Source: Sphingopyxis sp. PAMC25046 (GTDB lineage Bacteria; Pseudomonadota; Alphaproteobacteria; Sphingomonadales; Sphingomonadaceae). From it: DNA of 64,000 nt. This document shows positions 1 through 64,000 of the stretch, piece after piece (the stretch's first letter is position 1; every line of letters starts with the position of its first letter). The translations under genes and the position numbers were made by a program. The notes beneath the pieces are model-generated. The model saw only the letters and a list, made by a program, of their open reading frames with translations, made no database searches and had not been told where the DNA came from. The DNA lies in NCBI RefSeq assembly GCF_004795895.1, contig NZ_CP039250.1:3100001-3164000 (forward strand), read 5' to 3'.

Positions 1-180
1 GATCTCGACACGCTTTACGCCACCTGCGACCGCGTCGCGGTGCTCGCTGAAAAGAAGGTGATCGCGGTGGGCACCATTCCCGAACTGCTCGCCACCGAGC
101 ATCCGTGGATACAGGATTATTTCAATGGGCCGCGCGGCCGTGCTGCGGCGGGCGGGAACCAAACCGCGCGCGCGCGATAG
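1..180 (+). CDS. ABC transporter ATP-binding protein, C-terminal fragment (MlaF-like)
   Basis: Only the last 59 codons lie in the window, read from base 1 to a TAG stop at 178-180. The sequence begins DLDTLYATCDRVAVLAEKKV, which fits the segment after the H-loop of an ABC ATPase, followed by the usual GTIPELLATEHPWIQDYFNG tail of MlaF-type ATPases. In that family the ATPase powers phospholipid exchange between outer and inner membrane. The MCE-domain gene starts 9 bases downstream, which supports an Mla-type operon. The Walker and signature motifs are outside the window, so the call rests on the tail and on context. Confidence 0.75.
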   Translation, partial: DLDTLYATCDRVAVLAEKKVIAVGTIPELLATEHPWIQDYFNGPRGRAAAGGNQTARAR

Positions 181-189
181 GAACAGCTG

Positions 190-1131
190 ATGGAAACACG
201 CTCGAACAACGTCCTCGTCGGCGCCTTCGTCCTCCTTTTCACCGCGGCGCTCGCGGTGTTCGTCGTCTGGCTCGCCAACGACAGCGGCGGAACGAAGCGC
301 GAGTATGACATATTTTTCAAACAGTCGGTGGACGGTCTTAACAAGGGTGCACAGGTGCAATTCTCCGGTGTTCCGTCGGGTCAGGTGCGCGAGATCGCCC
401 TCTGGCCCGACGATCCGCAGTTCGTGCGCGTACGGATCGAGGTGAACGAAGGCGTCCCGGTGCTGCAGGGCACGACCGCCGCGCTTGAAGGAGTCGGTTT
501 CACCGGCGTGTCGCAGATCTCGCTCGACGGTGCGGTCAAGGGCGCGCCGCCGATCACCGACAAGGGGCCGGCGGGCAAGCCGGTAATCCCGACGCGCGTA
601 GGCGGGCTCGGTGAACTGCTCAACACTGCGCCGCAGTTGCTTCAACGTCTATCGACGCTGAGCGAACGCCTTGCCGAACTCGCCGACGACAAGAATCAGG
701 AAAGCTTCGCCAATATCCTGAACAATGTCGAAGCAATGACCGCGACGCTCGCGCGCAATGGCCCGGCGCTCGAACGCGCGCTCGCCGACACCCGGATCGC
801 GGTTCAGCAGGCCGGTCAGGCCGCCGAGCAGATCGGGAGCCTCGCCGCCGCGACGCAGGGGACGATCGACCGCAACGTCGACCCCGCGATGCGCAATCTG
901 CGCGACACGCTCGCCTCCGCGAACGAATCGATGAAGACGCTGGAGGGCGCGATTGCCGATGCGCGGCCCGGCCTAAAGACCTTCAGCGAAACGACGATCC
1001 CCGAAGCCAACGCGCTGATTCGCGACCTGCGCCGTACTTCAACCTCGCTGTCGAGCCTGACCGACAAGCTCGACCAACAGGGTGCGGGCGCTGTAATCAG
1101 CGGCAGCAAGCTCCCCGATTACAAGGAATGA
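190..1131 (+). CDS. MlaD-family MCE-domain substrate-binding protein
   Basis: A 313-residue protein with one N-terminal membrane helix (about residues 9-29, ending VVWLAND) and an MCE domain at about residues 38-120, including the segment GLNKGAQVQFSGVPSGQVRE. The remainder is a long helical region with LLQRLSTLSERLAELADD and repeated Ala/Glu-rich segments, as in longer MCE proteins of alphaproteobacteria. MCE proteins form hexameric rings that carry lipids through the periplasm, anchored in the inner membrane beside an ABC transporter. The ATG at 190 is preceded by GGAACAG. It follows the ATPase by 9 bases and overlaps the lipoprotein gene by 4 (ATGA), so the three genes are one operon. Confidence 0.9.
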   Translation: METRSNNVLVGAFVLLFTAALAVFVVWLANDSGGTKREYDIFFKQSVDGLNKGAQVQFSGVPSGQVREIALWPDDPQFVRVRIEVNEGVPVLQGTTAALEGVGFTGVSQISLDGAVKGAPPITDKGPAGKPVIPTRVGGLGELLNTAPQLLQRLSTLSERLAELADDKNQESFANILNNVEAMTATLARNGPALERALADTRIAVQQAGQAAEQIGSLAAATQGTIDRNVDPAMRNLRDTLASANESMKTLEGAIADARPGLKTFSETTIPEANALIRDLRRTSTSLSSLTDKLDQQGAGAVISGSKLPDYKE

Positions 1132-1739
1132 CGACCGCCATGATCCGCCGCCTACGCACCCCCCTGCTCGCCATGCTTGGCGCGGCAACGCTTTCGGCCT
1201 GCTTCAGTCTAGGCGGCAAGCCCCCTCCCTTCCTGCTGACGCTCGATCCCGATACGGCGCCCGCGGCGGGGGCGGCGCGCACAGCGGCCGAAGCATCGAC
1301 GCTGACGATATTGATTCCGACCGCGCCTCAGAAACTGCGCACCCAGCGCATTCCGGTTCAACAGGACGACGCAAGCATCGCCTATGTCAAGGACGCGCAA
1401 TGGGTGGAGGCGCCGCAGCGCCTGTTCCAGCGCCTGGTGTCCGAGACCGTCGCAGCGCGAACCTCGCGCGTCGTGCTCGACGAAGGGCAATATCTGACCG
1501 CGCCGGGCGAACAGCTTGCGGGCCAGCTCATGGAGTTCGGCGTCGATGCGCGCGCGAACGAGGCGGTCGTCGCCTATCAGGCGATGCTCGTCGCGGCGGG
1601 CGGCAAGACGGTCACCCAGCGCCGCTTCGAGGCGCGCGAGCCGATCGGCGGCAAGGTCGAGGCGAAGCCCGTCGGCGAGGCGCTGACCCGCGCCGCGAAC
1701 AAGGTCGCGGTCGACGTCGCGGGCTGGCTCGGCGGCTAG
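1128..1739 (+). CDS. ABC-type transport auxiliary lipoprotein (PqiC/DUF330-like)
   Basis: A 203-residue protein. The N-terminus has a short hydrophobic segment ending LSACFSLGG, a lipobox whose Cys would be the lipidated residue. The body resembles the auxiliary lipoproteins that accompany MCE transporters, for example TILIPTAPQKLRTQRIPVQ near residues 60-80. The family is thought to help lipid transfer at the outer membrane face of the complex. The start ATG at 1128 overlaps the MlaD stop (ATGA); a second ATG at 1140 is also possible and still leaves a full lipoprotein signal. The assignment to the auxiliary lipoprotein family is firm by context and moderate by sequence. Confidence 0.8.
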   Translation: MTTAMIRRLRTPLLAMLGAATLSACFSLGGKPPPFLLTLDPDTAPAAGAARTAAEASTLTILIPTAPQKLRTQRIPVQQDDASIAYVKDAQWVEAPQRLFQRLVSETVAARTSRVVLDEGQYLTAPGEQLAGQLMEFGVDARANEAVVAYQAMLVAAGGKTVTQRRFEAREPIGGKVEAKPVGEALTRAANKVAVDVAGWLGG

Positions 1740-1768
1740 GAGTCTTTTCCGTCGCCCGTATCCATTTC

Positions 1769-1787
1769 GATTACCCCTAAGGTAATC
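1769..1787. promoter_or_regulatory. Perfect inverted repeat GATTACC-CCTAA-GGTAATC upstream of the hydrolase gene
   Basis: A 7+5+7 perfect palindrome lies 56 bases before the ATG at 1843 and 30 bases after the previous stop. There is no T-run after it, so it looks like a dimeric regulator operator rather than a terminator. MerR- or TetR-type proteins bind sites of this form; the regulator is not in the window. Confidence 0.45.
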
Positions 1788-1842
1788 GCTTAGCCTTCGC
1801 CTCTGCCCTATCGTCGCTCCATCAGATCGACAGGAGGGACGG

Positions 1843-2757
1843 ATGCACAGACGCGAAATCATGACATTGGCAGCCATCGCCACGGCGGGCGCCTTTTTCG
1901 CGCCGGCGCGCGCGTTTGCCGAAATCCCGGACGCCAAACGGCCCGCCGAGAGCTTCGTCGCCGCAAAAGACGGGACCTCGCTGTTCGTCTGCGACTGGGG
2001 CGCGGGTCGGCCCGTGCTATTTCTCTCCGGATGGGCTTTGCCGTCCGATTTCTGGGGTTACCAGATGCTCGCACTCGCGCGCAAAGGCTATCGCGCGATC
2101 GCCTATGACCGGCGCGGGCACGGCCGCTCGGCCGATCCGGGGCGCGGCTATGACCATGACACGCTCGCCGACGATCTGGCGGCGGTGATCGACGGGCTGA
2201 AGCTCGACGGCGTGACCATCGTCGCGCATTCAATGGGCGGCACCGAGGTCGCGCGTTATTTTGCGCGGCATGGCGGCCGCGGCGTCGCGCGCGTCGTGCT
2301 CATCGGCACGATCACGCCTTGCCTGGTGAAGCGTCCCGACAATCCCGATGGCATCGATCCGGCGACACTCGCTGCGGGCGCCGACCTGCTTGCGCGCGAC
2401 TTCCCGGCGTGGATTGCCGCCAACACCAAACCCTTCTTCACCTCCGAGACCTCTGCTGCGATGGTGACGTGGGGCCAGAATATGATGATGTCGACCTCGC
2501 TGCTCGGCGCGGCGCAGCTCGCGCAAGCGAATTTCGCCACCGACTTCCGGACCGACGTGCGGAAAATCAATGTCCCGACGCTTGTCATCCACGGCGACCG
2601 CGACGCCTCGGCGCCGCTCGCACTGACGGCAAGGGCGACCGTCGCGCTCCTTCCGGACGCGACGCTCAGCATCTACGGGGGCGCCCCACACGGCTTGCCG
2701 CTCACGCATGTCGAACGGCTGAACGCCGAGCTCCTCGCCTGGCTGGCGAAGGGCTGA
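1843..2757 (+). CDS. Exported alpha/beta hydrolase
   Basis: A 304-residue alpha/beta hydrolase of the non-heme chloroperoxidase/esterase type. The nucleophile elbow reads VAHSMGGTE (Ser at about residue 130), an HG-type oxyanion segment is replaced by FLSGWALPSDFW, the acid is probably in VIHGDRDASAPL and the His in GGAPHGLPLTH. The N-terminus, MHRREIMTLAAIATAGAFF, has a twin Arg before a hydrophobic stretch and an AxA-like site (ARAFA), so export, possibly by Tat, is likely. The start is preceded by a strong AGGAGGGA. It stands alone behind an inverted repeat at 1769-1787. The substrate cannot be told from sequence. Confidence 0.85.
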   Translation: MHRREIMTLAAIATAGAFFAPARAFAEIPDAKRPAESFVAAKDGTSLFVCDWGAGRPVLFLSGWALPSDFWGYQMLALARKGYRAIAYDRRGHGRSADPGRGYDHDTLADDLAAVIDGLKLDGVTIVAHSMGGTEVARYFARHGGRGVARVVLIGTITPCLVKRPDNPDGIDPATLAAGADLLARDFPAWIAANTKPFFTSETSAAMVTWGQNMMMSTSLLGAAQLAQANFATDFRTDVRKINVPTLVIHGDRDASAPLALTARATVALLPDATLSIYGGAPHGLPLTHVERLNAELLAWLAKG

Positions 2758-2776
2758 GCACGCGCCGCTTGCCTTT

Positions 2777-2822
2777 GGCGCACGGCGCGCCTAGAGGCGC
2801 GGCCGCGGCAGGTCGCTGCCGC
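2777..2822 (+). promoter_or_regulatory. Two consecutive hairpins in the SMR gene leader
   Basis: The leader of the SMR gene holds GGCGC-ACGGC-GCGCC (2777-2791) and GCGGCAG-GTCG-CTGCCGC (2805-2822, a perfect 7 bp stem). Paired hairpins before SMR/Gdx exporters recall guanidine-II riboswitches, but those need ACGR tetraloops in both arms. The first loop contains ACGG with one extra base and the second is GTCG. I record the structure and do not call a riboswitch. Confidence 0.25.
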
Positions 2823-2893
2823 TGCGTGCAGCCTCTTTCGGGTTTCCGGCTGCGCCCGTCCTTTCGAGCCCGCAGACTTGAAAGGACCATGCC

Positions 2894-3214
2894 ATGGCGT
2901 GGGTCATCCTCGCGATCGCCGTTGTTACCGAAATCATCTGGGCGCTCAGCCTGAAATGGGCGGCGACGATCGGCAGCTGGCAGGCTTCGATCGTTCCCGT
3001 TTCGCTGAGCTTTCTCAACATGGCGCTGCTCGCTTTTGCGATGCGCGGCATTTCGGCCGGGACCGCCTATGCGATCTGGACCGGGCTCGGCGCGATCGGC
3101 GTGATCGTCGGCGGTATCATCCTGTTCGGCGAGAAGGTGAGCGCGGTACAGCTTGGCTTCATGGCGCTGATCGTCATCGGCGTCGCGGGGACGAAGCTCT
3201 TCGCCCCCGCCTGA
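2894..3214 (+). CDS. Small multidrug resistance (SMR) family exporter, SugE/Gdx-like
   Basis: A 106-residue protein with four membrane helices and the essential SMR glutamate at position 13 (AVVTEIIWALSLKWA). The segment GTAYAIWTGLGAIG around residues 56-70 matches the SugE/Gdx branch closely. That branch exports guanidinium; the EmrE branch exports quaternary ammonium drugs. The protein works as an antiparallel dimer in the inner membrane, exchanging substrate for protons. I infer a Gdx-like role from sequence alone. The ATG at 2894 follows GAAAGGACC. It is a single gene, convergent with pepN. Confidence 0.85.
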   Translation: MAWVILAIAVVTEIIWALSLKWAATIGSWQASIVPVSLSFLNMALLAFAMRGISAGTAYAIWTGLGAIGVIVGGIILFGEKVSAVQLGFMALIVIGVAGTKLFAPA

Positions 3215-3223
3215 CGGGTAGGA

Positions 3224-5824
3224 TCAGCCGGCCAGGCTTTTCGACGCCTGCTCGGTCACATCGCGCGACAGCCCGGGCTGTGCGAGGATGCGCTCAAGCT
3301 CGGCACGCATGAGCGCCTGCCGTTCCTCGTCGAACCGTTTCCAGCGGCCGAGCGGCGGGATCATCCTCGCCGCGGTCTGCGGGTTCTTCGGATCGAGCGC
3401 GATGACGAGATCGGCGATCAGCCGATAGCCCGCGCCGTCAGCTTGGTGGAACGCGGCCTGGTTGCCTGTCAGCGCGCCATAGAGCGACCGCACGCGGTTG
3501 GGGTTCGCGAGCGTGAAGTCGGGATGCCGCGCGAGTTCCCTCACCGCATCGACGGTATCGGGGCGCAGCGACCAGGCCTGCACCTGGAACCATTTGTCGA
3601 GCACCAGCGGATTGTCGCGATAACGCTGATAGAAGATGTCGAGCGCCGCTACCCGCTCTTCGCTATCGCCATGCGCAAGCGTCGCGAGCGCCGCCTGCCG
3701 CTCGGTCATCCCGTCGGCGCGGGAAAAGATGCGAAAAGCCAGCGCCGCGGCATCGTCGAGACCCGCCGCCGCGAGATAGGCGAGCGCCACACCGCGCAGG
3801 CGCCGTCCGCCCTTGGCGGCGCGCGACAGGTCGGTCGCCGCGGGCGCATCGCCCGCGAGGACCGCACGCCATTCCTTTTCGAGCGCGGCACCGATCGCAG
3901 CCTGCAACGCCAGCCGTTCGCGGCGGATCGCATCGGGATCGACCGTCACCATCTGGTCGCCGATAAAGGCTTCGCTGGGAAGCAGTACCGCTTCGGCGAC
4001 GAAGGCGGGGTCGTCGGCGCGGCCCGCCAGCGTCTGCGCCACGGCTTCGATCAACGCGCCGCTGCCACCGCCCTTGCCCGAAACCCCGGCAACAAGTGTA
4101 TCGAGCATCAGCTGTTGCAACGCCTCGTAGCGCGCGAACGGATCGTCGTCGTGCGCGGCGAGCCAGGCGAGCTCGCCGTCCTCGCGCGCGAAATCGACAA
4201 TCACCGGCGCCGAAAAACCGCGGTTGATCGAAAGCATCGGCCGGCTGCGGTACTGGCCCAGCGGCACCGCCATTTCGGCGCGATCGAGCAGCACGAGTTG
4301 CTCCGCCTCATCGCCATCGCGGCCGTCTGGATCATAAGCCTTGATACGCAGCGGGATCAGCATCGGGGCCTTGTCGGGCTGTCCCGGCGTCGGCGGGACG
4401 AGCTGTGCCAGATGCAACGTGCGATCGCCCGTCGCCGCGTCGGTTTCGATCCGCGCGGTGATCCGCGGCGTGCCCGCCTGCCCATACCACAGGCGGAACT
4501 GGGTAAGGTCGAAGCCGGCGCCATCCTCGATCGCGCGGACGAAATCCTCGCACGTCGCCGCTTCGCCGTCGTGGCGCTCGAAATAGAGGTCGGTGCCCTT
4601 GCGGAACCGTTCGGCGCCAACCATCGTGTGCATCATCCGGATGATCTCGGCGCCCTTGTTATAAACGGTGGCGGTATAGAAGTTGCTGATCTCCTGATAG
4701 CTGTCGGGGCGGATCGGATGCGCGAGCGGCCCCGCATCCTCGGGAAACTGCGCCGCGCGGAGCAGGCGAACATCCTCGATGCGCTTGACCGGCGGCGATC
4801 CCATATCGGCCGAGAAATTCTGATCGCGAAAGACGGTGAAGCCTTCCTTCAGCGACAATTGGAACCAGTCGCGGCAGGTGACGCGGTTGCCCGACCAATT
4901 GTGGAAATATTCGTGCGCGACGACGCCCTCGACCCCGTCATAATCGAGGTCGGTCGCGGTATCGGGGTCGGCGAGGATGTAGCGGGTGTTGAAGATGTTG
5001 AGCCCCTTATTCTCCATCGCCCCCATGTTGAAATCGCCGACCGCGACGATGTTGAACAGGTCGAGGTCATATTCGCGGCCATAAACCTCCTCGTCCCACT
5101 TCATGCTGTTCTTGAGTGCGTCCATCGCGTGGCCGGTGCGACCCTCGTCGCCCACGCGCACCCAGATGCCGAGTTCGACCACGCGCCCCGACATCGTCGT
5201 GAAGCTGTCCTTGTTGACGACGAGATCGCCCGCGACGAGCGCAAAGAGGTAGGAGGGCTTCGGCCATGGATCTTCCCACAAAGCCCAGTGCGTGCCGCCT
5301 TCCCCGTCGCCCCGATCGACGCAATTGCCGTTCGACAGGAGGATCGGGAACGCCGCCTTGTCGCCTTCCAATCGAACCTTGTAGCGGCTCAGCACGTCGG
5401 GCCGGTCGGGGTGGAAGGCGATGCGGCGAAAACCCTCGGCCTCGCATTGCGTGCAGAGCATGCCGTTCGAGGCGTAAAGGCCCATCAACTGGGTATTCGC
5501 CGCGGGGTTGATCACGGTCTCGATTTCGACCGTCGCCGCGGTGCGCTCACCCAGATCGACGATCAGGTCGTCACCATCCATGCGCCAGTCGTTCCAGCTC
5601 TCGCCGTCGACGCGCATCGCGGCGGGCGTCAGCCCGTCGCCGCGCAGCATGAGCGGCGCGGGCGCATCGGCATGGCGCACGACCGACAGCGCCGCAGCGA
5701 CTTTCGTTTCGTCGAGCCCCAGCACGAAATCGAGCGCGATGTCCGGAACCTGCCACTCGGGCGGGCGATAATCGCCGCGATGGATGGTGACGGGAATGGC
5801 GGGCGTGGAAGAGAGGTCGGTCAT
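3224..5824 (-). CDS. pepN: Aminopeptidase N (M1 family)
   Basis: An 866-residue M1 metallopeptidase of full length. The exopeptidase motif is GAMEN (about residues 266-270) in FNMGAMENKGLNIFN, and the zinc site is HEYFH with the downstream Glu in LKEGFTVFRDQ (about residues 304-327). The C-terminal helical domain ends with RDVTEQASKSLAG. It removes N-terminal residues from peptides in the cytoplasm during peptide turnover. The start ATG at 5824 is divergent from the SDR gene at 5871 with 46 bases between, a shared promoter space. The very long plus-strand frame across it is a GC-driven shadow. Confidence 0.97.
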   Translation of the reverse strand: MTDLSSTPAIPVTIHRGDYRPPEWQVPDIALDFVLGLDETKVAAALSVVRHADAPAPLMLRGDGLTPAAMRVDGESWNDWRMDGDDLIVDLGERTAATVEIETVINPAANTQLMGLYASNGMLCTQCEAEGFRRIAFHPDRPDVLSRYKVRLEGDKAAFPILLSNGNCVDRGDGEGGTHWALWEDPWPKPSYLFALVAGDLVVNKDSFTTMSGRVVELGIWVRVGDEGRTGHAMDALKNSMKWDEEVYGREYDLDLFNIVAVGDFNMGAMENKGLNIFNTRYILADPDTATDLDYDGVEGVVAHEYFHNWSGNRVTCRDWFQLSLKEGFTVFRDQNFSADMGSPPVKRIEDVRLLRAAQFPEDAGPLAHPIRPDSYQEISNFYTATVYNKGAEIIRMMHTMVGAERFRKGTDLYFERHDGEAATCEDFVRAIEDGAGFDLTQFRLWYGQAGTPRITARIETDAATGDRTLHLAQLVPPTPGQPDKAPMLIPLRIKAYDPDGRDGDEAEQLVLLDRAEMAVPLGQYRSRPMLSINRGFSAPVIVDFAREDGELAWLAAHDDDPFARYEALQQLMLDTLVAGVSGKGGGSGALIEAVAQTLAGRADDPAFVAEAVLLPSEAFIGDQMVTVDPDAIRRERLALQAAIGAALEKEWRAVLAGDAPAATDLSRAAKGGRRLRGVALAYLAAAGLDDAAALAFRIFSRADGMTERQAALATLAHGDSEERVAALDIFYQRYRDNPLVLDKWFQVQAWSLRPDTVDAVRELARHPDFTLANPNRVRSLYGALTGNQAAFHQADGAGYRLIADLVIALDPKNPQTAARMIPPLGRWKRFDEERQALMRAELERILAQPGLSRDVTEQASKSLAG

Positions 5825-5870
5825 CCAATCGATCTAGGCAGGACGCCGCCGACGCGCAATAAGGCGCGCG

Positions 5871-6662
5871 ATGAGCCATATGCTGATTTTCGGAATGGGT
5901 TATGCCGCGAGCCATCTTGCCGGACGGTTGCGCGCGCGCGGGTGGGACGTCGAAGGAACGACGCGCGACGGGCGCGCAGGCGGCATCGCCTTCGACGATG
6001 AGCGCGCAGTGCACAAGGCATTGCGCGGCGCGACGCATATCCTCTCGTCGGTCCCCCCGGCCGAAGGCGGCGATCCCGTGCTCGACCGCTATGGCGGGGC
6101 CATCGCGCTCGCGCCCGCGACATGGACGGGCTATCTTTCCTCGACCGGTGTCTATGGCGATACGCGCGGCGCGTGGGTCGACGAGAGCGCGCCGGTAAAA
6201 GGCCGCCGCGCCGACCGCAACGCCGCCGATGCGGCATGGTCGGCGTTGCGCAGCGATGTGTGCGTCTTCCGCCTGCCCGGCATCTACGGGCCCGGACGTT
6301 CGATCCTCAATCGCATCCGGGAAGGTCGCGCGCACCGGATCGACCTGCCCGACCAGATTTTCAGCCGAATCCATATCGACGATATAGCGAGAGGCGTGAT
6401 CGCCTCATTCCGGGGGCCCGCGGGCATCTACAATCTTGCCGACGACGAACCCTGCCACCAGAACCGGCTCGTCGAATGGGGCTGCGCAATGCTGGATGCG
6501 CCGTTGCCGCCGCTACAATCGCTCGAAGAAGCCGGCCTTTCGCCCGCCGCGCGTGCCTTTTACGCCGAGAACCGCCGCGTCGCGAACGGCAAAGCTAAAC
6601 GCTTGCTCGGCTGGACGCCGCGCTATCCCACTTTCCGCGAAGGGTTGGCGGCAAGCGCCTAG
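5871..6662 (+). CDS. NAD-dependent epimerase/SDR-type protein
   Basis: A 263-residue extended-SDR-like protein. The N-terminal nucleotide fold is MLIFGMGYAASHLAGRL, a GxGxxA/S variant of the glycine motif. YLSSTGVYGDTRGAWVDES contains the Ser/Tyr region of this family (VYG as in NAD-dependent epimerases), and RLPGIYGPGRSILNRI is the substrate-side segment. It resembles the YeeZ-like NAD(P)-binding proteins, whose reaction is not well defined. The last four bases overlap the convergent DUF445 gene. No operon partner shows the substrate. Confidence 0.8.
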   Translation: MSHMLIFGMGYAASHLAGRLRARGWDVEGTTRDGRAGGIAFDDERAVHKALRGATHILSSVPPAEGGDPVLDRYGGAIALAPATWTGYLSSTGVYGDTRGAWVDESAPVKGRRADRNAADAAWSALRSDVCVFRLPGIYGPGRSILNRIREGRAHRIDLPDQIFSRIHIDDIARGVIASFRGPAGIYNLADDEPCHQNRLVEWGCAMLDAPLPPLQSLEEAGLSPAARAFYAENRRVANGKAKRLLGWTPRYPTFREGLAASA

Positions 6663-7924
6663 ATCAACACGTCGACGGTGTGGATCAGCACCCCGACGAG
6701 CCCGCCGACAAGCGTGCCGTTTATGCGGATATATTGAAGGTCGTCGCCGACCGCATTTTCCAGCCGGTCGGTGATCGTCTTCGCGTCCCAGCCGCGGATC
6801 GTGTCCGACACCAGCTTGAGCGCGGTTTCGCCATAGCTGTCGACGATACCGACGACGGCGCGGCGCGCATAGCGGTTGAGTGTGCGCTTGATGCCCGCAT
6901 CCTCGCCCAGCATCGCGCCAAACTGGGTGACAAGTTCGCCGATCCGGCCCGCGAGCATCGTGTCGGGGTTGCGCGCAGCCTTGAGCAACGCGGTGCGCCC
7001 CTGCTCCCACAGGCCGTCGAGCCAGCGTTTGACAGCCTTGTTCTCGAGCAGTTCGTCGCGAACCTTGGCGACCTTCGCCTTGACCTCGGGGTCATGCTGG
7101 AGGTCGAGCGCCATCTTGGCGAGCCCTTCCTCGACGCGGATACGCAGCGGGTGCGTCTCGTCGACCGCCATTTCGCTCAGCAGTTTCGACAGGCCGGCGA
7201 CGATGCGGTTCGAGATGCTCTCGTCGAGCCCGGTGAAGCGGACGATCGCGTTACTATTGTCGTGGACCATTTGGTGGATCAGATGCTCATTGAGTTCGAG
7301 TGTCTTCGATCCCCATTTGACCATCGCGTCGAGCAAAGGCTGATGCCGCCCCTCGGCGAGCGCCGCCTGCAGCGCCTGTCCGAGCAGCGGTGCGACGTCG
7401 AGTTCGCGAAGCCGATCGGCGATCGCCGACTTGACCATGCCGCCGAGCCGCTGTTGGTCGAGCGCGCCCAAGGCATCCGCAATGATCCGCGACGCGCCGA
7501 GCCGCAGCCGCCCGCCGCCCTCGCCCGGCTCGGACAGGAACTTGCCGACCGCACCCGCGACGTCGACCGTCTGCATCTTGCGCGCGATCAGACGCGGCAG
7601 CAGGAAATTGGTGAGCAGGAAGCGCGCGAGCGTATCGCCGATGCGGTTCTTGTTGCGCGGGATGATTGCGGTGTGCGGGATCGGCAGACCCATCGGGTGG
7701 CGGAACAGCGCGGTAACCGCGAACCAGTCGGCGAGTCCCCCCACCATCGCCGCTTCGGCGAAGGCGCGGACGAATCCGATCGCGGGATGGACGTCCTGAT
7801 AATATTTGGCGCCGATGAAGACGAGCGCCATCACGATCAGCATGCCCGTCGCAACGACGCGGATATTGGAGCCTTTCGCCGCGATGGCGACGCCCATCGG
7901 CCGGCTGGAAGCGATATCGGTCAT
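6659..7924 (-). CDS. DUF445 membrane protein
   Basis: A DUF445 protein of 421 residues if the ATG at 7924 is used (start MTDIASSRPMGVAIAAKGS); a TTG at 7933 would add three residues, and neither has a clear ribosome binding site. It has an N-terminal helix (VVATGMLIVMALVFIGAKYY), then the family pattern FAEAAMVGGLADWFAVTALF with HPMGLPIPHTAIIPRNKNRI, and a C-terminal helix LVGGLVGVLIHTVDVLI. The middle is long and helical. DUF445 proteins are inner-membrane proteins of unknown function. It converges on the SDR gene with a 4-base overlap. Confidence 0.9.
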   Translation of the reverse strand: MTDIASSRPMGVAIAAKGSNIRVVATGMLIVMALVFIGAKYYQDVHPAIGFVRAFAEAAMVGGLADWFAVTALFRHPMGLPIPHTAIIPRNKNRIGDTLARFLLTNFLLPRLIARKMQTVDVAGAVGKFLSEPGEGGGRLRLGASRIIADALGALDQQRLGGMVKSAIADRLRELDVAPLLGQALQAALAEGRHQPLLDAMVKWGSKTLELNEHLIHQMVHDNSNAIVRFTGLDESISNRIVAGLSKLLSEMAVDETHPLRIRVEEGLAKMALDLQHDPEVKAKVAKVRDELLENKAVKRWLDGLWEQGRTALLKAARNPDTMLAGRIGELVTQFGAMLGEDAGIKRTLNRYARRAVVGIVDSYGETALKLVSDTIRGWDAKTITDRLENAVGDDLQYIRINGTLVGGLVGVLIHTVDVLI

Positions 7925-7996
7925 GGAAACCAAATGGCGAAACAGGGCAAAGGTTGCAACCGGCGCGGTCGGTCACCGCGCCGGTTGCCGTTCATG

Positions 7997-10900
7997 TCAC
8001 TCCGCCGGATCTGGCGCGGGCGCCGCGTGCGGCCGCGTGTCGTCGCCCGGCTTGTACGTAAGCAGGTTGCGCGAGAAGAAGCGGCCCATGCGCCTTTCGA
8101 TGCTGTCGGCCAGGCTGAAGCCTGCCGGCACGATCAGCAGCGTCAGCAGCGTTGACAGGATCAGCCCGCCAATCACGACCACCCCCATCGGCGCGCGCCA
8201 CGCGCCGTCACCCGACAGCGATATCGCCGTGGGGATCATGCCTGCGACCATCGCGACCGTAGTCATCACGATCGGCTGCGCGCGCTTGCGGCCGGCATCC
8301 ATCAGCGCGGCGGTCTTGCCGATGCCCTTGTCCATTTCCTCGATCGCGAAATCGACCAGCAGGATCGAGTTTTTGGCCACGATACCGAGCAGCATCAGCA
8401 GGCCGATGAACACCGGCATCGACACTTCCATGCCCGTGATCAGCAGGCCGAGCAGGCCGCCGAGCGGCGCCAGCAACAGCGACGACATATTGACCAGCGG
8501 CGACAGAAAGCGGCGATAGAGCAGCACCAGCGTCGCGAACACCAGCATCAGGCCCGACACGACCGCGATCATGAAGTTCTGCAGCATTTCGGCCTGCCAT
8601 TTGGCATCGCCCTGGATGACCTTGCGGATTCCCTGCGGCATTTTCTTGATCGACGGCAACGCGTCGATCTTTTTCTGCGCATCGCCCGTCACCAGCCCGG
8701 GTGCGAGGTCGGCACCGATCACGATGCGCCGCGTCTGGTTGTAACGACGAAGCTCGGTCGGCCCGGCACCGAAGCCGATCTCGGCGACCGCCTTCAGGGG
8801 GACCGTCGTCCCGCGCGACGTCGGAACCGGCAGATTCTCGATCGTCGCAAGGCTGCGCCGCGAATCTTCGGACAGGAGCACGCGGATCGGGATCTGGCGA
8901 TCGGACAGCGAGAATTTCGCCGCATTCTGGTCGATGTCGCCGAGCGTCGCGATGCGGATCGTCTGACTGAGCGCGGCGGTCGTCACGCCCAGTTCGGCGG
9001 CGAGGTCCATGCGCGGATTAACGATGATTTCGGGGCGCGGAATATCACCCTCGACCCGAACCGCCCGCAATTCCTTAAGCTTGCTCATCTCATCGACGAT
9101 CTTGCGCGCATGGCGTTCGAGCGCCACCGGATCGTCGCCGCCGACGATGAAAGTGATGTCGCGGCCCGAAAAACCGCCCGACTGACTCTGGAACGACACG
9201 CGCGCGTCGGGGATCGCCGCCATCTTGGGCTGCAGGCCGCGTTCCCATTCGACGCTCGTCACCGGCCGATCCTTCTTCAGCGTCAGGAACGCATTCCCAC
9301 CGCCGACATTGACGTCGTAAAAGGCATTCTCGACCACCGGGTCGTTGCGCAGGATGGCGTTGATCTGGTCCGCGATCGTCTCGCTCTGTGCAAGCGTCGA
9401 GCCCGGCGGCAGTTCATAGCGGATCTGACTGTAATCGCTGTTCGTGGTCGGCTGGAACTGCTGTGGCAGGATCATGAACAGCCCGATGCTCGACGCAAAG
9501 GCGAGGATGCCGATGCCCACGATCCACACGCGATGGTCGAACAACCGCGCATAGGCGCGCTGGAGCATGAACTTCGCCCAATTGGTGAACGCAAAACCGC
9601 GCATACCCGCAGCATAAGCAAGCGCCCCGCCCAAAATCATCAACAGGCTGGTCAACAAGAATGCCATGATCGCCGACAGCGGCGTCATCAGCAGGAAATG
9701 CAGCGCCGGGTTGGGCGCATCCTGACCTGCGGGGACCGGCTGGAAATATTGGAAAGTCAAGGCCAGCACCGCGATGCCAGCCACGATTAACGGCGCCAGG
9801 AAGAAGGTCAGCCGCGTCGGAAACGCCTCGTACCCCGACTTCACGACCTTCTGCTTCGAGCTGTCGAGCGTGAAGCCGAGAATCCGTTCGTAACGATCGA
9901 TCCACGGTCCCTCAGCGTGACTCTGCTCGCCCTGCGCCGACAGGAAATAGGCCGCGATCATCGGGGTGATCATGCGCGCGACGGCAAGGCTCATCAGCAC
10001 CGCGAAGACGACCGTCATCCCGAACTGGATAAAGAATTGCCCCGACACGCCGGGCATCAGCGCGACGGGCAGGAACACCGCGACGATGGACATCGTCGTC
10101 GCTACGACCGCCAGCCCGATCTCGTCGGCGGCGTCGATCGATGCCTGATAGGCCGTCTTGCCCATGCGCATGTGCCGAACGATATTCTCGATCTCGACGA
10201 TCGCGTCGTCGACGAGCACCCCAGCCACCAGACTCAGCGCGAGCAGCGACAGGCCGTTCAGCGAAAAGCCCATCATCTCCATGAACCAGAAGGTCGGGAT
10301 CGCGGACAACGGGATCGCGAGCGCACTGATCAGCGTCGCGCGCCAGTCGCGCAGGAACAGGAAGACCACGACGACCGCAAGCACGGCGCCCTCGATCATC
10401 GCAGCCATCGAGCTGCGATATTGCTCCTTGGTATATTCGGTGCGCGTGAACAGGATCTTGAAGTCGACCTTGGGATTGTTCTTCTTGATCTCTTCGAGCT
10501 TCTTCATCGTCTCGTCATGGATCGTGACGTCCGACGCGCCCTTCGCCTTCTCGATCGAGAAACTGAGCACTTGGCGTCCCGCGATTTTCGCAAGGTTGCG
10601 CTGCTCCGCATAGCCATCGGTGACCTTGGCGACGTCGGCGAGGCGAATCGTGCGGCCATCGCCGATCGAAATGCGCGTCTCGCCCAGCTGATACGCGCTA
10701 CCCGCGTTGCCGAGCACGCGCACCGCCTGTTCGGAGCCCGCAATCTCGGTGCGCCCGCCCGCGGCGTTAACATTTACCTGCCGCAGTTGCTGGTTCACCT
10801 GGCTCGCGGTCAGGCCATAGCTCTGCATGCGCGCGGGATCGAGGATCACGCGAATTTCGCGATCGACACCGCCCGAACGGCGGACCTGGCTCATCCCCGG

Positions 10901-11413
10901 AATCGAAAGCAGCTCCTTCGCGATCGTATTGTCGACGAACCACGACAGCTGCTCCAGCGTCATGTCGGTCGCCTCGACCGCGAAATAGGTGATCGGGCCG
11001 CCGGCGATATCGACGCGCACGACTTGCGGCTCGAGGATGCCGTCGGGCAGGTCGCTGCGGATCTGCTGCACGGCCTGGTTGACATCATTATAGGCGCGGT
11101 CGATCGGCGTACCGATGGCAAATTGCACCATCGTCCGGCTACTGCCCTCGCTGACGTAGGACGACATTTCGTCGACGCCGCTCACGCCGCGAACCGCCGC
11201 CTCGACGCGCTGGGTAACCTGCGTCTCCAGCTCGGTCGGCGCCGCGCCGGGCTGGCTGACGATCACCTGCACAGCCGGAAATTCGACATCCGGATTGTCG
11301 TTGACGTCCATCCGGTTGAAGCTGACGAGCCCCGCGAGCAACAGCAGCACGAACAGGACGATCGGCGGCACCGGATTGCGAATGCACCAAGCGGAAATGT
11401 TGCGGAAACTCAT
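7997..11413 (-). CDS. RND-family efflux transporter permease
   Basis: An 1,138-residue HAE1-type RND pump. It begins MSFRNISAWCIRNPVPPIVL, has the usual first helix, large periplasmic loops, and the intramembrane Asp pair in VAGVLVDDAIVEIENIVRHM that relays protons. The second half repeats the pattern (QFQPTTNSDYSQIRYELPPG; MLLGIVAKNSILLVDFAIEE). It is longer than AcrB because of an insertion after the first half (about residues 500-620) that carries two extra hydrophobic stretches. RND pumps export drugs, solvents or metabolites with a periplasmic adaptor and an outer-membrane channel; the adaptor gene is 44 bases upstream. No outer-membrane channel gene is in the window. Confidence 0.95.
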   Translation of the reverse strand: MSFRNISAWCIRNPVPPIVLFVLLLLAGLVSFNRMDVNDNPDVEFPAVQVIVSQPGAAPTELETQVTQRVEAAVRGVSGVDEMSSYVSEGSSRTMVQFAIGTPIDRAYNDVNQAVQQIRSDLPDGILEPQVVRVDIAGGPITYFAVEATDMTLEQLSWFVDNTIAKELLSIPGMSQVRRSGGVDREIRVILDPARMQSYGLTASQVNQQLRQVNVNAAGGRTEIAGSEQAVRVLGNAGSAYQLGETRISIGDGRTIRLADVAKVTDGYAEQRNLAKIAGRQVLSFSIEKAKGASDVTIHDETMKKLEEIKKNNPKVDFKILFTRTEYTKEQYRSSMAAMIEGAVLAVVVVFLFLRDWRATLISALAIPLSAIPTFWFMEMMGFSLNGLSLLALSLVAGVLVDDAIVEIENIVRHMRMGKTAYQASIDAADEIGLAVVATTMSIVAVFLPVALMPGVSGQFFIQFGMTVVFAVLMSLAVARMITPMIAAYFLSAQGEQSHAEGPWIDRYERILGFTLDSSKQKVVKSGYEAFPTRLTFFLAPLIVAGIAVLALTFQYFQPVPAGQDAPNPALHFLLMTPLSAIMAFLLTSLLMILGGALAYAAGMRGFAFTNWAKFMLQRAYARLFDHRVWIVGIGILAFASSIGLFMILPQQFQPTTNSDYSQIRYELPPGSTLAQSETIADQINAILRNDPVVENAFYDVNVGGGNAFLTLKKDRPVTSVEWERGLQPKMAAIPDARVSFQSQSGGFSGRDITFIVGGDDPVALERHARKIVDEMSKLKELRAVRVEGDIPRPEIIVNPRMDLAAELGVTTAALSQTIRIATLGDIDQNAAKFSLSDRQIPIRVLLSEDSRRSLATIENLPVPTSRGTTVPLKAVAEIGFGAGPTELRRYNQTRRIVIGADLAPGLVTGDAQKKIDALPSIKKMPQGIRKVIQGDAKWQAEMLQNFMIAVVSGLMLVFATLVLLYRRFLSPLVNMSSLLLAPLGGLLGLLITGMEVSMPVFIGLLMLLGIVAKNSILLVDFAIEEMDKGIGKTAALMDAGRKRAQPIVMTTVAMVAGMIPTAISLSGDGAWRAPMGVVVIGGLILSTLLTLLIVPAGFSLADSIERRMGRFFSRNLLTYKPGDDTRPHAAPAPDPAE

Positions 11414-11457
11414 GACTCAGACGCCCTTGTGCGAATGCGATACCGATGACCGGATTA

Positions 11458-12621
11458 TTACGACGACTTCTGCAGTACCGGCTTCACCTTGTCGCCGACG
11501 TTGAGGAAGGCGCCGGCGAGCGTCACCACCCGTTCGTTGCCCGTGAGTCCCGACGCAATCGATACGCCGGCATCGCTGACGGCGCCGACCTTCACCGGCT
11601 TGCGCTCGATTTTGTCGTCTTTGCCGACGATCAGCACGAAATTGCCTTCGGCACCGCTCTGCACGGCGCTTTCGGGGAGCAGCGGCGCTTCCGCCGTGCC
11701 CGACACGAGCCGCGCGTCGGCGAAACCGCCCGGACGCAGCACCGATGAATAGGGAACCGCGATGCGAACCATGCCCTGGCGCGTATCCATGTTGACGACC
11801 GGAGACACCTGCCACACTTGCCCCGCGATCTGTGCATCGGTCCCGACCGGGGTGACGGTCGCACGCGTCCCCACCTTGACGCGCGCCAGATCGGCCTCGG
11901 CCATCTGCGCGAGCATCTCCATCTCGCCGCCGCGCGCCATACGGAACAGCACACCGCTGCCGGAACCGACAATCTGACCGGGTTCGACCTGCCGCGTCAG
12001 CACCAGCCCCGCCGCCGGCGCGACGATGTTGAGCCGGTCATTGCGCGCCGTCGCTTCGGCATATTGCGCCTGCGCCACGCGCACGCGCGCATTTGCGGCA
12101 TCGCGGGTCGCGCGCTTGCGGTCCATATCGGCCTTTGAAATAAAGCCGCGGCCGACCAGCGCCTGCGCGCGTTCGAGTTCGGCTTGCGCGAGATCGGCGT
12201 CGGCCTGCGCGACACGGATCGACGCCGCGAGGCTTGCCGCCTGCTGCGCCTGCACCGAACGGTCGATCACCGCGAGCGTTTGTCCCGCGCCGACCCACTG
12301 GCCGGGCTCGACAAGTACGCGGACGACCTGTCCGCCCTCCCCGGCCACGCCGACCGGCATTTCCCGGCGCGCCGCGATCGTGCCGTTTGCGGCAATGGCC
12401 GCTTCGACCGATACCCGGCCCGGAATGATCACGGTGATGTTCGGAACCGCTGCCGCTTCGCCGCCGCCGGCATCGGCAGCGCCCTTGCCGCTTGAATAGG
12501 CATAGTAGGCGGCCGCCAGCGCCACAACGATCAGCACGACCGCAATGATCAGCCGCGTCCGCTTGCGTCGGCTGCCGTCGACCTCTTCGTAAAAGCTTTG
12601 CGTGCCCGCCAGGCTGTCCAT
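11458..12621 (-). CDS. RND efflux periplasmic adaptor (membrane fusion protein)
   Basis: A HlyD/AcrA-type adaptor of 387 residues from the ATG at 12621, chosen because GGAAAG lies 9 bases before it and the membrane anchor follows directly (LIIAVVLIVVALAAAYYAY, about residues 22-42). A GTG at 12723 would add 34 residues unlike the family. The two lipoyl halves flank a helical hairpin (QAQQAASLAASIRVAQADA to FISKADMDRKRATRDAANAR), then a beta-barrel and a membrane-proximal domain. It joins the pump to an outer-membrane channel. An inverted repeat at 12742-12756 lies in its promoter region. Confidence 0.93.
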   Translation of the reverse strand: MDSLAGTQSFYEEVDGSRRKRTRLIIAVVLIVVALAAAYYAYSSGKGAADAGGGEAAAVPNITVIIPGRVSVEAAIAANGTIAARREMPVGVAGEGGQVVRVLVEPGQWVGAGQTLAVIDRSVQAQQAASLAASIRVAQADADLAQAELERAQALVGRGFISKADMDRKRATRDAANARVRVAQAQYAEATARNDRLNIVAPAAGLVLTRQVEPGQIVGSGSGVLFRMARGGEMEMLAQMAEADLARVKVGTRATVTPVGTDAQIAGQVWQVSPVVNMDTRQGMVRIAVPYSSVLRPGGFADARLVSGTAEAPLLPESAVQSGAEGNFVLIVGKDDKIERKPVKVGAVSDAGVSIASGLTGNERVVTLAGAFLNVGDKVKPVLQKSS

Positions 12622-12741
12622 CGAATCCACTTTCCGCTCGTAGTTCACGCCCAAAACCCTCCCTGCCCTGCGCGGCATCGTGACGCGGAAGGCGCGGACG
12701 CGCCTGCCCTCCCGATCCCGCACAACAGGATCAATCCTCTG

Positions 12742-12756
12742 TAGGTGTATTACCTA
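12742..12756. promoter_or_regulatory. Inverted repeat TAGGT-GTATT-ACCTA, candidate efflux operator
   Basis: A perfect 5+5+5 palindrome lies in an AT-rich patch 121 bases upstream of the adaptor start. TetR-type repressors of RND operons often bind sites of this kind. No regulator gene adjoins the operon here, so the repressor would act from elsewhere. The rest of 12622-12860 shows nothing else. Confidence 0.4.
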
Positions 12757-12860
12757 ATTAAATCACCACTGGCAAGAGGCGAAACTTCGCCATCCCCCCT
12801 GCGCCCCGGAGCACGCGCCATAGACGCATTCTCGCGCGAATTCCAGTGATTGTGGGCATG

Positions 12861-12893
12861 AAAAAGGGCGGCCCGCCTTGCGGCGACCGCCCT
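12861..12893 (-). terminator. Rho-independent terminator of the first glsB gene
   Basis: On the minus strand an AGGGCGG...CCGCCCT stem is followed by a T-run (AAAAA at 12861-12865 on the plus strand). It lies 47 bases past the stop of the gene at 12940. A CTTTTCC on the other side may let it also end transcription from the left. Confidence 0.7.
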
Positions 12894-12939
12894 CTTTTCC
12901 GCGCCGGCCCCGCCGGGGCCGGCTATCGCCGTTCGGCGG

Positions 12940-13209
12940 TCAGCGTACGCGTCCGCGGCGCAAGAGGTTGACGATCGCAAGCAGGATCACGGCGCCGATA
13001 AAGGCCGTAAGCAAGGTCATCGGATCGAAGGCGTCCCCACGCAGGTGGCCGCCGCCAAGAAAGCTGCCGAACAGGAAACGGCCGAGGATCGACCCGACGC
13101 AGCCGACGATGATGTTGAGGAAAATGCCCTGCTGGGCGTCGGTGCGCATCACTATGCTGGCAAGCCAGCCGATGATGCCGCCCATGATGATTGCAATAAT
13201 CCAAGTCAT
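12940..13209 (-). CDS. GlsB/YeaQ/YmgE family stress membrane protein (copy 1)
   Basis: An 89-residue protein with three predicted membrane helices: MTWIIAIIMGGIIGWLASIV, NIIVGCVGSILGRFLFGSF and LLTAFIGAVILLAIVNLL. The motif GWLASIVMRTDAQQGIFLNI is typical of the transglycosylase-associated/GlsB family. Family members are induced by stress in several bacteria, but their molecular role is unclear. Its neighbour at 13321 is a close paralogue in tandem. Its terminator is at 12861-12893. Confidence 0.9.
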   Translation of the reverse strand: MTWIIAIIMGGIIGWLASIVMRTDAQQGIFLNIIVGCVGSILGRFLFGSFLGGGHLRGDAFDPMTLLTAFIGAVILLAIVNLLRRGRVR

Positions 13210-13293
13210 AAGATCACCCCTACGATCGTGTTGGCGCCTGACCCTGCAGGCCTGTCATTGGTAACCCAAATATATGAAATCGCCTAGCGGAAT

Positions 13294-13313
13294 GGCGGCG
13301 GTGACCCGCCGCC
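13294..13313 (-). other. Stem-loop between the two glsB genes
   Basis: GGCGGCGG-TGAC-CCGCCGCC forms a perfect 8 bp stem just past the stop of the second glsB gene. There is no T-run, so it may stabilise the transcript end or attenuate read-through rather than terminate. Confidence 0.4.
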
Positions 13314-13320
13314 GCGCCAG

Positions 13321-13584
13321 TCAGCGGACGCTGCCGCGCCGTATCAGATTGATGATGCCGAGCAGCACCACCGCGCCGATGAACGCCCAGAGGAGCCCGA
13401 TTGGACTGAAGGTGTCGAGGCTGGCGCCCATACCGAAAAAGCTGCCGAGAAAATTGCCGAGGAACGCGCCGACGATGCCGACGACGACGTTCAGGATGAT
13501 GCCCTGCTGCGCATCGGTGCGCATGACGATGCTTGCCAGCCAGCCGATGATACCGCCGACGATCAATGTGATGATCAAACCCAT
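13321..13584 (-). CDS. GlsB/YeaQ/YmgE family stress membrane protein (copy 2)
   Basis: An 87-residue paralogue of the protein at 12940: three membrane helices, and the shared motif GWLASIVMRTDAQQGIILNV. It differs mainly in the loop after helix 2 (FFGMGASLDTFSPIG against a LRGDAFDP-type loop). The start ATG at 13584 is preceded by GGGAAGGGAAAATC. The long region upstream (13585-14556) holds no convincing gene. A stress role is inferred from the family only. Confidence 0.9.
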   Translation of the reverse strand: MGLIITLIVGGIIGWLASIVMRTDAQQGIILNVVVGIVGAFLGNFLGSFFGMGASLDTFSPIGLLWAFIGAVVLLGIINLIRRGSVR

Positions 13585-13703
13585 GATTTTCCCTTCCCTG
13601 AACCGGCCGGGCGCGCGCCGACGGCCGGCAATTATCGAAACGTCCGGTCGTGTCCGGACATCGCTTCAGCGATAACGGGACAATGCCGTCGGGGATCGAA
13701 AGG

Positions 13704-13736
13704 TTCCCGGCCGGCCCGTCTGGGCGCGGCCGGGAA
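13704..13736. other. Strong GC-rich hairpin upstream of the second glsB gene
   Basis: TTCCCGGCCG pairs perfectly with CGGCCGGGAA, and the inside GCCC-GTCT-GGGC extends the stem with one bulge. There is no T-run on either strand long enough for a typical terminator (AAAA then Gs on the right). It lies 120 bases upstream of the gene start. Confidence 0.45.
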
Positions 13737-13809
13737 AAGGGGGATCGGTTCCTGATCGGGAACGTCTCCGGGTCGCGCTATGGCACTAAGCAGCCGCATT
13801 TGACGCTGG

Positions 13810-13825
13810 TGTGACGAACGTCACC
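13810..13825. promoter_or_regulatory. CRP/FNR-type palindrome TGTGACGAACGTCACC
   Basis: The sequence fits TGTGA-N6-TCACA with one mismatch, the consensus of CRP-type sites; the inner 14 bases are a perfect palindrome. AAAATAATT follows at 13832. It is 226 bases from the second glsB start, so the controlled transcript is unknown and could run rightward into the gene-poor region. Confidence 0.4.
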
Positions 13826-14415
13826 GCCGCGAAAATAATTGAGGGGGCAACGGCTCGAGGAGCGCGTGTGTGCGGCGCGGAGCAAATTAGGAAAGAAGGC
13901 GATGCCGTGCCGCGTGACGCCGGACCGGCCGGCCATGCGAAATGGGGGCCGACATCGCTGCCAACCCCCACTATCCGGTTTTGCCCTGCCGGCTCCGTTT
14001 CGCTTCATCCCGGTCCGCTTCTCTCGCGATCAGCGGCCCGCAAAACGATGCGTCGCGATGCCCGCCGGAGCAATCCGGCGACGGTTTGGTCGGCCCCCTT
14101 TCGGGGGCCGGCCGCACCTGGAAAGCCCTTCATCATCTCTTCTTGCGTCCGCCGAAGCGGTCGCTGTCCAAGCGATGGACTGCATTTCCTGTACCCGATC
14201 GGGTTCGTATCAACTCGTGGGAATCGCTACGTTCCGTGATCAGGCTACCGGTCGATTTCCTCGTCTGTCCGTCCGTTCTCTTCCGGCTAGTCTTGCAACT
14301 ACCCTTGATGTCCCGGTGGTCCGACGTCTCTATCGTCCGATGATTTGAAGCTGACATGAAGCGTTCGGGCCGCCAACAAAAAATGCGCCGAAAGCCGCCC
14401 AAAAGGGCCCACGCT

Positions 14416-14424
14416 TGTGGATAA
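14416..14424 (-). promoter_or_regulatory. DnaA box TTATCCACA
   Basis: A perfect 9-base DnaA box reads on the minus strand, 22 bases from the first of six GANTC sites. One box alone does not make an origin, and I see no second good box or AT-rich unwinding region nearby. It may titrate DnaA or link a local promoter to the cell cycle. Confidence 0.4.
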
Positions 14425-14445
14425 GTCCGGCATTAGCAACAAGTG

Positions 14446-14551
14446 GATTCGCCGCAGCATTTTTGTAACAGCGCCGCAGCATTTTCGGATTCGCCGACGC
14501 GGACCGGGAAACACGAATCGGCTTGTTCATCCCGAATCGAGTCGACGACTC
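14446..14551. other. Cluster of six GANTC sites with direct repeat CGCCGCAGCATTTT
   Basis: GANTC occurs at 14446, 14488, 14515, 14534, 14539 and 14547. In alphaproteobacteria this is the target of CcrM adenine methylation, which usually avoids dense clusters outside regulated promoters. The direct repeat CGCCGCAGCATTTT lies at about 14450 and 14472. Confidence 0.45.
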
Positions 14552-14556
14552 GCGCG

Positions 14557-15546
14557 TCAGGCGCGCCCCAGATCGCCCTTGCCCACCGTGCCCGACGCCA
14601 TTTCGAGCATCCGGTCGAGGCTCTTGCGCGCGGCGAGGCGGAGGTCTTCGTCCATCTCGATCCGCGGCTGAAGGTCGCGTAGCGCGAGGTAGAGCTTCTC
14701 CATCGTGTTGAGCGCCATATAGGGGCAGATGTTGCAGTTGCAGTTGCCGTCGGCTCCCGGCGCGCCGATGAAATTCTTCTCGGGCAGTGCGAGTTCCATC
14801 TGGTGAATGATGTGCGGCTCGGTCGCGACGATGAGCGTGTCGCCGGGAAAGCTCTTCGCGAACTGAAGGATACCGCTCGTCGAGCCGACATAATCGGCAT
14901 GGTCGACGATGTGCGGCGGGCATTCGGGGTGCGCCGCGACCGGCGCGCCCGGGTGTTGCGCCTTCAGCTTCAAAAGTTCGGTCTCGCTGAACGCCTCATG
15001 GACGATGCACACGCCAGGCCACAGCAGCATGTCGCGCCCGAACTTGCGATTCATATAGCCGCCGAGGTGGCGGTCGGGGCCAAAGATGATCTTCTGTTCG
15101 GGCGGGATCTGGCTGATGATAGTCTCGGCGCTCGACGAGGTGACGATGATGTCGCTGAGCGCCTTCACCGCCGCCGAGCAATTGATGTAGGTCAGCGCGA
15201 TATGATCCGGGTGCGCTTCGCGGAAGCGCTTGAACTGTGCGGGCGGACAGCTGTCCTCGAGGCTGCAACCCGCGTCCATGTCGGGCAGGATCACGGTTTT
15301 TTCGGGCGACAATATCTTCGCGGTCTCGGCCATGAACTTTACGCCGCAAAAGGCGATGACCTCGGCATCGGTATCCGCCGCCTTGCGCGACAGCTCGAGC
15401 GAATCGCCGACGAAATCGGCGAGGTCCTGAATCTCGGGCTTCTGGTAATAATGCGCGAGAATGACGGCGTTGCGTTCCTTGCGGAGGCGTTCGATTTCGG
15501 CGCGAAGGTCGAGGCCCGAGAGATTCTCGCGGATGGGAGCAGTCAT
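14557..15546 (-). CDS. nadA: Quinolinate synthase A
   Basis: A 329-residue NadA. It condenses iminoaspartate with dihydroxyacetone phosphate to quinolinate in NAD synthesis, using a [4Fe-4S] cluster. I see the expected Cys regions: TYINCSAAVKALSD, GVCIVHEAF and CNCNICPYMALNTMEKLY, with the substrate motifs AHYYQKPEIQDLADFVGDS and HPECPP. The end EMASGTVGKGDLGRA is normal. The start ATG at 15546 gives MTAPIRENLSGLD. No nadB or nadC lies beside it; the upstream gene ends 66 bases before its start and is a membrane protein of unknown role. Confidence 0.97.
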   Translation of the reverse strand: MTAPIRENLSGLDLRAEIERLRKERNAVILAHYYQKPEIQDLADFVGDSLELSRKAADTDAEVIAFCGVKFMAETAKILSPEKTVILPDMDAGCSLEDSCPPAQFKRFREAHPDHIALTYINCSAAVKALSDIIVTSSSAETIISQIPPEQKIIFGPDRHLGGYMNRKFGRDMLLWPGVCIVHEAFSETELLKLKAQHPGAPVAAHPECPPHIVDHADYVGSTSGILQFAKSFPGDTLIVATEPHIIHQMELALPEKNFIGAPGADGNCNCNICPYMALNTMEKLYLALRDLQPRIEMDEDLRLAARKSLDRMLEMASGTVGKGDLGRA

Positions 15547-15612
15547 GGCATTTCCTTATATGGCTTAGCCTTGGCGCCCCCCTACACCCTGCCCCGCGAC
15601 AGGGCAACGCGG

Positions 15613-16326
15613 TCAACCGCCAGCCAGCCGCTCCGCGAGCGCGATGACGGGGGGCGTCATCGACAGGAGATAAATGGTGAGCCGCACCGCGATGACAACC
15701 GCCGCGACCGCCTTCGTCGCCGGATGCACCCGGCCAAGCGTGCGGCGGTCGTAAAGCGCGACGATGCCGACGACGCCGAGTTGCACCAGTCCGACCGGAA
15801 TGTCCGACCAGCCTATCATCAGCGGCATCGGGAGCAGCCGCCCCAGCGCTGGTTCGAGAATCACGATGGTCGCCCCGATCATCAGCCGCCGGTGCCAGTC
15901 GGTCGCGCGCCGCCGCCGGAGCGCCCACGCGACTATCGCACCGAAGGCCAACGACTCGGTCACCGTCAGCGCGAGGAAATAGGGCGGCGTGAAAAAGGGC
16001 GGGAAGCGGTTCAGGATAAGCGATGCGACGCCGGTGAAGATGCCGAGGCCGGTGATAAAGATCGCCAGCAGCCCGCCGATCCGCCCCAGTTGGCGGTGCC
16101 GCGCCAGATTATCGCGCGAAACGAACGTAGGCTGCGCGATCAGCAGCGCCAGCCACGCCAGCATCGCCACGCCGTGGACATGCACCCAAAACGGCGCCGC
16201 GACCGGATCGACGAAGCCGCGCAGCGCAAATTGCAGAAAACCAAATATGATGAATATCGCGAGGCCGATCGCCATGCGATGCCAGAAAAGCTCGACGCGC
16301 GCGGCGCCGCCTGTCGTTGTAGCCAT
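15613..16326 (-). CDS. Multi-pass membrane protein of unknown function
   Basis: A 237-residue protein I do not recognise. It has about six or seven hydrophobic helices, for example MAIGLAIFIIFGFLQFALRG, VHVHGVAMLAWLALLIAQP and IGGLLAIFITGLGIFTGVAS. Conserved-looking His residues (WVHVHGVAM, ARHRQLGR, WHRRLMIGA) recall heme-binding or DUF2306-like membrane proteins, but this is not enough for a call. The start ATG at 16326 is clear. It sits between nadA and the DUF4230 gene, all on the minus strand with gaps of about 66 bases, so co-transcription is possible. Confidence 0.75.
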   Translation of the reverse strand: MATTTGGAARVELFWHRMAIGLAIFIIFGFLQFALRGFVDPVAAPFWVHVHGVAMLAWLALLIAQPTFVSRDNLARHRQLGRIGGLLAIFITGLGIFTGVASLILNRFPPFFTPPYFLALTVTESLAFGAIVAWALRRRRATDWHRRLMIGATIVILEPALGRLLPMPLMIGWSDIPVGLVQLGVVGIVALYDRRTLGRVHPATKAVAAVVIAVRLTIYLLSMTPPVIALAERLAGG

Positions 16327-16392
16327 GCCCGTTTCCCCTACCCGACCCGGCGGGAGAATAGCGTGGCCGAAAAAGCACGAAAAGCCCGGTTT

Positions 16393-17007
16393 TTACCCAG
16401 CCGATGCGTTGGCGAAACGCGCGGTCACCTTCGCGTCGATGCCCGCGGCCTTGAGCGGCATCGCGAAGCTCTGCTCGATCGCGGTGCGCGCGGCGCCCTG
16501 CGCGAGGCGCATCGGCGTCGTGCCCCTGGCCTGCTTGATCAGCTCTTCCTGCGCGCGCTTGCGATTGGCGGCGTCAAGCGTCTGTTCGGCGTCGGTCAGC
16601 GTCAGCAGGATTTCGCCGTCGCGATACTCGCTGATCGCATCGATATCGATCTCGGGACCCGCGAGGCGCAGCGGCGGCAGCGTGACGGTCAGCGCGTTGG
16701 TCGTCGCGTCCCAGTCGAGGTCCGACTGTTTGAGCTTACCGAGGTCGAGCTCGTAGCGGACCGTTCCCGGCATGATCAGCGTCTTCTTCGCGCTGAGCCC
16801 GAGCCGGCTCTGCGTCGAGGTCACCACCGCGACATAGCGCGCGGTGAAGGGAACCAGCACATTCTGTTCCTGCAATCCCTGCAGGCTCGCGGCGACGACG
16901 GTTTCGGGATCATAGCCGCGCTGCCAGTCCTGCCACGCACGCCAGCCGAAGAACAGCGCCAGCGCGAGGAGCACGACAAGGACCGCGCGGAAAAGGCCTT
17001 TGCTCAC
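16393..17007 (-). CDS. DUF4230 domain protein
   Basis: A 204-residue protein with an N-terminal membrane anchor (FRAVLVVLLALALFFGWRAW) and a DUF4230 domain outside it: LVPFTARYVAVVTSTQSRLG, MPGTVRYELDLGKL, then ALTVTLPPLRLAGPEIDIDA. The C-terminal part (ANRKRAQEELIKQARGTTPM) is helical with Ala residues near the end. Family function is unknown; the layout suggests a periplasmic domain. Its ATG overlaps the stop of the MBL gene (ATGA at 17004-17007), so the two are translationally coupled. Confidence 0.85.
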   Translation of the reverse strand: MSKGLFRAVLVVLLALALFFGWRAWQDWQRGYDPETVVAASLQGLQEQNVLVPFTARYVAVVTSTQSRLGLSAKKTLIMPGTVRYELDLGKLKQSDLDWDATTNALTVTLPPLRLAGPEIDIDAISEYRDGEILLTLTDAEQTLDAANRKRAQEELIKQARGTTPMRLAQGAARTAIEQSFAMPLKAAGIDAKVTARFANASAG

Positions 17008-17924
17008 GCCACCAGCCTCCAGCTTTCGGCCTCGCGCGCGACGCGGCCACGATTTTCAAGATCGATCAGATGCGCGAGCACCGAACGGCCGGCTGCCCCC
17101 GTGAGCCGCGGGTCGAGCCCCTTGTACATATGTTTTACCATATCGGGGATGACGCTTGTGCCCTTTTCGAGTTCCCGCAATATCTGCCGCTCGCGCTGCT
17201 TGCGATGGCCGAGCATCCCGCGCACCAGTTGCCGCGGCTTGGTGACCGCCGGCCCGTGCGCGGGGTAATAGACGCGGTCGCCGCGATCATAGAGTTTCGA
17301 CAGGCTCGCCATATAGGCCGCCATGTCGCCATCGGGCGGGCTGACCACGCTGGTCGACCAGGCCATGACATGATCGCCGGTGAACAGCGCGCCCGTTTCG
17401 ACGAGCGCGAAGCAAAGGTGGTTCGACGTATGCCCCGGCGTCGCGACCGCCTCGATCGTCCAGCCGTCGCCCGAAATCCGCTCGCCGTCGGTCAGGATCC
17501 GGTCGGGCGCATAGTCGGAGTCGAACGCCGAATCGGCGCGCGGGCCATCGTCGTTGAGCGCCAGCGGCGCGCAGCCGATGATCGGCGCGCCGGTCGCTTG
17601 CTTAAGCGGCGCGGCGGCAGGCGAATGGTCGCGGTGGGTGTGGGTGCAGAGGATCGCCGCGACGCGCTGGCTTTCCACCGCGCGCAGGATGGCATCGACA
17701 TGCCCCGCGCCGTTGATGTCGGCGGGATCGCCGATGCTCAGCCCCGAGCCGGTCGGACCCGGATCGATCACCGCCACATCGCTGCCCGCGCCGACGATCC
17801 ACGTCTGGGTGCCGGTGAAGGTATAGGGTGAGGGGTTCGGCGCGAGCACGCGGCGCACCAGCGGCTCATGCTGTTCGCACTCGCCGGCGCGGATGCTGTC
17901 GGGCCATGGCTTTTCGTCGCTCAT
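17004..17924 (-). CDS. MBL-fold metallo-hydrolase
   Basis: A metallo-beta-lactamase-fold hydrolase of 306 residues from ATG 17924 (MSDEKPWPDSIRAGECEQHE). The metal motif is CTHTHRDHSPAA (HxHxDH), with further His in TPGHTSNHLCF, TGDHVMAW and YYPAHGPAV. C-terminal residues AGRSVLAHLIDLENRGRVAR form the winged-helix tail seen in LACTB2-like members, which cut RNA or act on thioesters; the substrate here is unknown. A longer start at 18002 has an SD-like GGGAG, but that sequence is the stem of the upstream operon's terminator, so I reject it. It is coupled to the DUF4230 gene. Confidence 0.9.
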   Translation of the reverse strand: MSDEKPWPDSIRAGECEQHEPLVRRVLAPNPSPYTFTGTQTWIVGAGSDVAVIDPGPTGSGLSIGDPADINGAGHVDAILRAVESQRVAAILCTHTHRDHSPAAAPLKQATGAPIIGCAPLALNDDGPRADSAFDSDYAPDRILTDGERISGDGWTIEAVATPGHTSNHLCFALVETGALFTGDHVMAWSTSVVSPPDGDMAAYMASLSKLYDRGDRVYYPAHGPAVTKPRQLVRGMLGHRKQRERQILRELEKGTSVIPDMVKHMYKGLDPRLTGAAGRSVLAHLIDLENRGRVAREAESWRLVA

Positions 17925-17986
17925 GCCGCCCATGTGGCATCGCACGCCGCGAAGGAAAAGGGACGAAGGCCAAAAATCGGGACGCG

Positions 17987-18013
17987 AAAAAGGGAGCGAC
18001 ATGGGCCGCTCCC
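17987..18013 (-). terminator. Rho-independent terminator of the blaI-M56 operon
   Basis: On the minus strand GGGAGCG-GCCCATGT-CGCTCCC is followed by TTTTTC. It lies 62 bases past the M56 peptidase stop. The ATG at 18002 lies in its loop, which argues against using that codon for the next gene. Confidence 0.85.
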
Positions 18014-18074
18014 TTCCCCGCCCCTGCCGCCGGCCCCACCGGGGAGCAAAGGCCGGCGTCGAAGCTGGTCGGGC

Positions 18075-19739
18075 TCAGTGGCCCGATTTCTCCATATCGG
18101 CCATCGCCTTTTCGAGATCGGCGGCGACCTTGGCGCGCATCTCCTCTGACATGGTGTGCGCCCATTTGGCCTGGGCGAAGCTATCGCGCGCCTTCTTGAG
18201 CGCCGACAGCCGTGCTGCCCGACTCTCCGCCGTGTCGCCGCAGGAGAACATATGGACGCTGCTGTGCTTGTTGCCGTCCGTCTCTTCCTGCTTGACGAGC
18301 GGCGCTGCCTTCGTGCCGTCGCCGCATTTGCCCATGATCACCGTCTTGCCGTCCATCGACCAAGCGACGCGCGGCATCGGCGGCAGGGGCGGCATCGGGG
18401 GCATCGGCGCCATGACCGTGCGGATCCGTTCCTTGCGCTTCGCCTCCAGCCTGTCGGCGATCGCTTCGGCGCGCTTGCCCGAGATGCCCTGCTCCTTGAG
18501 CGTCGCGAGGACATCGTCGCGCGAAAGGCTGCCGGGGGTGCGGATTTCGATACGCCGCGCCTCGTCCTTGCCATCGATGCGGGCGGACATGGCGGCGGGC
18601 GCCTTTTTGCCGTCCTCGCGGATCACGATCCGATGGACTTCGCGCTTTTTGCCGCCCTCGTCGTTCGTGACATCGTCGCGATGCTCGGTGAAGACCATGA
18701 CGCCCGGGGCCTCGAGGGCTTCGGGCGGCAGCGGCGCTTCGGGCGGCGCGGGGACATCGGCCGTCTGCGCCTTTGCCACGACGATGCCCGCCGGAACGAG
18801 CGTCGCGGTCGTCGCGAGCACCGCCAGCGTCGCGCCGCCGACGAGCAGCCGGCCGACAAGGCCGCGCTTTTTCGAAATATCCTGCCGCGTCAACATCGTC
18901 AGCCTCTCCTGCAGATTGTCGTGCACCGCCATCGGTGCGGCGAGCGACAGGCGCGGGCCGACCGCCGCCTTGACGATCGCGGTCGCATAGCTCGCCGTCC
19001 GGTCGCGACCCTCCCGATCGGCCTCCTCCCGATCGACCATGCTCAGGACGCGCGCGTCGCACGCGGCCTCCTGGTCGAAGCGAAAGGCGCGGATCGCGCG
19101 CCAGGCGAAGGGGTTGAACCATTGGGTCGCGAGCAGCACGAGCGCCACGCTGTTTGCCCAAAGATCGCCGTGGCGATGGTGCGACAGCTCGTGATCGATT
19201 GCCAGCGCGCGCTCCTCGGCAACATAGCGCGCGAAGAAATCGTGCGGCACCGCGACATAGCGCTGCCACAGGCCAAAGGCGACCGGGCCGTCGACCGCAT
19301 CGGACATCACCAGCCGGATGGCCCCGATGGGCTTCAGTTCGACGGCATCGTTCAGAACCTCGCGCCGAAAGCGGCGGTGCGACACCATCGCCGCGGCCAG
19401 CACGGCAGCCACTCCGGCCGCCCAAATGGCGAAGAGGAGCGGGGTCAGTTCGGCGAGCGACCAGAAGGGCTCGGCGACCGCTCCGGGCGCGGCGACCGGC
19501 AAGCCGACCGGCGCAATTTCTACCGCCTCAGCCACAGGCGCGGACATCACCATCACCGGGTCGGCGAAAGGCAGCGGCGGCAGCACCAGCCGCAGCGCAG
19601 GCACCACCCACAAGGCATAGGTCAGCCGCGGGCCGAAATGCCGTGCAAAGGGTTTGCGGATGATCAGGACCAGGAGGACGAGAACCGCCGTGGTCATCAG
19701 CGTGTCGCCCCACGCGCCCAGCAGCAGCGCGGCGCTCAC
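18075..19739 (-). CDS. M56 family (BlaR1-like) membrane metallopeptidase
   Basis: Start GTG at 19739 overlaps the blaI stop (GTGA), giving 554 residues; longer frames run into blaI. Early helices include TTAVLVLLVLIIR and AVPALRLVLPP-type segments. The zinc motif is HELSH at residues 183-187 (AIDHELSHHRHGDLWANS), with EAACDARVL later, and a helix at about 300 (LLVGGATLAVLATTATLVPA). BlaR1 enzymes cleave or release BlaI when an outside sensor is engaged. Here the C-terminal part (Met/Pro-rich PMPPMPPLPPMP and a KKREVHRIVI segment) has no penicillin-binding SxxK domain, so the signal is not an acylating beta-lactam. Its partner repressor is upstream. Confidence 0.9.
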   Translation of the reverse strand: MSAALLLGAWGDTLMTTAVLVLLVLIIRKPFARHFGPRLTYALWVVPALRLVLPPLPFADPVMVMSAPVAEAVEIAPVGLPVAAPGAVAEPFWSLAELTPLLFAIWAAGVAAVLAAAMVSHRRFRREVLNDAVELKPIGAIRLVMSDAVDGPVAFGLWQRYVAVPHDFFARYVAEERALAIDHELSHHRHGDLWANSVALVLLATQWFNPFAWRAIRAFRFDQEAACDARVLSMVDREEADREGRDRTASYATAIVKAAVGPRLSLAAPMAVHDNLQERLTMLTRQDISKKRGLVGRLLVGGATLAVLATTATLVPAGIVVAKAQTADVPAPPEAPLPPEALEAPGVMVFTEHRDDVTNDEGGKKREVHRIVIREDGKKAPAAMSARIDGKDEARRIEIRTPGSLSRDDVLATLKEQGISGKRAEAIADRLEAKRKERIRTVMAPMPPMPPLPPMPRVAWSMDGKTVIMGKCGDGTKAAPLVKQEETDGNKHSSVHMFSCGDTAESRAARLSALKKARDSFAQAKWAHTMSEEMRAKVAADLEKAMADMEKSGH

Positions 19740-20104
19740 GACTTGAGCTTCTTCAAGAGCGCCTCGATCTCGGCGATGTCGGTATCGGAGAGCGCCTCGC
19801 GGTCGGCGAGATGCGCGATCAGCGGGCTGACGCGGCCGCCGAACAGGCGATCGACGAAACGCTGCGATTCCTCGCCGACGGCGTCGGCGCGCTCGATCGC
19901 GGGGCTGTAGAGATAGCGCCGGCCGTCGGCCTCGGCCGTCACCGCACCCTTCTGGACCAGCCGCGCGAGCAGCGTCTTGACCGTCGCCTGCGTCCAGCCG
20001 TTGATGGTGCCGATACGCCGGGTCAGGTCGGCGGCGGTCTGCGGGGCCTTGTCCCACAGCGCCGACAGCACCTGCATCTCCGACTCGCTTGCTCGTTCTG
20101 CCAT
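19736..20104 (-). CDS. BlaI/MecI/CopY family transcriptional repressor
   Basis: A 122-residue winged-helix repressor starting at ATG 20104 (MAERASESEMQVLSALWDKA), with an excellent GGGAGGGG 6 bases before it. The recognition region is NGWTQATVKTLLARLVQKG, matching BlaI/MecI. The C-terminal dimer domain follows. It represses its own operon and, in known pairs, is inactivated by its M56 partner. A perfect BlaI palindrome is at 20141-20156, 37 bases upstream of the start. The stop overlaps the M56 GTG start. Confidence 0.93.
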   Translation of the reverse strand: MAERASESEMQVLSALWDKAPQTAADLTRRIGTINGWTQATVKTLLARLVQKGAVTAEADGRRYLYSPAIERADAVGEESQRFVDRLFGGRVSPLIAHLADREALSDTDIAEIEALLKKLKS

Positions 20105-20140
20105 GCGGACCCCTCCCATTGGCACCCGTCGATCTGATGC

Positions 20141-20156
20141 GACTACAAATGTAGTC
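20141..20156. promoter_or_regulatory. BlaI operator GACTACAAATGTAGTC
   Basis: A perfect 7+2+7 palindrome containing TACA-N2-TGTA, the known BlaI/MecI core. On the minus strand it overlaps a TTGACT -35-like hexamer, so repressor binding would block the blaI promoter. This fits autoregulation. Confidence 0.8.
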
Positions 20157-20161
20157 AAAGG

Positions 20162-20190
20162 GCTGAACGCTTGCTGAACGAAGCTGAACG
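20162..20190. repeat. Three direct repeats of GCTGAACG
   Basis: GCTGAACG occurs at 20162, 20173 and 20183, spaced 11 and 10 bases, one helical turn each. Tandem repeats in phase like this are typical of OmpR/PhoB-family response regulator sites. They lie just upstream of the BlaI operator, so the operon may answer to a second regulator. Confidence 0.5.
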
Positions 20191-20408
20191 GTATTGTGTC
20201 GGAATATTTGACACCGTTCGTCATCGGTAAGAAATTGCTAACCAGCGTCTTGCGCCGGAATCCGCAAAGCCCCGAAACTGGCACAGCACTTGTATATTAT
20301 CATGTGTTCCCGAGTGTTCCGCTCAAATGGAGCGGTGGGGGGCATCGGTCTGGTCCCTGATGCCCCCTGCCCCCGCCCGGGAAAACCCCACTTACCCCCG
20401 ATGCAGAC

Positions 20409-20441
20409 GGGGGGCGGAGCGGCCGAAAGGCCCCGCCCCCC
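20409..20441 (-). terminator. Terminator-like hairpin after the regulator remnant
   Basis: GGGGGGCGG-AGC-GGCC-GAAA-GGCC-CCGCCCCCC forms a long stem with a GAAA loop, 10 bases past the stop of the Rrf2 remnant on the minus strand. TTTTT lies on the plus-strand right side, so it could equally act rightward. Confidence 0.5.
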
Positions 20442-20451
20442 GGACGCTTTT

Positions 20452-20583
20452 TCAGCCCCTCGAAACTTCTGGCATGCCGAACAGAGCGGCCAGGTTCGCA
20501 CGCTTCGAAAGGAGGTCGGCCGGACTGTAGCGGTCGAGCACCGTCATGAACGCGGCGAGCGCCTCGGCGAGCGCGCCTGGCAG
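20452..20583 (-). pseudogene. C-terminal remnant of an Rrf2/NsrR-type regulator
   Basis: On the minus strand, ending with TGA at 20452-20454, the frame reads ALAEALAAFMTVLDRYSPAD then LLSKRANLAALFGMPEVSRG. This matches the C-terminal end of Rrf2-family regulators such as NsrR, whose last part commonly reads AL.AFLAVLDRYTLADL. The DNA-binding domain and the [2Fe-2S] Cys cluster are gone. The remnant abuts the flavohemoglobin remnant at about 20580. In the usual layout a NO-sensing NsrR gene is divergent from hmp, so a deletion took the two 5' ends and the promoter between them. Family call from about 43 residues. Confidence 0.6.
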
Positions 20584-20786
20584 TCCACACGCAGGCGACC
20601 GTCAAATCGACCGCCCCCGCGCTCGAAAAACACGGCCTCGCGATCACCACGGCGATGTACGCGCGGTTGTTCGAGAATGAAGAGATCAAAGCGATGTTCG
20701 ATCGCGCCGCGCAGACGAGCGGCCAACGGCCGAAGCGCCTCGCCGCCGAGATTCTCGCCTATGAATATGAAGACGCCGAAGCCTCC
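20583..20786 (+). pseudogene. Globin-domain remnant of a flavohemoglobin (hmp)
   Basis: Frame from about 20583 reads HTQATVKSTAPALEKHGLAI then TTAMYARLFENEEIKAMFDR and ends near RPKRLAAEILAY (20763). This is the start of the globin domain of flavohemoglobins (compare VKATAPVLAEHG and FYQRMFE in the family). A complete protein is about 400 residues; only about 60 are left, with no FAD or NAD domain and no start codon in the family position. Flavohemoglobin oxidises nitric oxide to nitrate. With the regulator remnant next to it, this is the relic of a nitric-oxide response locus. A bidirectional terminator follows. Confidence 0.75.
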
Positions 20787-20821
20787 TTATGTCGTCATCC
20801 ACTCACCACCCCAAAGCGGAC

Positions 20822-20859
20822 AAAAAAGCCCGCCGGAACCGAAGCTCCGGCGGGCTTTT
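20822..20859. terminator. Bidirectional rho-independent terminator
   Basis: AAAAGCCCGCCGG and CCGGCGGGCTTTT form a perfect 13 bp stem around a 10-base loop, with A-run and T-run on opposite sides. It ends the grxD operon from the right (stop at 20879) and any transcript from the hmp remnant on the left. Confidence 0.9.
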
Positions 20860-20878
20860 GTTCTCCGGGAACGCCCCC

Positions 20879-21211
20879 TTATTCGGCGCGCGTGGGAATC
20901 CCGTCCATCAACGTGTGCAGTTCGCCTGCTTCCCACATTTCCATCATGATGTCGCTGCCGCCGACGAACTCGCCCTTCACATAAAGCTGGGGGATCGTCG
21001 GCCAGTCCGAAAATTCCTTGATGCCCTGGCGGACTTCCATGTCCTGCAGCACGTCGACGGTTTCATATGCGATACCGAGCCGGTCGAGCATCGCGATCGC
21101 GCGCGAGGAAAAGCCGCACTGGGGAAAGAGCGGCGTGCCCTTCATGAAGAGCAGCACGGGGTTGTCGGCGACCAGCTTGGCGATGCGGTCGTGAGTAGCG
21201 GGGTCGGTCAT
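20879..21211 (-). CDS. grxD: Monothiol glutaredoxin, Grx4 family
   Basis: A 110-residue monothiol glutaredoxin from ATG 21211 ([20 protein letters not shown]), with GGAG 8 bases before it; the longer GTG/ATG frame is not needed. The active site is CGFS within [19 protein letters not shown], a single-Cys motif, followed by [20 protein letters not shown] for glutathione binding. Grx4 proteins assemble and deliver [2Fe-2S] clusters and form a complex with BolA. The BolA gene is directly upstream in the same operon, which supports that role. Confidence 0.95.
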
Positions 21212-21260
21212 TGTCGGTCTCCGGTCAGGCGCGCCATCGCGCCCGCAAAACATCTTCCCC

Positions 21261-21494
21261 CTATGAGGGGATCGCGGTCGTCAATTGCAAGGCATGAAGT
21301 TCACCGCCCATGCGCCCGCCGAGCGCGGCATAAACCGCCTTGTGCTGCGCGACGCGGGTCATTCCCTGAAAGGATGCGCTGACGACATGCGCCGCATAAT
21401 GGTCGTTGTCGCCGGCGAGGTCGGTGATCGTCACCTCCGCGTCGGGAAAGGCCGCGACGATCATCGCCCGCAGATCATCCTCGCGCATTCCCAT
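21261..21494 (-). CDS. bolA: BolA family protein
   Basis: A 77-residue BolA protein. [20 protein letters not shown] leads into the variable region [20 protein letters not shown], followed by [20 protein letters not shown], with the conserved His (HYAAHVV and HALQL). Partnered with Grx4 it binds a [2Fe-2S] cluster and takes part in iron-sulfur delivery and iron sensing. The ATG at 21494 has GAGG 8 bases upstream; ATG 21488 is an alternative. It lies between the DUF1476 gene (10-base gap) and grxD (49-base gap). Confidence 0.95.
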
Positions 21495-21504
21495 GACGAT
21501 CGCC

Positions 21505-21831
21505 TCAGTTCTGGCTGTCGATGAACTGGCGGCGCGCTTCGGCGGTCTTGTCGTTCAGCGCAGCGCGGATTTCGGCGTCGCTGATCTCGACGCTCGCGGC
21601 GGTCAGGTCGCCCGCAAGCTTGCGGATAACGTCCTCGTCGCCCGCTTCCTCGAAATCGGCCTGCACCACCGCCTTGGCATAGGCGTCGGTTTCCTCGGGG
21701 GTCAGTCCCATGCGCTCGGCCGCCCATTCACCGAGCAGCCGGTTACGGCGCGCGGTGATCCGGAACTGCACCTCCTGGTCGCGTGCGAATTTCGTTTCGA
21801 AAGCCCGTTCCCGATCGTCGAATGCGCTCAT
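21505..21831 (-). CDS. DUF1476 family protein
   Basis: A 108-residue alphaproteobacterial DUF1476 protein starting MSAFDDRERAFETKFARDQE, with helices through LLGEWAAERMGLTPEETDAY and a C-terminal AALNDKTAEARRQFIDSQN. The zeta subunit inhibiting F1-ATPase in Paracoccus belongs to this family, so it may bind the ATP synthase when ATP is being wasted; that is inference. It is the first gene of the DUF1476-bolA-grxD operon, an arrangement common in alphaproteobacteria. The 210 bases between it and the CHAT gene (21832-22041) form the divergent promoter region and show no gene. Confidence 0.92.
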   Translation of the reverse strand: MSAFDDRERAFETKFARDQEVQFRITARRNRLLGEWAAERMGLTPEETDAYAKAVVQADFEEAGDEDVIRKLAGDLTAASVEISDAEIRAALNDKTAEARRQFIDSQN

Positions 21832-22041
21832 CTTGTCCTCGTGCCAATGAATCTCCCTTTGCAGATAGGTCGGCCACCCCGGCGGCGCAAGCCGCCTGTG
21901 CGGCAGATCACTTCCCTTTCGCTTACGAAGGGTTTAGGGTTTGTCGTCAAGGGAATGGGTCGTACCGCAGCAATGGAGACTGCGCCTTGCCGGCATCGCG
22001 TCGGCACGGCGCCTTCGCGCTTGTGTTTGGGGGATTGGGTA

Positions 22042-25000
22042 ATGGCCGCTCGACGTTCGCATTTCGCGCCGGTTCTGGCTGCGCTGGCCTTGGCCGCGCC
22101 GGGAACTGCGCGGGCGCAGGGAGGCGATCCGACGCTCCGCGACAGTTTTGCGATCGGCGAACAGGGCGGCTCGCTGTGCGAGGTGCAGGCCACCGTCCAG
22201 GACCGCGTGATCGAGGGCATGTTCGACCGCGCCTGGACGATCATCTGCCGCGATGCCAGCCAGCCCGTCGGCACGGTGCGCGTGCTGCGCGCCGACGCCG
22301 ATACGGCGCGCGCACGGATCGAACGCGCCCGTGCGGGCACGATCGTCTGCGCCGCCGATGGCACGTGCAAGATCGCGAACAGCGACGTCGCGTGGACGAC
22401 GCGGGTCGAAACCGACGGCGACACAAGCTACAGCGTCGAAGGCTTCGCCGCCTATGACGATGCACTCAGGATCGCGCTCGAATCGGTGCGCCAGCGCCGG
22501 GTCGCCCCCGGCGTGATCAAGGTCGCGACAATCTCGGTCGGCGACAATGACGGCTTCGCGCGCACGCTCGCGGGGACGATCGACATCGACAAGGCGCTCG
22601 CCGAGGGATATCGCCGCAACCATAGCGGCGACTATGCCGAGGCCGCCGAATTTTTCGAGGCGCTGTCGCGCCGGGCGGAGGGCGAACAGGCAGCGGCCGG
22701 CATCGACCCTACCGAATTCACGCTGAACCGCGCGCTGCAACGCTCGAACCTTGGCGAATTCGCGGAAGCCGAGCGCCTGTTCGCCGAGGTCGAGGCGATC
22801 CCGACCGGCGACCCGGTCCAGCTCCGCCTCCGCCGCAATTTCCGCGCGATCAACGCGCTCAACCAGCGCGATTATGATCGCGCGGCGGTACTGCTCCAGG
22901 CGCCGATCGCCCCGCTGACCACCGGCGTGACGGTTGCAGGCGACGCGGTAACACTGACCCCCGAAATCGTCGCCGGCGTCAACAGCGGCGACAATGCCCG
23001 CCTCGTCCGTCAGGCGAACGATCGCGAGCGGCTTACCCCGACCGAGCGCGCGCAAATCATCGACGCGCAGGCGGTCCACCTGCTCGGCACCGTCGAACGG
23101 CTCCGCGGCAATGCCGAGGCCGCGAAAACCGCCCAACTGAAAGGACTCGGCGACGCGCTGGCCGTGCGTCAGGGCCGCGTGACCTCAATCATCCGGCTGC
23201 GCTCGCAGATGCTCGGCGAACTCGCCCTGGCCGAAGAAGCGATCGGCGACATCGGCAGCGCCGACGCGCGTTTCACCCAATCGGTCGACCTGCTCGCGGT
23301 CGAATATCCCGAAACCACTGCGCTCGCCTCGGCGCGCGCGCGCTATGCCGCCTTCCTCACCCGTCACGCGCAGGACGAAAAGGCGATAGGAATCTATGGC
23401 GAGGTCGTCACCGCGCTCGCGAACTCGCAGCGTTCTACCGCGGGCATGGCGAATATGATGGCACCCTATTACCGGCTGCTGGCGAACCGCGCGGCGACAG
23501 ACCCGGCCGCGGTCGGCGAATTCTTTGTCGCGAGCCAGCTTCAGATCCGCCCCGGCGTCGCCGATACGCAGGCGGTGCTGGCGCGTGAACTGTCGAGTGG
23601 CAGCGACGACGGCGCGCGGCTGTTCCGTCAGGCGACGACGCTGAACCGCGACATCGAGCGCGCACGGATCGAAGACGCCCGCCTCGCGCAGCTTCCCGAA
23701 ACGCCCGAAGTGGGTGCGCTGCGCGCCGACATCAGGACGCAGCTCGACAATCTGGCGTTCCAGCAGTCCGAAACCCTCGTCCAGCTGGCGGCCTTTCCGC
23801 AATATCGCGTCGTCGCGTCGGGCAAGCTCGACCTTGCCGAATTGCAGCAGGTGCTGCGGCCGGACGAAGCCTATCTGAAGATGCTCGTCGTCGGCGAGGG
23901 CGTCTATGCGCTGTTGATCGAACCGGATGGCGCGCAACTCTGGAAATCGGACATCGGCGCGTCGGAGCTCGACCGGGCGGTCGACACGATCCGATCGACG
24001 ATCTCGATCGTCGAAAATGGCCGCCGCGTTACCTATCCCTTCGATGCCGCAACCTCGTACAAGCTCTACGGCCAGCTCTTCGGTCCCGTCGCTGCAAAGC
24101 TACCGGCGGTGCCGCACCTGATCTTCGAACCTGACGGCGCGATGCTGCGACTGCCGATCAATCTGCTGATCACCGCCGACACGGGGCTCGCCGACTATGA
24201 ACAGCGGAAACTCGACCCCGACGCCGATCCGTTCGACATGCGCCAGATCGCTTGGCTCGGCCGCGCCACACGGCCAAGCACCGCGGTATCGACGCTCGGT
24301 TTTCGCAACGCGCGGCAAGCGCCGCCGTCCAAGGCGAACCGTCAATATTTCGGGCTCGGCGAGAATCTGCCCGTCGAGGGCCGCCTACCCTCGCTCGGCA
24401 CCCGCGGCGCGGCGGACGGCAGCGTCGACGCCGACTGCCTGTGGGACGTCGCGCAATGGGGCCGCCCGATCTCGGCCGATGAGCTGATCACCGCGCGCGA
24501 TGCCGTCGGCCGCGCCGCCGGAACCCTTCTCACGGGAGGCGCCTTCACCGACACGGCGGTCAAGAGCCGCGCCGACCTCGCCGACTATCGCATCATTCAT
24601 TTCGCGACGCACGGCCTCGTCACCGCGCCGCGCCCGTCATGTCCGGCGCGCCCGGCGCTCGTCACCTCGTTCGGCGGCGGCGAGTCGGACGGCCTCCTCA
24701 CCTTCCAGGAAATCTTCGACCTCCGGATCGACGCCGACCTCGTCATCCTGTCGGCCTGCGATACCGCCGGGGCGGCGAGCGTCGCGGCGACGCGCGAGAC
24801 GGGGCTTTCGGGCGGCGGCAGCGCGCTCGACGGGCTCGTGCGCAGCTTCATCGGCGCCGGCGGCCGCTCGGTGATCGCCAGCCACTGGCCCGCGCCCGAC
24901 GATTTCGACGCGACCAAAAGGCTGATCGGGGGCCTGTTCACCGCCGGCGAGGGGGCAAGCGTTGCCGACGCATTGTGGGCGACGCAGATGCGATTGATGG

Positions 25001-25131
25001 ACGACCAGCAGACCTCGCACCCCTATTATTGGGCGGGCTTCGCGATCATCGGCGACGGCGGTCAAAAGCTGCTCGACCGCGTCACAACCACCGCGCGAAG
25101 GGGAGAGGCCGCCGGCCGCGCCGGCCGCTAA
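22042..25131 (+). CDS. Secreted CHAT-domain (caspase-like) protein with repeats
   Basis: A 1,029-residue protein from ATG 22042, chosen because a signal peptide follows at once (FAPVLAALALAAPGTARAQG); frames running further upstream are spurious. The N-terminal two thirds are helical with TPR-like pairs (NHSGDYAEAAEFFEALSRRA; RSNLGEFAEAERLFAEVEAI). The CHAT domain fills the last third: His857 in IIHFATHGLV and Cys906 in VILSACDTAGAAS form the caspase-type dyad. CHAT proteases cleave partners in effector and secretion systems. Here it is exported, and it heads a cluster with a cyclase, a FecR-like protein and a two-partner secretion pair, so those proteins are candidates for processing. The gene ends 4 bases before the cyclase start. 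Confidence 0.9.
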   Translation: MAARRSHFAPVLAALALAAPGTARAQGGDPTLRDSFAIGEQGGSLCEVQATVQDRVIEGMFDRAWTIICRDASQPVGTVRVLRADADTARARIERARAGTIVCAADGTCKIANSDVAWTTRVETDGDTSYSVEGFAAYDDALRIALESVRQRRVAPGVIKVATISVGDNDGFARTLAGTIDIDKALAEGYRRNHSGDYAEAAEFFEALSRRAEGEQAAAGIDPTEFTLNRALQRSNLGEFAEAERLFAEVEAIPTGDPVQLRLRRNFRAINALNQRDYDRAAVLLQAPIAPLTTGVTVAGDAVTLTPEIVAGVNSGDNARLVRQANDRERLTPTERAQIIDAQAVHLLGTVERLRGNAEAAKTAQLKGLGDALAVRQGRVTSIIRLRSQMLGELALAEEAIGDIGSADARFTQSVDLLAVEYPETTALASARARYAAFLTRHAQDEKAIGIYGEVVTALANSQRSTAGMANMMAPYYRLLANRAATDPAAVGEFFVASQLQIRPGVADTQAVLARELSSGSDDGARLFRQATTLNRDIERARIEDARLAQLPETPEVGALRADIRTQLDNLAFQQSETLVQLAAFPQYRVVASGKLDLAELQQVLRPDEAYLKMLVVGEGVYALLIEPDGAQLWKSDIGASELDRAVDTIRSTISIVENGRRVTYPFDAATSYKLYGQLFGPVAAKLPAVPHLIFEPDGAMLRLPINLLITADTGLADYEQRKLDPDADPFDMRQIAWLGRATRPSTAVSTLGFRNARQAPPSKANRQYFGLGENLPVEGRLPSLGTRGAADGSVDADCLWDVAQWGRPISADELITARDAVGRAAGTLLTGGAFTDTAVKSRADLADYRIIHFATHGLVTAPRPSCPARPALVTSFGGGESDGLLTFQEIFDLRIDADLVILSACDTAGAASVAATRETGLSGGGSALDGLVRSFIGAGGRSVIASHWPAPDDFDATKRLIGGLFTAGEGASVADALWATQMRLMDDQQTSHPYYWAGFAIIGDGGQKLLDRVTTTARRGEAAGRAGR

Positions 25132-25135
25132 TCCG

Positions 25136-27226
25136 ATGAACGCGCCCGAAACCATCATCCCCGCCCCGGACTCGCTCGCGCAGGACGACCGGCGCGCTAC
25201 GGTGCCGCTCGGCAAGCGTGTGCGGCGGCTGGTCGTACAGCTCGGTCCGTCACGGATGGCGGCGACGATCGCCTTTCTGGTCGTCGCGATCCTGATCGCG
25301 CGTTTCAGCTGGCAGATGCCCCTGATCAACGCCGCCGAGCGTGCGCTCTATGATGCGCGCGCAACGCTGATGGCGCCCAAGGTCGAACAGGACAGGCGCA
25401 TCACCCTCGTCACCTATAATGACGAAACGCTGTTCAACACCGGCATCCGCTCGCCGCTCGACCGGACATTGCTCGCGAACGCGCTCGGCAATCTCGACCA
25501 GATGGGCGCGAAGGCGATCGGCATCGATATCGCGTTCGATTCGCCGCGTCCCGACGACGAAGCGCTGAAGGCGCAGCTCCGCGCGATGCGGACGCCGACA
25601 TGGCTCGCCTATGCCGAACAGGCGAGCAACCCGAACACCATCTTTTACGAGCAGCAGAAGTTTCTGGAATCCTTCATAGCCGACGTGACGACCGCGAAGA
25701 CCGGGCCGACGAGCGTCCTGTTCCGTACCGACGAAGACGACGTGATCCGCAAATGGCCCCATCGACCGGCAAATCTGCCCCCGTTGATGGCGAACGCGCT
25801 GGCCCCGGTCGATCCGGCCTACGCCGATTATCAGGGCGGCATCCGCTTTCTTGTCCCCGCGCGCGCCGCCGCGGGGCAGGAAGAGCCGGTGTTCGCCAAC
25901 ATCCCGATCGATACCTTCGCGATGCCGATGGATGCCGAAATGCGCGCGGGCTTCGCCGAATTGGTGAAGGGGCGCTATGTGCTGATCGGTGGCGACATCA
26001 TCGACAATGACCAGTTCAATACGCCATTGAGCCGCTTTCCCGACGCGATCACCGGCCAGCATGAAACGATGATCGGGCTCGAGGTGCACGCGCATATGCT
26101 CGCGCAACAGCTTGATAACGCGTGGCCGCGCCCGATAGGGGCGCCGGCGCTCTGGGTGCTCGCGATCCTGATCGTCACCGCAGGCGGACTCACCAGCCTG
26201 ATCGACCTGCGCGCGCGGTGGGTCGCACTGGCCTTCCTTGGACAGATGACCTTCTTCGTCGCCTTCCCCTTCTGGCTACACGGGCGCGGCATCGACACGA
26301 CGACGCTGCCGACCTTCGGCTGGGCGGTCGGCTGGCTGTTCGGCTATGCCGCGGTGGGCACCGCGGCGCGCACGATAGGATCGCGCCAGCGCGCCTTCGC
26401 CCAGTCGGCGCTCGGCAAATATCTGCCCGCCGACGTCGCGGCGCAGATCTTGCGCGATCCCGACCAGCTTTCGCTGCACGGCGAGCGACGCAACATCTTC
26501 TGCGTCTTCACCGACCTCGAAGGCTTCACCAAACTGAGCCACGCGGTAACGCCGGAGACCGTCGCGCGGCTGCTCAACGAATATCTCGATCGCCTTTCGG
26601 ACATCGTGCTCGACCACGGGGGGACGATCGACAAGTTCGTCGGCGACGCCATCGTCGCCTTCTGGGGCGCGCCGCTCAGCCGCGCCGACGACGGCGAGCG
26701 GGCGGCCGCCGCGGCATTGGCAATGTACGAAGCGGGCGAAAAATTCCGCACCGATCTCGCCGCCGAAGACCTGCCCCCGATCGGCATGACGCGCGTCGGC
26801 CTACATGTCGGCGACGCGATCGTCGGCAATTTCGGCGGCGAAGGGCGCATCCAGTACACCGCGCTCGGCGACAGCATGAACACCGCCTCGCGGCTCGAGG
26901 CGGCGAACAAGGGCCTGAAGACCGGCGTGCTGATTTCTGCCGAGGCGGCCGCCCGTTCGGGCCGCGACGATCTCGTCCCGATGGGCCGCGTGACGCTGCG
27001 CGGAAGGGCGCAGCCGGTCGACGTCCTCACCCCGCGCCCCGATCTTGTCCCGGAACGGCGCGCCCGCATCGCCACGCTTGTCGCGGCGCACGCGGCGGGC
27101 GATAAAAATGCCTATGTGACCGCCGCCACAGCATTGGCCGCGGAGTTCGCCCAGGACGCTTCCATCCTGTTCCTGATCGAACGCCTGAACGAGACCGAAA
27201 AGGGAGAAAGCTATGTCCTTTCCTGA
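25136..27226 (+). CDS. CHASE2-domain adenylate cyclase
   Basis: A 696-residue membrane cyclase. N-terminal helix IAFLVVAILIARFSW (about 42-56), CHASE2 sensor about 60-330 outside the membrane (ITLVTYNDETLFNTGIRSPL; DQMGAKAIGIDIAFDSPRPD), several helices (WVLAILIVTAGGLTSLIDL; LAFLGQMTFFVAFPFWLHG), then a class III cyclase domain about 450-640. Metal-binding Asp460 (FTDLEGFT) and Asp504 (KFVGDAIVAFWG) are present, as are the Lys before the second and NTASRLE, which predicts ATP as substrate. Start ATG 25136 is 4 bases after the CHAT stop; its end overlaps the next ATG by 14. It turns an unknown external signal into cAMP. Confidence 0.92.
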   Translation: MNAPETIIPAPDSLAQDDRRATVPLGKRVRRLVVQLGPSRMAATIAFLVVAILIARFSWQMPLINAAERALYDARATLMAPKVEQDRRITLVTYNDETLFNTGIRSPLDRTLLANALGNLDQMGAKAIGIDIAFDSPRPDDEALKAQLRAMRTPTWLAYAEQASNPNTIFYEQQKFLESFIADVTTAKTGPTSVLFRTDEDDVIRKWPHRPANLPPLMANALAPVDPAYADYQGGIRFLVPARAAAGQEEPVFANIPIDTFAMPMDAEMRAGFAELVKGRYVLIGGDIIDNDQFNTPLSRFPDAITGQHETMIGLEVHAHMLAQQLDNAWPRPIGAPALWVLAILIVTAGGLTSLIDLRARWVALAFLGQMTFFVAFPFWLHGRGIDTTTLPTFGWAVGWLFGYAAVGTAARTIGSRQRAFAQSALGKYLPADVAAQILRDPDQLSLHGERRNIFCVFTDLEGFTKLSHAVTPETVARLLNEYLDRLSDIVLDHGGTIDKFVGDAIVAFWGAPLSRADDGERAAAAALAMYEAGEKFRTDLAAEDLPPIGMTRVGLHVGDAIVGNFGGEGRIQYTALGDSMNTASRLEAANKGLKTGVLISAEAAARSGRDDLVPMGRVTLRGRAQPVDVLTPRPDLVPERRARIATLVAAHAAGDKNAYVTAATALAAEFAQDASILFLIERLNETEKGESYVLS

Positions 27227-27971
27227 CTTCCCGATACGCCGCCTCGGCCTGACCGCCGCTGCTGCCGTCGCCGCCATGACCATGGTCACCGCCGCCGCCG
27301 CGCAATCGATGGTCGTCCGCTCGACCGGCCCGTCGGCCGCCAAATATCCGGCCGGCGCGCGGCTCAAATCGACCGACAAGCTGACCCTCGTCGCCGGCGA
27401 CCGGATCGTGCTGATGCAGTCGGGAAAGACGCGGACGCTGTCCGGTCCCGGCACCTTTGGCGCCACCGGCACCGTGCAGGCGAGCCAGTCGCTGGGCGGC
27501 AATGTCAGCCGGATGCTCGCCAAGGGGCCGACGATGCGGTCGCGCGGCGGGTTTTCGCGCGGCCCCGACGACCCGATCCCGGCCGAGCATCGCGCGCCCA
27601 ATCTCTGGCTCCTCGACTATCGCGAGGGTGGGACCTTTTGCGTCCTCGATCCCGCATTGCTGATGCTATGGCGCCCCAATATGCAGGGTGATACCGCGCT
27701 CGAGATCGAAAGCGGCGGCAAGAAGACGACCGTCGCGATCGTCGATGGCGCCAATTTTCGCAAATGGCCGACCGACGTCCTGCCGGTGCAATATGGCGCC
27801 GAATACCGCCTTTCGGGCGGCGGGCTGGCGCAGCCGGTGACGGTGCGTTTCGCCGCTGTCGAAAACGCCCCCGATACGCCCGAGGGGTCGGTCGACATGC
27901 TGATGAGCAAGGGTTGCACGCCGCAGCTCAACCGCCTCGTCGATACGATGTCGGAAGCGGAGGCGGGTTGA
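27213..27971 (+). CDS. Exported protein with FecR-like beta domain
   Basis: A 252-residue protein with a signal peptide (RLGLTAAAAVAAMTMVTAAAAQS). The segment AKYPAGARLKSTDKLTLVAG then KTRTLSGPGTFGATG at about residues 45-85 resembles the FecR beta-sandwich found in proteins that sit next to CHAT genes. A second half with a single pair of Cys (GGTFCVLDPALL and MSKGCTPQLNRL) is unique to me. The ATG at 27213 lies inside the cyclase end (overlap of 14 bases), so translation is coupled. Function unknown; the position suggests a periplasmic or surface partner of the CHAT protein. Confidence 0.7.
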   Translation: MSFPDFPIRRLGLTAAAAVAAMTMVTAAAAQSMVVRSTGPSAAKYPAGARLKSTDKLTLVAGDRIVLMQSGKTRTLSGPGTFGATGTVQASQSLGGNVSRMLAKGPTMRSRGGFSRGPDDPIPAEHRAPNLWLLDYREGGTFCVLDPALLMLWRPNMQGDTALEIESGGKKTTVAIVDGANFRKWPTDVLPVQYGAEYRLSGGGLAQPVTVRFAAVENAPDTPEGSVDMLMSKGCTPQLNRLVDTMSEAEAG

Positions 27972-28104
27972 GCAGAGGTAAAGGCCGCGATTGAACGCGC
28001 CCTATCCGTCTGATATTATTCCCGGGAAATACCGCCTGTCGCGTGGCGGAACCTTCCCTGGGTCGAAATTCGCTGCGTCGGGCTATCGGCGGAGCCAATG
28101 AAAT

Positions 28105-28129
28105 GGGCGCCCCGCAATCGGGTGCGCCC
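28105..28129 (+). promoter_or_regulatory. Hairpin just before the TpsB gene
   Basis: GGGCGC...GCGCCC with inner CCG/CGG forms a stem 17 bases before the ATG at 28147 and partly ahead of its ribosome binding site (AAGGGG). The rest of the 175-base gap holds no gene. It may modulate translation or stabilise the mRNA. Confidence 0.35.
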
Positions 28130-28146
28130 GAACGCAAGGGGTGGTG

Positions 28147-29970
28147 ATGGCCGTGTCGGGGGATATGGGATTTCATGGGGCCGCAAGGTCCAGGCACGCG
28201 GCGATCCGCAGGCTATTGGCCGGCTCGGCGGGATTGATCGCGGCCGCGCTGCCTGCCCCTCTATGGGCACAGGCAACGCCGCAAATCCCGACGCGCGAAG
28301 AAATCCAGCGCCCGGCGCTGCCCCCCGCCGCGCAGCCCGGCGAACAGATCGTCGCGATCGACGACGGCATCGAACGCGCGCCCTGCCCGCTTGCCAGTCC
28401 CGAATTCGCGAATATCCGCTTCACGCTGCGCGGGGTCGAGTTTTCGCGCGTCGAAGGCATCGACAACAGCCTGCTCGCTCCGAGCTGGTCCGATCGCGTC
28501 GGACAGGAGCTGTCGATTGCCGCGGTGTGCGAGATTCGCGACCGCGCCGCGACGATCCTGCGGTCGCAGGGCTATCTCGCCGCGGTCCGCGTGCCGCCGC
28601 AGACGATCGGCGACGGCATCGTCCGGCTCGACATCCTTTCGGCGCGGATGACGCGCATCGAAGTGCGCGGCGACGCGGGCGCTAACGAAGGGCTGTTGCA
28701 ACGCTATCTCGCGCGGCTCGACGACGCGCCGGTGTTCAATATCGCCGATGCCGAACGTTACCTGCTGCTGGCGCGCGACATCCCGGGGATGGACGCACGG
28801 CTGACGCTACGTCCCGGCGCGGTTGCCGGCGAGGTCATCGGCGAAGTGACCGTCACGCGCACGCCCGTAACCTTCGACTTCAATGCGCAAAATATGGGAT
28901 CGCGCGACGTCGGCCGCTGGGGCGGCAATGCACGCGCGCGCTTCGCCGGCCTGACCGGCATGGGCGACCTCACCACGGTCAGCTTCTATGCGACGCCCGA
29001 TTTCGACGAACAGAAAGTGGTCCAGGCGTCGCACGAGTTCCGCGTCGGCGGCGAAGGATTGCGCCTTGGCGCCAGCTACACCTATGCTTGGACACGTCCC
29101 GACCTTGCTGGCCTGCCGATCAAGTCGAATACCCAGATCGTCAGCCTGTTCGGTTCCTATCCGCTCGTGCTGACGCAGGCGCGGCGCTTGAGCGTAGGCG
29201 GCGGGCTCGACATCATCGATCAGGACATCAGCCTGACCGGGGTGCCGCTCAACAAGGACCGGCTGCGTGTCTTGGGCCTGCGCGCCGACGCCAGCTGGAT
29301 CGACCCCGCCTCGATCGCTGGTCGCGGCGGCTATAACCCCGGCGAACCACGCTGGTCGCTCGCCACCTCGCTCGAAGCGCGGCAGGGTCTGGATTTCCTT
29401 GGCGCCAGCGACGATTGCGGCCCGGGCGGCACGGCCTGTTTCCTGCCCGGCGCGGTGCCGCTGACGCGCATCGAGGGCAAGCCCGACGCATTCCTCGTTC
29501 GAGCCAACGCGCTCGCCGAATGGCGGCCCGCAAAAGCGTTCACACTGTCGGCGGCGCCGCGCGCGCAATGGGCGGCCGACCCGCTGCTCGCCTATGAAGA
29601 ATTTTCGGGCGGCAATTTCACCGTCGGGCGCGGCTTCGACCCCGGCACGGTGATCGGCGACAGCGGCGTCGCGGTGGCGCTCGAAGCGCGCTATGGCTCG
29701 TTCGTTCCCGCCAATACGAACGCCTTCGCCTTTCAGCCCTTCGTCTTTTTCGACGCCGCCTGGGTGTGGAACAAGGATACCGCCTTCGACGGACTCGATC
29801 CGCAAAAACTCTATTCAGCGGGCGGCGGCGTGCGTGTCGCTTATGGCAACCTCGGCCGGCTCGACGTCACGCTCGCGGTACCGCTCAACCGCGGCGGCTT
29901 CCTCACCGAACGGCCCGATCCGCGACTGCTCGTGTCGCTGACCACCCAATTCGGCGTAGGGGCGCGCTGA
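28147..29970 (+). CDS. Two-partner secretion transporter, ShlB/FhaC/HecB family (TpsB)
   Basis: A 607-residue outer-membrane transporter from ATG 28147 (GTG codons at 28141 and 28144 lie in the leader). Signal peptide: RRLLAGSAGLIAAALPAPLW with ALPAPLWAQA. Two POTRA domains follow (LRGVEFSRVEGIDNSLLAPS; LDILSARMTRIEVRGDAGAN) and then the 16-strand barrel from about residue 230. The conserved L6 motif of this family is VGRGFDPG near residue 495. It secretes a TpsA protein through the outer membrane, presumably the giant exoprotein encoded 3 bases downstream. Confidence 0.93.
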   Translation: MAVSGDMGFHGAARSRHAAIRRLLAGSAGLIAAALPAPLWAQATPQIPTREEIQRPALPPAAQPGEQIVAIDDGIERAPCPLASPEFANIRFTLRGVEFSRVEGIDNSLLAPSWSDRVGQELSIAAVCEIRDRAATILRSQGYLAAVRVPPQTIGDGIVRLDILSARMTRIEVRGDAGANEGLLQRYLARLDDAPVFNIADAERYLLLARDIPGMDARLTLRPGAVAGEVIGEVTVTRTPVTFDFNAQNMGSRDVGRWGGNARARFAGLTGMGDLTTVSFYATPDFDEQKVVQASHEFRVGGEGLRLGASYTYAWTRPDLAGLPIKSNTQIVSLFGSYPLVLTQARRLSVGGGLDIIDQDISLTGVPLNKDRLRVLGLRADASWIDPASIAGRGGYNPGEPRWSLATSLEARQGLDFLGASDDCGPGGTACFLPGAVPLTRIEGKPDAFLVRANALAEWRPAKAFTLSAAPRAQWAADPLLAYEEFSGGNFTVGRGFDPGTVIGDSGVAVALEARYGSFVPANTNAFAFQPFVFFDAAWVWNKDTAFDGLDPQKLYSAGGGVRVAYGNLGRLDVTLAVPLNRGGFLTERPDPRLLVSLTTQFGVGAR

Positions 29971-29972
29971 CC

Positions 29973-32900
29973 ATGATCTTTGCATCGAGGACCACTGCCA
30001 TGCGTGCCACCGCCACCTTCTCGCCCGTCCGTAAAGGCAAGCAGCACCTGCTGACCAGTTGCGCGATCGCCGCCGGTATCGCCGCGCTTGCCCATGGCGG
30101 CCCGGCGCAAGCGCAAGTGGCCGGTTCGGGCAGCTTCGTATCGGGCACGGGCTCGATCGGCAACGATGGCGCGACCAACACGACGACGGTGAATGTCGGC
30201 GGGACGGAAAGCATCATCAACTGGGTGCCGACCGACACCGCGCCGACGGGCGGCGCGATCGATTTTCTGCCCGCTGGCGAGAATATGAATTTCGTCGGCA
30301 CCGGCGACTATACCGTCCTCAACCGCTTCGTGAACGGCGGCGGCGGATCGCTCGGCCGCCAGATCGCCCTCAACGGGACGGTTAACTCCTATACGGGATC
30401 AACCAGCGGCCCGCGCGGGGGCAATATCTGGTTCTACAACGCGGGCGGCATCCTGATCGGCGCCAGCGGAGTGGTCAACGTCGGCAGCCTGCTGCTCACG
30501 ACGAACGACATCGTGACGACCGGCGGCCTGTTCGGTCCCGGCGGCACGATCCGCTTCAGCGGCGCGTCGGGCAGCACGTCGGCGATCACCGTGAACGGCG
30601 CGATCAATGCGGATATCGTCGGCAGTCCCGGCAGCTCCTATGTCGCGCTGGTCGCGCCGCGCGTGGTGCAGGCCGGTGCCGTCCGCGTCGACGGATCGGC
30701 CGCCTATGTCGCCGCCGAGCAGGCGAATATCCGCATCAACGGCGGCCTCTTCGACATCGACGTGACCGTCGGCGCCGAAGGCGGTGACGCGATCACCCAT
30801 ACGGGCACGACCACCGGTCCGGCGCACCTCGACGCCAATGGCAACCAGAGCCGTATCTATATGGTCGCCATTCCCAAGAATGACGCGGTGACGATGCTGG
30901 TTTCGGGCGCGATCGGCTATGACGACGCACTGTCGGCGCAGGTCGATCCCGACGGTGCGGTGCGCCTGTCGGCGGGCTATAATATCGTCGGCGGCGAAAT
31001 CGCCGCGGCGCCCGCCAATGCGACCGCGGCGAACATCGCCGCCAGCGATACGCTGTTCCGCAGCAATACGATCGCGCGCGCCAGCGGCACCTTTGCCGCC
31101 GGGCCGACACAGGTGCTGCCCGGATCGCCCACGCCGCTGTCAGCGGAAGGACAGTTCTTCGTCGAAGGCAGCGGGACCTTCATCGGCGACGCCAGCGCGA
31201 CGGTTTCTATCGGCGCCAATCAGTCGGGCGGCGCGACGGGGACCCTCACGGTCCAGTCGGGCGGCCGTGGCGGAACGCCCGGCAACGCCGCGATAAACGT
31301 CACCGGAGGGACGCTCTCGACGCCCGGCGCGCTCACCATCTCGGCCTCGGGCACGCCCGACGCGGTCACCGGCGATGCGCAGGGCGGCACCGCCAGCCTG
31401 ACGATCACGGGCGGCAGCGTGACGACCGCGGGGGTCACGGTCGAAGCCAATGGCTTCGGCGACCTCGACGCGGGCGGCACAAGCGGCAACGGACGCGGGG
31501 GCAGCGCCAGCATTTCGGTGAGCAACGGCGGCAGCTCGTTGACCGCCGGCAATATCTTCATCAACGCGGTCGGAAGCGGGGATAACAGCTTCAGCACCGC
31601 TCCCGCCGTCAACGGCAGCGGGACCGGGGGCACCGCCAGCCTGACGGTCGCGGGCGGCGGCAGCGTCGGACCGGCAGCCCTGCTTTCGCTCGACGCGAGC
31701 GGATTTGGCGGCTTCGGCCTGACCCAGTCGGGCGACGGCACCGGCGGCACGGCGCGCATCGCGGTGTCGGGCGCGGGATCCTTCCTCTCGGCAACGCAAA
31801 GCTTCGTCGACGCGACGGGCGAAGGCGGCGGGAGTTTTGGTAGCTTCCAGACCCAGAATGGCGGCAACGGAACGGGCGGGACGGCCGAAATACTGATCAA
31901 CGCCGACGCGACTTCGGTCGTGTCGCTGGGCAATCTCGGCGCCTTCGGTATCGGGAGTGGCGGCAACGCTCGAGGAAGCGAGAATACGACCGGCGGCGAC
32001 GCGCTGGGCGGTTCGGCCCGCTTGATCGTCGATGGCGGCGCCAACGCGCAGTTCACCCAGGTCGTGCTCGACGCGTCCGCGGCTGCCGGAACCGCCACCA
32101 CCCCCAGCGGCACGACCGGCCAGTCGGGCAACGCGCGTGCGAACGATGTGACATTGACCGCGACGAACGGGTCGACGATCGGCAGCAGCGGCTTCATCAA
32201 CCTTTTCGCCGTCGGCATGAACCCCTATCCGTTCAACCCCGCCGGTGAGAATTTTGGAGCGGGCACGGGCGGCAATATCGCGGTGAGCGCGACCGCCGGA
32301 GGGACGATCACCACCGGCAACCGCCTCACCGCACAGGCGATGGGCGGAAGCATGTCCGACACCGTCCGGCAAAGCGCCGGCGACGGCATCGGCGGCAATG
32401 TCGATTTTCTCGCCGATGGCGGAACGATCCAGGCCGAGGTCTATGACGTGGATGCCAGCGGCAACACAGCCAATGTTACCGGCACGGGCGGCACGGCGCA
32501 GGGCGGCACGATCGACATCTTCGCGCAGAACGGCGGACAGTTTGTCGCAACGCTCGACGCGACCAACCGTTTCGACGCCAGCGCCACGACGGGCATCAGC
32601 GCGGCGGGCACGGCGGCCACCGGCGGCACGATCCAGCTGATCGCCGACGCCGGCACGATCGACCTCGGTATCGGCGCCAACCTGTTCGCCGACGGCCGCT
32701 CGGGCGGCGCGGCGACATCCGGCGCGGCCGATCCGACCGGCGCCGGTGGCGCGATCCTGATCCGCGTCGAAGCCGATGCGACGGACAGCAGCCGCATCGA
32801 CACGGGCGACCTGTTCGCGTCGGCCGGCGGCCAGACCCAGGCCGAGAGCGAAACACCGCCCGGCGTCGAACTTCCCGCGGGCAACGGCCAGGGGGGCACG

Positions 32901-35900
32901 ATGACGGTGGAGGTCGCGGGCGGCACCCTCACCGGCGGCGTCCTCGATCTCTCGGCGAATGGCCTCGGCGGCGGCGGGGCGGACAGCGCAACGGGAACCG
33001 GCGGCAGTGCCACCTTCAGCCAAACGGGCGGGACCGTGTCGGTTGGTGACATAAGCGTTGCCGCCGACGGCTTCGGTGGCGCCGTGCAAGGCACGTCGGG
33101 AACCGGCGTCGGCGGTATCGCGACGATCGACCTGTCGGGCGGCACGATCACCGCGGCCGACATTATCGCCTCGGCCAGCGGCACCGGCGGTATCGGTGTG
33201 ACCGGTGACGATTTCGACCCACTCAACATCGTCGCGAGCGGCGATGGCGGCGTCGGCCGTGGCGGCACCGCAACGATCAGCATCGACGGCACAGCGGTCG
33301 TCGATGCCAGCGTCATTCAGGCGAATGCGCTCGGCACGGGCGGCGACGGCGGCCAATTCGACAGCTTCTTCAACGGGATAGTGGGCGACGCAGGCAACGC
33401 GGGCGAGGGCATCGGCGGCGAGGCGACCGTCAATGTGCGCGGGGGCACGACGACCGCGAGCAGCGTGATCGCCGACGCATCGGGTATTGGCGGCGATGGC
33501 GGCTACAGCTTTTTCTCGGGCAGCGGCGCTCCCTCGACCGGCATCGGCGTCGGCGGCACCGGCGGCACCGGCCGTGGCGGCACCGCGACGATCGCGCTCG
33601 AAACCGCCATCGACGGCGTCGGCGCGGCGAGCAGCGTCGCGCTCGGTTCCGGCGGCGCGGGCGGCGATCACAATGTCGGCGGCAATGGCGGCGACGGCTT
33701 CGGCGGGACGGCGCAGGCGATCGTCACCGGCTTCGAGGCCGGCGACCTCGCGGTCATTATCGATTCGACCGGCACCGGCGGCAATGGCGCCAATGGTGCC
33801 GACGGCGCGGGCGGCGGCGGCGGCAACGGCACCGGCGGCACCTCGCGCATCGCGGCCGAGGGCGCGGGAGCGAGCCTGACCGCGATCCAGAGCAACCTCG
33901 TATCCGGCGGCATCGGCGGCAACGGCGGCGCGGGCGGGCTGGGTTTCAGCTCCTTCCCGGCGGCCGCCCCCGACGGCGGCAACGGCGGCAACGGGCAAGG
34001 CGGCGCGATCGAGATTGCGGCGAACGAAGGCGGCACCGTAGCACTTGGCCTCGACAGCGGCGACGACGCCGTCTCGCTATCGAGCAGCGGCTCCGGCGGC
34101 GCGGGCGGCCTCGGCAGCAACAGCAGCTTCGGTGAGGGAAATCAGTCGGGCAACGGCGGCGACGGCGGCGCGGGAACCGGCGGCACCGTTCGCCTTGCCG
34201 CAACCGGCGGGACGATCACCTCGAACGGCGAAACGGTCGATATCACTTCGAGCGGCCTTTCGGGCGAGGGCGGCAGCGGCGGCAACGGCCAAGGTGGCGG
34301 CGTGGATGGCGCGCTTGGCATTTCGGGGCAGACCACAGGTGGCCGCGTCGTGATCGAAACGGCGGTCGGCGCTTCAGGTGCCGGCCAGATCGACCTCGGC
34401 CCTACGAGCATTGCGGCGAACGGCGATTTTGCCGGGCGCATCGAATTGCGTGCGGGCGGCACGATCAGCTTCGCCGGCCTCGATGCCGAAGCTTTGGGGA
34501 TCGCCGCCCCAACGAACAACGACACCGACACCGCGCTCGCGGGAATCTTCGTCGCGCCGACCGGCGGCACGATCGTCAGCCAGGGCGACGTCTCGCTGAC
34601 CACAGACGGCTCCGTCGGCGTCCATGCCCAGTCGAACGGCATCGTCGATGTCGACGGCATTCTGACCATCGACGCGGGCGACCAGATCGACATCCGCCAC
34701 GATGCGCGCGAAGGCGGCGGCCCGACGCTGCGCGCAAGCGACAGCCTGACCGCAAATGCGGTCACGAGCATCAGCGGCGCGCCGGACAGCCTGATCGCCG
34801 CGGGCGGCGCGCTGTCGCTGACCACCGACGGAACGATCGGCGTCGACGGCCTCGCCGGCAGCGACATCACGCTCACCAGCACCGGCGCGACGACCGTCGA
34901 ACATGCCGAAGCCGTCAATGATTTCACCGCGAACGCCGCCAGCTTCGCAACCGGCCTCAATTCGATTATCACCGGCGGCAATATCGATATCACCTCGCCC
35001 GGCGCGGTCGATCTCGGCAATTCGAGCGCGGGCGGCTTCGTCCAGGTTTCGGGGCAATCGATTGCGTTCAACAATATCGACGCGGGCCTGACGGTCGGTC
35101 TGTCGGCGGACGGGACGGCGCCGGGCGCCGAGGGTATCAGCGGCGGATCGATCGCGGCCGGCGGCAACATCAACCTGTTCGCGAACAGCATCGCGCTGAG
35201 CGGCCCGGTGACGGGCGACGCCTCCTTCTTCGCCTTCGGCACCGGCGGCGCGGTTTCGGTGAACGGCGCCGACGTCGCCGGCACGATCTCGATCTTCTCC
35301 GCCGACGATCTTTCGGGCAGCTTCATCGCGGGCGGCGACATCTTTCTCAATTCGGATGGCAACATCGATGCCTCGGCGCAGGCGAACGGTGGCTATGTCG
35401 ATGGCAACGGTCTCGTCACCGAAGGCAATTTGTTCATCATCGCCGCAGGCGACGCCGCGCTGACCGACAGCTCCGCGGCGCGCATGTTCGGCATAAGCGC
35501 GGGGGGCGGCGCATCGATCGACGGCGGCATCGCGGGCGAAGACATGCTCGTCGTCGCCGGAACGACCGCCAGCCTGACCGACGTCAGCGTAGGCGACGAC
35601 CTCACCGTCAACGCGCCGGGAAACATCGACGCAGTCAATGTCAGCGCGACCGGCGCGGGCGCCGACACGCGTATCCTCAGCTTGTCCTCGGGTTCGGGAA
35701 GTCCGATCTTCACCATCGGCGTCGGCGACGGAAGCGGCGCCGACATCGTGATGTCGTCGACGGCGGGCATTGCGGGCGGCGGCGTTCGCGCGCTCGGGGA
35801 CGTGACGCTGACGGCGAGCAACGCCATCGGTCTCACCTCGGTCCAAGGCCAGAATGTCGCGCTGACCGGCGCGACCGGCATCGATGTGGATGCGGCCAAT

Positions 35901-37406
35901 GTGCTCGGCGCGACCAGCCTGAACAGCAGCGACGGCGATATCCGTATTGGCAGCCTGCTCGCCGCAGGCCCGATCGATGCCAGCGCCGATGCGATCCGCA
36001 TCGAAGGCGGCGGCGACCTGGCCTTTGCGTCCCTCAACACCGACGTCGGCGACGCTTACGTCCGGGCGACGGGCGATCTGTCGATTGCAAGCGCCGACGT
36101 CGCCGGAACGGCCGACTTCGGAACGCAAGCCGAAGGCATGAGCATCGGCACGCTCACAGCCGCCAACGCGATCCTCGCCAATTCGGGCGGGTTCCTCAAT
36201 CTCGACAGCGTGACCGTCGCGGGCAGCATCGACGCGAGCGCGCTCGCATCGCTCGGCATCACCGGCGTCGTCACCGGCCAGTCGATCGCGCTCGCCTCGG
36301 CGAACATAGCGATAGGCTCGGCGGGCCGCGTCGGCACCGCGGGCGTAACCCAGCAATTGTCGGTCGCGAACAACAATAGCGACAACCAGACCTTCGTCGG
36401 CGGCGCATCGGGCACGAGTGTCACGGGCTATCATATCGACGCCGAAGAGCTGACCCGCCTCTATGGCAGCCAGATCGAAATCTTCGCGCCTGCGGTACAG
36501 GCCGCCGGCGGAACCTCGGTCGGGTCGGCGGCCCCGCCCGACCTCATCGTCGACACTTTCACCATGGCGGGAGGTGCATCGAACTCGAATCTCGGCGCGA
36601 ACGGCGCGCTGACCATCCGCACGCCGGGCAAGATGCGCGTGGTCGGCAATGCCGAACTGACCGGTCTCACCGACGCCAACACGCTCAATCTCGTCGCGGG
36701 CGATGCGCTCGAAGTCGTCCTCGGCCAAGGAAGCGTGCGGCTCGTGAACGGCGCCGGCCCCGCGGGGCAGCTCAACATGGTCTCCGAAGACGTCATCGTC
36801 GCCACCGCCGGAGCCATCGCCGATGTCGGCGCGGCCACCTCGACCAGCGCGATCAACACGCGGCTCGCACAGAATGACGGCGTCCTCCTCGACGAAGGCG
36901 CACTCTTCGCACGCGGCATCCGCGCCGAGGTAGTCGGGGGCTTCTATGTCCAGAACAGCGGGGCAGGAACCGACCTCGCCCAGCGCCGCGGGCTGACCTT
37001 CGGCACCGGCGGGCTCGACGTCGTCACCCAGGGGCGCTCGCGCATCGTCGTTAACGGCGTGCAGCTTGGCCCGAACGGCCAGGTGACCGGCCTCGACACG
37101 CTCCAGCTTCTGACCGTCGCCGGCGCGGTGCCGACCGTCGGCAGCTATGATCGGGGGTCGACGGTCAACGGCTGCCTTATCTCTAGCCCGAACGTCTGCG
37201 CCACCGTCGTTTTCGACAATAATTTCCCGGTGCAGGATGTCATCGAGGAGATCGACGGCGACGAGGACAGCGCAGGCGAAGGCAACACCCTGCCGCAGCC
37301 GCTGATCACGATGCGCGAGGTGGACCCGCTAACCGGCGCACCGCTTCTCGACGATCCGGTGACCGGCGCGGGCAACGACGATCTCTGGACGCCGCCCGCG
37401 CAGTAA
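29973..37406 (+). CDS. Giant filamentous-hemagglutinin-like exoprotein (TpsA)
   Basis: A 2,477-residue secreted protein. Long signal region at 1-48 (RKGKQHLLTSCAIAAGIAAL), then the TPS secretion domain about 49-300. The usual NPNGI motif is replaced by NAGGI (FYNAGGILIGASGVVNVGSL). Residues about 370-1480 are Gly/Thr-rich repeats with GGTGG, GNGGDGG and TLTGGVLDLSANG-like beta-helix turns; the rest continues as a beta-helix. A two-Cys loop (CLISSPNVC) and a C-terminal DDPVTGAGNDDLWTPPAQ follow. TpsA proteins are surface adhesins or contact effectors; no toxin domain is visible here. ATG 29973 is 2 bases past tpsB; ATG 30000 with AGGA is an alternative. Confidence 0.93.
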   Translation: MIFASRTTAMRATATFSPVRKGKQHLLTSCAIAAGIAALAHGGPAQAQVAGSGSFVSGTGSIGNDGATNTTTVNVGGTESIINWVPTDTAPTGGAIDFLPAGENMNFVGTGDYTVLNRFVNGGGGSLGRQIALNGTVNSYTGSTSGPRGGNIWFYNAGGILIGASGVVNVGSLLLTTNDIVTTGGLFGPGGTIRFSGASGSTSAITVNGAINADIVGSPGSSYVALVAPRVVQAGAVRVDGSAAYVAAEQANIRINGGLFDIDVTVGAEGGDAITHTGTTTGPAHLDANGNQSRIYMVAIPKNDAVTMLVSGAIGYDDALSAQVDPDGAVRLSAGYNIVGGEIAAAPANATAANIAASDTLFRSNTIARASGTFAAGPTQVLPGSPTPLSAEGQFFVEGSGTFIGDASATVSIGANQSGGATGTLTVQSGGRGGTPGNAAINVTGGTLSTPGALTISASGTPDAVTGDAQGGTASLTITGGSVTTAGVTVEANGFGDLDAGGTSGNGRGGSASISVSNGGSSLTAGNIFINAVGSGDNSFSTAPAVNGSGTGGTASLTVAGGGSVGPAALLSLDASGFGGFGLTQSGDGTGGTARIAVSGAGSFLSATQSFVDATGEGGGSFGSFQTQNGGNGTGGTAEILINADATSVVSLGNLGAFGIGSGGNARGSENTTGGDALGGSARLIVDGGANAQFTQVVLDASAAAGTATTPSGTTGQSGNARANDVTLTATNGSTIGSSGFINLFAVGMNPYPFNPAGENFGAGTGGNIAVSATAGGTITTGNRLTAQAMGGSMSDTVRQSAGDGIGGNVDFLADGGTIQAEVYDVDASGNTANVTGTGGTAQGGTIDIFAQNGGQFVATLDATNRFDASATTGISAAGTAATGGTIQLIADAGTIDLGIGANLFADGRSGGAATSGAADPTGAGGAILIRVEADATDSSRIDTGDLFASAGGQTQAESETPPGVELPAGNGQGGTMTVEVAGGTLTGGVLDLSANGLGGGGADSATGTGGSATFSQTGGTVSVGDISVAADGFGGAVQGTSGTGVGGIATIDLSGGTITAADIIASASGTGGIGVTGDDFDPLNIVASGDGGVGRGGTATISIDGTAVVDASVIQANALGTGGDGGQFDSFFNGIVGDAGNAGEGIGGEATVNVRGGTTTASSVIADASGIGGDGGYSFFSGSGAPSTGIGVGGTGGTGRGGTATIALETAIDGVGAASSVALGSGGAGGDHNVGGNGGDGFGGTAQAIVTGFEAGDLAVIIDSTGTGGNGANGADGAGGGGGNGTGGTSRIAAEGAGASLTAIQSNLVSGGIGGNGGAGGLGFSSFPAAAPDGGNGGNGQGGAIEIAANEGGTVALGLDSGDDAVSLSSSGSGGAGGLGSNSSFGEGNQSGNGGDGGAGTGGTVRLAATGGTITSNGETVDITSSGLSGEGGSGGNGQGGGVDGALGISGQTTGGRVVIETAVGASGAGQIDLGPTSIAANGDFAGRIELRAGGTISFAGLDAEALGIAAPTNNDTDTALAGIFVAPTGGTIVSQGDVSLTTDGSVGVHAQSNGIVDVDGILTIDAGDQIDIRHDAREGGGPTLRASDSLTANAVTSISGAPDSLIAAGGALSLTTDGTIGVDGLAGSDITLTSTGATTVEHAEAVNDFTANAASFATGLNSIITGGNIDITSPGAVDLGNSSAGGFVQVSGQSIAFNNIDAGLTVGLSADGTAPGAEGISGGSIAAGGNINLFANSIALSGPVTGDASFFAFGTGGAVSVNGADVAGTISIFSADDLSGSFIAGGDIFLNSDGNIDASAQANGGYVDGNGLVTEGNLFIIAAGDAALTDSSAARMFGISAGGGASIDGGIAGEDMLVVAGTTASLTDVSVGDDLTVNAPGNIDAVNVSATGAGADTRILSLSSGSGSPIFTIGVGDGSGADIVMSSTAGIAGGGVRALGDVTLTASNAIGLTSVQGQNVALTGATGIDVDAANVLGATSLNSSDGDIRIGSLLAAGPIDASADAIRIEGGGDLAFASLNTDVGDAYVRATGDLSIASADVAGTADFGTQAEGMSIGTLTAANAILANSGGFLNLDSVTVAGSIDASALASLGITGVVTGQSIALASANIAIGSAGRVGTAGVTQQLSVANNNSDNQTFVGGASGTSVTGYHIDAEELTRLYGSQIEIFAPAVQAAGGTSVGSAAPPDLIVDTFTMAGGASNSNLGANGALTIRTPGKMRVVGNAELTGLTDANTLNLVAGDALEVVLGQGSVRLVNGAGPAGQLNMVSEDVIVATAGAIADVGAATSTSAINTRLAQNDGVLLDEGALFARGIRAEVVGGFYVQNSGAGTDLAQRRGLTFGTGGLDVVTQGRSRIVVNGVQLGPNGQVTGLDTLQLLTVAGAVPTVGSYDRGSTVNGCLISSPNVCATVVFDNNFPVQDVIEEIDGDEDSAGEGNTLPQPLITMREVDPLTGAPLLDDPVTGAGNDDLWTPPAQ

Positions 37407-37455
37407 CAAGCGTTTCGGTTGACGTCGACCGGCGTAGCAAGGCATGGGCGCGGTC

Positions 37456-38898
37456 ATGACCAACGCCCCCGCCCTTCCGCTCAAGCTGTTCAACAGCCTG
37501 ACGCGCAGCCTCGAAATCTTCGAGTCCGTCCACCCCGGCGAAGCGCGCGTCTACAGCTGCGGTCCGACGGTCTATAATTACCCGCATATCGGCAATATGC
37601 GCGCCTATGTCTTTGCCGACACGCTCGGCCGCACGCTGTCGTACAAGGGCTACAAACTCACCCACGTCATCAATATCACCGATGTCGGCCACCTGACCGA
37701 CGACGCCGACGCGGGCGAGGACAAGATGGAAAAGATGGCGGCTGAGAAAGCCCAGTCGATCTGGGACATCGCAAGGCATTACACCAAGGCCTATTGGGCC
37801 GACGTGAAAGCACTCAATATCCGCCAGCCCGCGCACTGGTCGATCGCGACCGACTATGTGCCGCAGATGATCGAGTTCGCGAAGGCGATCGCCGACAAGC
37901 ATTGCTACGAACTCGAAAGCGGCCTCTATTTCGACACGTCGACGGTCAGCCATTACGGCCGCCTCGCGCGCCACGGCACCGATGAGGGCGAGAGCCGCAT
38001 CGACCCGGTCGACGGCAAGCGCCATCCGGCCGACTTCGCGATATGGCGCAGGACGCCGCCGGGCGAAAAACGCCAGATGGAATGGGATTCGCCGTGGGGC
38101 AAAGGCGCGCCGGGCTGGCACCTCGAATGCTCGGTGATGTCCGAGGCGCTGCTCGGCTTCCCCTTCGACATCCACACCGGGGGGATCGACCACCGCGAGA
38201 TCCACCATCCGAACGAAATCGCCCAGAACCAGGCGCACAGTTGCAGCGACGCCAGCGGCGCGCGCTTCTGGATGCACAATAATTTTCTCGTCGAACGCTC
38301 GGGCAAGATGTCGAAGTCGAGCGGCGAGTTCCTGCGCGTTCAGCTGCTCATCGACAAGGGCTATCACCCCCTCGCCTATCGCCTGATGTGCCTGCAGGCG
38401 CATTATCGCAGCGAGCTCGAATTTTCATGGGAGGGGCTTGGTGCGGCGCTGACGCGATTGAAGCGGCTGGTGATGGCCGCCGCGCCGGTTCGCGAGACCG
38501 AAGCGACCGAGGTAACCGACCGCCGCCTCGCCGATCTGCTCGACAGGTTCGACGCGGCGATGTCGGACGACCTCAACACGCCGGTCGCGCTGACGTTGCT
38601 CGAGGAAACGGCGGCGATGAAAAAGATCGACGCCGGCCAGAAACGCGGCGCGCTCGCCGCGATGGACGCGGTGCTCGGCCTCGACCTCCTTACGATCGAT
38701 CGCAGCGAATTGCGCGTGCGCCCCAAGGCAGCCGCGATCGGCGAGGATGAAATCGAAGCGACCTTGAATAAACGCAAGGAAGCCCGCGCCGCCAAGGACT
38801 TCGCCGCCTCCGACGCGCTGCGCGACACGCTCATCACCGCGGGGGTCGAAGTCATGGACGGCGATCCGCTCGGCTGGGAGTGGCGGCTCGACAACTAG
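37456..38898 (+). CDS. cysS: Cysteine--tRNA ligase
   Basis: A 480-residue class I synthetase. HIGH-type motif PHIGNMRAYVFAD at about residue 43 and KMSKS-type GKMSKSSGEF at about residue 284. Zinc-binding Cys and His residues are in YSCGPTVYNY, LECSVMSEALLG and GGIDHREIHHPNE. It charges tRNA-Cys and ends RDTLITAGVEVMDGDPLGWE, as usual. ATG 37456 is chosen over 37444 because 37444 lies almost on its AAGG; either makes a normal protein. It follows tpsA by 49 bases but has its own promoter space. Confidence 0.95.
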   Translation: MTNAPALPLKLFNSLTRSLEIFESVHPGEARVYSCGPTVYNYPHIGNMRAYVFADTLGRTLSYKGYKLTHVINITDVGHLTDDADAGEDKMEKMAAEKAQSIWDIARHYTKAYWADVKALNIRQPAHWSIATDYVPQMIEFAKAIADKHCYELESGLYFDTSTVSHYGRLARHGTDEGESRIDPVDGKRHPADFAIWRRTPPGEKRQMEWDSPWGKGAPGWHLECSVMSEALLGFPFDIHTGGIDHREIHHPNEIAQNQAHSCSDASGARFWMHNNFLVERSGKMSKSSGEFLRVQLLIDKGYHPLAYRLMCLQAHYRSELEFSWEGLGAALTRLKRLVMAAAPVRETEATEVTDRRLADLLDRFDAAMSDDLNTPVALTLLEETAAMKKIDAGQKRGALAAMDAVLGLDLLTIDRSELRVRPKAAAIGEDEIEATLNKRKEARAAKDFAASDALRDTLITAGVEVMDGDPLGWEWRLDN

Positions 38899-38947
38899 CT
38901 TCTCGCCCGCCATGATCGGTTGCAGAACAGAACCGAAGAGAGGCCAA

Positions 38948-39892
38948 ATGTCGAAAACCGTTACCGTCCTGTCGGGCCTGATCCGCCCGCTCGTCGAAAA
39001 CCGCCTGCCCGACTGGGTCGAACCGCGCTTTTTCGCGTCGAAGGAGGAGGCGCTCGAACTGGCGCCCGGGGCCGAGATCGGCTGGTTCGACATGTACGAC
39101 AAGAAGGATATGGCCGCGGTCATCACCGCCGCGACGCAGCTCAAATGGCTCAATTCGATCTACGCCGGGGTCGACGGCATGCCGCTGGACCTGCTGCAGG
39201 CGCGCGGGACGATCGTGACGAACGGCGCCGGAATCAACGCGATCACCATCGCCGAATATGTCGTGATGGGCATGCTCACCGTCGCCAAAGGCTATCGCGA
39301 CGTCGTCCGCGCGCAGGAACGCCGCGAATGGCTTATGGACTCGCCGGGCAAGGTCGAGCTGTTCGGGTCGAAGGCGCTGCTGCTCGGCTATGGCGCGATC
39401 GGCAAGTTGGTCGAAGAACGACTGAAGGCGTTCGCGGTCGACGTCACCGTGGTGCGCCGTTCGCCCGGTCCGAATACGCTCTCCCCCGATCAGTGGCGCG
39501 AACGGCTCGGCGGTTTCGACTGGGTGATCCTCGCCGTCCCCGCCACACCCGAAACCGATGGCATGATCGGCGCCGCCGAACTCGCCACGATGAAGCCGAG
39601 CGCGACGCTCATCAACATCGCACGCGGCAGCGTTGTCGATCAGGACGCGCTCGTCGCCGCGCTCGACGGCCAGCAGATCGCGTCGGCTTTCCTCGACGTC
39701 ACCACGCCCGAGCCGCTGCCCGCCGACGACCCGCTGTGGAGCCTCGACAACGCGCACATCACGATGCATCTGTCAGGACGCGCGCAGGACAAGATGTTCG
39801 TCCGCTCGGCGCAGCGCTTCCTCGAAAATCTGGGTCGCTGGAAAAAGGGCGAAGCCGTCGAACCGCGCGTGGACCTCACGCTGGGTTACTGA
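38948..39892 (+). CDS. D-2-hydroxyacid dehydrogenase family protein
   Basis: A 314-residue NAD-dependent 2-hydroxyacid dehydrogenase from ATG 38948 (preceded by AAGAGAGG). The nucleotide motif is LGYGAIGKLVEERLKAF; the catalytic region shows NIARGSVVDQDALVAAL (Arg) and ITMHLSGRAQ (His), with Glu in TTPEPLPADDPLW. Family members reduce 2-oxo acids such as hydroxypyruvate or glyoxylate; the exact substrate is not shown. Its last 7 bases overlap the convergent phosphodiesterase gene. Confidence 0.88.
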   Translation: MSKTVTVLSGLIRPLVENRLPDWVEPRFFASKEEALELAPGAEIGWFDMYDKKDMAAVITAATQLKWLNSIYAGVDGMPLDLLQARGTIVTNGAGINAITIAEYVVMGMLTVAKGYRDVVRAQERREWLMDSPGKVELFGSKALLLGYGAIGKLVEERLKAFAVDVTVVRRSPGPNTLSPDQWRERLGGFDWVILAVPATPETDGMIGAAELATMKPSATLINIARGSVVDQDALVAALDGQQIASAFLDVTTPEPLPADDPLWSLDNAHITMHLSGRAQDKMFVRSAQRFLENLGRWKKGEAVEPRVDLTLGY

Positions 39893-40737
39893 CCCGGCCG
39901 CTCGGCCTTCAACTCGCGCACCAGCGGCTGCAACCGCATGTCATATTTGGCGAGCGTCGGGCGCGCGCCCGCATTGTCATAAAAGCTGACGAGTTCGCGC
40001 CCGTTCCAGCGGTGGAGCGCATAGGCGGGCTCTTCGGCAACGATCATCGGGCGGTCGTCGGGACGATTCTCGTCGATCGGGCGAAGATCGAGCGACACCT
40101 GCGGCGCTGTCGACGAACAGATCGCTATGGTCCGCCCCTCCCACGCCACCGTCACGCTGCGGTGGAGGTGGCCACAGATCAGACCGCGCACTTGGTTGTG
40201 GCGGCGCACGACCTCGGTGAAGGTCGCAACCCAAGGTTCGTCAGGGTTGGTGTTCATCCATTCGATCCCGCTTTCGACTGGCGGATGGTGCATCACGATA
40301 TAGGTCGGCTTGGCGCTATCCTTCGCAAGTTCGGCGTCGAGCCACGCCGCGCGCCTTTCGCAGAAGGCGCCGCCATGGCGCCCTTCCTCGAGCGTGTCGA
40401 CGGTAACCAGCCGGAGCTCGGGAAGCTCGACCGTATATTGAACGAAGCCGTTGCCGTCGTCGAAATCCGGGAAGTGCGCGTAGAAACTGTCGCGCAGATC
40501 GTGGTTGCCGACGCTCGGCCAGACCGGGAAAGGGCAGCGCGCGAAAATCTCCGCGAGTTCGCGATAGCTTTCCCCGTCGCCGCGGTCGGTGATGTCGCCG
40601 GTCGCGAGCAGCAGGTCGGGGCGGTTCGGCCCGTCGATCAGCATGTCCAGTACCCGGTCGAGCCGCTCGCGATTATATTCGGCCGGATTGCCCGGATCGA
40701 ACCCGATATGGATATCTGTGATCTGTGCGATCAGCAT
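39886..40737 (-). CDS. CpdA-like calcineurin-type phosphodiesterase
   Basis: A 283-residue metallophosphoesterase from ATG 40737 (MLIAQITDIHIGFDPGNPAE). All five blocks are present: ITDIHIG, LLATGDITDRGDG, VGNHDLRDSF, YIVMHHPPVESG and LICGHLHRSV. These bind two metals and are the pattern of class III cAMP phosphodiesterases (CpdA) that hydrolyse cAMP, though members also act on other phosphodiesters. Near the CHASE2 cyclase and the cyclic-nucleotide-binding flavoprotein, a cAMP role is plausible but inferred. The gene overlaps the dehydrogenase end by 7 bases and starts 29 bases from the end of the decaheme gene. Confidence 0.85.
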   Translation of the reverse strand: MLIAQITDIHIGFDPGNPAEYNRERLDRVLDMLIDGPNRPDLLLATGDITDRGDGESYRELAEIFARCPFPVWPSVGNHDLRDSFYAHFPDFDDGNGFVQYTVELPELRLVTVDTLEEGRHGGAFCERRAAWLDAELAKDSAKPTYIVMHHPPVESGIEWMNTNPDEPWVATFTEVVRRHNQVRGLICGHLHRSVTVAWEGRTIAICSSTAPQVSLDLRPIDENRPDDRPMIVAEEPAYALHRWNGRELVSFYDNAGARPTLAKYDMRLQPLVRELKAERPGQ

Positions 40738-40766
40738 ATCGGCCCCTGCCCCCTGCCGCCCAAAAC

Positions 40767-42701
40767 CTATCCGCCCCGTCTGGCCCCATGCAAGGCGGGT
40801 GTGCGCCACGTCACTTCGTAAAGGCCCCGCCCCCCGGTTCCTGTGATCAGGCTCACACCATAGGTAGCGCGCAGAGGTTTATTTGTGATTGCGGTCACAT
40901 TTTTCTTGCGCTGGCGCTGCGGCATCCACGGTTTGCCACCGTCCGAATGATATTCGTGACACATCGCGCACGGCGATTCGGTTGCGGTTTCGACCTTCAC
41001 CAGCCGCGCGCCATTCTCGCCCACATGGCAGTCGCGGCACTGGCGGACGCCCGGCACGAGCAGGTCGGTCGACGCCTTCGACGCGGGCGCCGCGACGTGA
41101 CAATCGGCGCAGGCGGTTTCCTTGTGCGCGTCATGGTCGAACCAGCCTTTTTGCAGATAGCGCGGCGTCTGGTTCACCGCCGCGACGCGCCAGCTGTTCC
41201 CGGCCTGCGGCGCGAAGATCGTATGACAATCGTAACAGGCGCCGCCCTTTGAAAAGACCGCGCGCACCGCATCTCCTGCGCGCGACGGTCGCACCGCGAC
41301 CTCGTTGAAATAAATATTATAGACCTGCCCCTCGGCATAAGCGCCCGGCCGCCGCCGTTGCATCCCGCCAAGCTGGAGTGGCCGCGCCGGCGGCGCCGAG
41401 CGGTAATAAGCGGTAAGGTCCGCGACGACCTGCCCGGGGTCGCCGTGCCGCAAAGTTCGCGTCACCCCTCCCACGGTCTCGAAAGCAAGGCTGTGGCACA
41501 TCGCGCAGTCGCGCTCCATCTCGACCGGCTTGACCCGCACGCCATCGGCCTCGACGCGATGGCAATTTTCGCATTCGAGCTTCTTGCCGAAATCATGGCG
41601 GCCGCGGAAGCTCGCCGCCATGCGCGCGACCCCGCCGGTCGCCTGCAAGTGCATGTCGTGCGGGAATTTAAGGCCGTTGTAATCGACGGTCCCCTTGGCC
41701 AGCGTCGTGCGCACCAGCTTGCCGCCCGGCCCGGGGCGCACGAGGGGGCGGAATTCGGGATGACTCGTCCCGAAATCACTGGCGTCGGCAAGCGTCGTCG
41801 GATGCCCGGCAATCTTGAGCCGCGCCGACATGCCGTCGTGGCAATCGGCACAGAATTTCTGCGGTGTCGCCGCCATCGGCCCCGCGCCCTCATGCTCGGT
41901 GTGGCAATCGACGCACCGGCCTTGCGGTTTGTTGAAGGTTTTGGCGAACCCAGCAAGGATGCGCTCGCCCACCCCCGGCGGATGGCGCGCGGCGAGCAGC
42001 ATCGCAGTCGGTGCATTGGCGTGCGCTGCGCTCATCGCCTTGTGCTCGCCGGTGTGGCACCCCACGCACGCCTTGTCGGTCACCGCAACGAAGGGCTCGA
42101 CATGGCACGACTGGCAGTCGTTCTTCAGGCTCGCGTGCGCGCTCGATAATGGGCCCGAGAGCCACGCGCTATCGGCATGATAGCCGTCGGGACGCTCGTC
42201 CACTTGCCGGTAGCTGTACCACGCCCAGATCGGCCCGACCAGGAAGGCGAGCAGCATCAACAGGCCGAACGCCCACGCCGCGATGCGCTTGCCGGGCATC
42301 GTCCCCGCGAGTGAAAAGGCCTTCGCCTCGTCGACGTCCTTCGACGATTGCGACAGTTCGTCTATCCGTTCGACCAGCAGGATGATCTTGTCATCCTCGC
42401 GCGCGATCGTCAGCCGGTGCCCCCCGAAGCGCAGTTCGGCGCCCGCCGCGCTGTCGATGTCGGCCACATCGACGCTGCGGCCGTTGAAATCGAAGCCCAG
42501 CCCCTCGAGCGCCGCGACGCGCACATGACGCCCGTCGGCGCTGCTGATCGTCGCATGGTGCGGGTTCACCGCCAGGTCGGCGACGTGGATGATATTGCCG
42601 CTCTCGCGCCCGAGCGTGATCGTGTCGCCCGGCAGCGCCTGATCGCGGACGATCTGCTTGCCGGTCTTGGTCGTCGCGATGCGGCGGAGAATGAAGCTCA
42701 T
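40767..42701 (-). CDS. FHA-domain decaheme cytochrome c
   Basis: A 644-residue protein from ATG 42701. Residues 1-115 are a cytoplasmic FHA domain (TITLGRESGNIIHVADLAVN with GR31-32, S34 and H48-H49). One helix spans about 140-163 (LLMLLAFLVGPIWAWYSY). The rest is periplasmic with ten CxxCH sites: CQSCH, CVGCH, CVDCH, CADCH, CENCH, CAMCH, CYDCH, CADCH, CRDCH and CAMCH, each a covalent heme site. FHA domains bind phosphothreonine; joining one to a multiheme cytochrome is rare. It is the last gene of a three-gene operon with a 10-base gap to the cytochrome b-like gene, so it should take electrons from that membrane protein. Confidence 0.9.
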   Translation of the reverse strand: MSFILRRIATTKTGKQIVRDQALPGDTITLGRESGNIIHVADLAVNPHHATISSADGRHVRVAALEGLGFDFNGRSVDVADIDSAAGAELRFGGHRLTIAREDDKIILLVERIDELSQSSKDVDEAKAFSLAGTMPGKRIAAWAFGLLMLLAFLVGPIWAWYSYRQVDERPDGYHADSAWLSGPLSSAHASLKNDCQSCHVEPFVAVTDKACVGCHTGEHKAMSAAHANAPTAMLLAARHPPGVGERILAGFAKTFNKPQGRCVDCHTEHEGAGPMAATPQKFCADCHDGMSARLKIAGHPTTLADASDFGTSHPEFRPLVRPGPGGKLVRTTLAKGTVDYNGLKFPHDMHLQATGGVARMAASFRGRHDFGKKLECENCHRVEADGVRVKPVEMERDCAMCHSLAFETVGGVTRTLRHGDPGQVVADLTAYYRSAPPARPLQLGGMQRRRPGAYAEGQVYNIYFNEVAVRPSRAGDAVRAVFSKGGACYDCHTIFAPQAGNSWRVAAVNQTPRYLQKGWFDHDAHKETACADCHVAAPASKASTDLLVPGVRQCRDCHVGENGARLVKVETATESPCAMCHEYHSDGGKPWMPQRQRKKNVTAITNKPLRATYGVSLITGTGGRGLYEVTWRTPALHGARRGG

Positions 42702-42711
42702 CGTCCGCGCC

Positions 42712-43593
42712 TCACCAATAGAAGAAGACGCTGATGATGTGCGCCGACAGCGCCGCAATCAGTGCGAAGGTCAGCGGCACATGCACATAGAGCCAGATTT
42801 CGAGCAGCGCCCGGATGCGAAGATGCTTGCGCAGCCGGGCGAGCGCGGCCTGCTTCTGCGACAATAGCCCGACGACCTTTTCGCGCACCTCGGGCTCGCT
42901 GCTGCGCGACGCCGACAGGGCGCGATGGGCGGCAGCGGTCGCGCAATTGCGGTAACGCCCGCTCAGCCGGGCCCGGACGCCGCCCGCGAACGGATCCTCG
43001 TCGAGCGCGGCGAGCACCGGCGCGGTATCTTCGGGGGTCAGCGGCTGCGCGGCGCTGTGCAACTGGCGGTCGAAGGCGCGGATCGCCTCGAGCATCTGCA
43101 TCTGCGTCATCTCGTCGCGATTGTTCGACAGCGCCTGCGGCAGCGTCGCATAGACGATCACGCCGTAAAGACCCGACAGGATCACCAGCATCATCAGCGC
43201 CCAGGCGAGCGTGTGGACGTTCCAGCCGAGCTGGAACCCCGTGTGCCAGGTGCCGATGACGATCAGGCTGAGCCCGAGGTAGACATGCGCCGACGTCCAC
43301 GCCTTCAATGACCAGTGGCTGCTCGTCATCTTGCGCTTGCGATAGCCGAGCGCGGTCAGCCACAGGATCAGCAACGCCCCGATCGTGCCGAGCGTATAGC
43401 CGTACCAGCTGCCGCCATTATGCCGCGGCGTGACGTCGATCAGCGCGTAGGAGACAATGATCAGCAGGCACAGCCCGCCCGAAATCTTCGCCCAGCGAAA
43501 GCCCGCATAGCGAAGGAAACCCTCGTGCCGCCGTTCGCGGACACGTTCGGTCTGCGTCGCCTTGTTACGGCGTCGCTCGAAAAGCGTCGCCAT
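42712..43593 (-). CDS. Cytochrome b-like integral membrane protein
   Basis: A 293-residue membrane protein from ATG 43593, which overlaps the stop of the upstream flavoprotein gene (TGATG). I see four helices in the first half (LCLLIIVSYALIDV; YTLGTIGALLILWLTALGY; AHVYLGLSLIVIGTWHTGFQ; HTLAWALMMLVILSGLYGVI), a long soluble segment and a final one (YVHVPLTFALIAALSAHII). His residues inside helices (SAHVYLG, GTWHTGF, NVHTLAW, YVHVPL, LSAHIIS) are candidate heme b ligands. It probably carries electrons across the membrane between the Fe-S flavoprotein and the decaheme cytochrome. No known family name fits with confidence. Confidence 0.75.
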   Translation of the reverse strand: MATLFERRRNKATQTERVRERRHEGFLRYAGFRWAKISGGLCLLIIVSYALIDVTPRHNGGSWYGYTLGTIGALLILWLTALGYRKRKMTSSHWSLKAWTSAHVYLGLSLIVIGTWHTGFQLGWNVHTLAWALMMLVILSGLYGVIVYATLPQALSNNRDEMTQMQMLEAIRAFDRQLHSAAQPLTPEDTAPVLAALDEDPFAGGVRARLSGRYRNCATAAAHRALSASRSSEPEVREKVVGLLSQKQAALARLRKHLRIRALLEIWLYVHVPLTFALIAALSAHIISVFFYW

Positions 43594-46028
43594 CAGTCCG
43601 CATCCTCCTCGAGCCGCGCGATCGACAGGAATTCCTCGGGAGACACGCGGATCGCGGCGCCGGTCGGGCACGCCCGGACGCACGCGGGACCTCCCGATAT
43701 GCCCTTGCACATGTCACACTTCACCGCGATCTTCTTGGGCTTCTCGTCGCCCAATTGCTTCTTGGTCCATTTGGCCGACGGCTCGCCCGGCCCGGGGCCG
43801 AAACCGGTGAGCAGCCAGCGCAGCAGGCTCGGTTTCTCGGGTGGCGCCGCTTCCATGCGGATCACGCCATAGGGGCAGTTGCGCATGCAGTTCCCGCAGC
43901 CGATGCAGCCGGGCTCCATGAACACTTCGCCGTCGGGACCGCGGTGGATCACGTTCGGCGGACAGTCGGCCATGCAATGCGGATGCTCGCAGTGGCGGCA
44001 GCTCGTCGGCACGTGCAGATGCGCGAAGGTCTTGCCCGCCTCGCGGTCGAGCCGCGACAGGCCTTCGTGGCTGTCGGCACACGCTTTTTCGCAATTGTCG
44101 CAGCCGACGCACAGATTCTCGTCGATCAGCAGCGCGTCGGTTGCCTCGCCGAGCCCCTCCTTCATGATGAAGCTCGCGGTGTCCGAATAAAGATCGACTA
44201 CGCTCGAATAGGTCGCTTTCCGCGATTCGATGAAGCTGTTCATCGCCGCGCGCTCGGCCACCGCCGCCTCGGTCGCCTCGCGCACCTGCGGCCGCGCGGC
44301 GAGCATCTTGCGAAAGCTCTCGCCGGTCAGCTTGATCAGCTCGGCGCCGACGGCGGCCTTGACCGTGGCATTGCGCGGCGCTCCGCTCAGCACGCCCATT
44401 TCGCCGAAGAAGCTGCCCGCGGGCAGATAGCGGAGGAAGATCGGCTTGCCGCCGATGTCCTTCTCGACCACCATCGACCCCGACCGGATGACATAGACGT
44501 CGTCGCCCTGCTCGCCCTCGGTCAGCACCACCTTGCCCGCGGGCACACGCTCGACCTCGGCGGTGTCGACGACGGGACCGAGATCGTCAACCGTCAGCCC
44601 GCCCTTGAAGATCTGAAGCAATTGCCGTTCGAGCGAGATGCGGTTGATCGCGCGTTTCGCGCCCGGGACCGAGGCCATCAACTTCAAGGCCGCGGTGCGC
44701 GACACCTCGACGAAGATGCCGTCCGCACCCGCGCGGATCGTCGCGCCGCGCTTGCGGCCAGAGATCAGCCCGACCTCGCCGAATATCGACCCCTGTTCGA
44801 TCGGCACCGTCACGCCCGGACCGACCTCGACCTCGGCAAAGCCGTCGGCGATCGCAAACAGCGACGATCCGGGTTCGCCCTTCTCGAAGACGACATCGCC
44901 CTTGCGGTAGAAGGCGACCGTCGAATCGAGCATGAATTCGCGCATCTGCAGCGGCGACACGTCGTTGAAGATACTGACGCGCGTGCGCAGATAGTCGAGC
45001 CACTCGCTGACCGACTTCTTCTGCGGCAGGTCGGCAAGGATTGCCGCCAGATCCTTTTCGTCCGCCGGGGTCAGGTCATTATTGCCATTGATGAACTCGA
45101 CGACGTCATAGCCCTGGTTCATGCAATGCTTGATCAGCGGATAACCCGCGAGCGCGCCGATCACGAAGATCCCGGGCACCGTCGATTCAAAGGTCGGCGA
45201 CAGCTTGGGAAAGGCCTCCCGATCGGGCCCGGTGAACTCGATCCCCATCGACTCGACGAAGCCGCGCGGCGCGACCGACCCCAGCCGCGCAACGATCACG
45301 TCGCACGGGATCGTCTCGTCACCGTCGGGTGTCTCGAGCGTCAGGAAACCGGGCTCGACCTTCTTCGGCTGCGTCTCGGTGCGGATGCTCATCAGCCCGT
45401 TTTCGCCCGCCTCCATCATGTCGGCGACATTCTTCGCCTTGGCGCGCGCGAAATCCTTCGAGCGGTTGAGGATCGTGACAGTGTTTTCGAGTGCTTCCTC
45501 GGCAACGCCGAGCGCATTTTCGATCCCCGCATCGCCCGACCCGACGACGGTGATATGCTTGTCCTTGAAATCCTCGGGATCGTCGACCTGATAGATGATG
45601 TGCGGCAAGTCGGCGCCTTCGCAGCGCATCCGGTTCGGATTGCCCTGCGTGCCGATCGCGAGCACGATATTTTCTGCCCGATAGACGTCGCCCTTCGTCG
45701 TCTTGATCGCGAAGGCACCCTTCTCGCCGCTCACTTCGGCGACTTCGGCGTGATAGGCGACCTCGACCTTGTTGTTCGCGGCATCCTCGTCCCAATTGTC
45801 GAGGATATATTCGCGCGCACCTTCGGCGAAGCGGCAGTCGGATCGCAGGTCGAGCCGCTCGGGGGTCGCGAGCACGCGCTTGCCCTTCTGATATTTGAAG
45901 ATGGTGTCGGAGAGGTGATCGGTCTTTTCGAGCAGGATGTGGCTAAGCCCGAGCTGCCCCGCGCGCGACGCGGCGCTGAGGCCTGCGGGCCCCGAGCCGA
46001 TGATCGCGACCTTGACCGCCTCGCTCAT
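43593..46028 (-). CDS. FAD-dependent oxidoreductase with two cyclic-nucleotide-binding domains and Fe-S clusters
   Basis: An 811-residue fusion from ATG 46028. Residues 1-320: pyridine nucleotide-disulfide-type flavoprotein (VAIIGSGPAGLSAASRAGQL for FAD; ITVVGSGDAGIENALGVAEE for NAD(P)H). Then two cNMP-binding domains with canonical cassettes: FGEVGLISGRKRGATI and FFGEMGVLSGAPRNATV, each with the Glu and the Arg needed to hold the phosphate. The C-terminus binds several [4Fe-4S] clusters (CVGCDNCEKACADS, CRHCEHPHCMADCP, CIGCGNCMRNCP, CDMCKGISGGPACVRACP). I infer NAD(P)H-driven electron flow gated by cyclic nucleotide, passing to the cytochrome b-like and decaheme proteins encoded downstream (TGATG overlap). 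Confidence 0.88.
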   Translation of the reverse strand: MSEAVKVAIIGSGPAGLSAASRAGQLGLSHILLEKTDHLSDTIFKYQKGKRVLATPERLDLRSDCRFAEGAREYILDNWDEDAANNKVEVAYHAEVAEVSGEKGAFAIKTTKGDVYRAENIVLAIGTQGNPNRMRCEGADLPHIIYQVDDPEDFKDKHITVVGSGDAGIENALGVAEEALENTVTILNRSKDFARAKAKNVADMMEAGENGLMSIRTETQPKKVEPGFLTLETPDGDETIPCDVIVARLGSVAPRGFVESMGIEFTGPDREAFPKLSPTFESTVPGIFVIGALAGYPLIKHCMNQGYDVVEFINGNNDLTPADEKDLAAILADLPQKKSVSEWLDYLRTRVSIFNDVSPLQMREFMLDSTVAFYRKGDVVFEKGEPGSSLFAIADGFAEVEVGPGVTVPIEQGSIFGEVGLISGRKRGATIRAGADGIFVEVSRTAALKLMASVPGAKRAINRISLERQLLQIFKGGLTVDDLGPVVDTAEVERVPAGKVVLTEGEQGDDVYVIRSGSMVVEKDIGGKPIFLRYLPAGSFFGEMGVLSGAPRNATVKAAVGAELIKLTGESFRKMLAARPQVREATEAAVAERAAMNSFIESRKATYSSVVDLYSDTASFIMKEGLGEATDALLIDENLCVGCDNCEKACADSHEGLSRLDREAGKTFAHLHVPTSCRHCEHPHCMADCPPNVIHRGPDGEVFMEPGCIGCGNCMRNCPYGVIRMEAAPPEKPSLLRWLLTGFGPGPGEPSAKWTKKQLGDEKPKKIAVKCDMCKGISGGPACVRACPTGAAIRVSPEEFLSIARLEEDAD

Positions 46029-46106
46029 GCGGAAACATCCCCTCGCCAAGGGAGAATGATCAAGATACCGGTGAACGCATACACGGGCATCCCATTCCCC
46101 CCAATC

Positions 46107-46121
46107 GCTTAACCCCTAAGC
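46107..46121. promoter_or_regulatory. Inverted repeat GCTTA-ACCCC-TAAGC before the redox operon
   Basis: A perfect 5+5+5 palindrome about 79 bases upstream of the first redox gene on the minus strand. It is the best operator candidate in this 231-base gap. No complete FNR box is visible; only ATCAA half-sites occur. Confidence 0.35.
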
Positions 46122-46167
46122 GACGCTAACCACGGATGCGACCCGGACTTATCGTCCTCGCGACGAG

Positions 46168-46196
46168 CTATGCGCTTGAAAGCGGGAAAAGGTCAA
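46168..46196 (-). promoter_or_regulatory. Possible promoter of the redox operon
   Basis: On the minus strand TTGACC (46191-46196) is 17 bases from GCATAG (46168-46173), close to the housekeeping sigma spacing but with a weak -10. It lies about 140 bases before the ATG at 46028. Nothing else in the gap looks like a promoter. Confidence 0.3.
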
Positions 46197-46259
46197 CCGC
46201 CCGGCCGCCAGAATCGGCAGTTGCGAGCCATTATCAACTATCTCGACAAGGAGAGTGGC

Positions 46260-47033
46260 TCAGGCGAGTTCGAACATCGCCGCGATGCGGTCGGACTGCG
46301 TTTCCTCGACGCGCGACCAGCCGTCGGGGCCGAGCTTTTCGAGCGGGCGGAAGCGCGCCTTATACGCCATGCGCGCCGACCCTTCTATCCAGTAGCCGAG
46401 ATAGACATAAGGCAGCGCGGCGCGCGCCGCGCGCTGGACATGGTCGGCGATGATATAGGTGCCGAGCCCCTCGCGCATCGGATGGTGCGCGTCGAAAAAG
46501 CTGTAGATCATCGAAAGGCCGTCGCCCTGCCGGTCGGTCAAACAGCAGCCGACGAGGCGCCCCTTGCTGCCGTCGGTCGTCGGCTCGCGATATTCGATCA
46601 TATAGCTATCGACGGGGGTCTGCTCGACCATGTCGGCGAAATCCTGCTCGTCCATGTCGGCCATGCCGCCGTCGGGATGGCGCGAGGCGAGATAGGAGCG
46701 GAGCAGCGCATATTGTTCTTCGGTCGCCCACGGCTTGCACGCCGTGGCGACCAGGTCGCCGTTGCGGCGCAGGTTGCGCTTCTGCGAGCTGCTCGGTGTG
46801 AATTCGCTCGCGCAGACGCGCACCGAGACGCATGCCGAACAATCGGCGCAGCTCGGGCGATAGGCGACCGACTGGCTGCGGCGGAACCCGATACGGCCGA
46901 GCGCGTCGTTCAGCTCGTTCGCGTTATTACCGCTGAGTTCGGTGAACACCTTGCGCTCGGTCTTGCCCGCCAGATAGGGACAAGGCGCCGGGCTGGTGAC
47001 AAAAAAGCGCGGAAAACGGAACGGTGCGGACAC
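46260..47033 (-). CDS. bpt: Aspartate/glutamate leucyltransferase (Bpt, arginyltransferase family)
   Basis: A 257-residue aminoacyl-tRNA-protein transferase. Start GTG 47033 ([20 protein letters not shown]) with GGAGG 10 bases before it gives the family length; the longer frame adds an unlike N-terminus. Conserved blocks: [30 protein letters not shown]-type Cys cluster ([20 protein letters not shown]) and [20 protein letters not shown]. It adds Leu to N-terminal Asp or Glu, feeding proteins to ClpAP through the N-degron pathway. Single gene; a spaced inverted repeat lies upstream. Confidence 0.93.
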
Positions 47034-47092
47034 GCGAAATGGACCTCCGAAATGGCGATGCGGAGCCCCCCAACGCGGGTCCGACGCGCTAC

Positions 47093-47128
47093 TTGCACCA
47101 ACTATGCCGCGCGGCGTCAATGGTGCAA
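47093..47128. promoter_or_regulatory. Spaced inverted repeat TTGCACCA-N20-TGGTGCAA
   Basis: Two perfect 8-base arms are separated by 20 bases, 60 bases upstream of bpt. Each arm looks like an NtrC half-site (TGCACCA/TGGTGCA), but NtrC needs a 3-base spacing. Either another regulator or chance explains it. Confidence 0.3.
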
Positions 47129-47232
47129 AGTCCATTTACCATTTTTAAACGTCCCGTTCTGAATCACGCCGAAAATTTTGTGAATCGGCCGGTAACTTTT
47201 GTGCCGATTTGAATCGACTATGGCTGAACGAT

Positions 47233-47363
47233 CCTCCCTGTGGCGAAGCCATGGGGAGGTGGCAGCCCGAAGGGCTGACGGAGGGGCTTATGGCGCGACG
47301 TCGCGCCCCCTCACCATTCGCTTCGCGAACGGTCCCCCTCCCCACCGCATCGCGGCAGGGAGG
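47233..47363. repeat. Hairpin-rich intergenic repeat downstream of pyk
   Basis: A mosaic of short hairpins: CCTCCCTGTGGC-GAA-GCCATGGGGAGG (12 bp, two wobbles), CAGCCC-GAA-GGGCTG, a TTCGC...GCGAA stem, ending with GGGAGG that can pair with the opening CCTCCC. Repeats built like this are common between sphingomonad genes, as I know them; copy number must be counted in the genome. It sits 10 bases past the pyk stop and may end or protect that transcript. Nothing else is seen in 47129-47232 apart from AT-rich stretches and a short repeat AATCGGC...GCCGATT. Confidence 0.65.
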
Positions 47364-47372
47364 AACTATTTG

Positions 47373-48827
47373 TCAGCTATACCCGCGAAGCTCGTCGCCG
47401 GTCAGCGTCGCGACGTGGAGCACGTTGGTCGACCCCGGCGTGCCGAACGGAACGCCCGCCATCATCACGAGCTTCGCGCCCGCCTTGCAGATGCCGTGGC
47501 GCAGCGCCATGCGCTTGCCCTTGGCAATCATCTCCTCAAAGCTGCCGATGTCCTTCGTCGGCACCGCATGCGCGCCCCACAGCAGACCCATGCGCCGCGC
47601 CGCCTCGCGCTTCGGCGTCAGCACGAGCAGCGGCGCGCCCGGCCGCTCGCGCGCGACGCGGCGCGCGGTCGATCCCGACGCGGTGAAGCAGATGATCGCA
47701 TCGGCGGCGATCGTCGTGATGATGCTGCCCGCCGCTTCGGCGAGCGCGTCAGCGGTCGTCGCATCGGGCACCGTCTCGGTGAAATGCAGGCGGCGAAAAT
47801 AATCGGGATCGCTTTCGACCGAGCGCGCGATCGAATCCATCATGGTGACGGCTTCCACCGGCCAGGCGCCCGCTGCGGTCTCGGCCGACAGCATGATCGC
47901 GTCGGCCCCGTCGTACACCGCCGTGGCAACATCGCTCACTTCCGCGCGCGTCGGCGACGGCGAAACGATCATCGATTCGAGCATCTGCGTCGCGACGACC
48001 ACCGGTTTGCCCATGCGCCGCGCGGTGGCGACGATCCGCTTTTGCAGCGGCGGCACCGCCTCGGGCGGCAACTCGACGCCCAGATCGCCGCGCGCGACCA
48101 TCGCTGCGTCGGCGAGCTCGAGAATCTCCTCGATCCGCTGCACGCCCGACGGTTTTTCGAACTTGACGAGCAACGCTGCCTTGCCGCCGATCAGCCGCCG
48201 CGCCTCGGCGACATCCTCGGGCCGCTGGACGAACGACAGCGCGATCCAGTCGACATGCTGTTCGAGCGCGAAGGCCAGGTCCTTGCGGTCTTTTTCGGTC
48301 AGCGCCGCGAGCGGGACGACGACGTCGGGAACATTGACCCCCTTGCGGTCCGAAATCTTGCCGCCGACCTCGACGATCGTTTCGATCCGGCCCGGCGCCA
48401 CGCTCTTCACGCGGAGCACCAGCTTGCCATCGTCGATCAGCAGGCGCGTATCGGGTTCGGCCGCCGCGAACAATTCGGGATGCGGCAAGTGGACGCGCGT
48501 CGCGTCGCCCGGCGTCTTGTCGGCGTCGAGCACGAAGGCCTTGCCCTTCACCAGTTCGGCGGGGCCGTCCTTGAACGTGCCGACGCGCAGCTTCGGCCCC
48601 TGCAGATCGACGAGGATCGTCGTCGGGCGGCCGGTCTCCTTTTCGAGCGCACGGATCGCGGCGATAACTTTGGCGTGGCCGGCATGATCGCCGTGGCTCA
48701 TATTGACGCGAAAGGCGTCCGCCCCCGCGCGGTGCAGTTCGGCGATCATCTCGGCATTGGCGCTCGCGGGACCGAGGGTCGCCAGGATGCGAACCTTGCG
48801 CTGGCGGGGGGTAAAGCTCTGAACCAC
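47373..48827 (-). CDS. pyk: Pyruvate kinase
   Basis: A 484-residue pyruvate kinase. It makes pyruvate and ATP from phosphoenolpyruvate at the end of glycolysis. MVQSFTPRQRKVRILATLGP begins with the family ATLGPAS, the catalytic Lys/Glu lie in ALLVKFEKPSGVQRIEEILE, and MVARGDLGVELPPEAVPPLQ and ATQMLESMIVSPSPTRAEVS are present. The start codon is GTG at 48827; there is no ATG in frame upstream and GGAG lies 5 bases before it. It is divergent from the DUF1244 gene; 95 bases separate them. A hairpin repeat follows its stop. Confidence 0.96.
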   Translation of the reverse strand: MVQSFTPRQRKVRILATLGPASANAEMIAELHRAGADAFRVNMSHGDHAGHAKVIAAIRALEKETGRPTTILVDLQGPKLRVGTFKDGPAELVKGKAFVLDADKTPGDATRVHLPHPELFAAAEPDTRLLIDDGKLVLRVKSVAPGRIETIVEVGGKISDRKGVNVPDVVVPLAALTEKDRKDLAFALEQHVDWIALSFVQRPEDVAEARRLIGGKAALLVKFEKPSGVQRIEEILELADAAMVARGDLGVELPPEAVPPLQKRIVATARRMGKPVVVATQMLESMIVSPSPTRAEVSDVATAVYDGADAIMLSAETAAGAWPVEAVTMMDSIARSVESDPDYFRRLHFTETVPDATTADALAEAAGSIITTIAADAIICFTASGSTARRVARERPGAPLLVLTPKREAARRMGLLWGAHAVPTKDIGSFEEMIAKGKRMALRHGICKAGAKLVMMAGVPFGTPGSTNVLHVATLTGDELRGYS

Positions 48828-48922
48828 AAATGCTCCGATGATTATAGGGCGCTAGGGCAATGCCGCCTTGATGCTGTCTAGGCAACAACCGTATAGCTAT
48901 TCAATCATTCAACGGAGGAACC

Positions 48923-49243
48923 ATGTCCTGTAGCGACGATCAGACGACCGGCGGCGATGCGCTCGACGAGCTTGACGACGCGGTTGCAGCGGCCGCATTC
49001 CGCCGCCTCGTCCGCCTGCTCCAGCATCGCAGCGATGCCGCCAACATCGACCTGATGGGGCTCGCGGGCTTTTGCCGCAACTGCCTCGGCGACTGGATCG
49101 CGGAGGCGGGGAATATGGACAAGGAAGCGGGCCGCGCGATCGTCCACGGCATGCCGACTGCCGAGTGGAAAGCACGCCATCATACCGCCGCCACGCCCGA
49201 ACAGCTCGCGCGGATGGAAGAAAGCATGGCGAAGAATCCCTGA
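48923..49243 (+). CDS. DUF1244 family protein
   Basis: A 106-residue protein from ATG 48923 with GGAGG before it. Blocks of the family are visible: AFRRLVRLLQHRSDAANIDL, MGLAGFCRNCLGDWIAEAG (two Cys) and GMPTAEWKARHHTAATPEQL. The family is widespread in alphaproteobacteria and some gamma relatives, helical, function unknown. It is followed by GapR, YbjQ and GNAT genes in the same direction with gaps of 63, 28 and 7 bases. Confidence 0.9.
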   Translation: MSCSDDQTTGGDALDELDDAVAAAAFRRLVRLLQHRSDAANIDLMGLAGFCRNCLGDWIAEAGNMDKEAGRAIVHGMPTAEWKARHHTAATPEQLARMEESMAKNP

Positions 49244-49306
49244 CCTCGCTAGGGACGCGCCGAGGCGATTCTCGCCTCCAATCCATCCAATCCAGCGGAG
49301 TATAAA

Positions 49307-49549
49307 ATGAGCGAAGCCACCGTGTCCGACGAACAACTGCGCCTTTTCATCGAGCGCATCGAGCGTCTGGAAGAAGAGAAAAAGGGCATCGCCGACGACA
49401 TCCGCGACACCTATAACGAAGCGAAATCGCAGGGTTATGATCCGAAGATCATGCGCCAGATCGTGCGTCTGCGCAAATTGCCGGTGCACGACCGCAAGGA
49501 AATGGAAGCGATTCTCGACGTCTACAAATCGGCGCTCGGAATCGACTGA
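49307..49549 (+). CDS. gapR: GapR family nucleoid-associated protein (DUF2312)
   Basis: An 80-residue DUF2312 protein: [20 protein letters not shown] then [20 protein letters not shown] and [16 protein letters not shown]. In Caulobacter GapR is a coiled-coil protein that clamps overtwisted DNA and helps topoisomerases ahead of the replication fork. The coiled coil, the central GYDPK turn and the basic [13 protein letters not shown] region are all present. It is shorter at the N-terminus than the Caulobacter protein. Start ATG 49307 has AGCGGAG before it. Confidence 0.93.
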
Positions 49550-49577
49550 CGCCGACGCAACCAACAGGAGAGTGACG

Positions 49578-49898
49578 ATGTTCAGCACCACCACGAACAA
49601 TGTCGAGGGCCGCCCGGTCAGCGAATATCTGGGCATCGTCACCGGCGAGGTGATCGTCGGCGCCAACCTGTTCCGCGACCTGTTCGCGTCGATCACCGAC
49701 ATCGTCGGCGGCCGCTCGGGAAAATATGAGGATGTCCTCGCCCGCGCGCGCAAGGAAGCAATTGCCGAGATGGAAGCCGAAGCCGCGCGCCTCGGCGGCA
49801 ATGCAGTGATCGGCGTCGATCTCGATTACGAGGTGCTCGGCCAGAATGGCTCGATGCTGATGGTCAGCGCGTCGGGAACGGCGGTGACGCTGGGGTGA
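49578..49898 (+). CDS. YbjQ/UPF0145 family protein
   Basis: A 106-residue protein of the UPF0145 (YbjQ) family from ATG 49578 with AGGAGAG before it: [20 protein letters not shown], then [20 protein letters not shown] and [15 protein letters not shown]. Structures of the family form oligomers (a heavy-metal-binding-like fold), but no reaction is assigned. It is part of the small-gene run 48923-50397, so co-expression with GapR is likely. Confidence 0.9.
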
Positions 49899-49905
49899 GC
49901 CTGGG

Positions 49906-50397
49906 GTGAGTGCTCACGTCCGTCCAGCTGCGTTGGCCGACGCCGCGCGCTGTGCCGAGATTTATGCGCCCTATGTCATCGACAATTGGGTCAGTTTCGA
50001 ATGCGATCCGCCCGGAGCGATTGAAATGGCGCGCCGGATAGAAGATTACGGGGCAAGCCATGGCTGGCTGGTTGCGGAGGTCGAAGGCCAAATTGCAGGC
50101 TATGCCTACGGATCGCCGCACCGCACGCGAGAAGCCTATGCGACCTCGGCCGATGTCGCGATTTACCTCGATGCGGCTTTCGCCCGCACGGGAATTGGAC
50201 GGCAACTTTACGAGGCGCTGTTTCCAATTCTCAAGGATCGCAATGTCCATGCAGTCTTTGCCGGAATTGCCCTGCCGAATGACGCCAGCATCGGCTTGCA
50301 TGAAGCAATGGGCTTCACCCCGATCGGAATCTACCGCGAGGTCGGTTGGAAAATGGGTAGCTGGCGCGATGTCGGGTGGTGGCAGCGGTTGCTTTGA
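49906..50397 (+). CDS. GNAT N-acetyltransferase, phosphinothricin-acetyltransferase-like
   Basis: A 163-residue acetyltransferase. It starts with GTG at 49906 (MSAHVRPAALADAARCAEIY), 7 bases past the previous stop; no upstream ATG is better. Acetyl-CoA motif: DVAIYLDAAFARTGIGRQLY; C-terminal IGLHEAMGFTPIGIYREVGW fits the Bar/Pat and MddA subgroup, which acetylates phosphinothricin-like or methionine sulfone/sulfoximine compounds. The substrate here is an inference from the subgroup. Confidence 0.85.
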   Translation: MSAHVRPAALADAARCAEIYAPYVIDNWVSFECDPPGAIEMARRIEDYGASHGWLVAEVEGQIAGYAYGSPHRTREAYATSADVAIYLDAAFARTGIGRQLYEALFPILKDRNVHAVFAGIALPNDASIGLHEAMGFTPIGIYREVGWKMGSWRDVGWWQRLL

Positions 50398-50454
50398 CGT
50401 TCGGTCCTGATGTAAGCGCGCCTCCAGTTCCTCCCAGACCCAAAGAAGAGAGCC

Positions 50455-51201
50455 ATGGCCGGCCATAGTAAATTCAAGAACATCATGCACCGCAAGGGTG
50501 CGCAGGACAAAAAGCGCAGCAGCCTCTTTTCGAAGCTCAGCCGCGAAATCACCGTCGCGGCGAAGATGGGCCTGCCCGATCCCGACGCGAACGCGCGCCT
50601 GCGCGCGGCTGTCAACGCCGCCAAGGCGCAGTCGATGCCGAAGGACAATATCCAGCGCGCGATCGACAAGGCTGCGGGCAACGACGGCGATAATTACGAG
50701 GAAATCCGCTACGAGGGCTATGGCCCCGGCGGCGTCTCGCTGATCGTCGAGGCGCTGACCGACAATCGCAACCGCACCGCGACCAACGTCCGCACTGCGT
50801 TCAGCAAGAATGGCGGCAATCTCGGTACCTCGGGCAGCGTCAGCCACGGGTTCGACCGGCTCGGCCTGATCAACTACGGCACCGGCGCCGGCGACGCCGA
50901 CACGGTGTTCGAAGCCGCGCTCGACGCGGGCGCCGACGATGTCGAATCGTCGGAGGACGGCCACGACATCTGGACCAGCGTCGACAGCCTGCACGAAGTC
51001 GCAAAGGCGCTCGAGGGCAAGCTCGGCGAAGCCGAAGGCGTCAAGCTCGCGTGGCGCCCGACGCTAAAGAGCGAAGTGGCCGACGAGAGCGTCGCGCAGA
51101 CGCTGTTCAAGCTGATCGACACGCTCGACGACGACGACGACGTCCAGACCGTATGGGGCAATTACGAAATCCCCGACGCGGTGATGGAGAAACTGGGTTG
51201 A
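50455..51201 (+). CDS. yebC: YebC/PmpR family transcriptional regulator
   Basis: A 248-residue YebC protein: [20 protein letters not shown], the hallmark start, then [40 protein letters not shown] and the C-terminal [13 protein letters not shown]. Long called a DNA-binding regulator, the family has also been linked to ribosome function at polyproline stalls. It is often next to ruvC, as here: ruvC starts 157 bases on, after a repeat. Confidence 0.95.
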
Positions 51202-51207
51202 TGAAAT

Positions 51208-51351
51208 CCTCTCCCCTCGGGGGAGAGGATAGGAAGGCTTGCCGGCTTGTCTGGCTTGGTGAGAGAATGTGGCGTGGCTCTTCCCTCACCCAGCTGCGAC
51301 TAGCGGGCAAAGCCCACAAGTCTGCGCATCCCTCTCCCCCAAGGGGAGAGG
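51208..51351. repeat. Hairpin-flanked intergenic repeat between yebC and ruvC
   Basis: The left end CCTCTCCCC-TC-GGGGGAGAGG (51208-51228) and the right end CCTCTCCCCC-AA-GGGGAGAGG (51331-51351) are near copies of one hairpin. The 100 bases between carry no gene. The right hairpin holds GGGGAGAGG, the ribosome binding site of ruvC 7 bases later, so its folding could lower ruvC translation. Confidence 0.6.
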
Positions 51352-51358
51352 AAATATC

Positions 51359-51829
51359 ATGATCATCCTCGGCCTCGACCCGTCGCTCAGTTGTACCGGC
51401 TGGGGCGTCATCCGCATCGAGGGCAGCCGGATCAGCCATATCGCCAACGGACAGGTAAAGACCGACGCCAAGGCGCCCCTGCCCGACCGGCTCGCGCACC
51501 TCGACACCGCGCTCGCGGCAGTGATCGCCGATTATGGACCCGGGTGCGCCGCGGTCGAGGAAGTCTTCGTCAACGACAATCCGCAATCGACGCTGAAGCT
51601 CGCCCACGCACGCGGCGTCGTGCTGCTCGGCTGCGCGCGCGGCGGGCTGACCGTCGCCGAATATGCGCCGCGCCTCGTCAAGAAGGCGATCGTCGGAACC
51701 GGCGGAGCGGCAAAGGAGCAAGTACAGGCAATGCTGCGCGTCCTGCTCCCCGGCGCGAAAGTCGCAGGGACCGATGCTGCTGATGCGCTCGCCGTCGCAA
51801 TCTGCCACGCGAACCACCGCGGGCGCTAG
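51359..51829 (+). CDS. ruvC: Crossover junction endodeoxyribonuclease RuvC
   Basis: A 156-residue Holliday junction resolvase from ATG 51359; the longer frame starts inside the repeat. Catalytic acidic residues: Asp in [14 protein letters not shown], Glu in [11 protein letters not shown], and the pair in [19 protein letters not shown]. It cuts junctions branch-migrated by RuvAB. The gene has no LexA box of its own that I can see. Its stop overlaps the convergent DUF305 gene by 4 bases, which separates ruvC from ruvA. Confidence 0.95.
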
Positions 51830-52320
51830 GGCTCCAAGGCTACCGGCGGCCGTTCGCGCGCATTGTCCGGAACTGGATGCGCCTCGATATCGGCGATCAG
51901 CGCCTTCATTTCGCCAATCTCGCGCACCTGGGCCGCTATGATCTCGTCGGCTAGCTCGCGAACCCGCGCATCGCGAATCTGCGCACGGCTGCTCGTCAGG
52001 ATCGCGATCGAATGATGCGGGATCATCGCCTTCATATAGGCGACATCGCCCACGGCTTGCTGACTTCGCACAAGCCAAAGCGAACTGGCGCCGATCAGCA
52101 GCGACGCGGTCACGATGGCGATCTTGACGCGGCGGCCCCGATACATGCGCCACATGAAGCCGATCATGACGATTGCCATGGTGGCGCCCATCAATAGCGC
52201 CATCCACATTCGCGTCTGGCTGAAATATTGATGATCGAGCGCATAGCTGTTCAGGTACATGAGGCCGAACATAACGACCGTGGATATAGCGATCATGGCG
52301 CCAAAGCGGGCGTAGCTCAT
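51826..52320 (-). CDS. DUF305 membrane protein inside the ruv locus
   Basis: A 164-residue protein from ATG 52320. Three helices ([59 protein letters not shown]) precede a DUF305 helical bundle with [20 protein letters not shown], the HH pair of the family that may bind metal. DUF305 proteins occur in copper-related loci, but nothing here confirms that. It lies on the minus strand between ruvC and ruvA, overlapping ruvC by 4 bases and divergent from ruvA by 107 bases. Confidence 0.85.
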
Positions 52321-52349
52321 TTTCGATCCTTTCGGGCTGTCCATCTCTC

Positions 52350-52364
52350 GAACACGCGACGAGC
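52350..52364. promoter_or_regulatory. Imperfect alphaproteobacterial LexA-like site before ruvA
   Basis: GAAC-N7-GAGC differs by one base from GAAC-N7-GAAC, the alphaproteobacterial SOS box. It is 63 bases before the ruvA ATG, in the ruvA/DUF305 divergent space. One mismatch in a single copy makes it weak evidence. Confidence 0.25.
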
Positions 52365-52427
52365 CCTGATCGTTCGACCAAGCGATAATGATTCCCTTTT
52401 CGTTCTCCTCGCGCTAGGCAGGAGCGC

Positions 52428-53027
52428 ATGATCGCGAAACTCACCGGACGGCTCGATTCCAGCGGCGCTGGCCATGCGGTGATCGACGTCGGCGGCGTCG
52501 GTTATCTGGTCGAAGCATCGGCGCGCACATTGGACGCACTGGGCCCGGTCGGCGGCGACGTCACCATCCACACCGAAATGCTCGTCGGCGAGGATTTCCT
52601 GCGCCTGCTCGGCTTTGCCAAGGCCGAGGAACGCGACTGGTTCCGCCTGCTCACCAGCGTGCAGGGCGTCGGCGCGAAGGTCGCGCTCGCCATCCTCTCG
52701 GCGCTCGAAATCGGCGACCTGCAGCGCGCGCTCGCCAGCGGCGACAGCGCGATGATCGCGCGCGCGAACGGCGTCGGGCCGAAACTCGCGCAGCGCATCA
52801 CGCATGAGCTGAAGGACAAGGCGGGGGCGCTCGGCGGCATTGCCGGTTCGAGTCCCACCCTGTCCGCCGCATCGGGCCCGCTCGGCGATGCGGCCGCTGC
52901 CCTCACCGGCCTCGGCTTCAAACCCGGCGAAGCAAGCGCAGCGGTTGCGGCTGCCAACGAGGAATTGGGCGCGGGCGCCAGCCTCGACGCGCTCGTCCGC
53001 GTCGCGCTCAAAAAGGCTGCCAAGTGA
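52428..53027 (+). CDS. ruvA: Holliday junction ATP-dependent helicase subunit RuvA
   Basis: A 199-residue Ruv[21 protein letters not shown] opens domain I, helix-hairpin-helix motifs are in [20 protein letters not shown] and [20 protein letters not shown], and the C-terminal domain III contacts RuvB ([20 protein letters not shown]). It grips the four-way junction so RuvB can drive branch migration. The stop overlaps the next start (GTGA). Start ATG 52428 follows GCAGGAGC. Confidence 0.96.
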
Positions 53028-53425
53028 CCGAGCGCATCCGTAACGCCTCGTGCCGCTGCGGCCAGCTCCGCATCGCCTGCACCGGCGAGCCAATCCGCGT
53101 CTCGGTCTGCCACTGCCGCAATTGCAAGGCGCGGAGCGGCAGCGCCTTTGCCGCGCAAGCGCGCTTCCCCGTCGAGAATATCCGCACAGAGGGCGAAGCG
53201 AAATTGTACCAGCACCCCGGCGGCAGCGGCACTCTCGCGGACTTCTATTTTTGCGGTAATTGCGGCTCGACGCTCTGGTTCCTGAACCGTCCGGAGATGG
53301 ACAGCTACGCCGTGCCGATCGGCAATTTCGAACCGGGCCATGATTTCGAGCTGCAATTTTCGGTCTATGAGGATCGTCAGGAACCTTGGGTTTGCATCGT
53401 CGGCGAGGCAATAGAACGTTTATGA
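53024..53425 (+). CDS. GFA family (glutathione-dependent formaldehyde-activating-like) protein
   Basis: A 133-residue GFA protein with GTG start at 53024, overlapping ruvA (GTGA). Zinc-binding Cys pairs: [26 protein letters not shown] and [15 protein letters not shown]. The name comes from Gfa of Paracoccus, but most homologues have no proven role with formaldehyde. It is squeezed between ruvA and ruvB with overlaps on both sides, so it is co-translated with them; no link to recombination is known. Confidence 0.9.
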
Positions 53426-54450
53426 CCGAGCCCGCCCTCACCACCCCCATCCGCACCCCCGAGGATGCCGACGCCGCGCTGCGGCCGAAGTCGCTCGCCG
53501 AGTTCGTCGGACAGGCGGCGGCGCGCGAGAATTTGCGCATCTTCATCGAGGCGGCGAAGGCGCGCTCGGATGCGCTCGACCATGTGCTTTTCTATGGGCC
53601 GCCCGGGCTGGGGAAGACGACGCTGGCGCAGATCGTCGCCAAGGAACTCGGCGTCGGTTTCCGCTCGACCAGCGGCCCGGTGATCGCGAAGGCGGGCGAC
53701 CTTGCAGCATTGCTCACCAATCTCGAGGATGGCGACGTCCTCTTCATCGACGAGATTCACCGCCTGTCGCCCGCGGTCGAGGAAATCCTCTACCCCGCGA
53801 TGGAGGACCGCGCGCTCGACATCATGATCGGCGAGGGGCCTTCGGCGCGCAGCGTGCGGATCGACCTACCGAAATTCACCCTCGTCGGCGCAACAACGCG
53901 GCAGGGGTTGCTCACGACGCCGCTGCGCGACCGCTTCGGCATTCCGGTGCGGCTCAACTTCTATACCCATGGCGAACTCGAACAGGTGATTTCGCGCGCC
54001 GCGCGCCTGCTGGCGCTGCCGATCGCGTCCGACGGCGCGCTCGAAATCGCCAAACGCTCGCGCGGGACGCCGCGCATCGCGGGCCGGTTGCTGCGGCGCG
54101 TGCGCGATTTCGCAACCGTGGCGGGTCATGCGGTCGTCGACGCGGGAGCCGCCGATGCGGCGCTCAACCGGCTCGAAGTCGACGCGCTCGGACTCGATGC
54201 GATGGACCGGCGCTACCTCACGATGATCGCCGACATCTATCGCGGCGGTCCGGTCGGCGTCGAGACGCTGGCGGCGGGCCTCAGCGAACCGCGTGACACG
54301 ATCGAGGATGTGATCGAGCCCTATCTGCTGCAGGCCGGACTCATCGCGCGCACCGCGCGCGGGCGCATGCTCAACGCCAGCGCGTGGAAGCATCTGGGGC
54401 TCAATCCGCCCGCGGGGTCGCAGGACGGACTTTTCGATCAGGCGAAATAG
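53422..54450 (+). CDS. ruvB: Holliday junction branch migration helicase RuvB
   Basis: A 342-residue RuvB AAA+ motor from ATG 53422, overlapping the GFA stop (ATGA). [20 protein letters not shown], Walker [19 protein letters not shown], Walker [21 protein letters not shown], sensor [20 protein letters not shown] and a winged-helix C-terminus ([20 protein letters not shown]) are all in place. Hexamers pump DNA through RuvA. Followed by ybgC after 101 bases. Confidence 0.97.
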
Positions 54451-54551
54451 GCGGTTTTCTGCGGCTTTCATTCCGCAAACTGCTCCCGATCTGCGACGAA
54501 TCGTTTATGAGGGCTTTGCGACGAGTCGTTGCGAGGCTATCGGTCGGGACG

Positions 54552-55031
54552 ATGGTAAACGCCCCGCCTCCCTTTGTCCCCGGCGCCTTCGTCGCGGCCG
54601 AGCATCATTACCGGGCGCGCGTCTATTTCGAAGACACCGACCTTTCAGGCATCGTCTATCACGCCAATTATCTGCGCTATATGGAACGCGCGCGGTCGGA
54701 CATGCTGCGCCTCGCCGGCATCGACCAGCGCGCGGCGATGGAGAGCGGTGAAGGCGCCTGGGCGGTGACCGCTCTCGCCATCAAATACCGTAATCCCGCC
54801 CGGCTCGACGATGATTTGCTTGTCGTCAGCACCGTCGAAGCCGTGCGCGGAGCCAGCGTGATTATCGCGCAGCGCATCCTTCGCGGAACTGACACGTTAA
54901 GCGGCGAGACATTGACCGACGGGCAGGTCACCGCTGCCTTTCTGTCGCCGGGGGGCCGGCCGCGCCGCCAGCCCGCGGGGTGGGCCGACCGATTTACCGC
55001 CATCATGAATGGAGAGACTTTCCCTTGCTAG
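54552..55031 (+). CDS. ybgC: Tol-Pal-associated acyl-CoA thioesterase YbgC
   Basis: A 159-residue hotdog-fold thioesterase from ATG 54552 (an ATG at 54507 would add 15 residues). The active site is YFEDTDLSGIVYHANYLRYM, where the Asp and the YHANY motif identify YbgC. It hydrolyses acyl-CoA and is encoded with the Tol-Pal genes in most proteobacteria. Its stop lies past the TTG start of tolQ (7-base overlap). Confidence 0.92.
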   Translation: MVNAPPPFVPGAFVAAEHHYRARVYFEDTDLSGIVYHANYLRYMERARSDMLRLAGIDQRAAMESGEGAWAVTALAIKYRNPARLDDDLLVVSTVEAVRGASVIIAQRILRGTDTLSGETLTDGQVTAAFLSPGGRPRRQPAGWADRFTAIMNGETFPC

Positions 55032-55723
55032 ACAATATCTCGCTGGCCGCCGACGCGGCGACTTTGTCCCCCGTGGCGCTGTTCCTGCAGGCCGACATCA
55101 TCGTGAAGGCGGTGATGATCGGCCTGCTCCTCGCGTCGATCTATGTCTGGGCGGTGATCTTCACCCACGGCCGCGGGGTCGGCAAGCTGATGAGTGCGTC
55201 GGAACGTTTCGAGCGCGATTTCTGGCGCGCCGACAATATCGACAAGTTCTTCGACAAGAACAGCGACGAGGACCTCCCGAGCGCGAAAGTGCTGTCGGCC
55301 GGTATCGGCGAGTGGCGCCGGTCGACCAAGGGGAAGACTATCGATCGCGACGGAACGCGCGAACGCCTCGGCATCGCGATGAACAGCGCAGTCGCGGGCG
55401 AAGTCGACCGCCTTGCCGAAAAGATCGGGACGCTGGCGACGATCGGTTCGGTGGCGCCCTTCGTCGGCCTGTTCGGCACTGTCTGGGGAATCATGCGCAG
55501 CTTCACCGCGATCGCGGCGGAAAATAACAGCAGTCTTGCCGTCGTCGCCCCGGGCATCGCCGAAGCACTGTTCGCGACCGCGATCGGGCTGTTCGCGGCG
55601 ATTCCCGCCGTCATCGCCTATAACGCCTTTTCGCAGCGGCTGAATCGGCTCGAATCGCGGCTCGGCCGCTTCGCCGACGGGCTGCATGCGACGTTCAGCC
55701 GCGAACTGGAGGTCGAAGCCTGA
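55025..55723 (+). CDS. tolQ: Tol-Pal system protein TolQ
   Basis: A 232-residue TolQ with TTG start at 55025 (LLDNISLAADAATLSPVALF), chosen since GGAGAG lies just before it and no good ATG exists in frame; a GTG at 54980 would run far into ybgC. Helices: VKAVMIGLLLASIYVWAVIF, then SVAPFVGLFGTVWGIMRSF and LFATAIGLFAAIPAVIAYNA. TolQ and TolR form the proton-driven motor that energises TolA at the division site. The stop overlaps tolR (TGATG). Confidence 0.93.
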   Translation: MLDNISLAADAATLSPVALFLQADIIVKAVMIGLLLASIYVWAVIFTHGRGVGKLMSASERFERDFWRADNIDKFFDKNSDEDLPSAKVLSAGIGEWRRSTKGKTIDRDGTRERLGIAMNSAVAGEVDRLAEKIGTLATIGSVAPFVGLFGTVWGIMRSFTAIAAENNSSLAVVAPGIAEALFATAIGLFAAIPAVIAYNAFSQRLNRLESRLGRFADGLHATFSRELEVEA

Positions 55724-56229
55724 TGGCGATGTCCGGATCCTCGGGCGGCGTTGGCGGCCGGCGCGGCCGTGGCAACCGACGCGCGCCCATGGCCGAGATC
55801 AACGTCACCCCGCTTGTCGACGTGATGCTCGTGTTGCTGATCATCTTCATGATCACGGCCCCACTGCTCGCCTCCGCCGTGCCGATCGACCTGCCCGAAA
55901 GCCGGGCTAAGCCGGTTGAAACCGAGGATCAGGAGCCGATCCAGCTGTCGGTCGGTGCCGACGACACGCTCTATATTGGCGAAGAGGTGGTGCCCGAGGC
56001 CGAACTGCCTGCCCGGCTCGATGCGATCGCGCGCGAGAATGAAGGCCAGGACAAACCGCGCCAGATCATGCTCCGCGCCGACAAGGGGCTCGATTATGGC
56101 CGCGTGATGCGCGTGATGGGCGAGCTCAACCGCGCCGGCCTGACGCGGATTTCGCTGGTTACCACCGGCGCCAACGCCGAACCGGCCGCCCCAGCGGCGG
56201 TCACCGACGGTTCAGAAACCGGGACCTAG
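55723..56229 (+). CDS. tolR: Tol-Pal system protein TolR
   Basis: A 168-residue ExbD/TolR-family protein: helix with the essential Asp in AEINVTPLVDVMLVLLIIFM, periplasmic domain after. N-terminal Gly/Arg-rich tail and C-terminal Ala/Pro tail are longer than in E. coli TolR (142 residues). It is proton-channel partner of TolQ. ATG 55723 shares a base with the tolQ stop; tolA follows after 9 bases. Confidence 0.94.
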   Translation: MAMSGSSGGVGGRRGRGNRRAPMAEINVTPLVDVMLVLLIIFMITAPLLASAVPIDLPESRAKPVETEDQEPIQLSVGADDTLYIGEEVVPEAELPARLDAIARENEGQDKPRQIMLRADKGLDYGRVMRVMGELNRAGLTRISLVTTGANAEPAAPAAVTDGSETGT

Positions 56230-56238
56230 GTTAGGACG

Positions 56239-57057
56239 ATGGCCGAACACCGGGCAGTGAGGGGGAAGGAAGGACGCGGCTTTGCCATCGCGGTGGGCGC
56301 GCATGTCCTGATCATCGGCTTGCTATCGGTCCAATGGACCGCCGGCGAGCGGCGCTTCGACAATCCGCCTATGGAAGTCGATCTGATCGCCGAAACCGCG
56401 GTTCGATCGACCGCGCCGGTGATTAGCGAGACGCCGCCCGCTGCCCGACTGGGCGAAGAGGACGATGTCGATATCGCCGCGCCCGAGCCCATGCCGACAC
56501 CGCCGCTCCCCGAGCCCGTGGTGCGGCCGACTCCAGCCCCAACGCCCAAACAGGTAGCACGCCCGAAACAAGCACCGAAACAGCCCCCTGCAGCGAAAAC
56601 GGCGCAGCCCAAGGCTGCTCCAAAGGCGCCGCCCGCAAAGGACCGCACCGCGCGCCCGACCGGGAGACTCGACGGCATCGCCGAAGGGCTTTCGAAGTCC
56701 CAGCCCAAATCGCCGTCGAGCAAGGGTGCTCCGGCCTCAGCCACCGCCGCCGAGGTTCGCCGCTCAATCGACGTCAGCATCAAATCGGCGGTCGCGCCAC
56801 GCTGGAACAGCTGCCGGGTTTCGGGGGTCGATGTCGACCAGCTCAAGACGGTCGTGAAGTTCCGCCTGACCCCATCGGGCGCTCTCGCCGGCTTCACCAG
56901 CGTCACCACGTCGGGCGAGAACGACAGCAACAAATTCCAGATCCAGCGCCATCAGGAATGCGCGAAACGCGCGGTGGAACTCGCCGCCCCCTTCGAACTG
57001 CCCGAGGAAAATTACAGCTTCTGGCAGAATTACACGCTCGATTTCATCAAGAGGTAA
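56239..57057 (+). CDS. tolA: Tol-Pal system protein TolA
   Basis: A 272-residue TolA-like protein: one helix (GFAIAVGAHVLIIGLLSVQW), a Pro/Ala/Lys-rich linker (about 85-150; KQVARPKQAPKQPPAAKTAQ), and a C-terminal domain with WNSCRVSGVDVDQLKTVVKF and CAKRAVELAAPFELPEENYS. TolA spans the periplasm to reach TolB and Pal. The linker is short beside E. coli TolA (421 residues), as in other alphaproteobacteria. tolB starts 5 bases on. Confidence 0.9.
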   Translation: MAEHRAVRGKEGRGFAIAVGAHVLIIGLLSVQWTAGERRFDNPPMEVDLIAETAVRSTAPVISETPPAARLGEEDDVDIAAPEPMPTPPLPEPVVRPTPAPTPKQVARPKQAPKQPPAAKTAQPKAAPKAPPAKDRTARPTGRLDGIAEGLSKSQPKSPSSKGAPASATAAEVRRSIDVSIKSAVAPRWNSCRVSGVDVDQLKTVVKFRLTPSGALAGFTSVTTSGENDSNKFQIQRHQECAKRAVELAAPFELPEENYSFWQNYTLDFIKR

Positions 57058-57062
57058 GAGAC

Positions 57063-58430
57063 ATGCTTCTCCGTCCGATCAGCCTTTCGCTAGCGCTGCT
57101 GCTGACCACCGCCCCGGTGTTCGCCCAGACCGCACCGACGCCGCCCGCGGTTACGCCGACGACCACACCGCGCGAGACGATCGAGGGCACCTTGTCGCAG
57201 GAACGCACGGTCATCGGCATCCCGCCGCTCGCCACCGCGTCGGTACAGACCGTCGCGGGTTTGCGCACCGACAGCCTCGGCCGCCAGATCGCCGAAGTCA
57301 TCGCCGCCGACCTCGAGCGCAGCGGCCTTTACGAACCGATCGGTCCGAACGGGGTCCGCGCGATCACCCGCGCCGAGGTTCAGGCGCCGCGTTTTGCCGA
57401 ATGGCAGACGCGCGGCGCCGAGAACGTCGTTCACGGCTTCGTCGATGCCGGGTCGAACGGCAGCCTGATCGTTGGCTGCTATCTTTACGACACCGCGCTC
57501 GGCAGCGAGCTGGTGCGCAAGGGGTTTGAGATCCAGCCCGCAGACTGGCGCCGCGCAGCGCACAAATGCGCCGACGCGATCTATTCGCGCCTGTCGGGCG
57601 AAGCGCCCTTCTTCGACAGCCGCGTCGCCTATATCGCGGAGAGCGGACCCAAGGGGAACCGCATCAAACGGCTGGCGATCATGGATTCTGACGGCGGCAA
57701 CCACCGCTTCATCACCAACGGTCAGGCGCTCGCGATCAGCCCGCGCTTCTCACCCGATTACAAGAAGATCGTTTACGTCAGCTATTTGAACAATCGCGTC
57801 CGCGTCTTCATCTACGACGTCGCGTCGGGGTCGCAAAAGCTGGTGACCGAAAGCTCGAACGCGACCTTCGCGCCGCGCTGGTCGCCCGACGGCACGCAGA
57901 TCCTCTATTCGATGGCCGTGAACGGCAACACCGACATCTATCGCATTTCGGCCAACGGCGGCACGCCGGTACGCCTCACCAACACGCCGGGCATCGACGT
58001 TGGCGGCAGCTTCTCGCCCGACGGCAGGAAGATCGTGTTCGAAAGCGACCGGTCGGGCGGTCAGCAAATCTATACGATGAACATCGACGGATCGAACCAG
58101 CAGCGGATCAGCTTCGGCGGCGGCCGTGCCGCGACTCCCGAATGGTCGCCGCGCGGCGACCTGATCGCCTTTACCCGCATGGGCGGCGGCGAGTTCCGCA
58201 TAGGCGTGATGACCCCGTCGGGCGGCGGGGTGCGGATGCTGACCAACAGCTGGCAGGACGAGGCGCCGACCTGGTCGCCGAACGGCCGCGTCATCCAGTT
58301 TTTCCGCACGACGCGCGGGCGCGAAGGCAAGTCGAGCCTGTGGCAGGTCGACCTGACCGGCGTGAACCTGCGCCGCCTGCCGACGCCGCAGGACGGATCG
58401 GATCCAAGCTGGGGTCCCGTCCTGCCTTGA
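57063..58430 (+). CDS. tolB: Tol-Pal system beta-propeller protein TolB
   Basis: A 455-residue periplasmic protein from ATG 57063, immediately followed by a signal peptide (LRPISLSLALLLTTAPVFAQ). N-terminal domain about 40-190, then a six-bladed propeller with repeated TFAPRWSPDGTQILYSMA, GGSFSPDGRKIVFESDRSGG and RAATPEWSPRGDLIAFTRMG. TolB binds Pal and TolA and couples the inner-membrane motor to the outer membrane. Longer upstream frames run inside tolA and are discarded. Confidence 0.95.
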   Translation: MLLRPISLSLALLLTTAPVFAQTAPTPPAVTPTTTPRETIEGTLSQERTVIGIPPLATASVQTVAGLRTDSLGRQIAEVIAADLERSGLYEPIGPNGVRAITRAEVQAPRFAEWQTRGAENVVHGFVDAGSNGSLIVGCYLYDTALGSELVRKGFEIQPADWRRAAHKCADAIYSRLSGEAPFFDSRVAYIAESGPKGNRIKRLAIMDSDGGNHRFITNGQALAISPRFSPDYKKIVYVSYLNNRVRVFIYDVASGSQKLVTESSNATFAPRWSPDGTQILYSMAVNGNTDIYRISANGGTPVRLTNTPGIDVGGSFSPDGRKIVFESDRSGGQQIYTMNIDGSNQQRISFGGGRAATPEWSPRGDLIAFTRMGGGEFRIGVMTPSGGGVRMLTNSWQDEAPTWSPNGRVIQFFRTTRGREGKSSLWQVDLTGVNLRRLPTPQDGSDPSWGPVLP

Positions 58431-58534
58431 GCGGCGCGGAACCAAAACGCCCGGCTCGGGTTCAAATATCGCGTCCAGCCGGTTCTTTTTGCCCGCAGAA
58501 TGATTTTACCAACAACAACAAGAGGACAGAAAAC

Positions 58535-59053
58535 ATGACGATACGGAAAAGCACCGCGATGATCGCGGCGATCACCATGCTTGCTGTTGGCGCCTGCGCG
58601 AAAAAGGCCCCTGACACGCTGCCACCCGCCCCCGAAGGCACCGGAACCGACCCCGGCGCCGGAACCGGTACCGGCGTAATCCCGGGATCGCAGGAAGATT
58701 TCCTCGCCAGCGTCGGCCTCGAAGGCGACCGCGTCTTCTTCGACTATGACCAGTATAATGTCGACGCGCAGGACCAGGCGACGCTGCAGGGCCAAGCGCA
58801 GTGGCTCCAGCGCAATCCCGCGGTTCGCGTCACGCTCGAAGGCCATGCCGACGAACGCGGCACCCGCGATTATAACATCGCGCTCGGCGAACGCCGCGCC
58901 AACGCCGCGAAAAATTATCTTGCGTCGCTCGGTATCGACCCGAGCCGCATCAACGTCATCAGCTATGGCAAGGAACGTCCGGCCGAACTCGGTTCGACCG
59001 AAGCAGCCTATGCCAAGAACCGCCGCGCGGTGACGGTCGTTATCGGCCAGTAA
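58535..59053 (+). CDS. pal: Peptidoglycan-associated lipoprotein Pal
   Basis: A 172-residue lipoprotein from ATG 58535, with AGAGGA before it. Signal peptide with lipobox MLAVGACAKK (Cys lipidated). The OmpA-like domain follows: RVFFDYDQYNVDAQDQATLQ, LEGHADERGTRDYNIALGER and RINVISYGKERPAELGS, which bind peptidoglycan. Its last 14 bases overlap the convergent prepilin peptidase gene. It is the end of the ybgC-tolQRAB-pal operon. Confidence 0.96.
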   Translation: MTIRKSTAMIAAITMLAVGACAKKAPDTLPPAPEGTGTDPGAGTGTGVIPGSQEDFLASVGLEGDRVFFDYDQYNVDAQDQATLQGQAQWLQRNPAVRVTLEGHADERGTRDYNIALGERRANAAKNYLASLGIDPSRINVISYGKERPAELGSTEAAYAKNRRAVTVVIGQ

Positions 59054-59810
59054 CCCAGCGCCAGACCGGCACCGCGGCGAACGCTGCGGCGCACAGGAAG
59101 ACACCGAAGGGGATCCGTCGCTCGGCAAGCGACCGGTCCCCTTTTCGCTGCAAGGACAATGCCCAGCCGATCCCCCCGGCGCTGGCGAGCAGTAGCAGCA
59201 GCGGCAATGCCTGCCATCCGGTCCAGCAACCGATCGCCGCGACGAGCTTGGGATCGCCGCCGCCCATGCCCTCGGCGCCGCGCGTCCGCCCGTAAGCCCA
59301 GGCCAGAAACGCGAGCACTATTCCGCCCGCAACGGCACCGATCCAGCGATCGAACAGGGCGGCGTTGAACAGGGGCTCGGCCAATAGCAATCCCGCGACC
59401 GCCAGCAGCGCACTGAGTCGGTCGGGCAACCAGAAGTGTCGCGCATCGAGCAGTGCGAGCGGCAGCAGCAACCAGCCGAAGAACGCCCATAGCCAGCCGG
59501 TGGTCCCGGGTATCAGGGCGAGCGCGACCGCACCGATCAGCGCGGACCCCGCCTCGACAAGCGAATGAAAGCGATCGATCGGCGCGCTGCAGGTGCGGCA
59601 GCGCCCACGCGCAGCTAGAAAAGAAAGCAGCGGGATGAGATCGGGCACGCCGAGTGGCCGTCCGCACGCGTCGCACTGCGATCGTCCCGACACCGATCGG
59701 CCCGCAGGCCAGCGCAGCGCCAGCGTCGCGATGAAGCTGCCGAGGATCAGCCCGGCCAGCGCAGCAAGGGCGATGCCCATGCCGAAGGGCAAGGCATCGA
59801 GGAGGGTCAC
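59040..59810 (-). CDS. gspO: Type IV/II prepilin peptidase (A24, GspO/PilD)
   Basis: A 256-residue prepilin leader peptidase. It has the Cys-rich zinc domain (CDACGRPLGVPDLIPLLSFL and CRTCSAPI) and the aspartate motifs LLDARHFWLPDRLS and GMGGGDPKLVAAIGCW. It cleaves and methylates type II secretion pseudopilins (GspG to K). In the gspJ-K-L-M-N-O minus-strand run it is the last gene, 1 base past gspN. Its end overlaps pal by 14 bases. Confidence 0.93.
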   Translation of the reverse strand: MTLLDALPFGMGIALAALAGLILGSFIATLALRWPAGRSVSGRSQCDACGRPLGVPDLIPLLSFLAARGRCRTCSAPIDRFHSLVEAGSALIGAVALALIPGTTGWLWAFFGWLLLPLALLDARHFWLPDRLSALLAVAGLLLAEPLFNAALFDRWIGAVAGGIVLAFLAWAYGRTRGAEGMGGGDPKLVAAIGCWTGWQALPLLLLLASAGGIGWALSLQRKGDRSLAERRIPFGVFLCAAAFAAVPVWRWVTGR

Positions 59811-59811
59811 G

Positions 59812-60528
59812 TCAGAAGCGGCCCGCGGTCGCCAGCACGAAGCCGCCTACGCCGGCGCGGAACCCCAGCGCGGCTAGCGCCGCGGCCATTGCCGGGTCGC
59901 GGTCGACATTGATCGCGAATTGCGCGCGATACGCGCCGCTGCCGTCGAACGACAGCGTCAGCCGTTCCATTCCCGACTGGCTGGCAAGTGCAGCTTGCGC
60001 ACGCCCGTTCGCACAGCTGAGCGGACCCGACAGGCCGCGCGACAGATCGAGGCCCGCGATGGGCGCGCTGACCACAAGCCGGATCCGGCCGCCGGCGACG
60101 ACGCATTTGCCCGTATCGTCGAAACGCACCGTCGCGCCTTCGAAGCTGATCCTGTCCACCGGGACCGCGCCCAGCCCGCCCGCCATCGCCGTCGTGCCGC
60201 TGACATCGGACACTCCGCGCGGATCGCTGCCATGGAGGCGCCCGGCGAGCGCCCCCAATCTGTCGTCGGTGCGCGCGAAAGCCAGCTCGACATTCCCGCC
60301 GAGAAGCGCGATCGGCGAGAGGCTTGCGCGTACCGTGCCGAGCGGCAAGGCTCCGAACCGCGCTTCGACGAGTTCGCCCGACCACACCGAGCCGCGAACG
60401 TCGCGCGCCGCAACCCCCGCATCGGTCGCGCCCGACGAGGCAAGCGCGAGCCGCATCGGAAAGGTCGCAATGAGCAGCAGCAGCGCGAACACCACCCCAG
60501 CGATGACCCATCCTCTGCGCGCCGTCAT
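59812..60528 (-). CDS. gspN: Type II secretion system protein N
   Basis: A 238-residue GspN from ATG 60528 (MTARRGWVIAGVVFALLLLI), overlapping the gspM stop (ATGA). One N-terminal helix, then a beta-rich periplasmic domain: ARDVRGSVWSGELVEARFGA, LPLGTVRASLSPIALLGGNV. GspN is the least conserved T2SS component and may aid the inner-membrane platform. Position between gspM and gspO is typical. Confidence 0.85.
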   Translation of the reverse strand: MTARRGWVIAGVVFALLLLIATFPMRLALASSGATDAGVAARDVRGSVWSGELVEARFGALPLGTVRASLSPIALLGGNVELAFARTDDRLGALAGRLHGSDPRGVSDVSGTTAMAGGLGAVPVDRISFEGATVRFDDTGKCVVAGGRIRLVVSAPIAGLDLSRGLSGPLSCANGRAQAALASQSGMERLTLSFDGSGAYRAQFAINVDRDPAMAAALAALGFRAGVGGFVLATAGRF

Positions 60529-61007
60529 CGCCCGCCCTTCCGAAGTTCGGCGGTCAACCCGACGGTGCCATCGGCGGCGGGGGTGATCGTCAGTTGATCG
60601 ACGACGAAGCCCTGCGCTTCGAGCGAAGCAAGCCAATCGATCAACACCGGCGCCTTGGCGGTCGCGATGGCGATCGTCGCCTGCCCGGCGCCCCGCGCTT
60701 CGTTGCGGTCGAGCGTCAGCCCGATCTCACCCGCCGATTGCGCAAGATACTGGTCGACTGCCACGGCATCGACCGCCGTCGCGACCGATTTCGCCGGGCG
60801 TCGGGCGAGCAATTGCACCTTCGCCTTGACCCGTCCCTCGCGCTCGATCGCCGCGCGATGCCGGCTTTCGAGATCGATGAACGCGGCAACCGCGGGACGG
60901 GCGAGACCCCAGACGAGCACGCCAAGCGCCAGCACGCCCGCAACGCCGACAAGCCAGCGTTCGCGTAGCGAAAGGCCGCTCCACCAATTTTTGAGCTTGT
61001 CGGTCAT
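60525..61007 (-). CDS. gspM: Type II secretion system protein M
   Basis: A 160-residue GspM from ATG 61007 (MTDKLKNWWSGLSLRERWLV); it ends with AELRKGGR. A short cytoplasmic helix, one membrane helix (VGVAGVLALGVLVWGLAR) and a ferredoxin-like domain (RNEARGAGQATIAIATAKAP). GspM anchors GspL in the inner-membrane platform. The start overlaps the gspL end by 4 bases and its end overlaps gspN by 4. Confidence 0.9.
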   Translation of the reverse strand: MTDKLKNWWSGLSLRERWLVGVAGVLALGVLVWGLARPAVAAFIDLESRHRAAIEREGRVKAKVQLLARRPAKSVATAVDAVAVDQYLAQSAGEIGLTLDRNEARGAGQATIAIATAKAPVLIDWLASLEAQGFVVDQLTITPAADGTVGLTAELRKGGR

Positions 61008-62149
61008 GGTACCGCCCGGATCGTTATATTGGCCATCTGCTGGCCATCGCTGCCCGCCATCGGCTGCGCGGTGATGCGGTAACCGCGCGCTTGCAGCGCC
61101 AACAGCACCTGGTTGATATCCTCGACGCGCGGCGCCGCGAGCGTCGTCGTCAACGTCCCGTCGGTGCGGTGCGACAGGGTTTTGAGCGACACGCCGGGTG
61201 CATCGCTCATCGCATCGTAAAGCGCCGAGGCCGGAACCGAGAAAGCGAGCGGTCCGCCGCCGGCGGCCGCAAGGCGGCGGTCGAGTTCCGCCTCCGCTGC
61301 GGCGGCGTCGCTCGCCGTCACGCCGCCCTTTTTCGCCATCGCCACGACCGCCTCGTCGGCGCGGCCGGTATCGGAAACGAGCCGCACCGCATGGACGACG
61401 GGAATGAGCAGGCTCAAGACGACGAGCGCGATCAGCAGATATTTCGCTATCCGCAGCAGCGCCGGATCGACGGCCCAGCTTCGCTTGGGCTTCCATCCGC
61501 CGCTGAGCAGATCGAGCGGCGGCGCGGCGAGCGTTAGCAGCAGCGCCTCGCGCATCTTGTCGGGGTCTAGCGGGGCGATGTCATGGCTACCCGCAATCAG
61601 CGCGTCGAGCTCGGGATCCGAGCGATAGGCGCGGTCGGCGCTGCGCACGATCTGCTCGCCGCCGACCTCTGCGGTCCACAGCATATCGGGCTCGGGCGGC
61701 GGCACCGCGGCGGCGGCGGGGATGACGGCGACGGGCGCCAGATCGCGCGCCTTCAGCCAGTCGGTCCACGCGGCCATGGCGGCATGGGTCGTGACCGCCA
61801 CCGGGACGGCCTGCCCCTCGCTCGCCGGCTGACCCGTGACGACATGCAGCGATGCCGCATCGCCCAAGCTGTCTTTCAGCACGTCGATCCGCGCCGCGGC
61901 GGCGGCTTGCGCGGGTGCGGCGTCGGGATAGTGGAGCCAGCGCAGCGGCACGTCGGCCGCGGGCGCCAGCGCGACCAGCCGGTCGTCGGCATCGTCGTCC
62001 TCCGGTTTTTCCCAGGCGCCGACCCAGCCGTCGTCCTGTCCCGAATCGACGATCACGCCATCATCGATGCGCAGCCACGCGGGGTGCGGCGCACCTTCCT
62101 CGCCGAGCGCTGCCACCGGGGGCAGCCAGAGAACCAGCGTGCGCGACAT
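61004..62149 (-). CDS. gspL: Type II secretion system protein L
   Basis: A 381-residue GspL: cytoplasmic actin-like part (MSRTLVLWLPPVAALGEEGA; TAEVGGEQIVRSADRAYRSD), one helix (IAKYLLIALVVLSLLIPVVH), and a periplasmic ferredoxin-like end (QALLALQARGYRITAQPM-type). It couples the GspE ATPase to the membrane platform. Its ATG (62147-62149) now begins directly beside the 62151-62418 element, which supplies no recognisable ribosome binding site, so translation after insertion may be weakened. Confidence 0.9.
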   Translation of the reverse strand: MSRTLVLWLPPVAALGEEGAPHPAWLRIDDGVIVDSGQDDGWVGAWEKPEDDDADDRLVALAPAADVPLRWLHYPDAAPAQAAAAARIDVLKDSLGDAASLHVVTGQPASEGQAVPVAVTTHAAMAAWTDWLKARDLAPVAVIPAAAAVPPPEPDMLWTAEVGGEQIVRSADRAYRSDPELDALIAGSHDIAPLDPDKMREALLLTLAAPPLDLLSGGWKPKRSWAVDPALLRIAKYLLIALVVLSLLIPVVHAVRLVSDTGRADEAVVAMAKKGGVTASDAAAAEAELDRRLAAAGGGPLAFSVPASALYDAMSDAPGVSLKTLSHRTDGTLTTTLAAPRVEDINQVLLALQARGYRITAQPMAGSDGQQMANITIRAVP

Positions 62150-62150
62150 T

Positions 62151-62418
62151 TAGGGCATGAATCCGCATACGGCGCCGTCGAGGCGCCGAAATGGCGAAGA
62201 TATCGGCTTCGCGTGGCCGCAGCGGACGGTGGTTCCGTCTGCAAGGCCGCGCGGAGACGAGATCGAAGCCATTTCGGCGTCCCTCCGGGATTTGACCGAT
62301 TTTGTCCATGGCTGCGTCAGCGAGCCTTGGAATATACTCATATGCCTGCGTCTCGCTTCCTTGCCCTGAACAAAATCGCTTCAAACCTCGACGGTGCCGT
62401 ATGCGGATTCATGCCCTA
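62151..62418. mobile_element. Miniature inverted-repeat element between gspK and gspL
   Basis: The ends are 33 bp inverted repeats with one mismatch (62151-62183 and 62386-62418; outer part TAGGGCATGAATCCG), 268 bases in all counting both TA copies. Removing the element and one TA restores GAC-TAA-ATG, the gspK stop directly before the gspL start, so TA is the target duplication of an IS630/mariner-like insertion. It encodes no transposase. Inside are a second inverted repeat (CGCCGAAATGGC at 62184, GCCATTTCGGCG at 62278), a hairpin, and 96 unpaired bases (62290-62385) that may be a later insert. Confidence 0.85.
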
Positions 62419-63423
62419 GTCCGCCTCGCCCCAATCGCGGCGCACGATCACCGGCGGTGTCATTCCGGCAGACGGCGCTCCGCCATTGGCATCGATCAGC
62501 GAAACTGCGGTCAAGAAACCGTCCCCCATCGTCACGTTCGTCGTCAGCGCAAGCCAGCGGCTGGTCACGCCCGCCTGTTCGGCGACATCGTTCGGCGGCT
62601 TGCGGCCTTCGAACACACTCGCCTCCCAGAATCGCACACTGCTGCCATAGCCGCCCGCGGGGCGCGCCGCCAGCGCCGCCCGTGCGTCGGCGATACCGAT
62701 TTCGCCGGGCAGCAGCATCGCGACCAGCGGCGCCTGTTCGGGCGCAAGCGTATTGACGTTCAGCTTTACTGGATCGGTCACCGGCAGCACGCAGATCCAG
62801 GGCCTCAGCCGCGCATAGATCTTCGGGGTGACCCCGCGCACCGCGCGCAATTCGCTGACATCGGCCATCTTGCGGTTGGCGGGCAGATAGGCGCCCTGCA
62901 TCGATCGATAGACATTATCCTCGGCGCCCAGCCGGCCTTCGTTGCTGTCGCTGTCGATCCAGTCGGCCGCTGCGCCCGCAATCGCCTGCGCCTCACCCGT
63001 TTCGATGCCGAGCAGCGTCATCAATTCGCCGAACTGGCGCATCGCGCCCGACCGCTGGCTGAACCGTCCCGGCACCGTTTCGGCAACGAGGCTGTTGAGG
63101 TTGAAGCAATTGTTCGCATCGGTGAGCTTCGCCCGCGCTTCGCCGCCGGGCAGCGGCAGCGTGAAATCGCGGCCTAGCCAATTGCCGGCGAGCGTCAGCT
63201 TGGCCGGGTCGCGCCCGACGAGATCGGCGACCCGGCGCAGCGCAATCTGTTCGGCGGCAAAGGCATAGGCACGCCCCTGATCGACCGTCGCCGCGCTGCC
63301 CGCTATGCGCGTCGCGAGCGTCAAGCGGTCGAGCGCGGTCGCCGCGATCACCGCCATCACCGCGACGAGCAGCAATACGCTGAGCAGCGCCGCGCCGCGC
63401 TCATCCCCGCTCTGACGCTTCAT
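62416..63423 (-). CDS. gspK: Type II secretion system minor pseudopilin GspK
   Basis: A 335-residue pseudopilin from ATG 63423 (MKRQSGDERGAALLSVLLLV). The prepilin cleavage site is RG/AALL with the usual lack of Glu5 in GspK. The large periplasmic domain contains NCFNLNSLVAETVPG and VKLNVNTLAPEQAPLVAMLL. GspK caps the pseudopilus. The stop TAG uses TA of the element target site plus G from the element end, so the protein is intact. Start overlaps gspJ by 4 bases (ATGA). Confidence 0.92.
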   Translation of the reverse strand: MKRQSGDERGAALLSVLLLVAVMAVIAATALDRLTLATRIAGSAATVDQGRAYAFAAEQIALRRVADLVGRDPAKLTLAGNWLGRDFTLPLPGGEARAKLTDANNCFNLNSLVAETVPGRFSQRSGAMRQFGELMTLLGIETGEAQAIAGAAADWIDSDSNEGRLGAEDNVYRSMQGAYLPANRKMADVSELRAVRGVTPKIYARLRPWICVLPVTDPVKLNVNTLAPEQAPLVAMLLPGEIGIADARAALAARPAGGYGSSVRFWEASVFEGRKPPNDVAEQAGVTSRWLALTTNVTMGDGFLTAVSLIDANGGAPSAGMTPPVIVRRDWGEAD

Positions 63424-64000
63424 GGTGCCGGCACCTCGGCGGCGGGCGGCGGCGGAAGGGTCGGAGCCGTCAGGAACGTCATCGCGAGCGCCTCGCGCCC
63501 GACGCGCGTCAGCCGCACCTCGACCGCGCGGGGCAACCGGTCGCCCGGCTCCGACGTCCAGTTTTCGTTCCAAGCGCCCCGTTCGTCGCGATAGCGCACC
63601 GCCACCGCCGCAACCTCGTCGACGAGCCGGTCGCCGTCGCCGAGCGCGGTGCCGTCGAGCATCGGCTGCGTCGCGCGGCGCCACTCGCCCCCTATAAGTG
63701 CATAGCCGACACGTTCGACGTCGGGACGCGGGCTACCAGCGAGTGCGCCCGCGCCCCCATGAACGAAGGCAAACCCGTTCGACGATCCGATGAAGGCCGG
63801 AATGGCCTCGCCCGCCGGACCGCGCGTCGAGCGTTGGACGGCCTGCGCGAGATCGTTCGCCATCACTGCACGGAGCCGGTTGATCCCGCCCATCGCCTTG
63901 AGCCGTTCCTGCACCGCGTCCTGCGTGTCGACGCTGCTGCGCAGGAGAGCGACGCCCATCGCCGCGATCGCCGCGAAAATGGAGAGCGCGACGAGCATCT
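63420..64000 (-). CDS. gspJ: Type II secretion system minor pseudopilin GspJ, partial
   Basis: The N-terminus is cut by the window edge. The frame opens with a codon ending AG then MLVALSIFAAIAAMGVALLR, the hydrophobic helix that follows the prepilin Glu5, so E-MLVALS fits the GspJ start. The body contains QERLKAMGGINRLRAVMAND and the disordered Pro-rich end PPPPAAEVPAP. GspJ, I and K form the tip of the pseudopilus. It overlaps gspK by 4 bases; gspI and the rest of the operon should be to the right. Confidence 0.85.
   Translation of the reverse strand, partial: MLVALSIFAAIAAMGVALLRSSVDTQDAVQERLKAMGGINRLRAVMANDLAQAVQRSTRGPAGEAIPAFIGSSNGFAFVHGGAGALAGSPRPDVERVGYALIGGEWRRATQPMLDGTALGDGDRLVDEVAAVAVRYRDERGAWNENWTSEPGDRLPRAVEVRLTRVGREALAMTFLTAPTLPPPPAAEVPAP

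What the first reader, a model, noticed from the sequence alone, without database searches (positions are those of the whole stretch)
40767..46028. Unusual redox operon: cyclic-nucleotide-gated Fe-S flavoprotein, membrane cytochrome b-like protein and FHA-decaheme cytochrome
Three coupled genes (TGATG overlap, 10-base gap) look like a transmembrane electron route from NAD(P)H or a ferredoxin-type donor to a periplasmic decaheme cytochrome. The first protein fuses a pyridine nucleotide-disulfide-type flavoprotein to two cNMP domains with intact Glu and Arg phosphate contacts and several [4Fe-4S] sites. The last joins a cytoplasmic phosphothreonine-recognising FHA domain to ten CxxCH hemes. Control of electron export by cyclic nucleotide and by phosphorylation would be a new combination.
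Basis: partly seen in the sequence, partly recalled or inferred. Interest (0 to 1): 0.85.

Follow-up and report, generated by a model that had tools for sequence, protein, structure and literature searches.

The report
Predicted cyclic-nucleotide-linked electron conduit operon
A four-gene bacterial operon looks like a wire that could carry electrons from the cell's NAD(P)H across the inner membrane to heme proteins outside it, and its gene neighbours suggest that cyclic AMP may control it; this is predicted from sequence only.

Summary
FLAV (FAD/NAD(P) flavoprotein, two cNMP domains, four [4Fe-4S] motifs), CYB (five predicted helices, two invariant HX13H pairs, so probably two b hemes) and FHAC (FHA, one TM, ten CxxCH) form an operon with a fourth gene, a metallophosphoesterase resembling cyclic-nucleotide phosphodiesterases. 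The four stand in order in 75 of 80 named loci; two genomes of one genus fuse FLAV to CYB.

In 149 family genomes, all 52 with FHAC also encode a ten-heme LVIVD cytochrome (1 of 97 without) and a class III cyclase (12 of 97 without); Hanks kinases show no link (26/52, 45/97). One Sphingobium plasmid holds the CHASE2 cyclase, TPS pair, tetraheme, HbpS-like lipoprotein, barrel candidate, decaheme and operon within 32 kb.

Best reading: a trans-envelope electron conduit entered from NAD(P)H, probably cAMP-gated at FLAV. The FHA fold is real, but its phosphate-contact serine is absent in 21 of 21, so phosphorylation control is unsupported. Direction, ligand and acceptor are untested. Ten searches of open-licence papers listed nothing recognisable as this system.

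The parts
43593..46028 (-). FLAV: 811-aa flavoprotein + two cNMP-binding domains + four [4Fe-4S] motifs
   Evidence: Pfam/NCBIfam/PDB matches; 20-row alignment
45069..46028 (-). FLAV FAD/NAD(P)-binding domain (about residues 1-320), TrxR/YpdA/FNR-like; Ala15 where YpdA has its cysteine (recalled)
44649..44921 (-). FLAV cNMP domain A (about residues 370-460), E418 and R427
44289..44576 (-). FLAV cNMP domain B (about residues 485-580), E543 and R552
43626..44132 (-). FLAV C-terminal HycB/DmsB/HydN-like domain, 16 Cys = four [4Fe-4S]
42712..43593 (-). CYB: membrane protein, His103/117 and His271/285 in two HX13H pairs (predicted di-heme b)
40767..42701 (-). FHAC: FHA + one TM + ten CxxCH
42366..42701 (-). 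FHAC FHA domain (residues 1-112), degenerate phosphopeptide site
42210..42290 (-). FHAC transmembrane helix (residues 138-164)
40956..42116 (-). FHAC ten-heme region (residues 196-582)
39886..40737 (-). MPE: class III-type metallophosphoesterase (SpdA/CpdA/Rv0805-like), fourth gene of the operon
25136..27226 (+). CHASE2-class III cyclase, catalytic residues intact; linked gene, not in the operon
21406..25131 (+). CHAT-domain protein of the linked cyclase/TPS cluster (true start probably later)
27213..27971 (+). 252-aa protein of the linked cluster (no Pfam match)
28141..29970 (+). TpsB (ShlB/FhaC-type) of the linked cluster
29973..37406 (+). giant exoprotein of the linked cluster, called TpsA by its place after TpsB (no Pfam match; start by position)

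Best explanation
The operon encodes the inner-membrane half of a trans-envelope electron conduit. NAD(P)H reduces FAD in FLAV; electrons pass through FLAV's four [4Fe-4S] clusters to the cytoplasmic-side heme b of CYB (His103-His271), across the membrane to the outer heme b (His117-His285), and on to the ten hemes of FHAC, which is anchored by one helix with its FHA domain in the cytoplasm. FHAC feeds an outer-envelope module: a c554-like tetraheme, an HbpS-like lipoprotein, a probable outer-membrane barrel and a ten-heme LVIVD protein. Cyclic AMP made by the linked CHASE2 cyclase binds FLAV and switches electron entry; the operon's phosphoesterase removes or filters cyclic nucleotides. The degenerate FHA is a docking domain. 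Shown by sequence: domain make-up, cofactor ligands, gene order, co-occurrence. Inferred: direction, complex formation, cAMP as ligand, barrel function, external acceptor.
For: Cofactor ligands hold over distance: CYB His103/117/271/285 in 21 of 21 rows and in 9 of 9 distant relatives; the 16 Fe-S Cys in 8 of 8 distant FLAV rows. FLAV-CYB are one chain in G181 and G297, two genomes of one genus. FLAV-CYB-FHAC-MPE in order in 75 of 80 named loci, with mostly changed flanks outside Sphingopyxis. LVIVD ten-heme protein in 52 of 52 FHAC genomes and 1 of 97 others (G022, 67% complete); class III cyclase in 52 of 52 against 12 of 97. Cyclase within 35 kb of FHAC or of the LVIVD protein in 40 of 52, where roughly 4% per point is expected. 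The linked cyclases scanned carry CHASE2 in 7 of 7, among them those of G002, G505, G513 and G072, whose maps show no TPS or CHAT gene nearby. Ten aligned linked cyclases keep both metal Asp and the Lys associated with adenylate cyclases (Lys rule recalled). All the genes stand together on Sphingobium herbicidovorans pMSHV, confirmed by BLAST for 14 of the 15 proteins taken, the fifteenth being a small hypothetical. The barrel candidate ends in Phe or Tyr in 10 of 10.
Against: No biochemistry. The phosphoesterase's best family is SpdA, whose founding member cleaves 2',3'- and not 3',5'-cAMP (PMC4222275 abstract), and it scores below that family's cut-off. The cyclase is not in the operon; in the window, G042, G021, G107 and pMSHV it lies in a CHAT/TPS cluster that may be its real partner. 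12 of 52 FHAC genomes have no cyclase within 35 kb of either module on the same contig, some for reasons of contig breaks. Three barrel candidates have no Pfam match and none was modelled. CYB's model (mean pLDDT 69) found no convincing fold. CYB relatives occur without the LVIVD protein in six genomes, G149, G181, G297, G298, G170 and G503 (in G149 and G298 the operon is near a contig end). L081 has CYB and FHAC but no FLAV in the 2.1 kb held upstream. Genomes of one family are not independent, so the Fisher values are inflated. NADPH over NADH rests on one conserved Arg (R189).
Confidence: 0.5

Rival explanations
1. The same chain runs inward: an external or periplasmic donor reduces the multiheme proteins, and electrons go through CYB to FLAV to make NAD(P)H.
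For: Every carrier is reversible in principle; ferredoxin-NADP reductases are among FLAV's PDB matches. CymA- and CbcL-type proteins are reported for both directions (PMC6295460 abstract and passages).
Against: None decisive: I did not search for donor oxidases, and many genes in the maps are unannotated. NAD(P)H as donor is the commoner use of such flavin domains (recalled).
Confidence: 0.2
2. CYB exchanges electrons with the quinone pool, as FdnI- and CbcL-type cytochromes do, and FLAV feeds or drains quinones rather than FHAC directly.
For: 19 of 21 CYB rows match the b561/Ni-hydrogenase b family at E <= 0.1 (best 2.2e-7), many of whose members are quinone-linked (recalled).
Against: Two HX13H pairs on helices 3 and 5 give a through-membrane heme pair; in the loci where all three genes were found, CYB lies between FLAV and FHAC.
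Confidence: 0.2
3. The electron chain is right but not cyclic-nucleotide controlled: the CNB domains are structural or bind something else, and the cyclase serves the CHAT/TPS cluster.
For: The cyclase is outside the operon and sits in a CHAT/TPS cluster in the window, G042, G021, G107 and pMSHV. SpdA cuts 2',3' isomers. In remote G170 the second CNB has lost Glu and Arg.
Against: Glu and Arg of both pockets in 20 of 20 rows and 7 of 8 distant rows. Cyclase in 52 of 52, with CHASE2 and no mapped TPS or CHAT gene in G002, G505, G513 and G072. In eight genera whose printed rows show both states, the cyclase follows the operon in seven.
Confidence: 0.3
4. A periplasmic reductase system: the c554-like tetraheme or the LVIVD decaheme is the terminal enzyme for a soluble compound, and no extracellular acceptor is involved.
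For: Cytochrome_C554 match of the tetraheme; weak NrfB- and c7-like stretches in FHAC.
Against: A barrel candidate and an HbpS-like lipoprotein stand in the same module in 8 and 7 of the mapped relatives, in the window's genome and on pMSHV.
Confidence: 0.25

Closest known systems
Mtr/Pcc extracellular electron transfer pathways entered by CymA, CbcL/MtrH/MtoC or ImcH (PMC6295460, abstract and passages)
   Same: Inner-membrane electron entry passing to multiheme c proteins and an outer-membrane module with a barrel
   Different: Those entries are described as multiheme quinol oxidases; here a NAD(P)H-type flavin/Fe-S protein with cNMP domains and a separate predicted di-heme b protein. Three barrel candidates show no Pfam match, so none to MtrB/PioB
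NADPH oxidase / ferric reductase transmembrane domain (recalled)
   Same: NAD(P)H to flavin to two stacked b hemes on HX13H-type helices to the outside
   Different: Four [4Fe-4S] inserted, acceptor is a decaheme; only 3 of 21 CYB rows match Ferric_reduct, best E 0.0076
Formate dehydrogenase-N beta/gamma subunits and AegA/HydN
   Same: A four-cluster Fe-S protein beside a membrane cytochrome b; the Fe-S domain matches FDH-beta, AegA and HydN models
   Different: No molybdenum subunit seen in the operon; Fe-S fused to flavoprotein and cNMP domains, predicted on the cytoplasmic side
Sinorhizobium meliloti CHASE2 cyclase / SpdA / NsrA / Clr circuit (PMC13001267 passages; PMC4222275 abstract)
   Same: CHASE2 cyclase with an SpdA-type phosphoesterase at the same locus and a cAMP-binding effector
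   Different: There the effector is a transcription factor; here the candidate effector is a redox enzyme

Membership tests
Cyclic-nucleotide-binding domain (CNBD) | Phosphate-binding cassette with Glu and Arg nine residues apart (spacing recalled) | tested here: met
   E418/R427 and E543/R552 in 20 of 20 rows
Cyclic-nucleotide-binding domain (CNBD) | Binds cAMP or cGMP | not testable with these tools
   needs protein
YpdA/Bdr bacillithiol disulfide reductase | Score over the NCBIfam cut-off | tested here: not met
   128.9 bits against a cut-off of 339.9
YpdA/Bdr bacillithiol disulfide reductase | Active-site Cys in the FAD-binding GxGPCG motif (recalled) | tested here: not met
   Ala15 in 20 of 20 rows
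Phosphothreonine-binding FHA domain | FHA beta-sandwich fold | tested here: met
Phosphothreonine-binding FHA domain | Arg of GR, Ser of SxxH, Asn of NG(T) (roles recalled) | tested here: not met
   Arg 21 of 21, Ser 0 of 21, Asn 5 of 21
Multiheme c-type cytochrome | Multiple CxxCH in a domain beyond a membrane helix | tested here: met
   ten in 21 of 21, after one TM
Di-heme cytochrome b with HX13H pairs | Four His in two helices, conserved | tested here: met
Di-heme cytochrome b with HX13H pairs | Known cytochrome b fold | tested here: inconclusive
   model pLDDT 69, no convincing match
SpdA 2',3'-cNMP phosphodiesterase | Score over the NCBIfam cut-off | tested here: not met
   140.4 against 400 bits
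Calcineurin-type metallophosphoesterase | DxH, GDxxD, GNHD and GHxH metal motifs | tested here: met
   19 of 19 rows, with D51 replaced by Glu in three
CymA / CbcL / ImcH EET entry cytochromes | Homology to one of these proteins | not tested
   no sequences of these were compared; architecture differs by description
MtrB/PioB outer-membrane porin | Pfam match of the barrel candidate | tested here: inconclusive
   no Pfam family at all for three candidates; not modelled

The most novel reading that the evidence does not exclude
A second messenger gates extracellular electron transfer directly at the redox enzyme: a CHASE2 cyclase senses the outside, cAMP binds a NAD(P)H-Fe-S flavoprotein, and electrons flow through a quinone-independent di-heme b / decaheme bridge to a surface ten-heme protein. 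That would be an entry type besides CymA, CbcL and ImcH, present in about a third of the sampled genomes of a family that I know as mostly aerobic.
Probability: 0.4. Interest if true: 0.9.

Novelty: new variant of a known kind. Interest (0 to 1): 0.78.

Why it matters
If right, NAD(P)H-level electrons can leave the cell without the quinone pool, under direct cyclic-nucleotide control. It would also give one shared function to genes that carry only generic names in the annotated record seen ('hypothetical protein', 'cytochrome c3 family protein', 'cyclic nucleotide-binding domain-containing protein'), in genera such as Sphingopyxis and Sphingobium. Each step is directly testable with soluble FLAV and with gene deletions in non-pathogenic strains.

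Tried and rejected
CYB fold by structure: AlphaFold model of mean pLDDT 69; Foldseek gave no match at E <= 0.001, and VIA-align gave helical bundles and other all-helical chains without a clear leader; inconclusive. FHAC heme region: pLDDT mostly under 50, not interpreted. FNR/FixK box within 300 bp upstream of FLAV: 1 of 22 at two mismatches or fewer, shuffled rate 0.036. CRP box: 7 of 22 against 0.077 shuffled, suggestive but weak, and at three mismatches in the window itself. Phosphorylation by Hanks kinases: no association (26/52 vs 45/97, p 0.73). Viral contigs: no relative of CYB. Papers: ten searches; their listings held nothing that I recognised as this system. Only open-licence papers are searched, so this is not proof of novelty. 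I read passages of PMC13001267 and PMC6295460 and the abstract of PMC4222275; other papers were seen as listings only. Names of the distant genomes (G400, G513, G505, G149, G181, G297, G298, G170, G503) are not known to me: G handles carry none, and the one genome-contig scan kept only the best 80 of 527 relatives, so the 80 named loci are those nearest to the window. The presence lists and positions used were copied by eye, and its 4% expectation assumes a 3.3-Mb genome. After the filing check I reran column counts and BLAST of pMSHV and Pfam on six linked cyclases.

Full report
What is there. On the minus strand, FLAV (46028-43593), CYB (43593-42712) and FHAC (42701-40767) are tightly coupled: FLAV's stop and CYB's start share one base (TGATG), and ten bases separate CYB and FHAC. 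A fourth gene, MPE (40737-39886), starts 29 bases after FHAC. It is a calcineurin-type phosphoesterase (E 8.2e-18); its named relatives are SpdA (140 bits, cut-off 400) and the 3',5'-cAMP phosphodiesterase family (76 bits, cut-off 225), and in the PDB Rv0805. The window lies in a 4.5-Mb single-contig genome of the genus Sphingopyxis, as judged from a same-genus relative: G042:C3 and the Sphingopyxis microcysteis record of L073 share contig length and place.

FLAV. The first 320 residues or so are a TrxR/YpdA/FNR-like flavin domain. It has Ala where YpdA has its cysteine (recalled) and scores far under the YpdA cut-off. GxGDAGxE and R189 are conserved, which fits NADPH but does not prove it. 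Two cNMP domains follow. Both keep Glu and an Arg nine residues later in 20 of 20 rows and in seven of eight distant rows; the exception, G170, has no flavin domain and has lost both residues in its second cNMP domain. The C-terminal domain matches HycB, HydN, DmsB and FDH-beta-type proteins, with 16 invariant cysteines, i.e. four [4Fe-4S].

CYB. The model gives helices at 33-51, 63-89, 96-116, 126-159 and within 234-291. Charges put the N-terminus, the loop at 85-99 and the long loop at 149-262 in the cytoplasm. His103 and His117 on helix 3, and His271 and His285 on the last helix, are invariant in 21 of 21 rows and 9 of 9 distant ones. Two HX13H helices running the same way would hold one heme near each face (inference). 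19 of 21 members match the b561 family weakly (best 2.2e-7) and 3 match Ferric_reduct (best 0.0076). The predicted structure found no convincing fold.

Conservation of the unit. In 20 fetched family loci FLAV-CYB-FHAC are adjacent in 20 of 20 (FLAV cut by a contig end in L028), and MPE follows in 18 (not found in L043 and L044). In the 80 named loci nearest to the window the four genes stand in order in 75, FLAV being cut by a contig end in four of these (L079, L090, L104, L114). Of the five others, L095, L111 and L119 end too early for the missing gene; L106 (18.9 kb) lacks MPE; L081 (4.2 kb, a MAG contig) ends inside FHAC and shows no FLAV in 2.1 kb upstream. Most Sphingopyxis loci share flanking genes, while in other genera these are mostly gone (29 of 80 loci show the four genes alone; ATE is kept in L095 and L098), so the unit keeps together while its surroundings change. 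Across the phylum CYB is found in 17 of 398 genomes; I fetched the nine from outside the family. FLAV, CYB and FHAC are present in seven, fused FLAV-CYB in two of the seven (G181, G297); G170 has a flavin-less form, and in G503 a CYB relative stands beside ORFs with 24 and 19 CxxCH. CxxCH counts are 10 in G400, G513, G505, G298, G149 and G170, and 9 in G181 and G297.

The wider system. Gene maps of relatives showed a second module beside or near the operon: a c554-like tetraheme, an HbpS-like lipoprotein, a barrel candidate and a ten-heme LVIVD protein of roughly 1,300-1,500 aa (Pfam). The barrel candidate ends in Phe or Tyr in 8 of 8 relatives, in the window's genome and on pMSHV, as outer-membrane barrels usually do (recalled); it has no Pfam family. 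In the window's genome this module is at 271-282 kb of the contig, with a glutamate dehydrogenase gene before it (Pfam) and a CcmH-like gene divergent. The LVIVD protein is in 53 of 149 family genomes: the 52 with FHAC and G022, which is 67% complete. In 398 phylum genomes it is in 11, all among the 17 with CYB; the six others are G149, G298, G181, G297, G170 and G503.

The cyclase link. Class III cyclases are in 64 of 149 family genomes: 52 of 52 with FHAC and 12 of 97 without. They lie within 35 kb of FHAC in 26 of 52, of the LVIVD protein in 38 of 52, of either in 40 of 52, against roughly 4% expected per point. In eight genera where printed rows show both states, the cyclase follows the operon in seven (G014/G103, G117/G034, G119/G036, G120/G037, G041/G121, G146/G078, G147/G079) and not in one (G072/G140). 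In the window the cyclase (25136-27226) carries CHASE2 and lies in a CHAT / cyclase / TpsB / giant exoprotein cluster. Six further linked cyclases scanned all carry CHASE2, including that of G505 from outside the class; for G002, G505, G513 and G072 the maps label no TPS or CHAT gene. On Sphingobium herbicidovorans plasmid pMSHV everything is contiguous: CHAT, CHASE2 cyclase, small protein, TpsB, giant protein, tetraheme, heme-binding protein, barrel candidate, ten-heme protein, two further genes, then metallophosphoesterase, FHAC, CYB and FLAV on the other strand, and a TPR gene; BLAST matches tie 14 of these to the genes described here. Both metal Asp and the Lys are kept in 10 of 10 aligned linked cyclases; the Asn is lost in G400.

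How it most likely works. NAD(P)H to FAD to four Fe-S clusters to two b hemes to ten c hemes, then over the periplasm to the second module. The fusion proteins, the gene order and the strict co-occurrence support one pathway. Direction is not shown; outward flow seems more likely to me because of the NAD(P)H-type donor domain. cAMP control is supported by intact pockets, the CHASE2 cyclase association and the phosphoesterase. It is weakened because SpdA itself acts on 2',3' isomers (PMC4222275 abstract) and because the cyclase often stands in the CHAT/TPS cluster.

Comparison. [quoted passage not shown] This would be a different entry. The cyclase-SpdA-effector arrangement resembles that of S. 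meliloti, with a redox enzyme in place of the transcription factor. Ten paper searches listed no description that I recognised; coverage is open-licence papers only.

Noticed in passing
window 21406-37406 (+): CHAT protein, CHASE2 cyclase, 252-aa protein, TpsB and giant exoprotein form a cluster that recurs near the redox modules in G042, G021, G107, partly in G400, and on pMSHV.
   Followed up: partly
G000:C1:271302-282419 (L169): A glutamate dehydrogenase gene (Pfam ELFV) stands 50 bases before the tetraheme / HbpS-like / barrel / LVIVD-decaheme genes; related genes (cluster c13) are in the maps of G002, G014, G513 and G400.
   Followed up: partly
G000:C1:270195-271145; L029:10578-11537 and relatives: A CcmH/CycH-type TPR gene is in the fetched stretch of 29 of 37 loci compared; it stands divergently next to FLAV in G021, G107, G014 and pMSHV, and beside the second module in the window's genome.
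   Followed up: partly
L145 (G503) 7533-12323: Distant CYB relative beside overlapping ORFs with 24 and 19 CxxCH.
   Followed up: no
L146 (G170) 5670-11572: FLAV-like protein without the flavin domain (two CNB domains + Fe-S) with CYB-like, ten-heme and three-heme proteins; the second CNB has lost Glu and Arg.
   Followed up: partly
300 bp upstream of FLAV in 22 loci: CRP-like palindromes at two mismatches or fewer in 7 of 22 against a shuffled rate of 0.077.
   Followed up: no
window 18075-20057 (-) and 17004-18002 (-): BlaR1-type M56 peptidase gene and a metallo-beta-lactamase-fold protein with winged helix.
   Followed up: no
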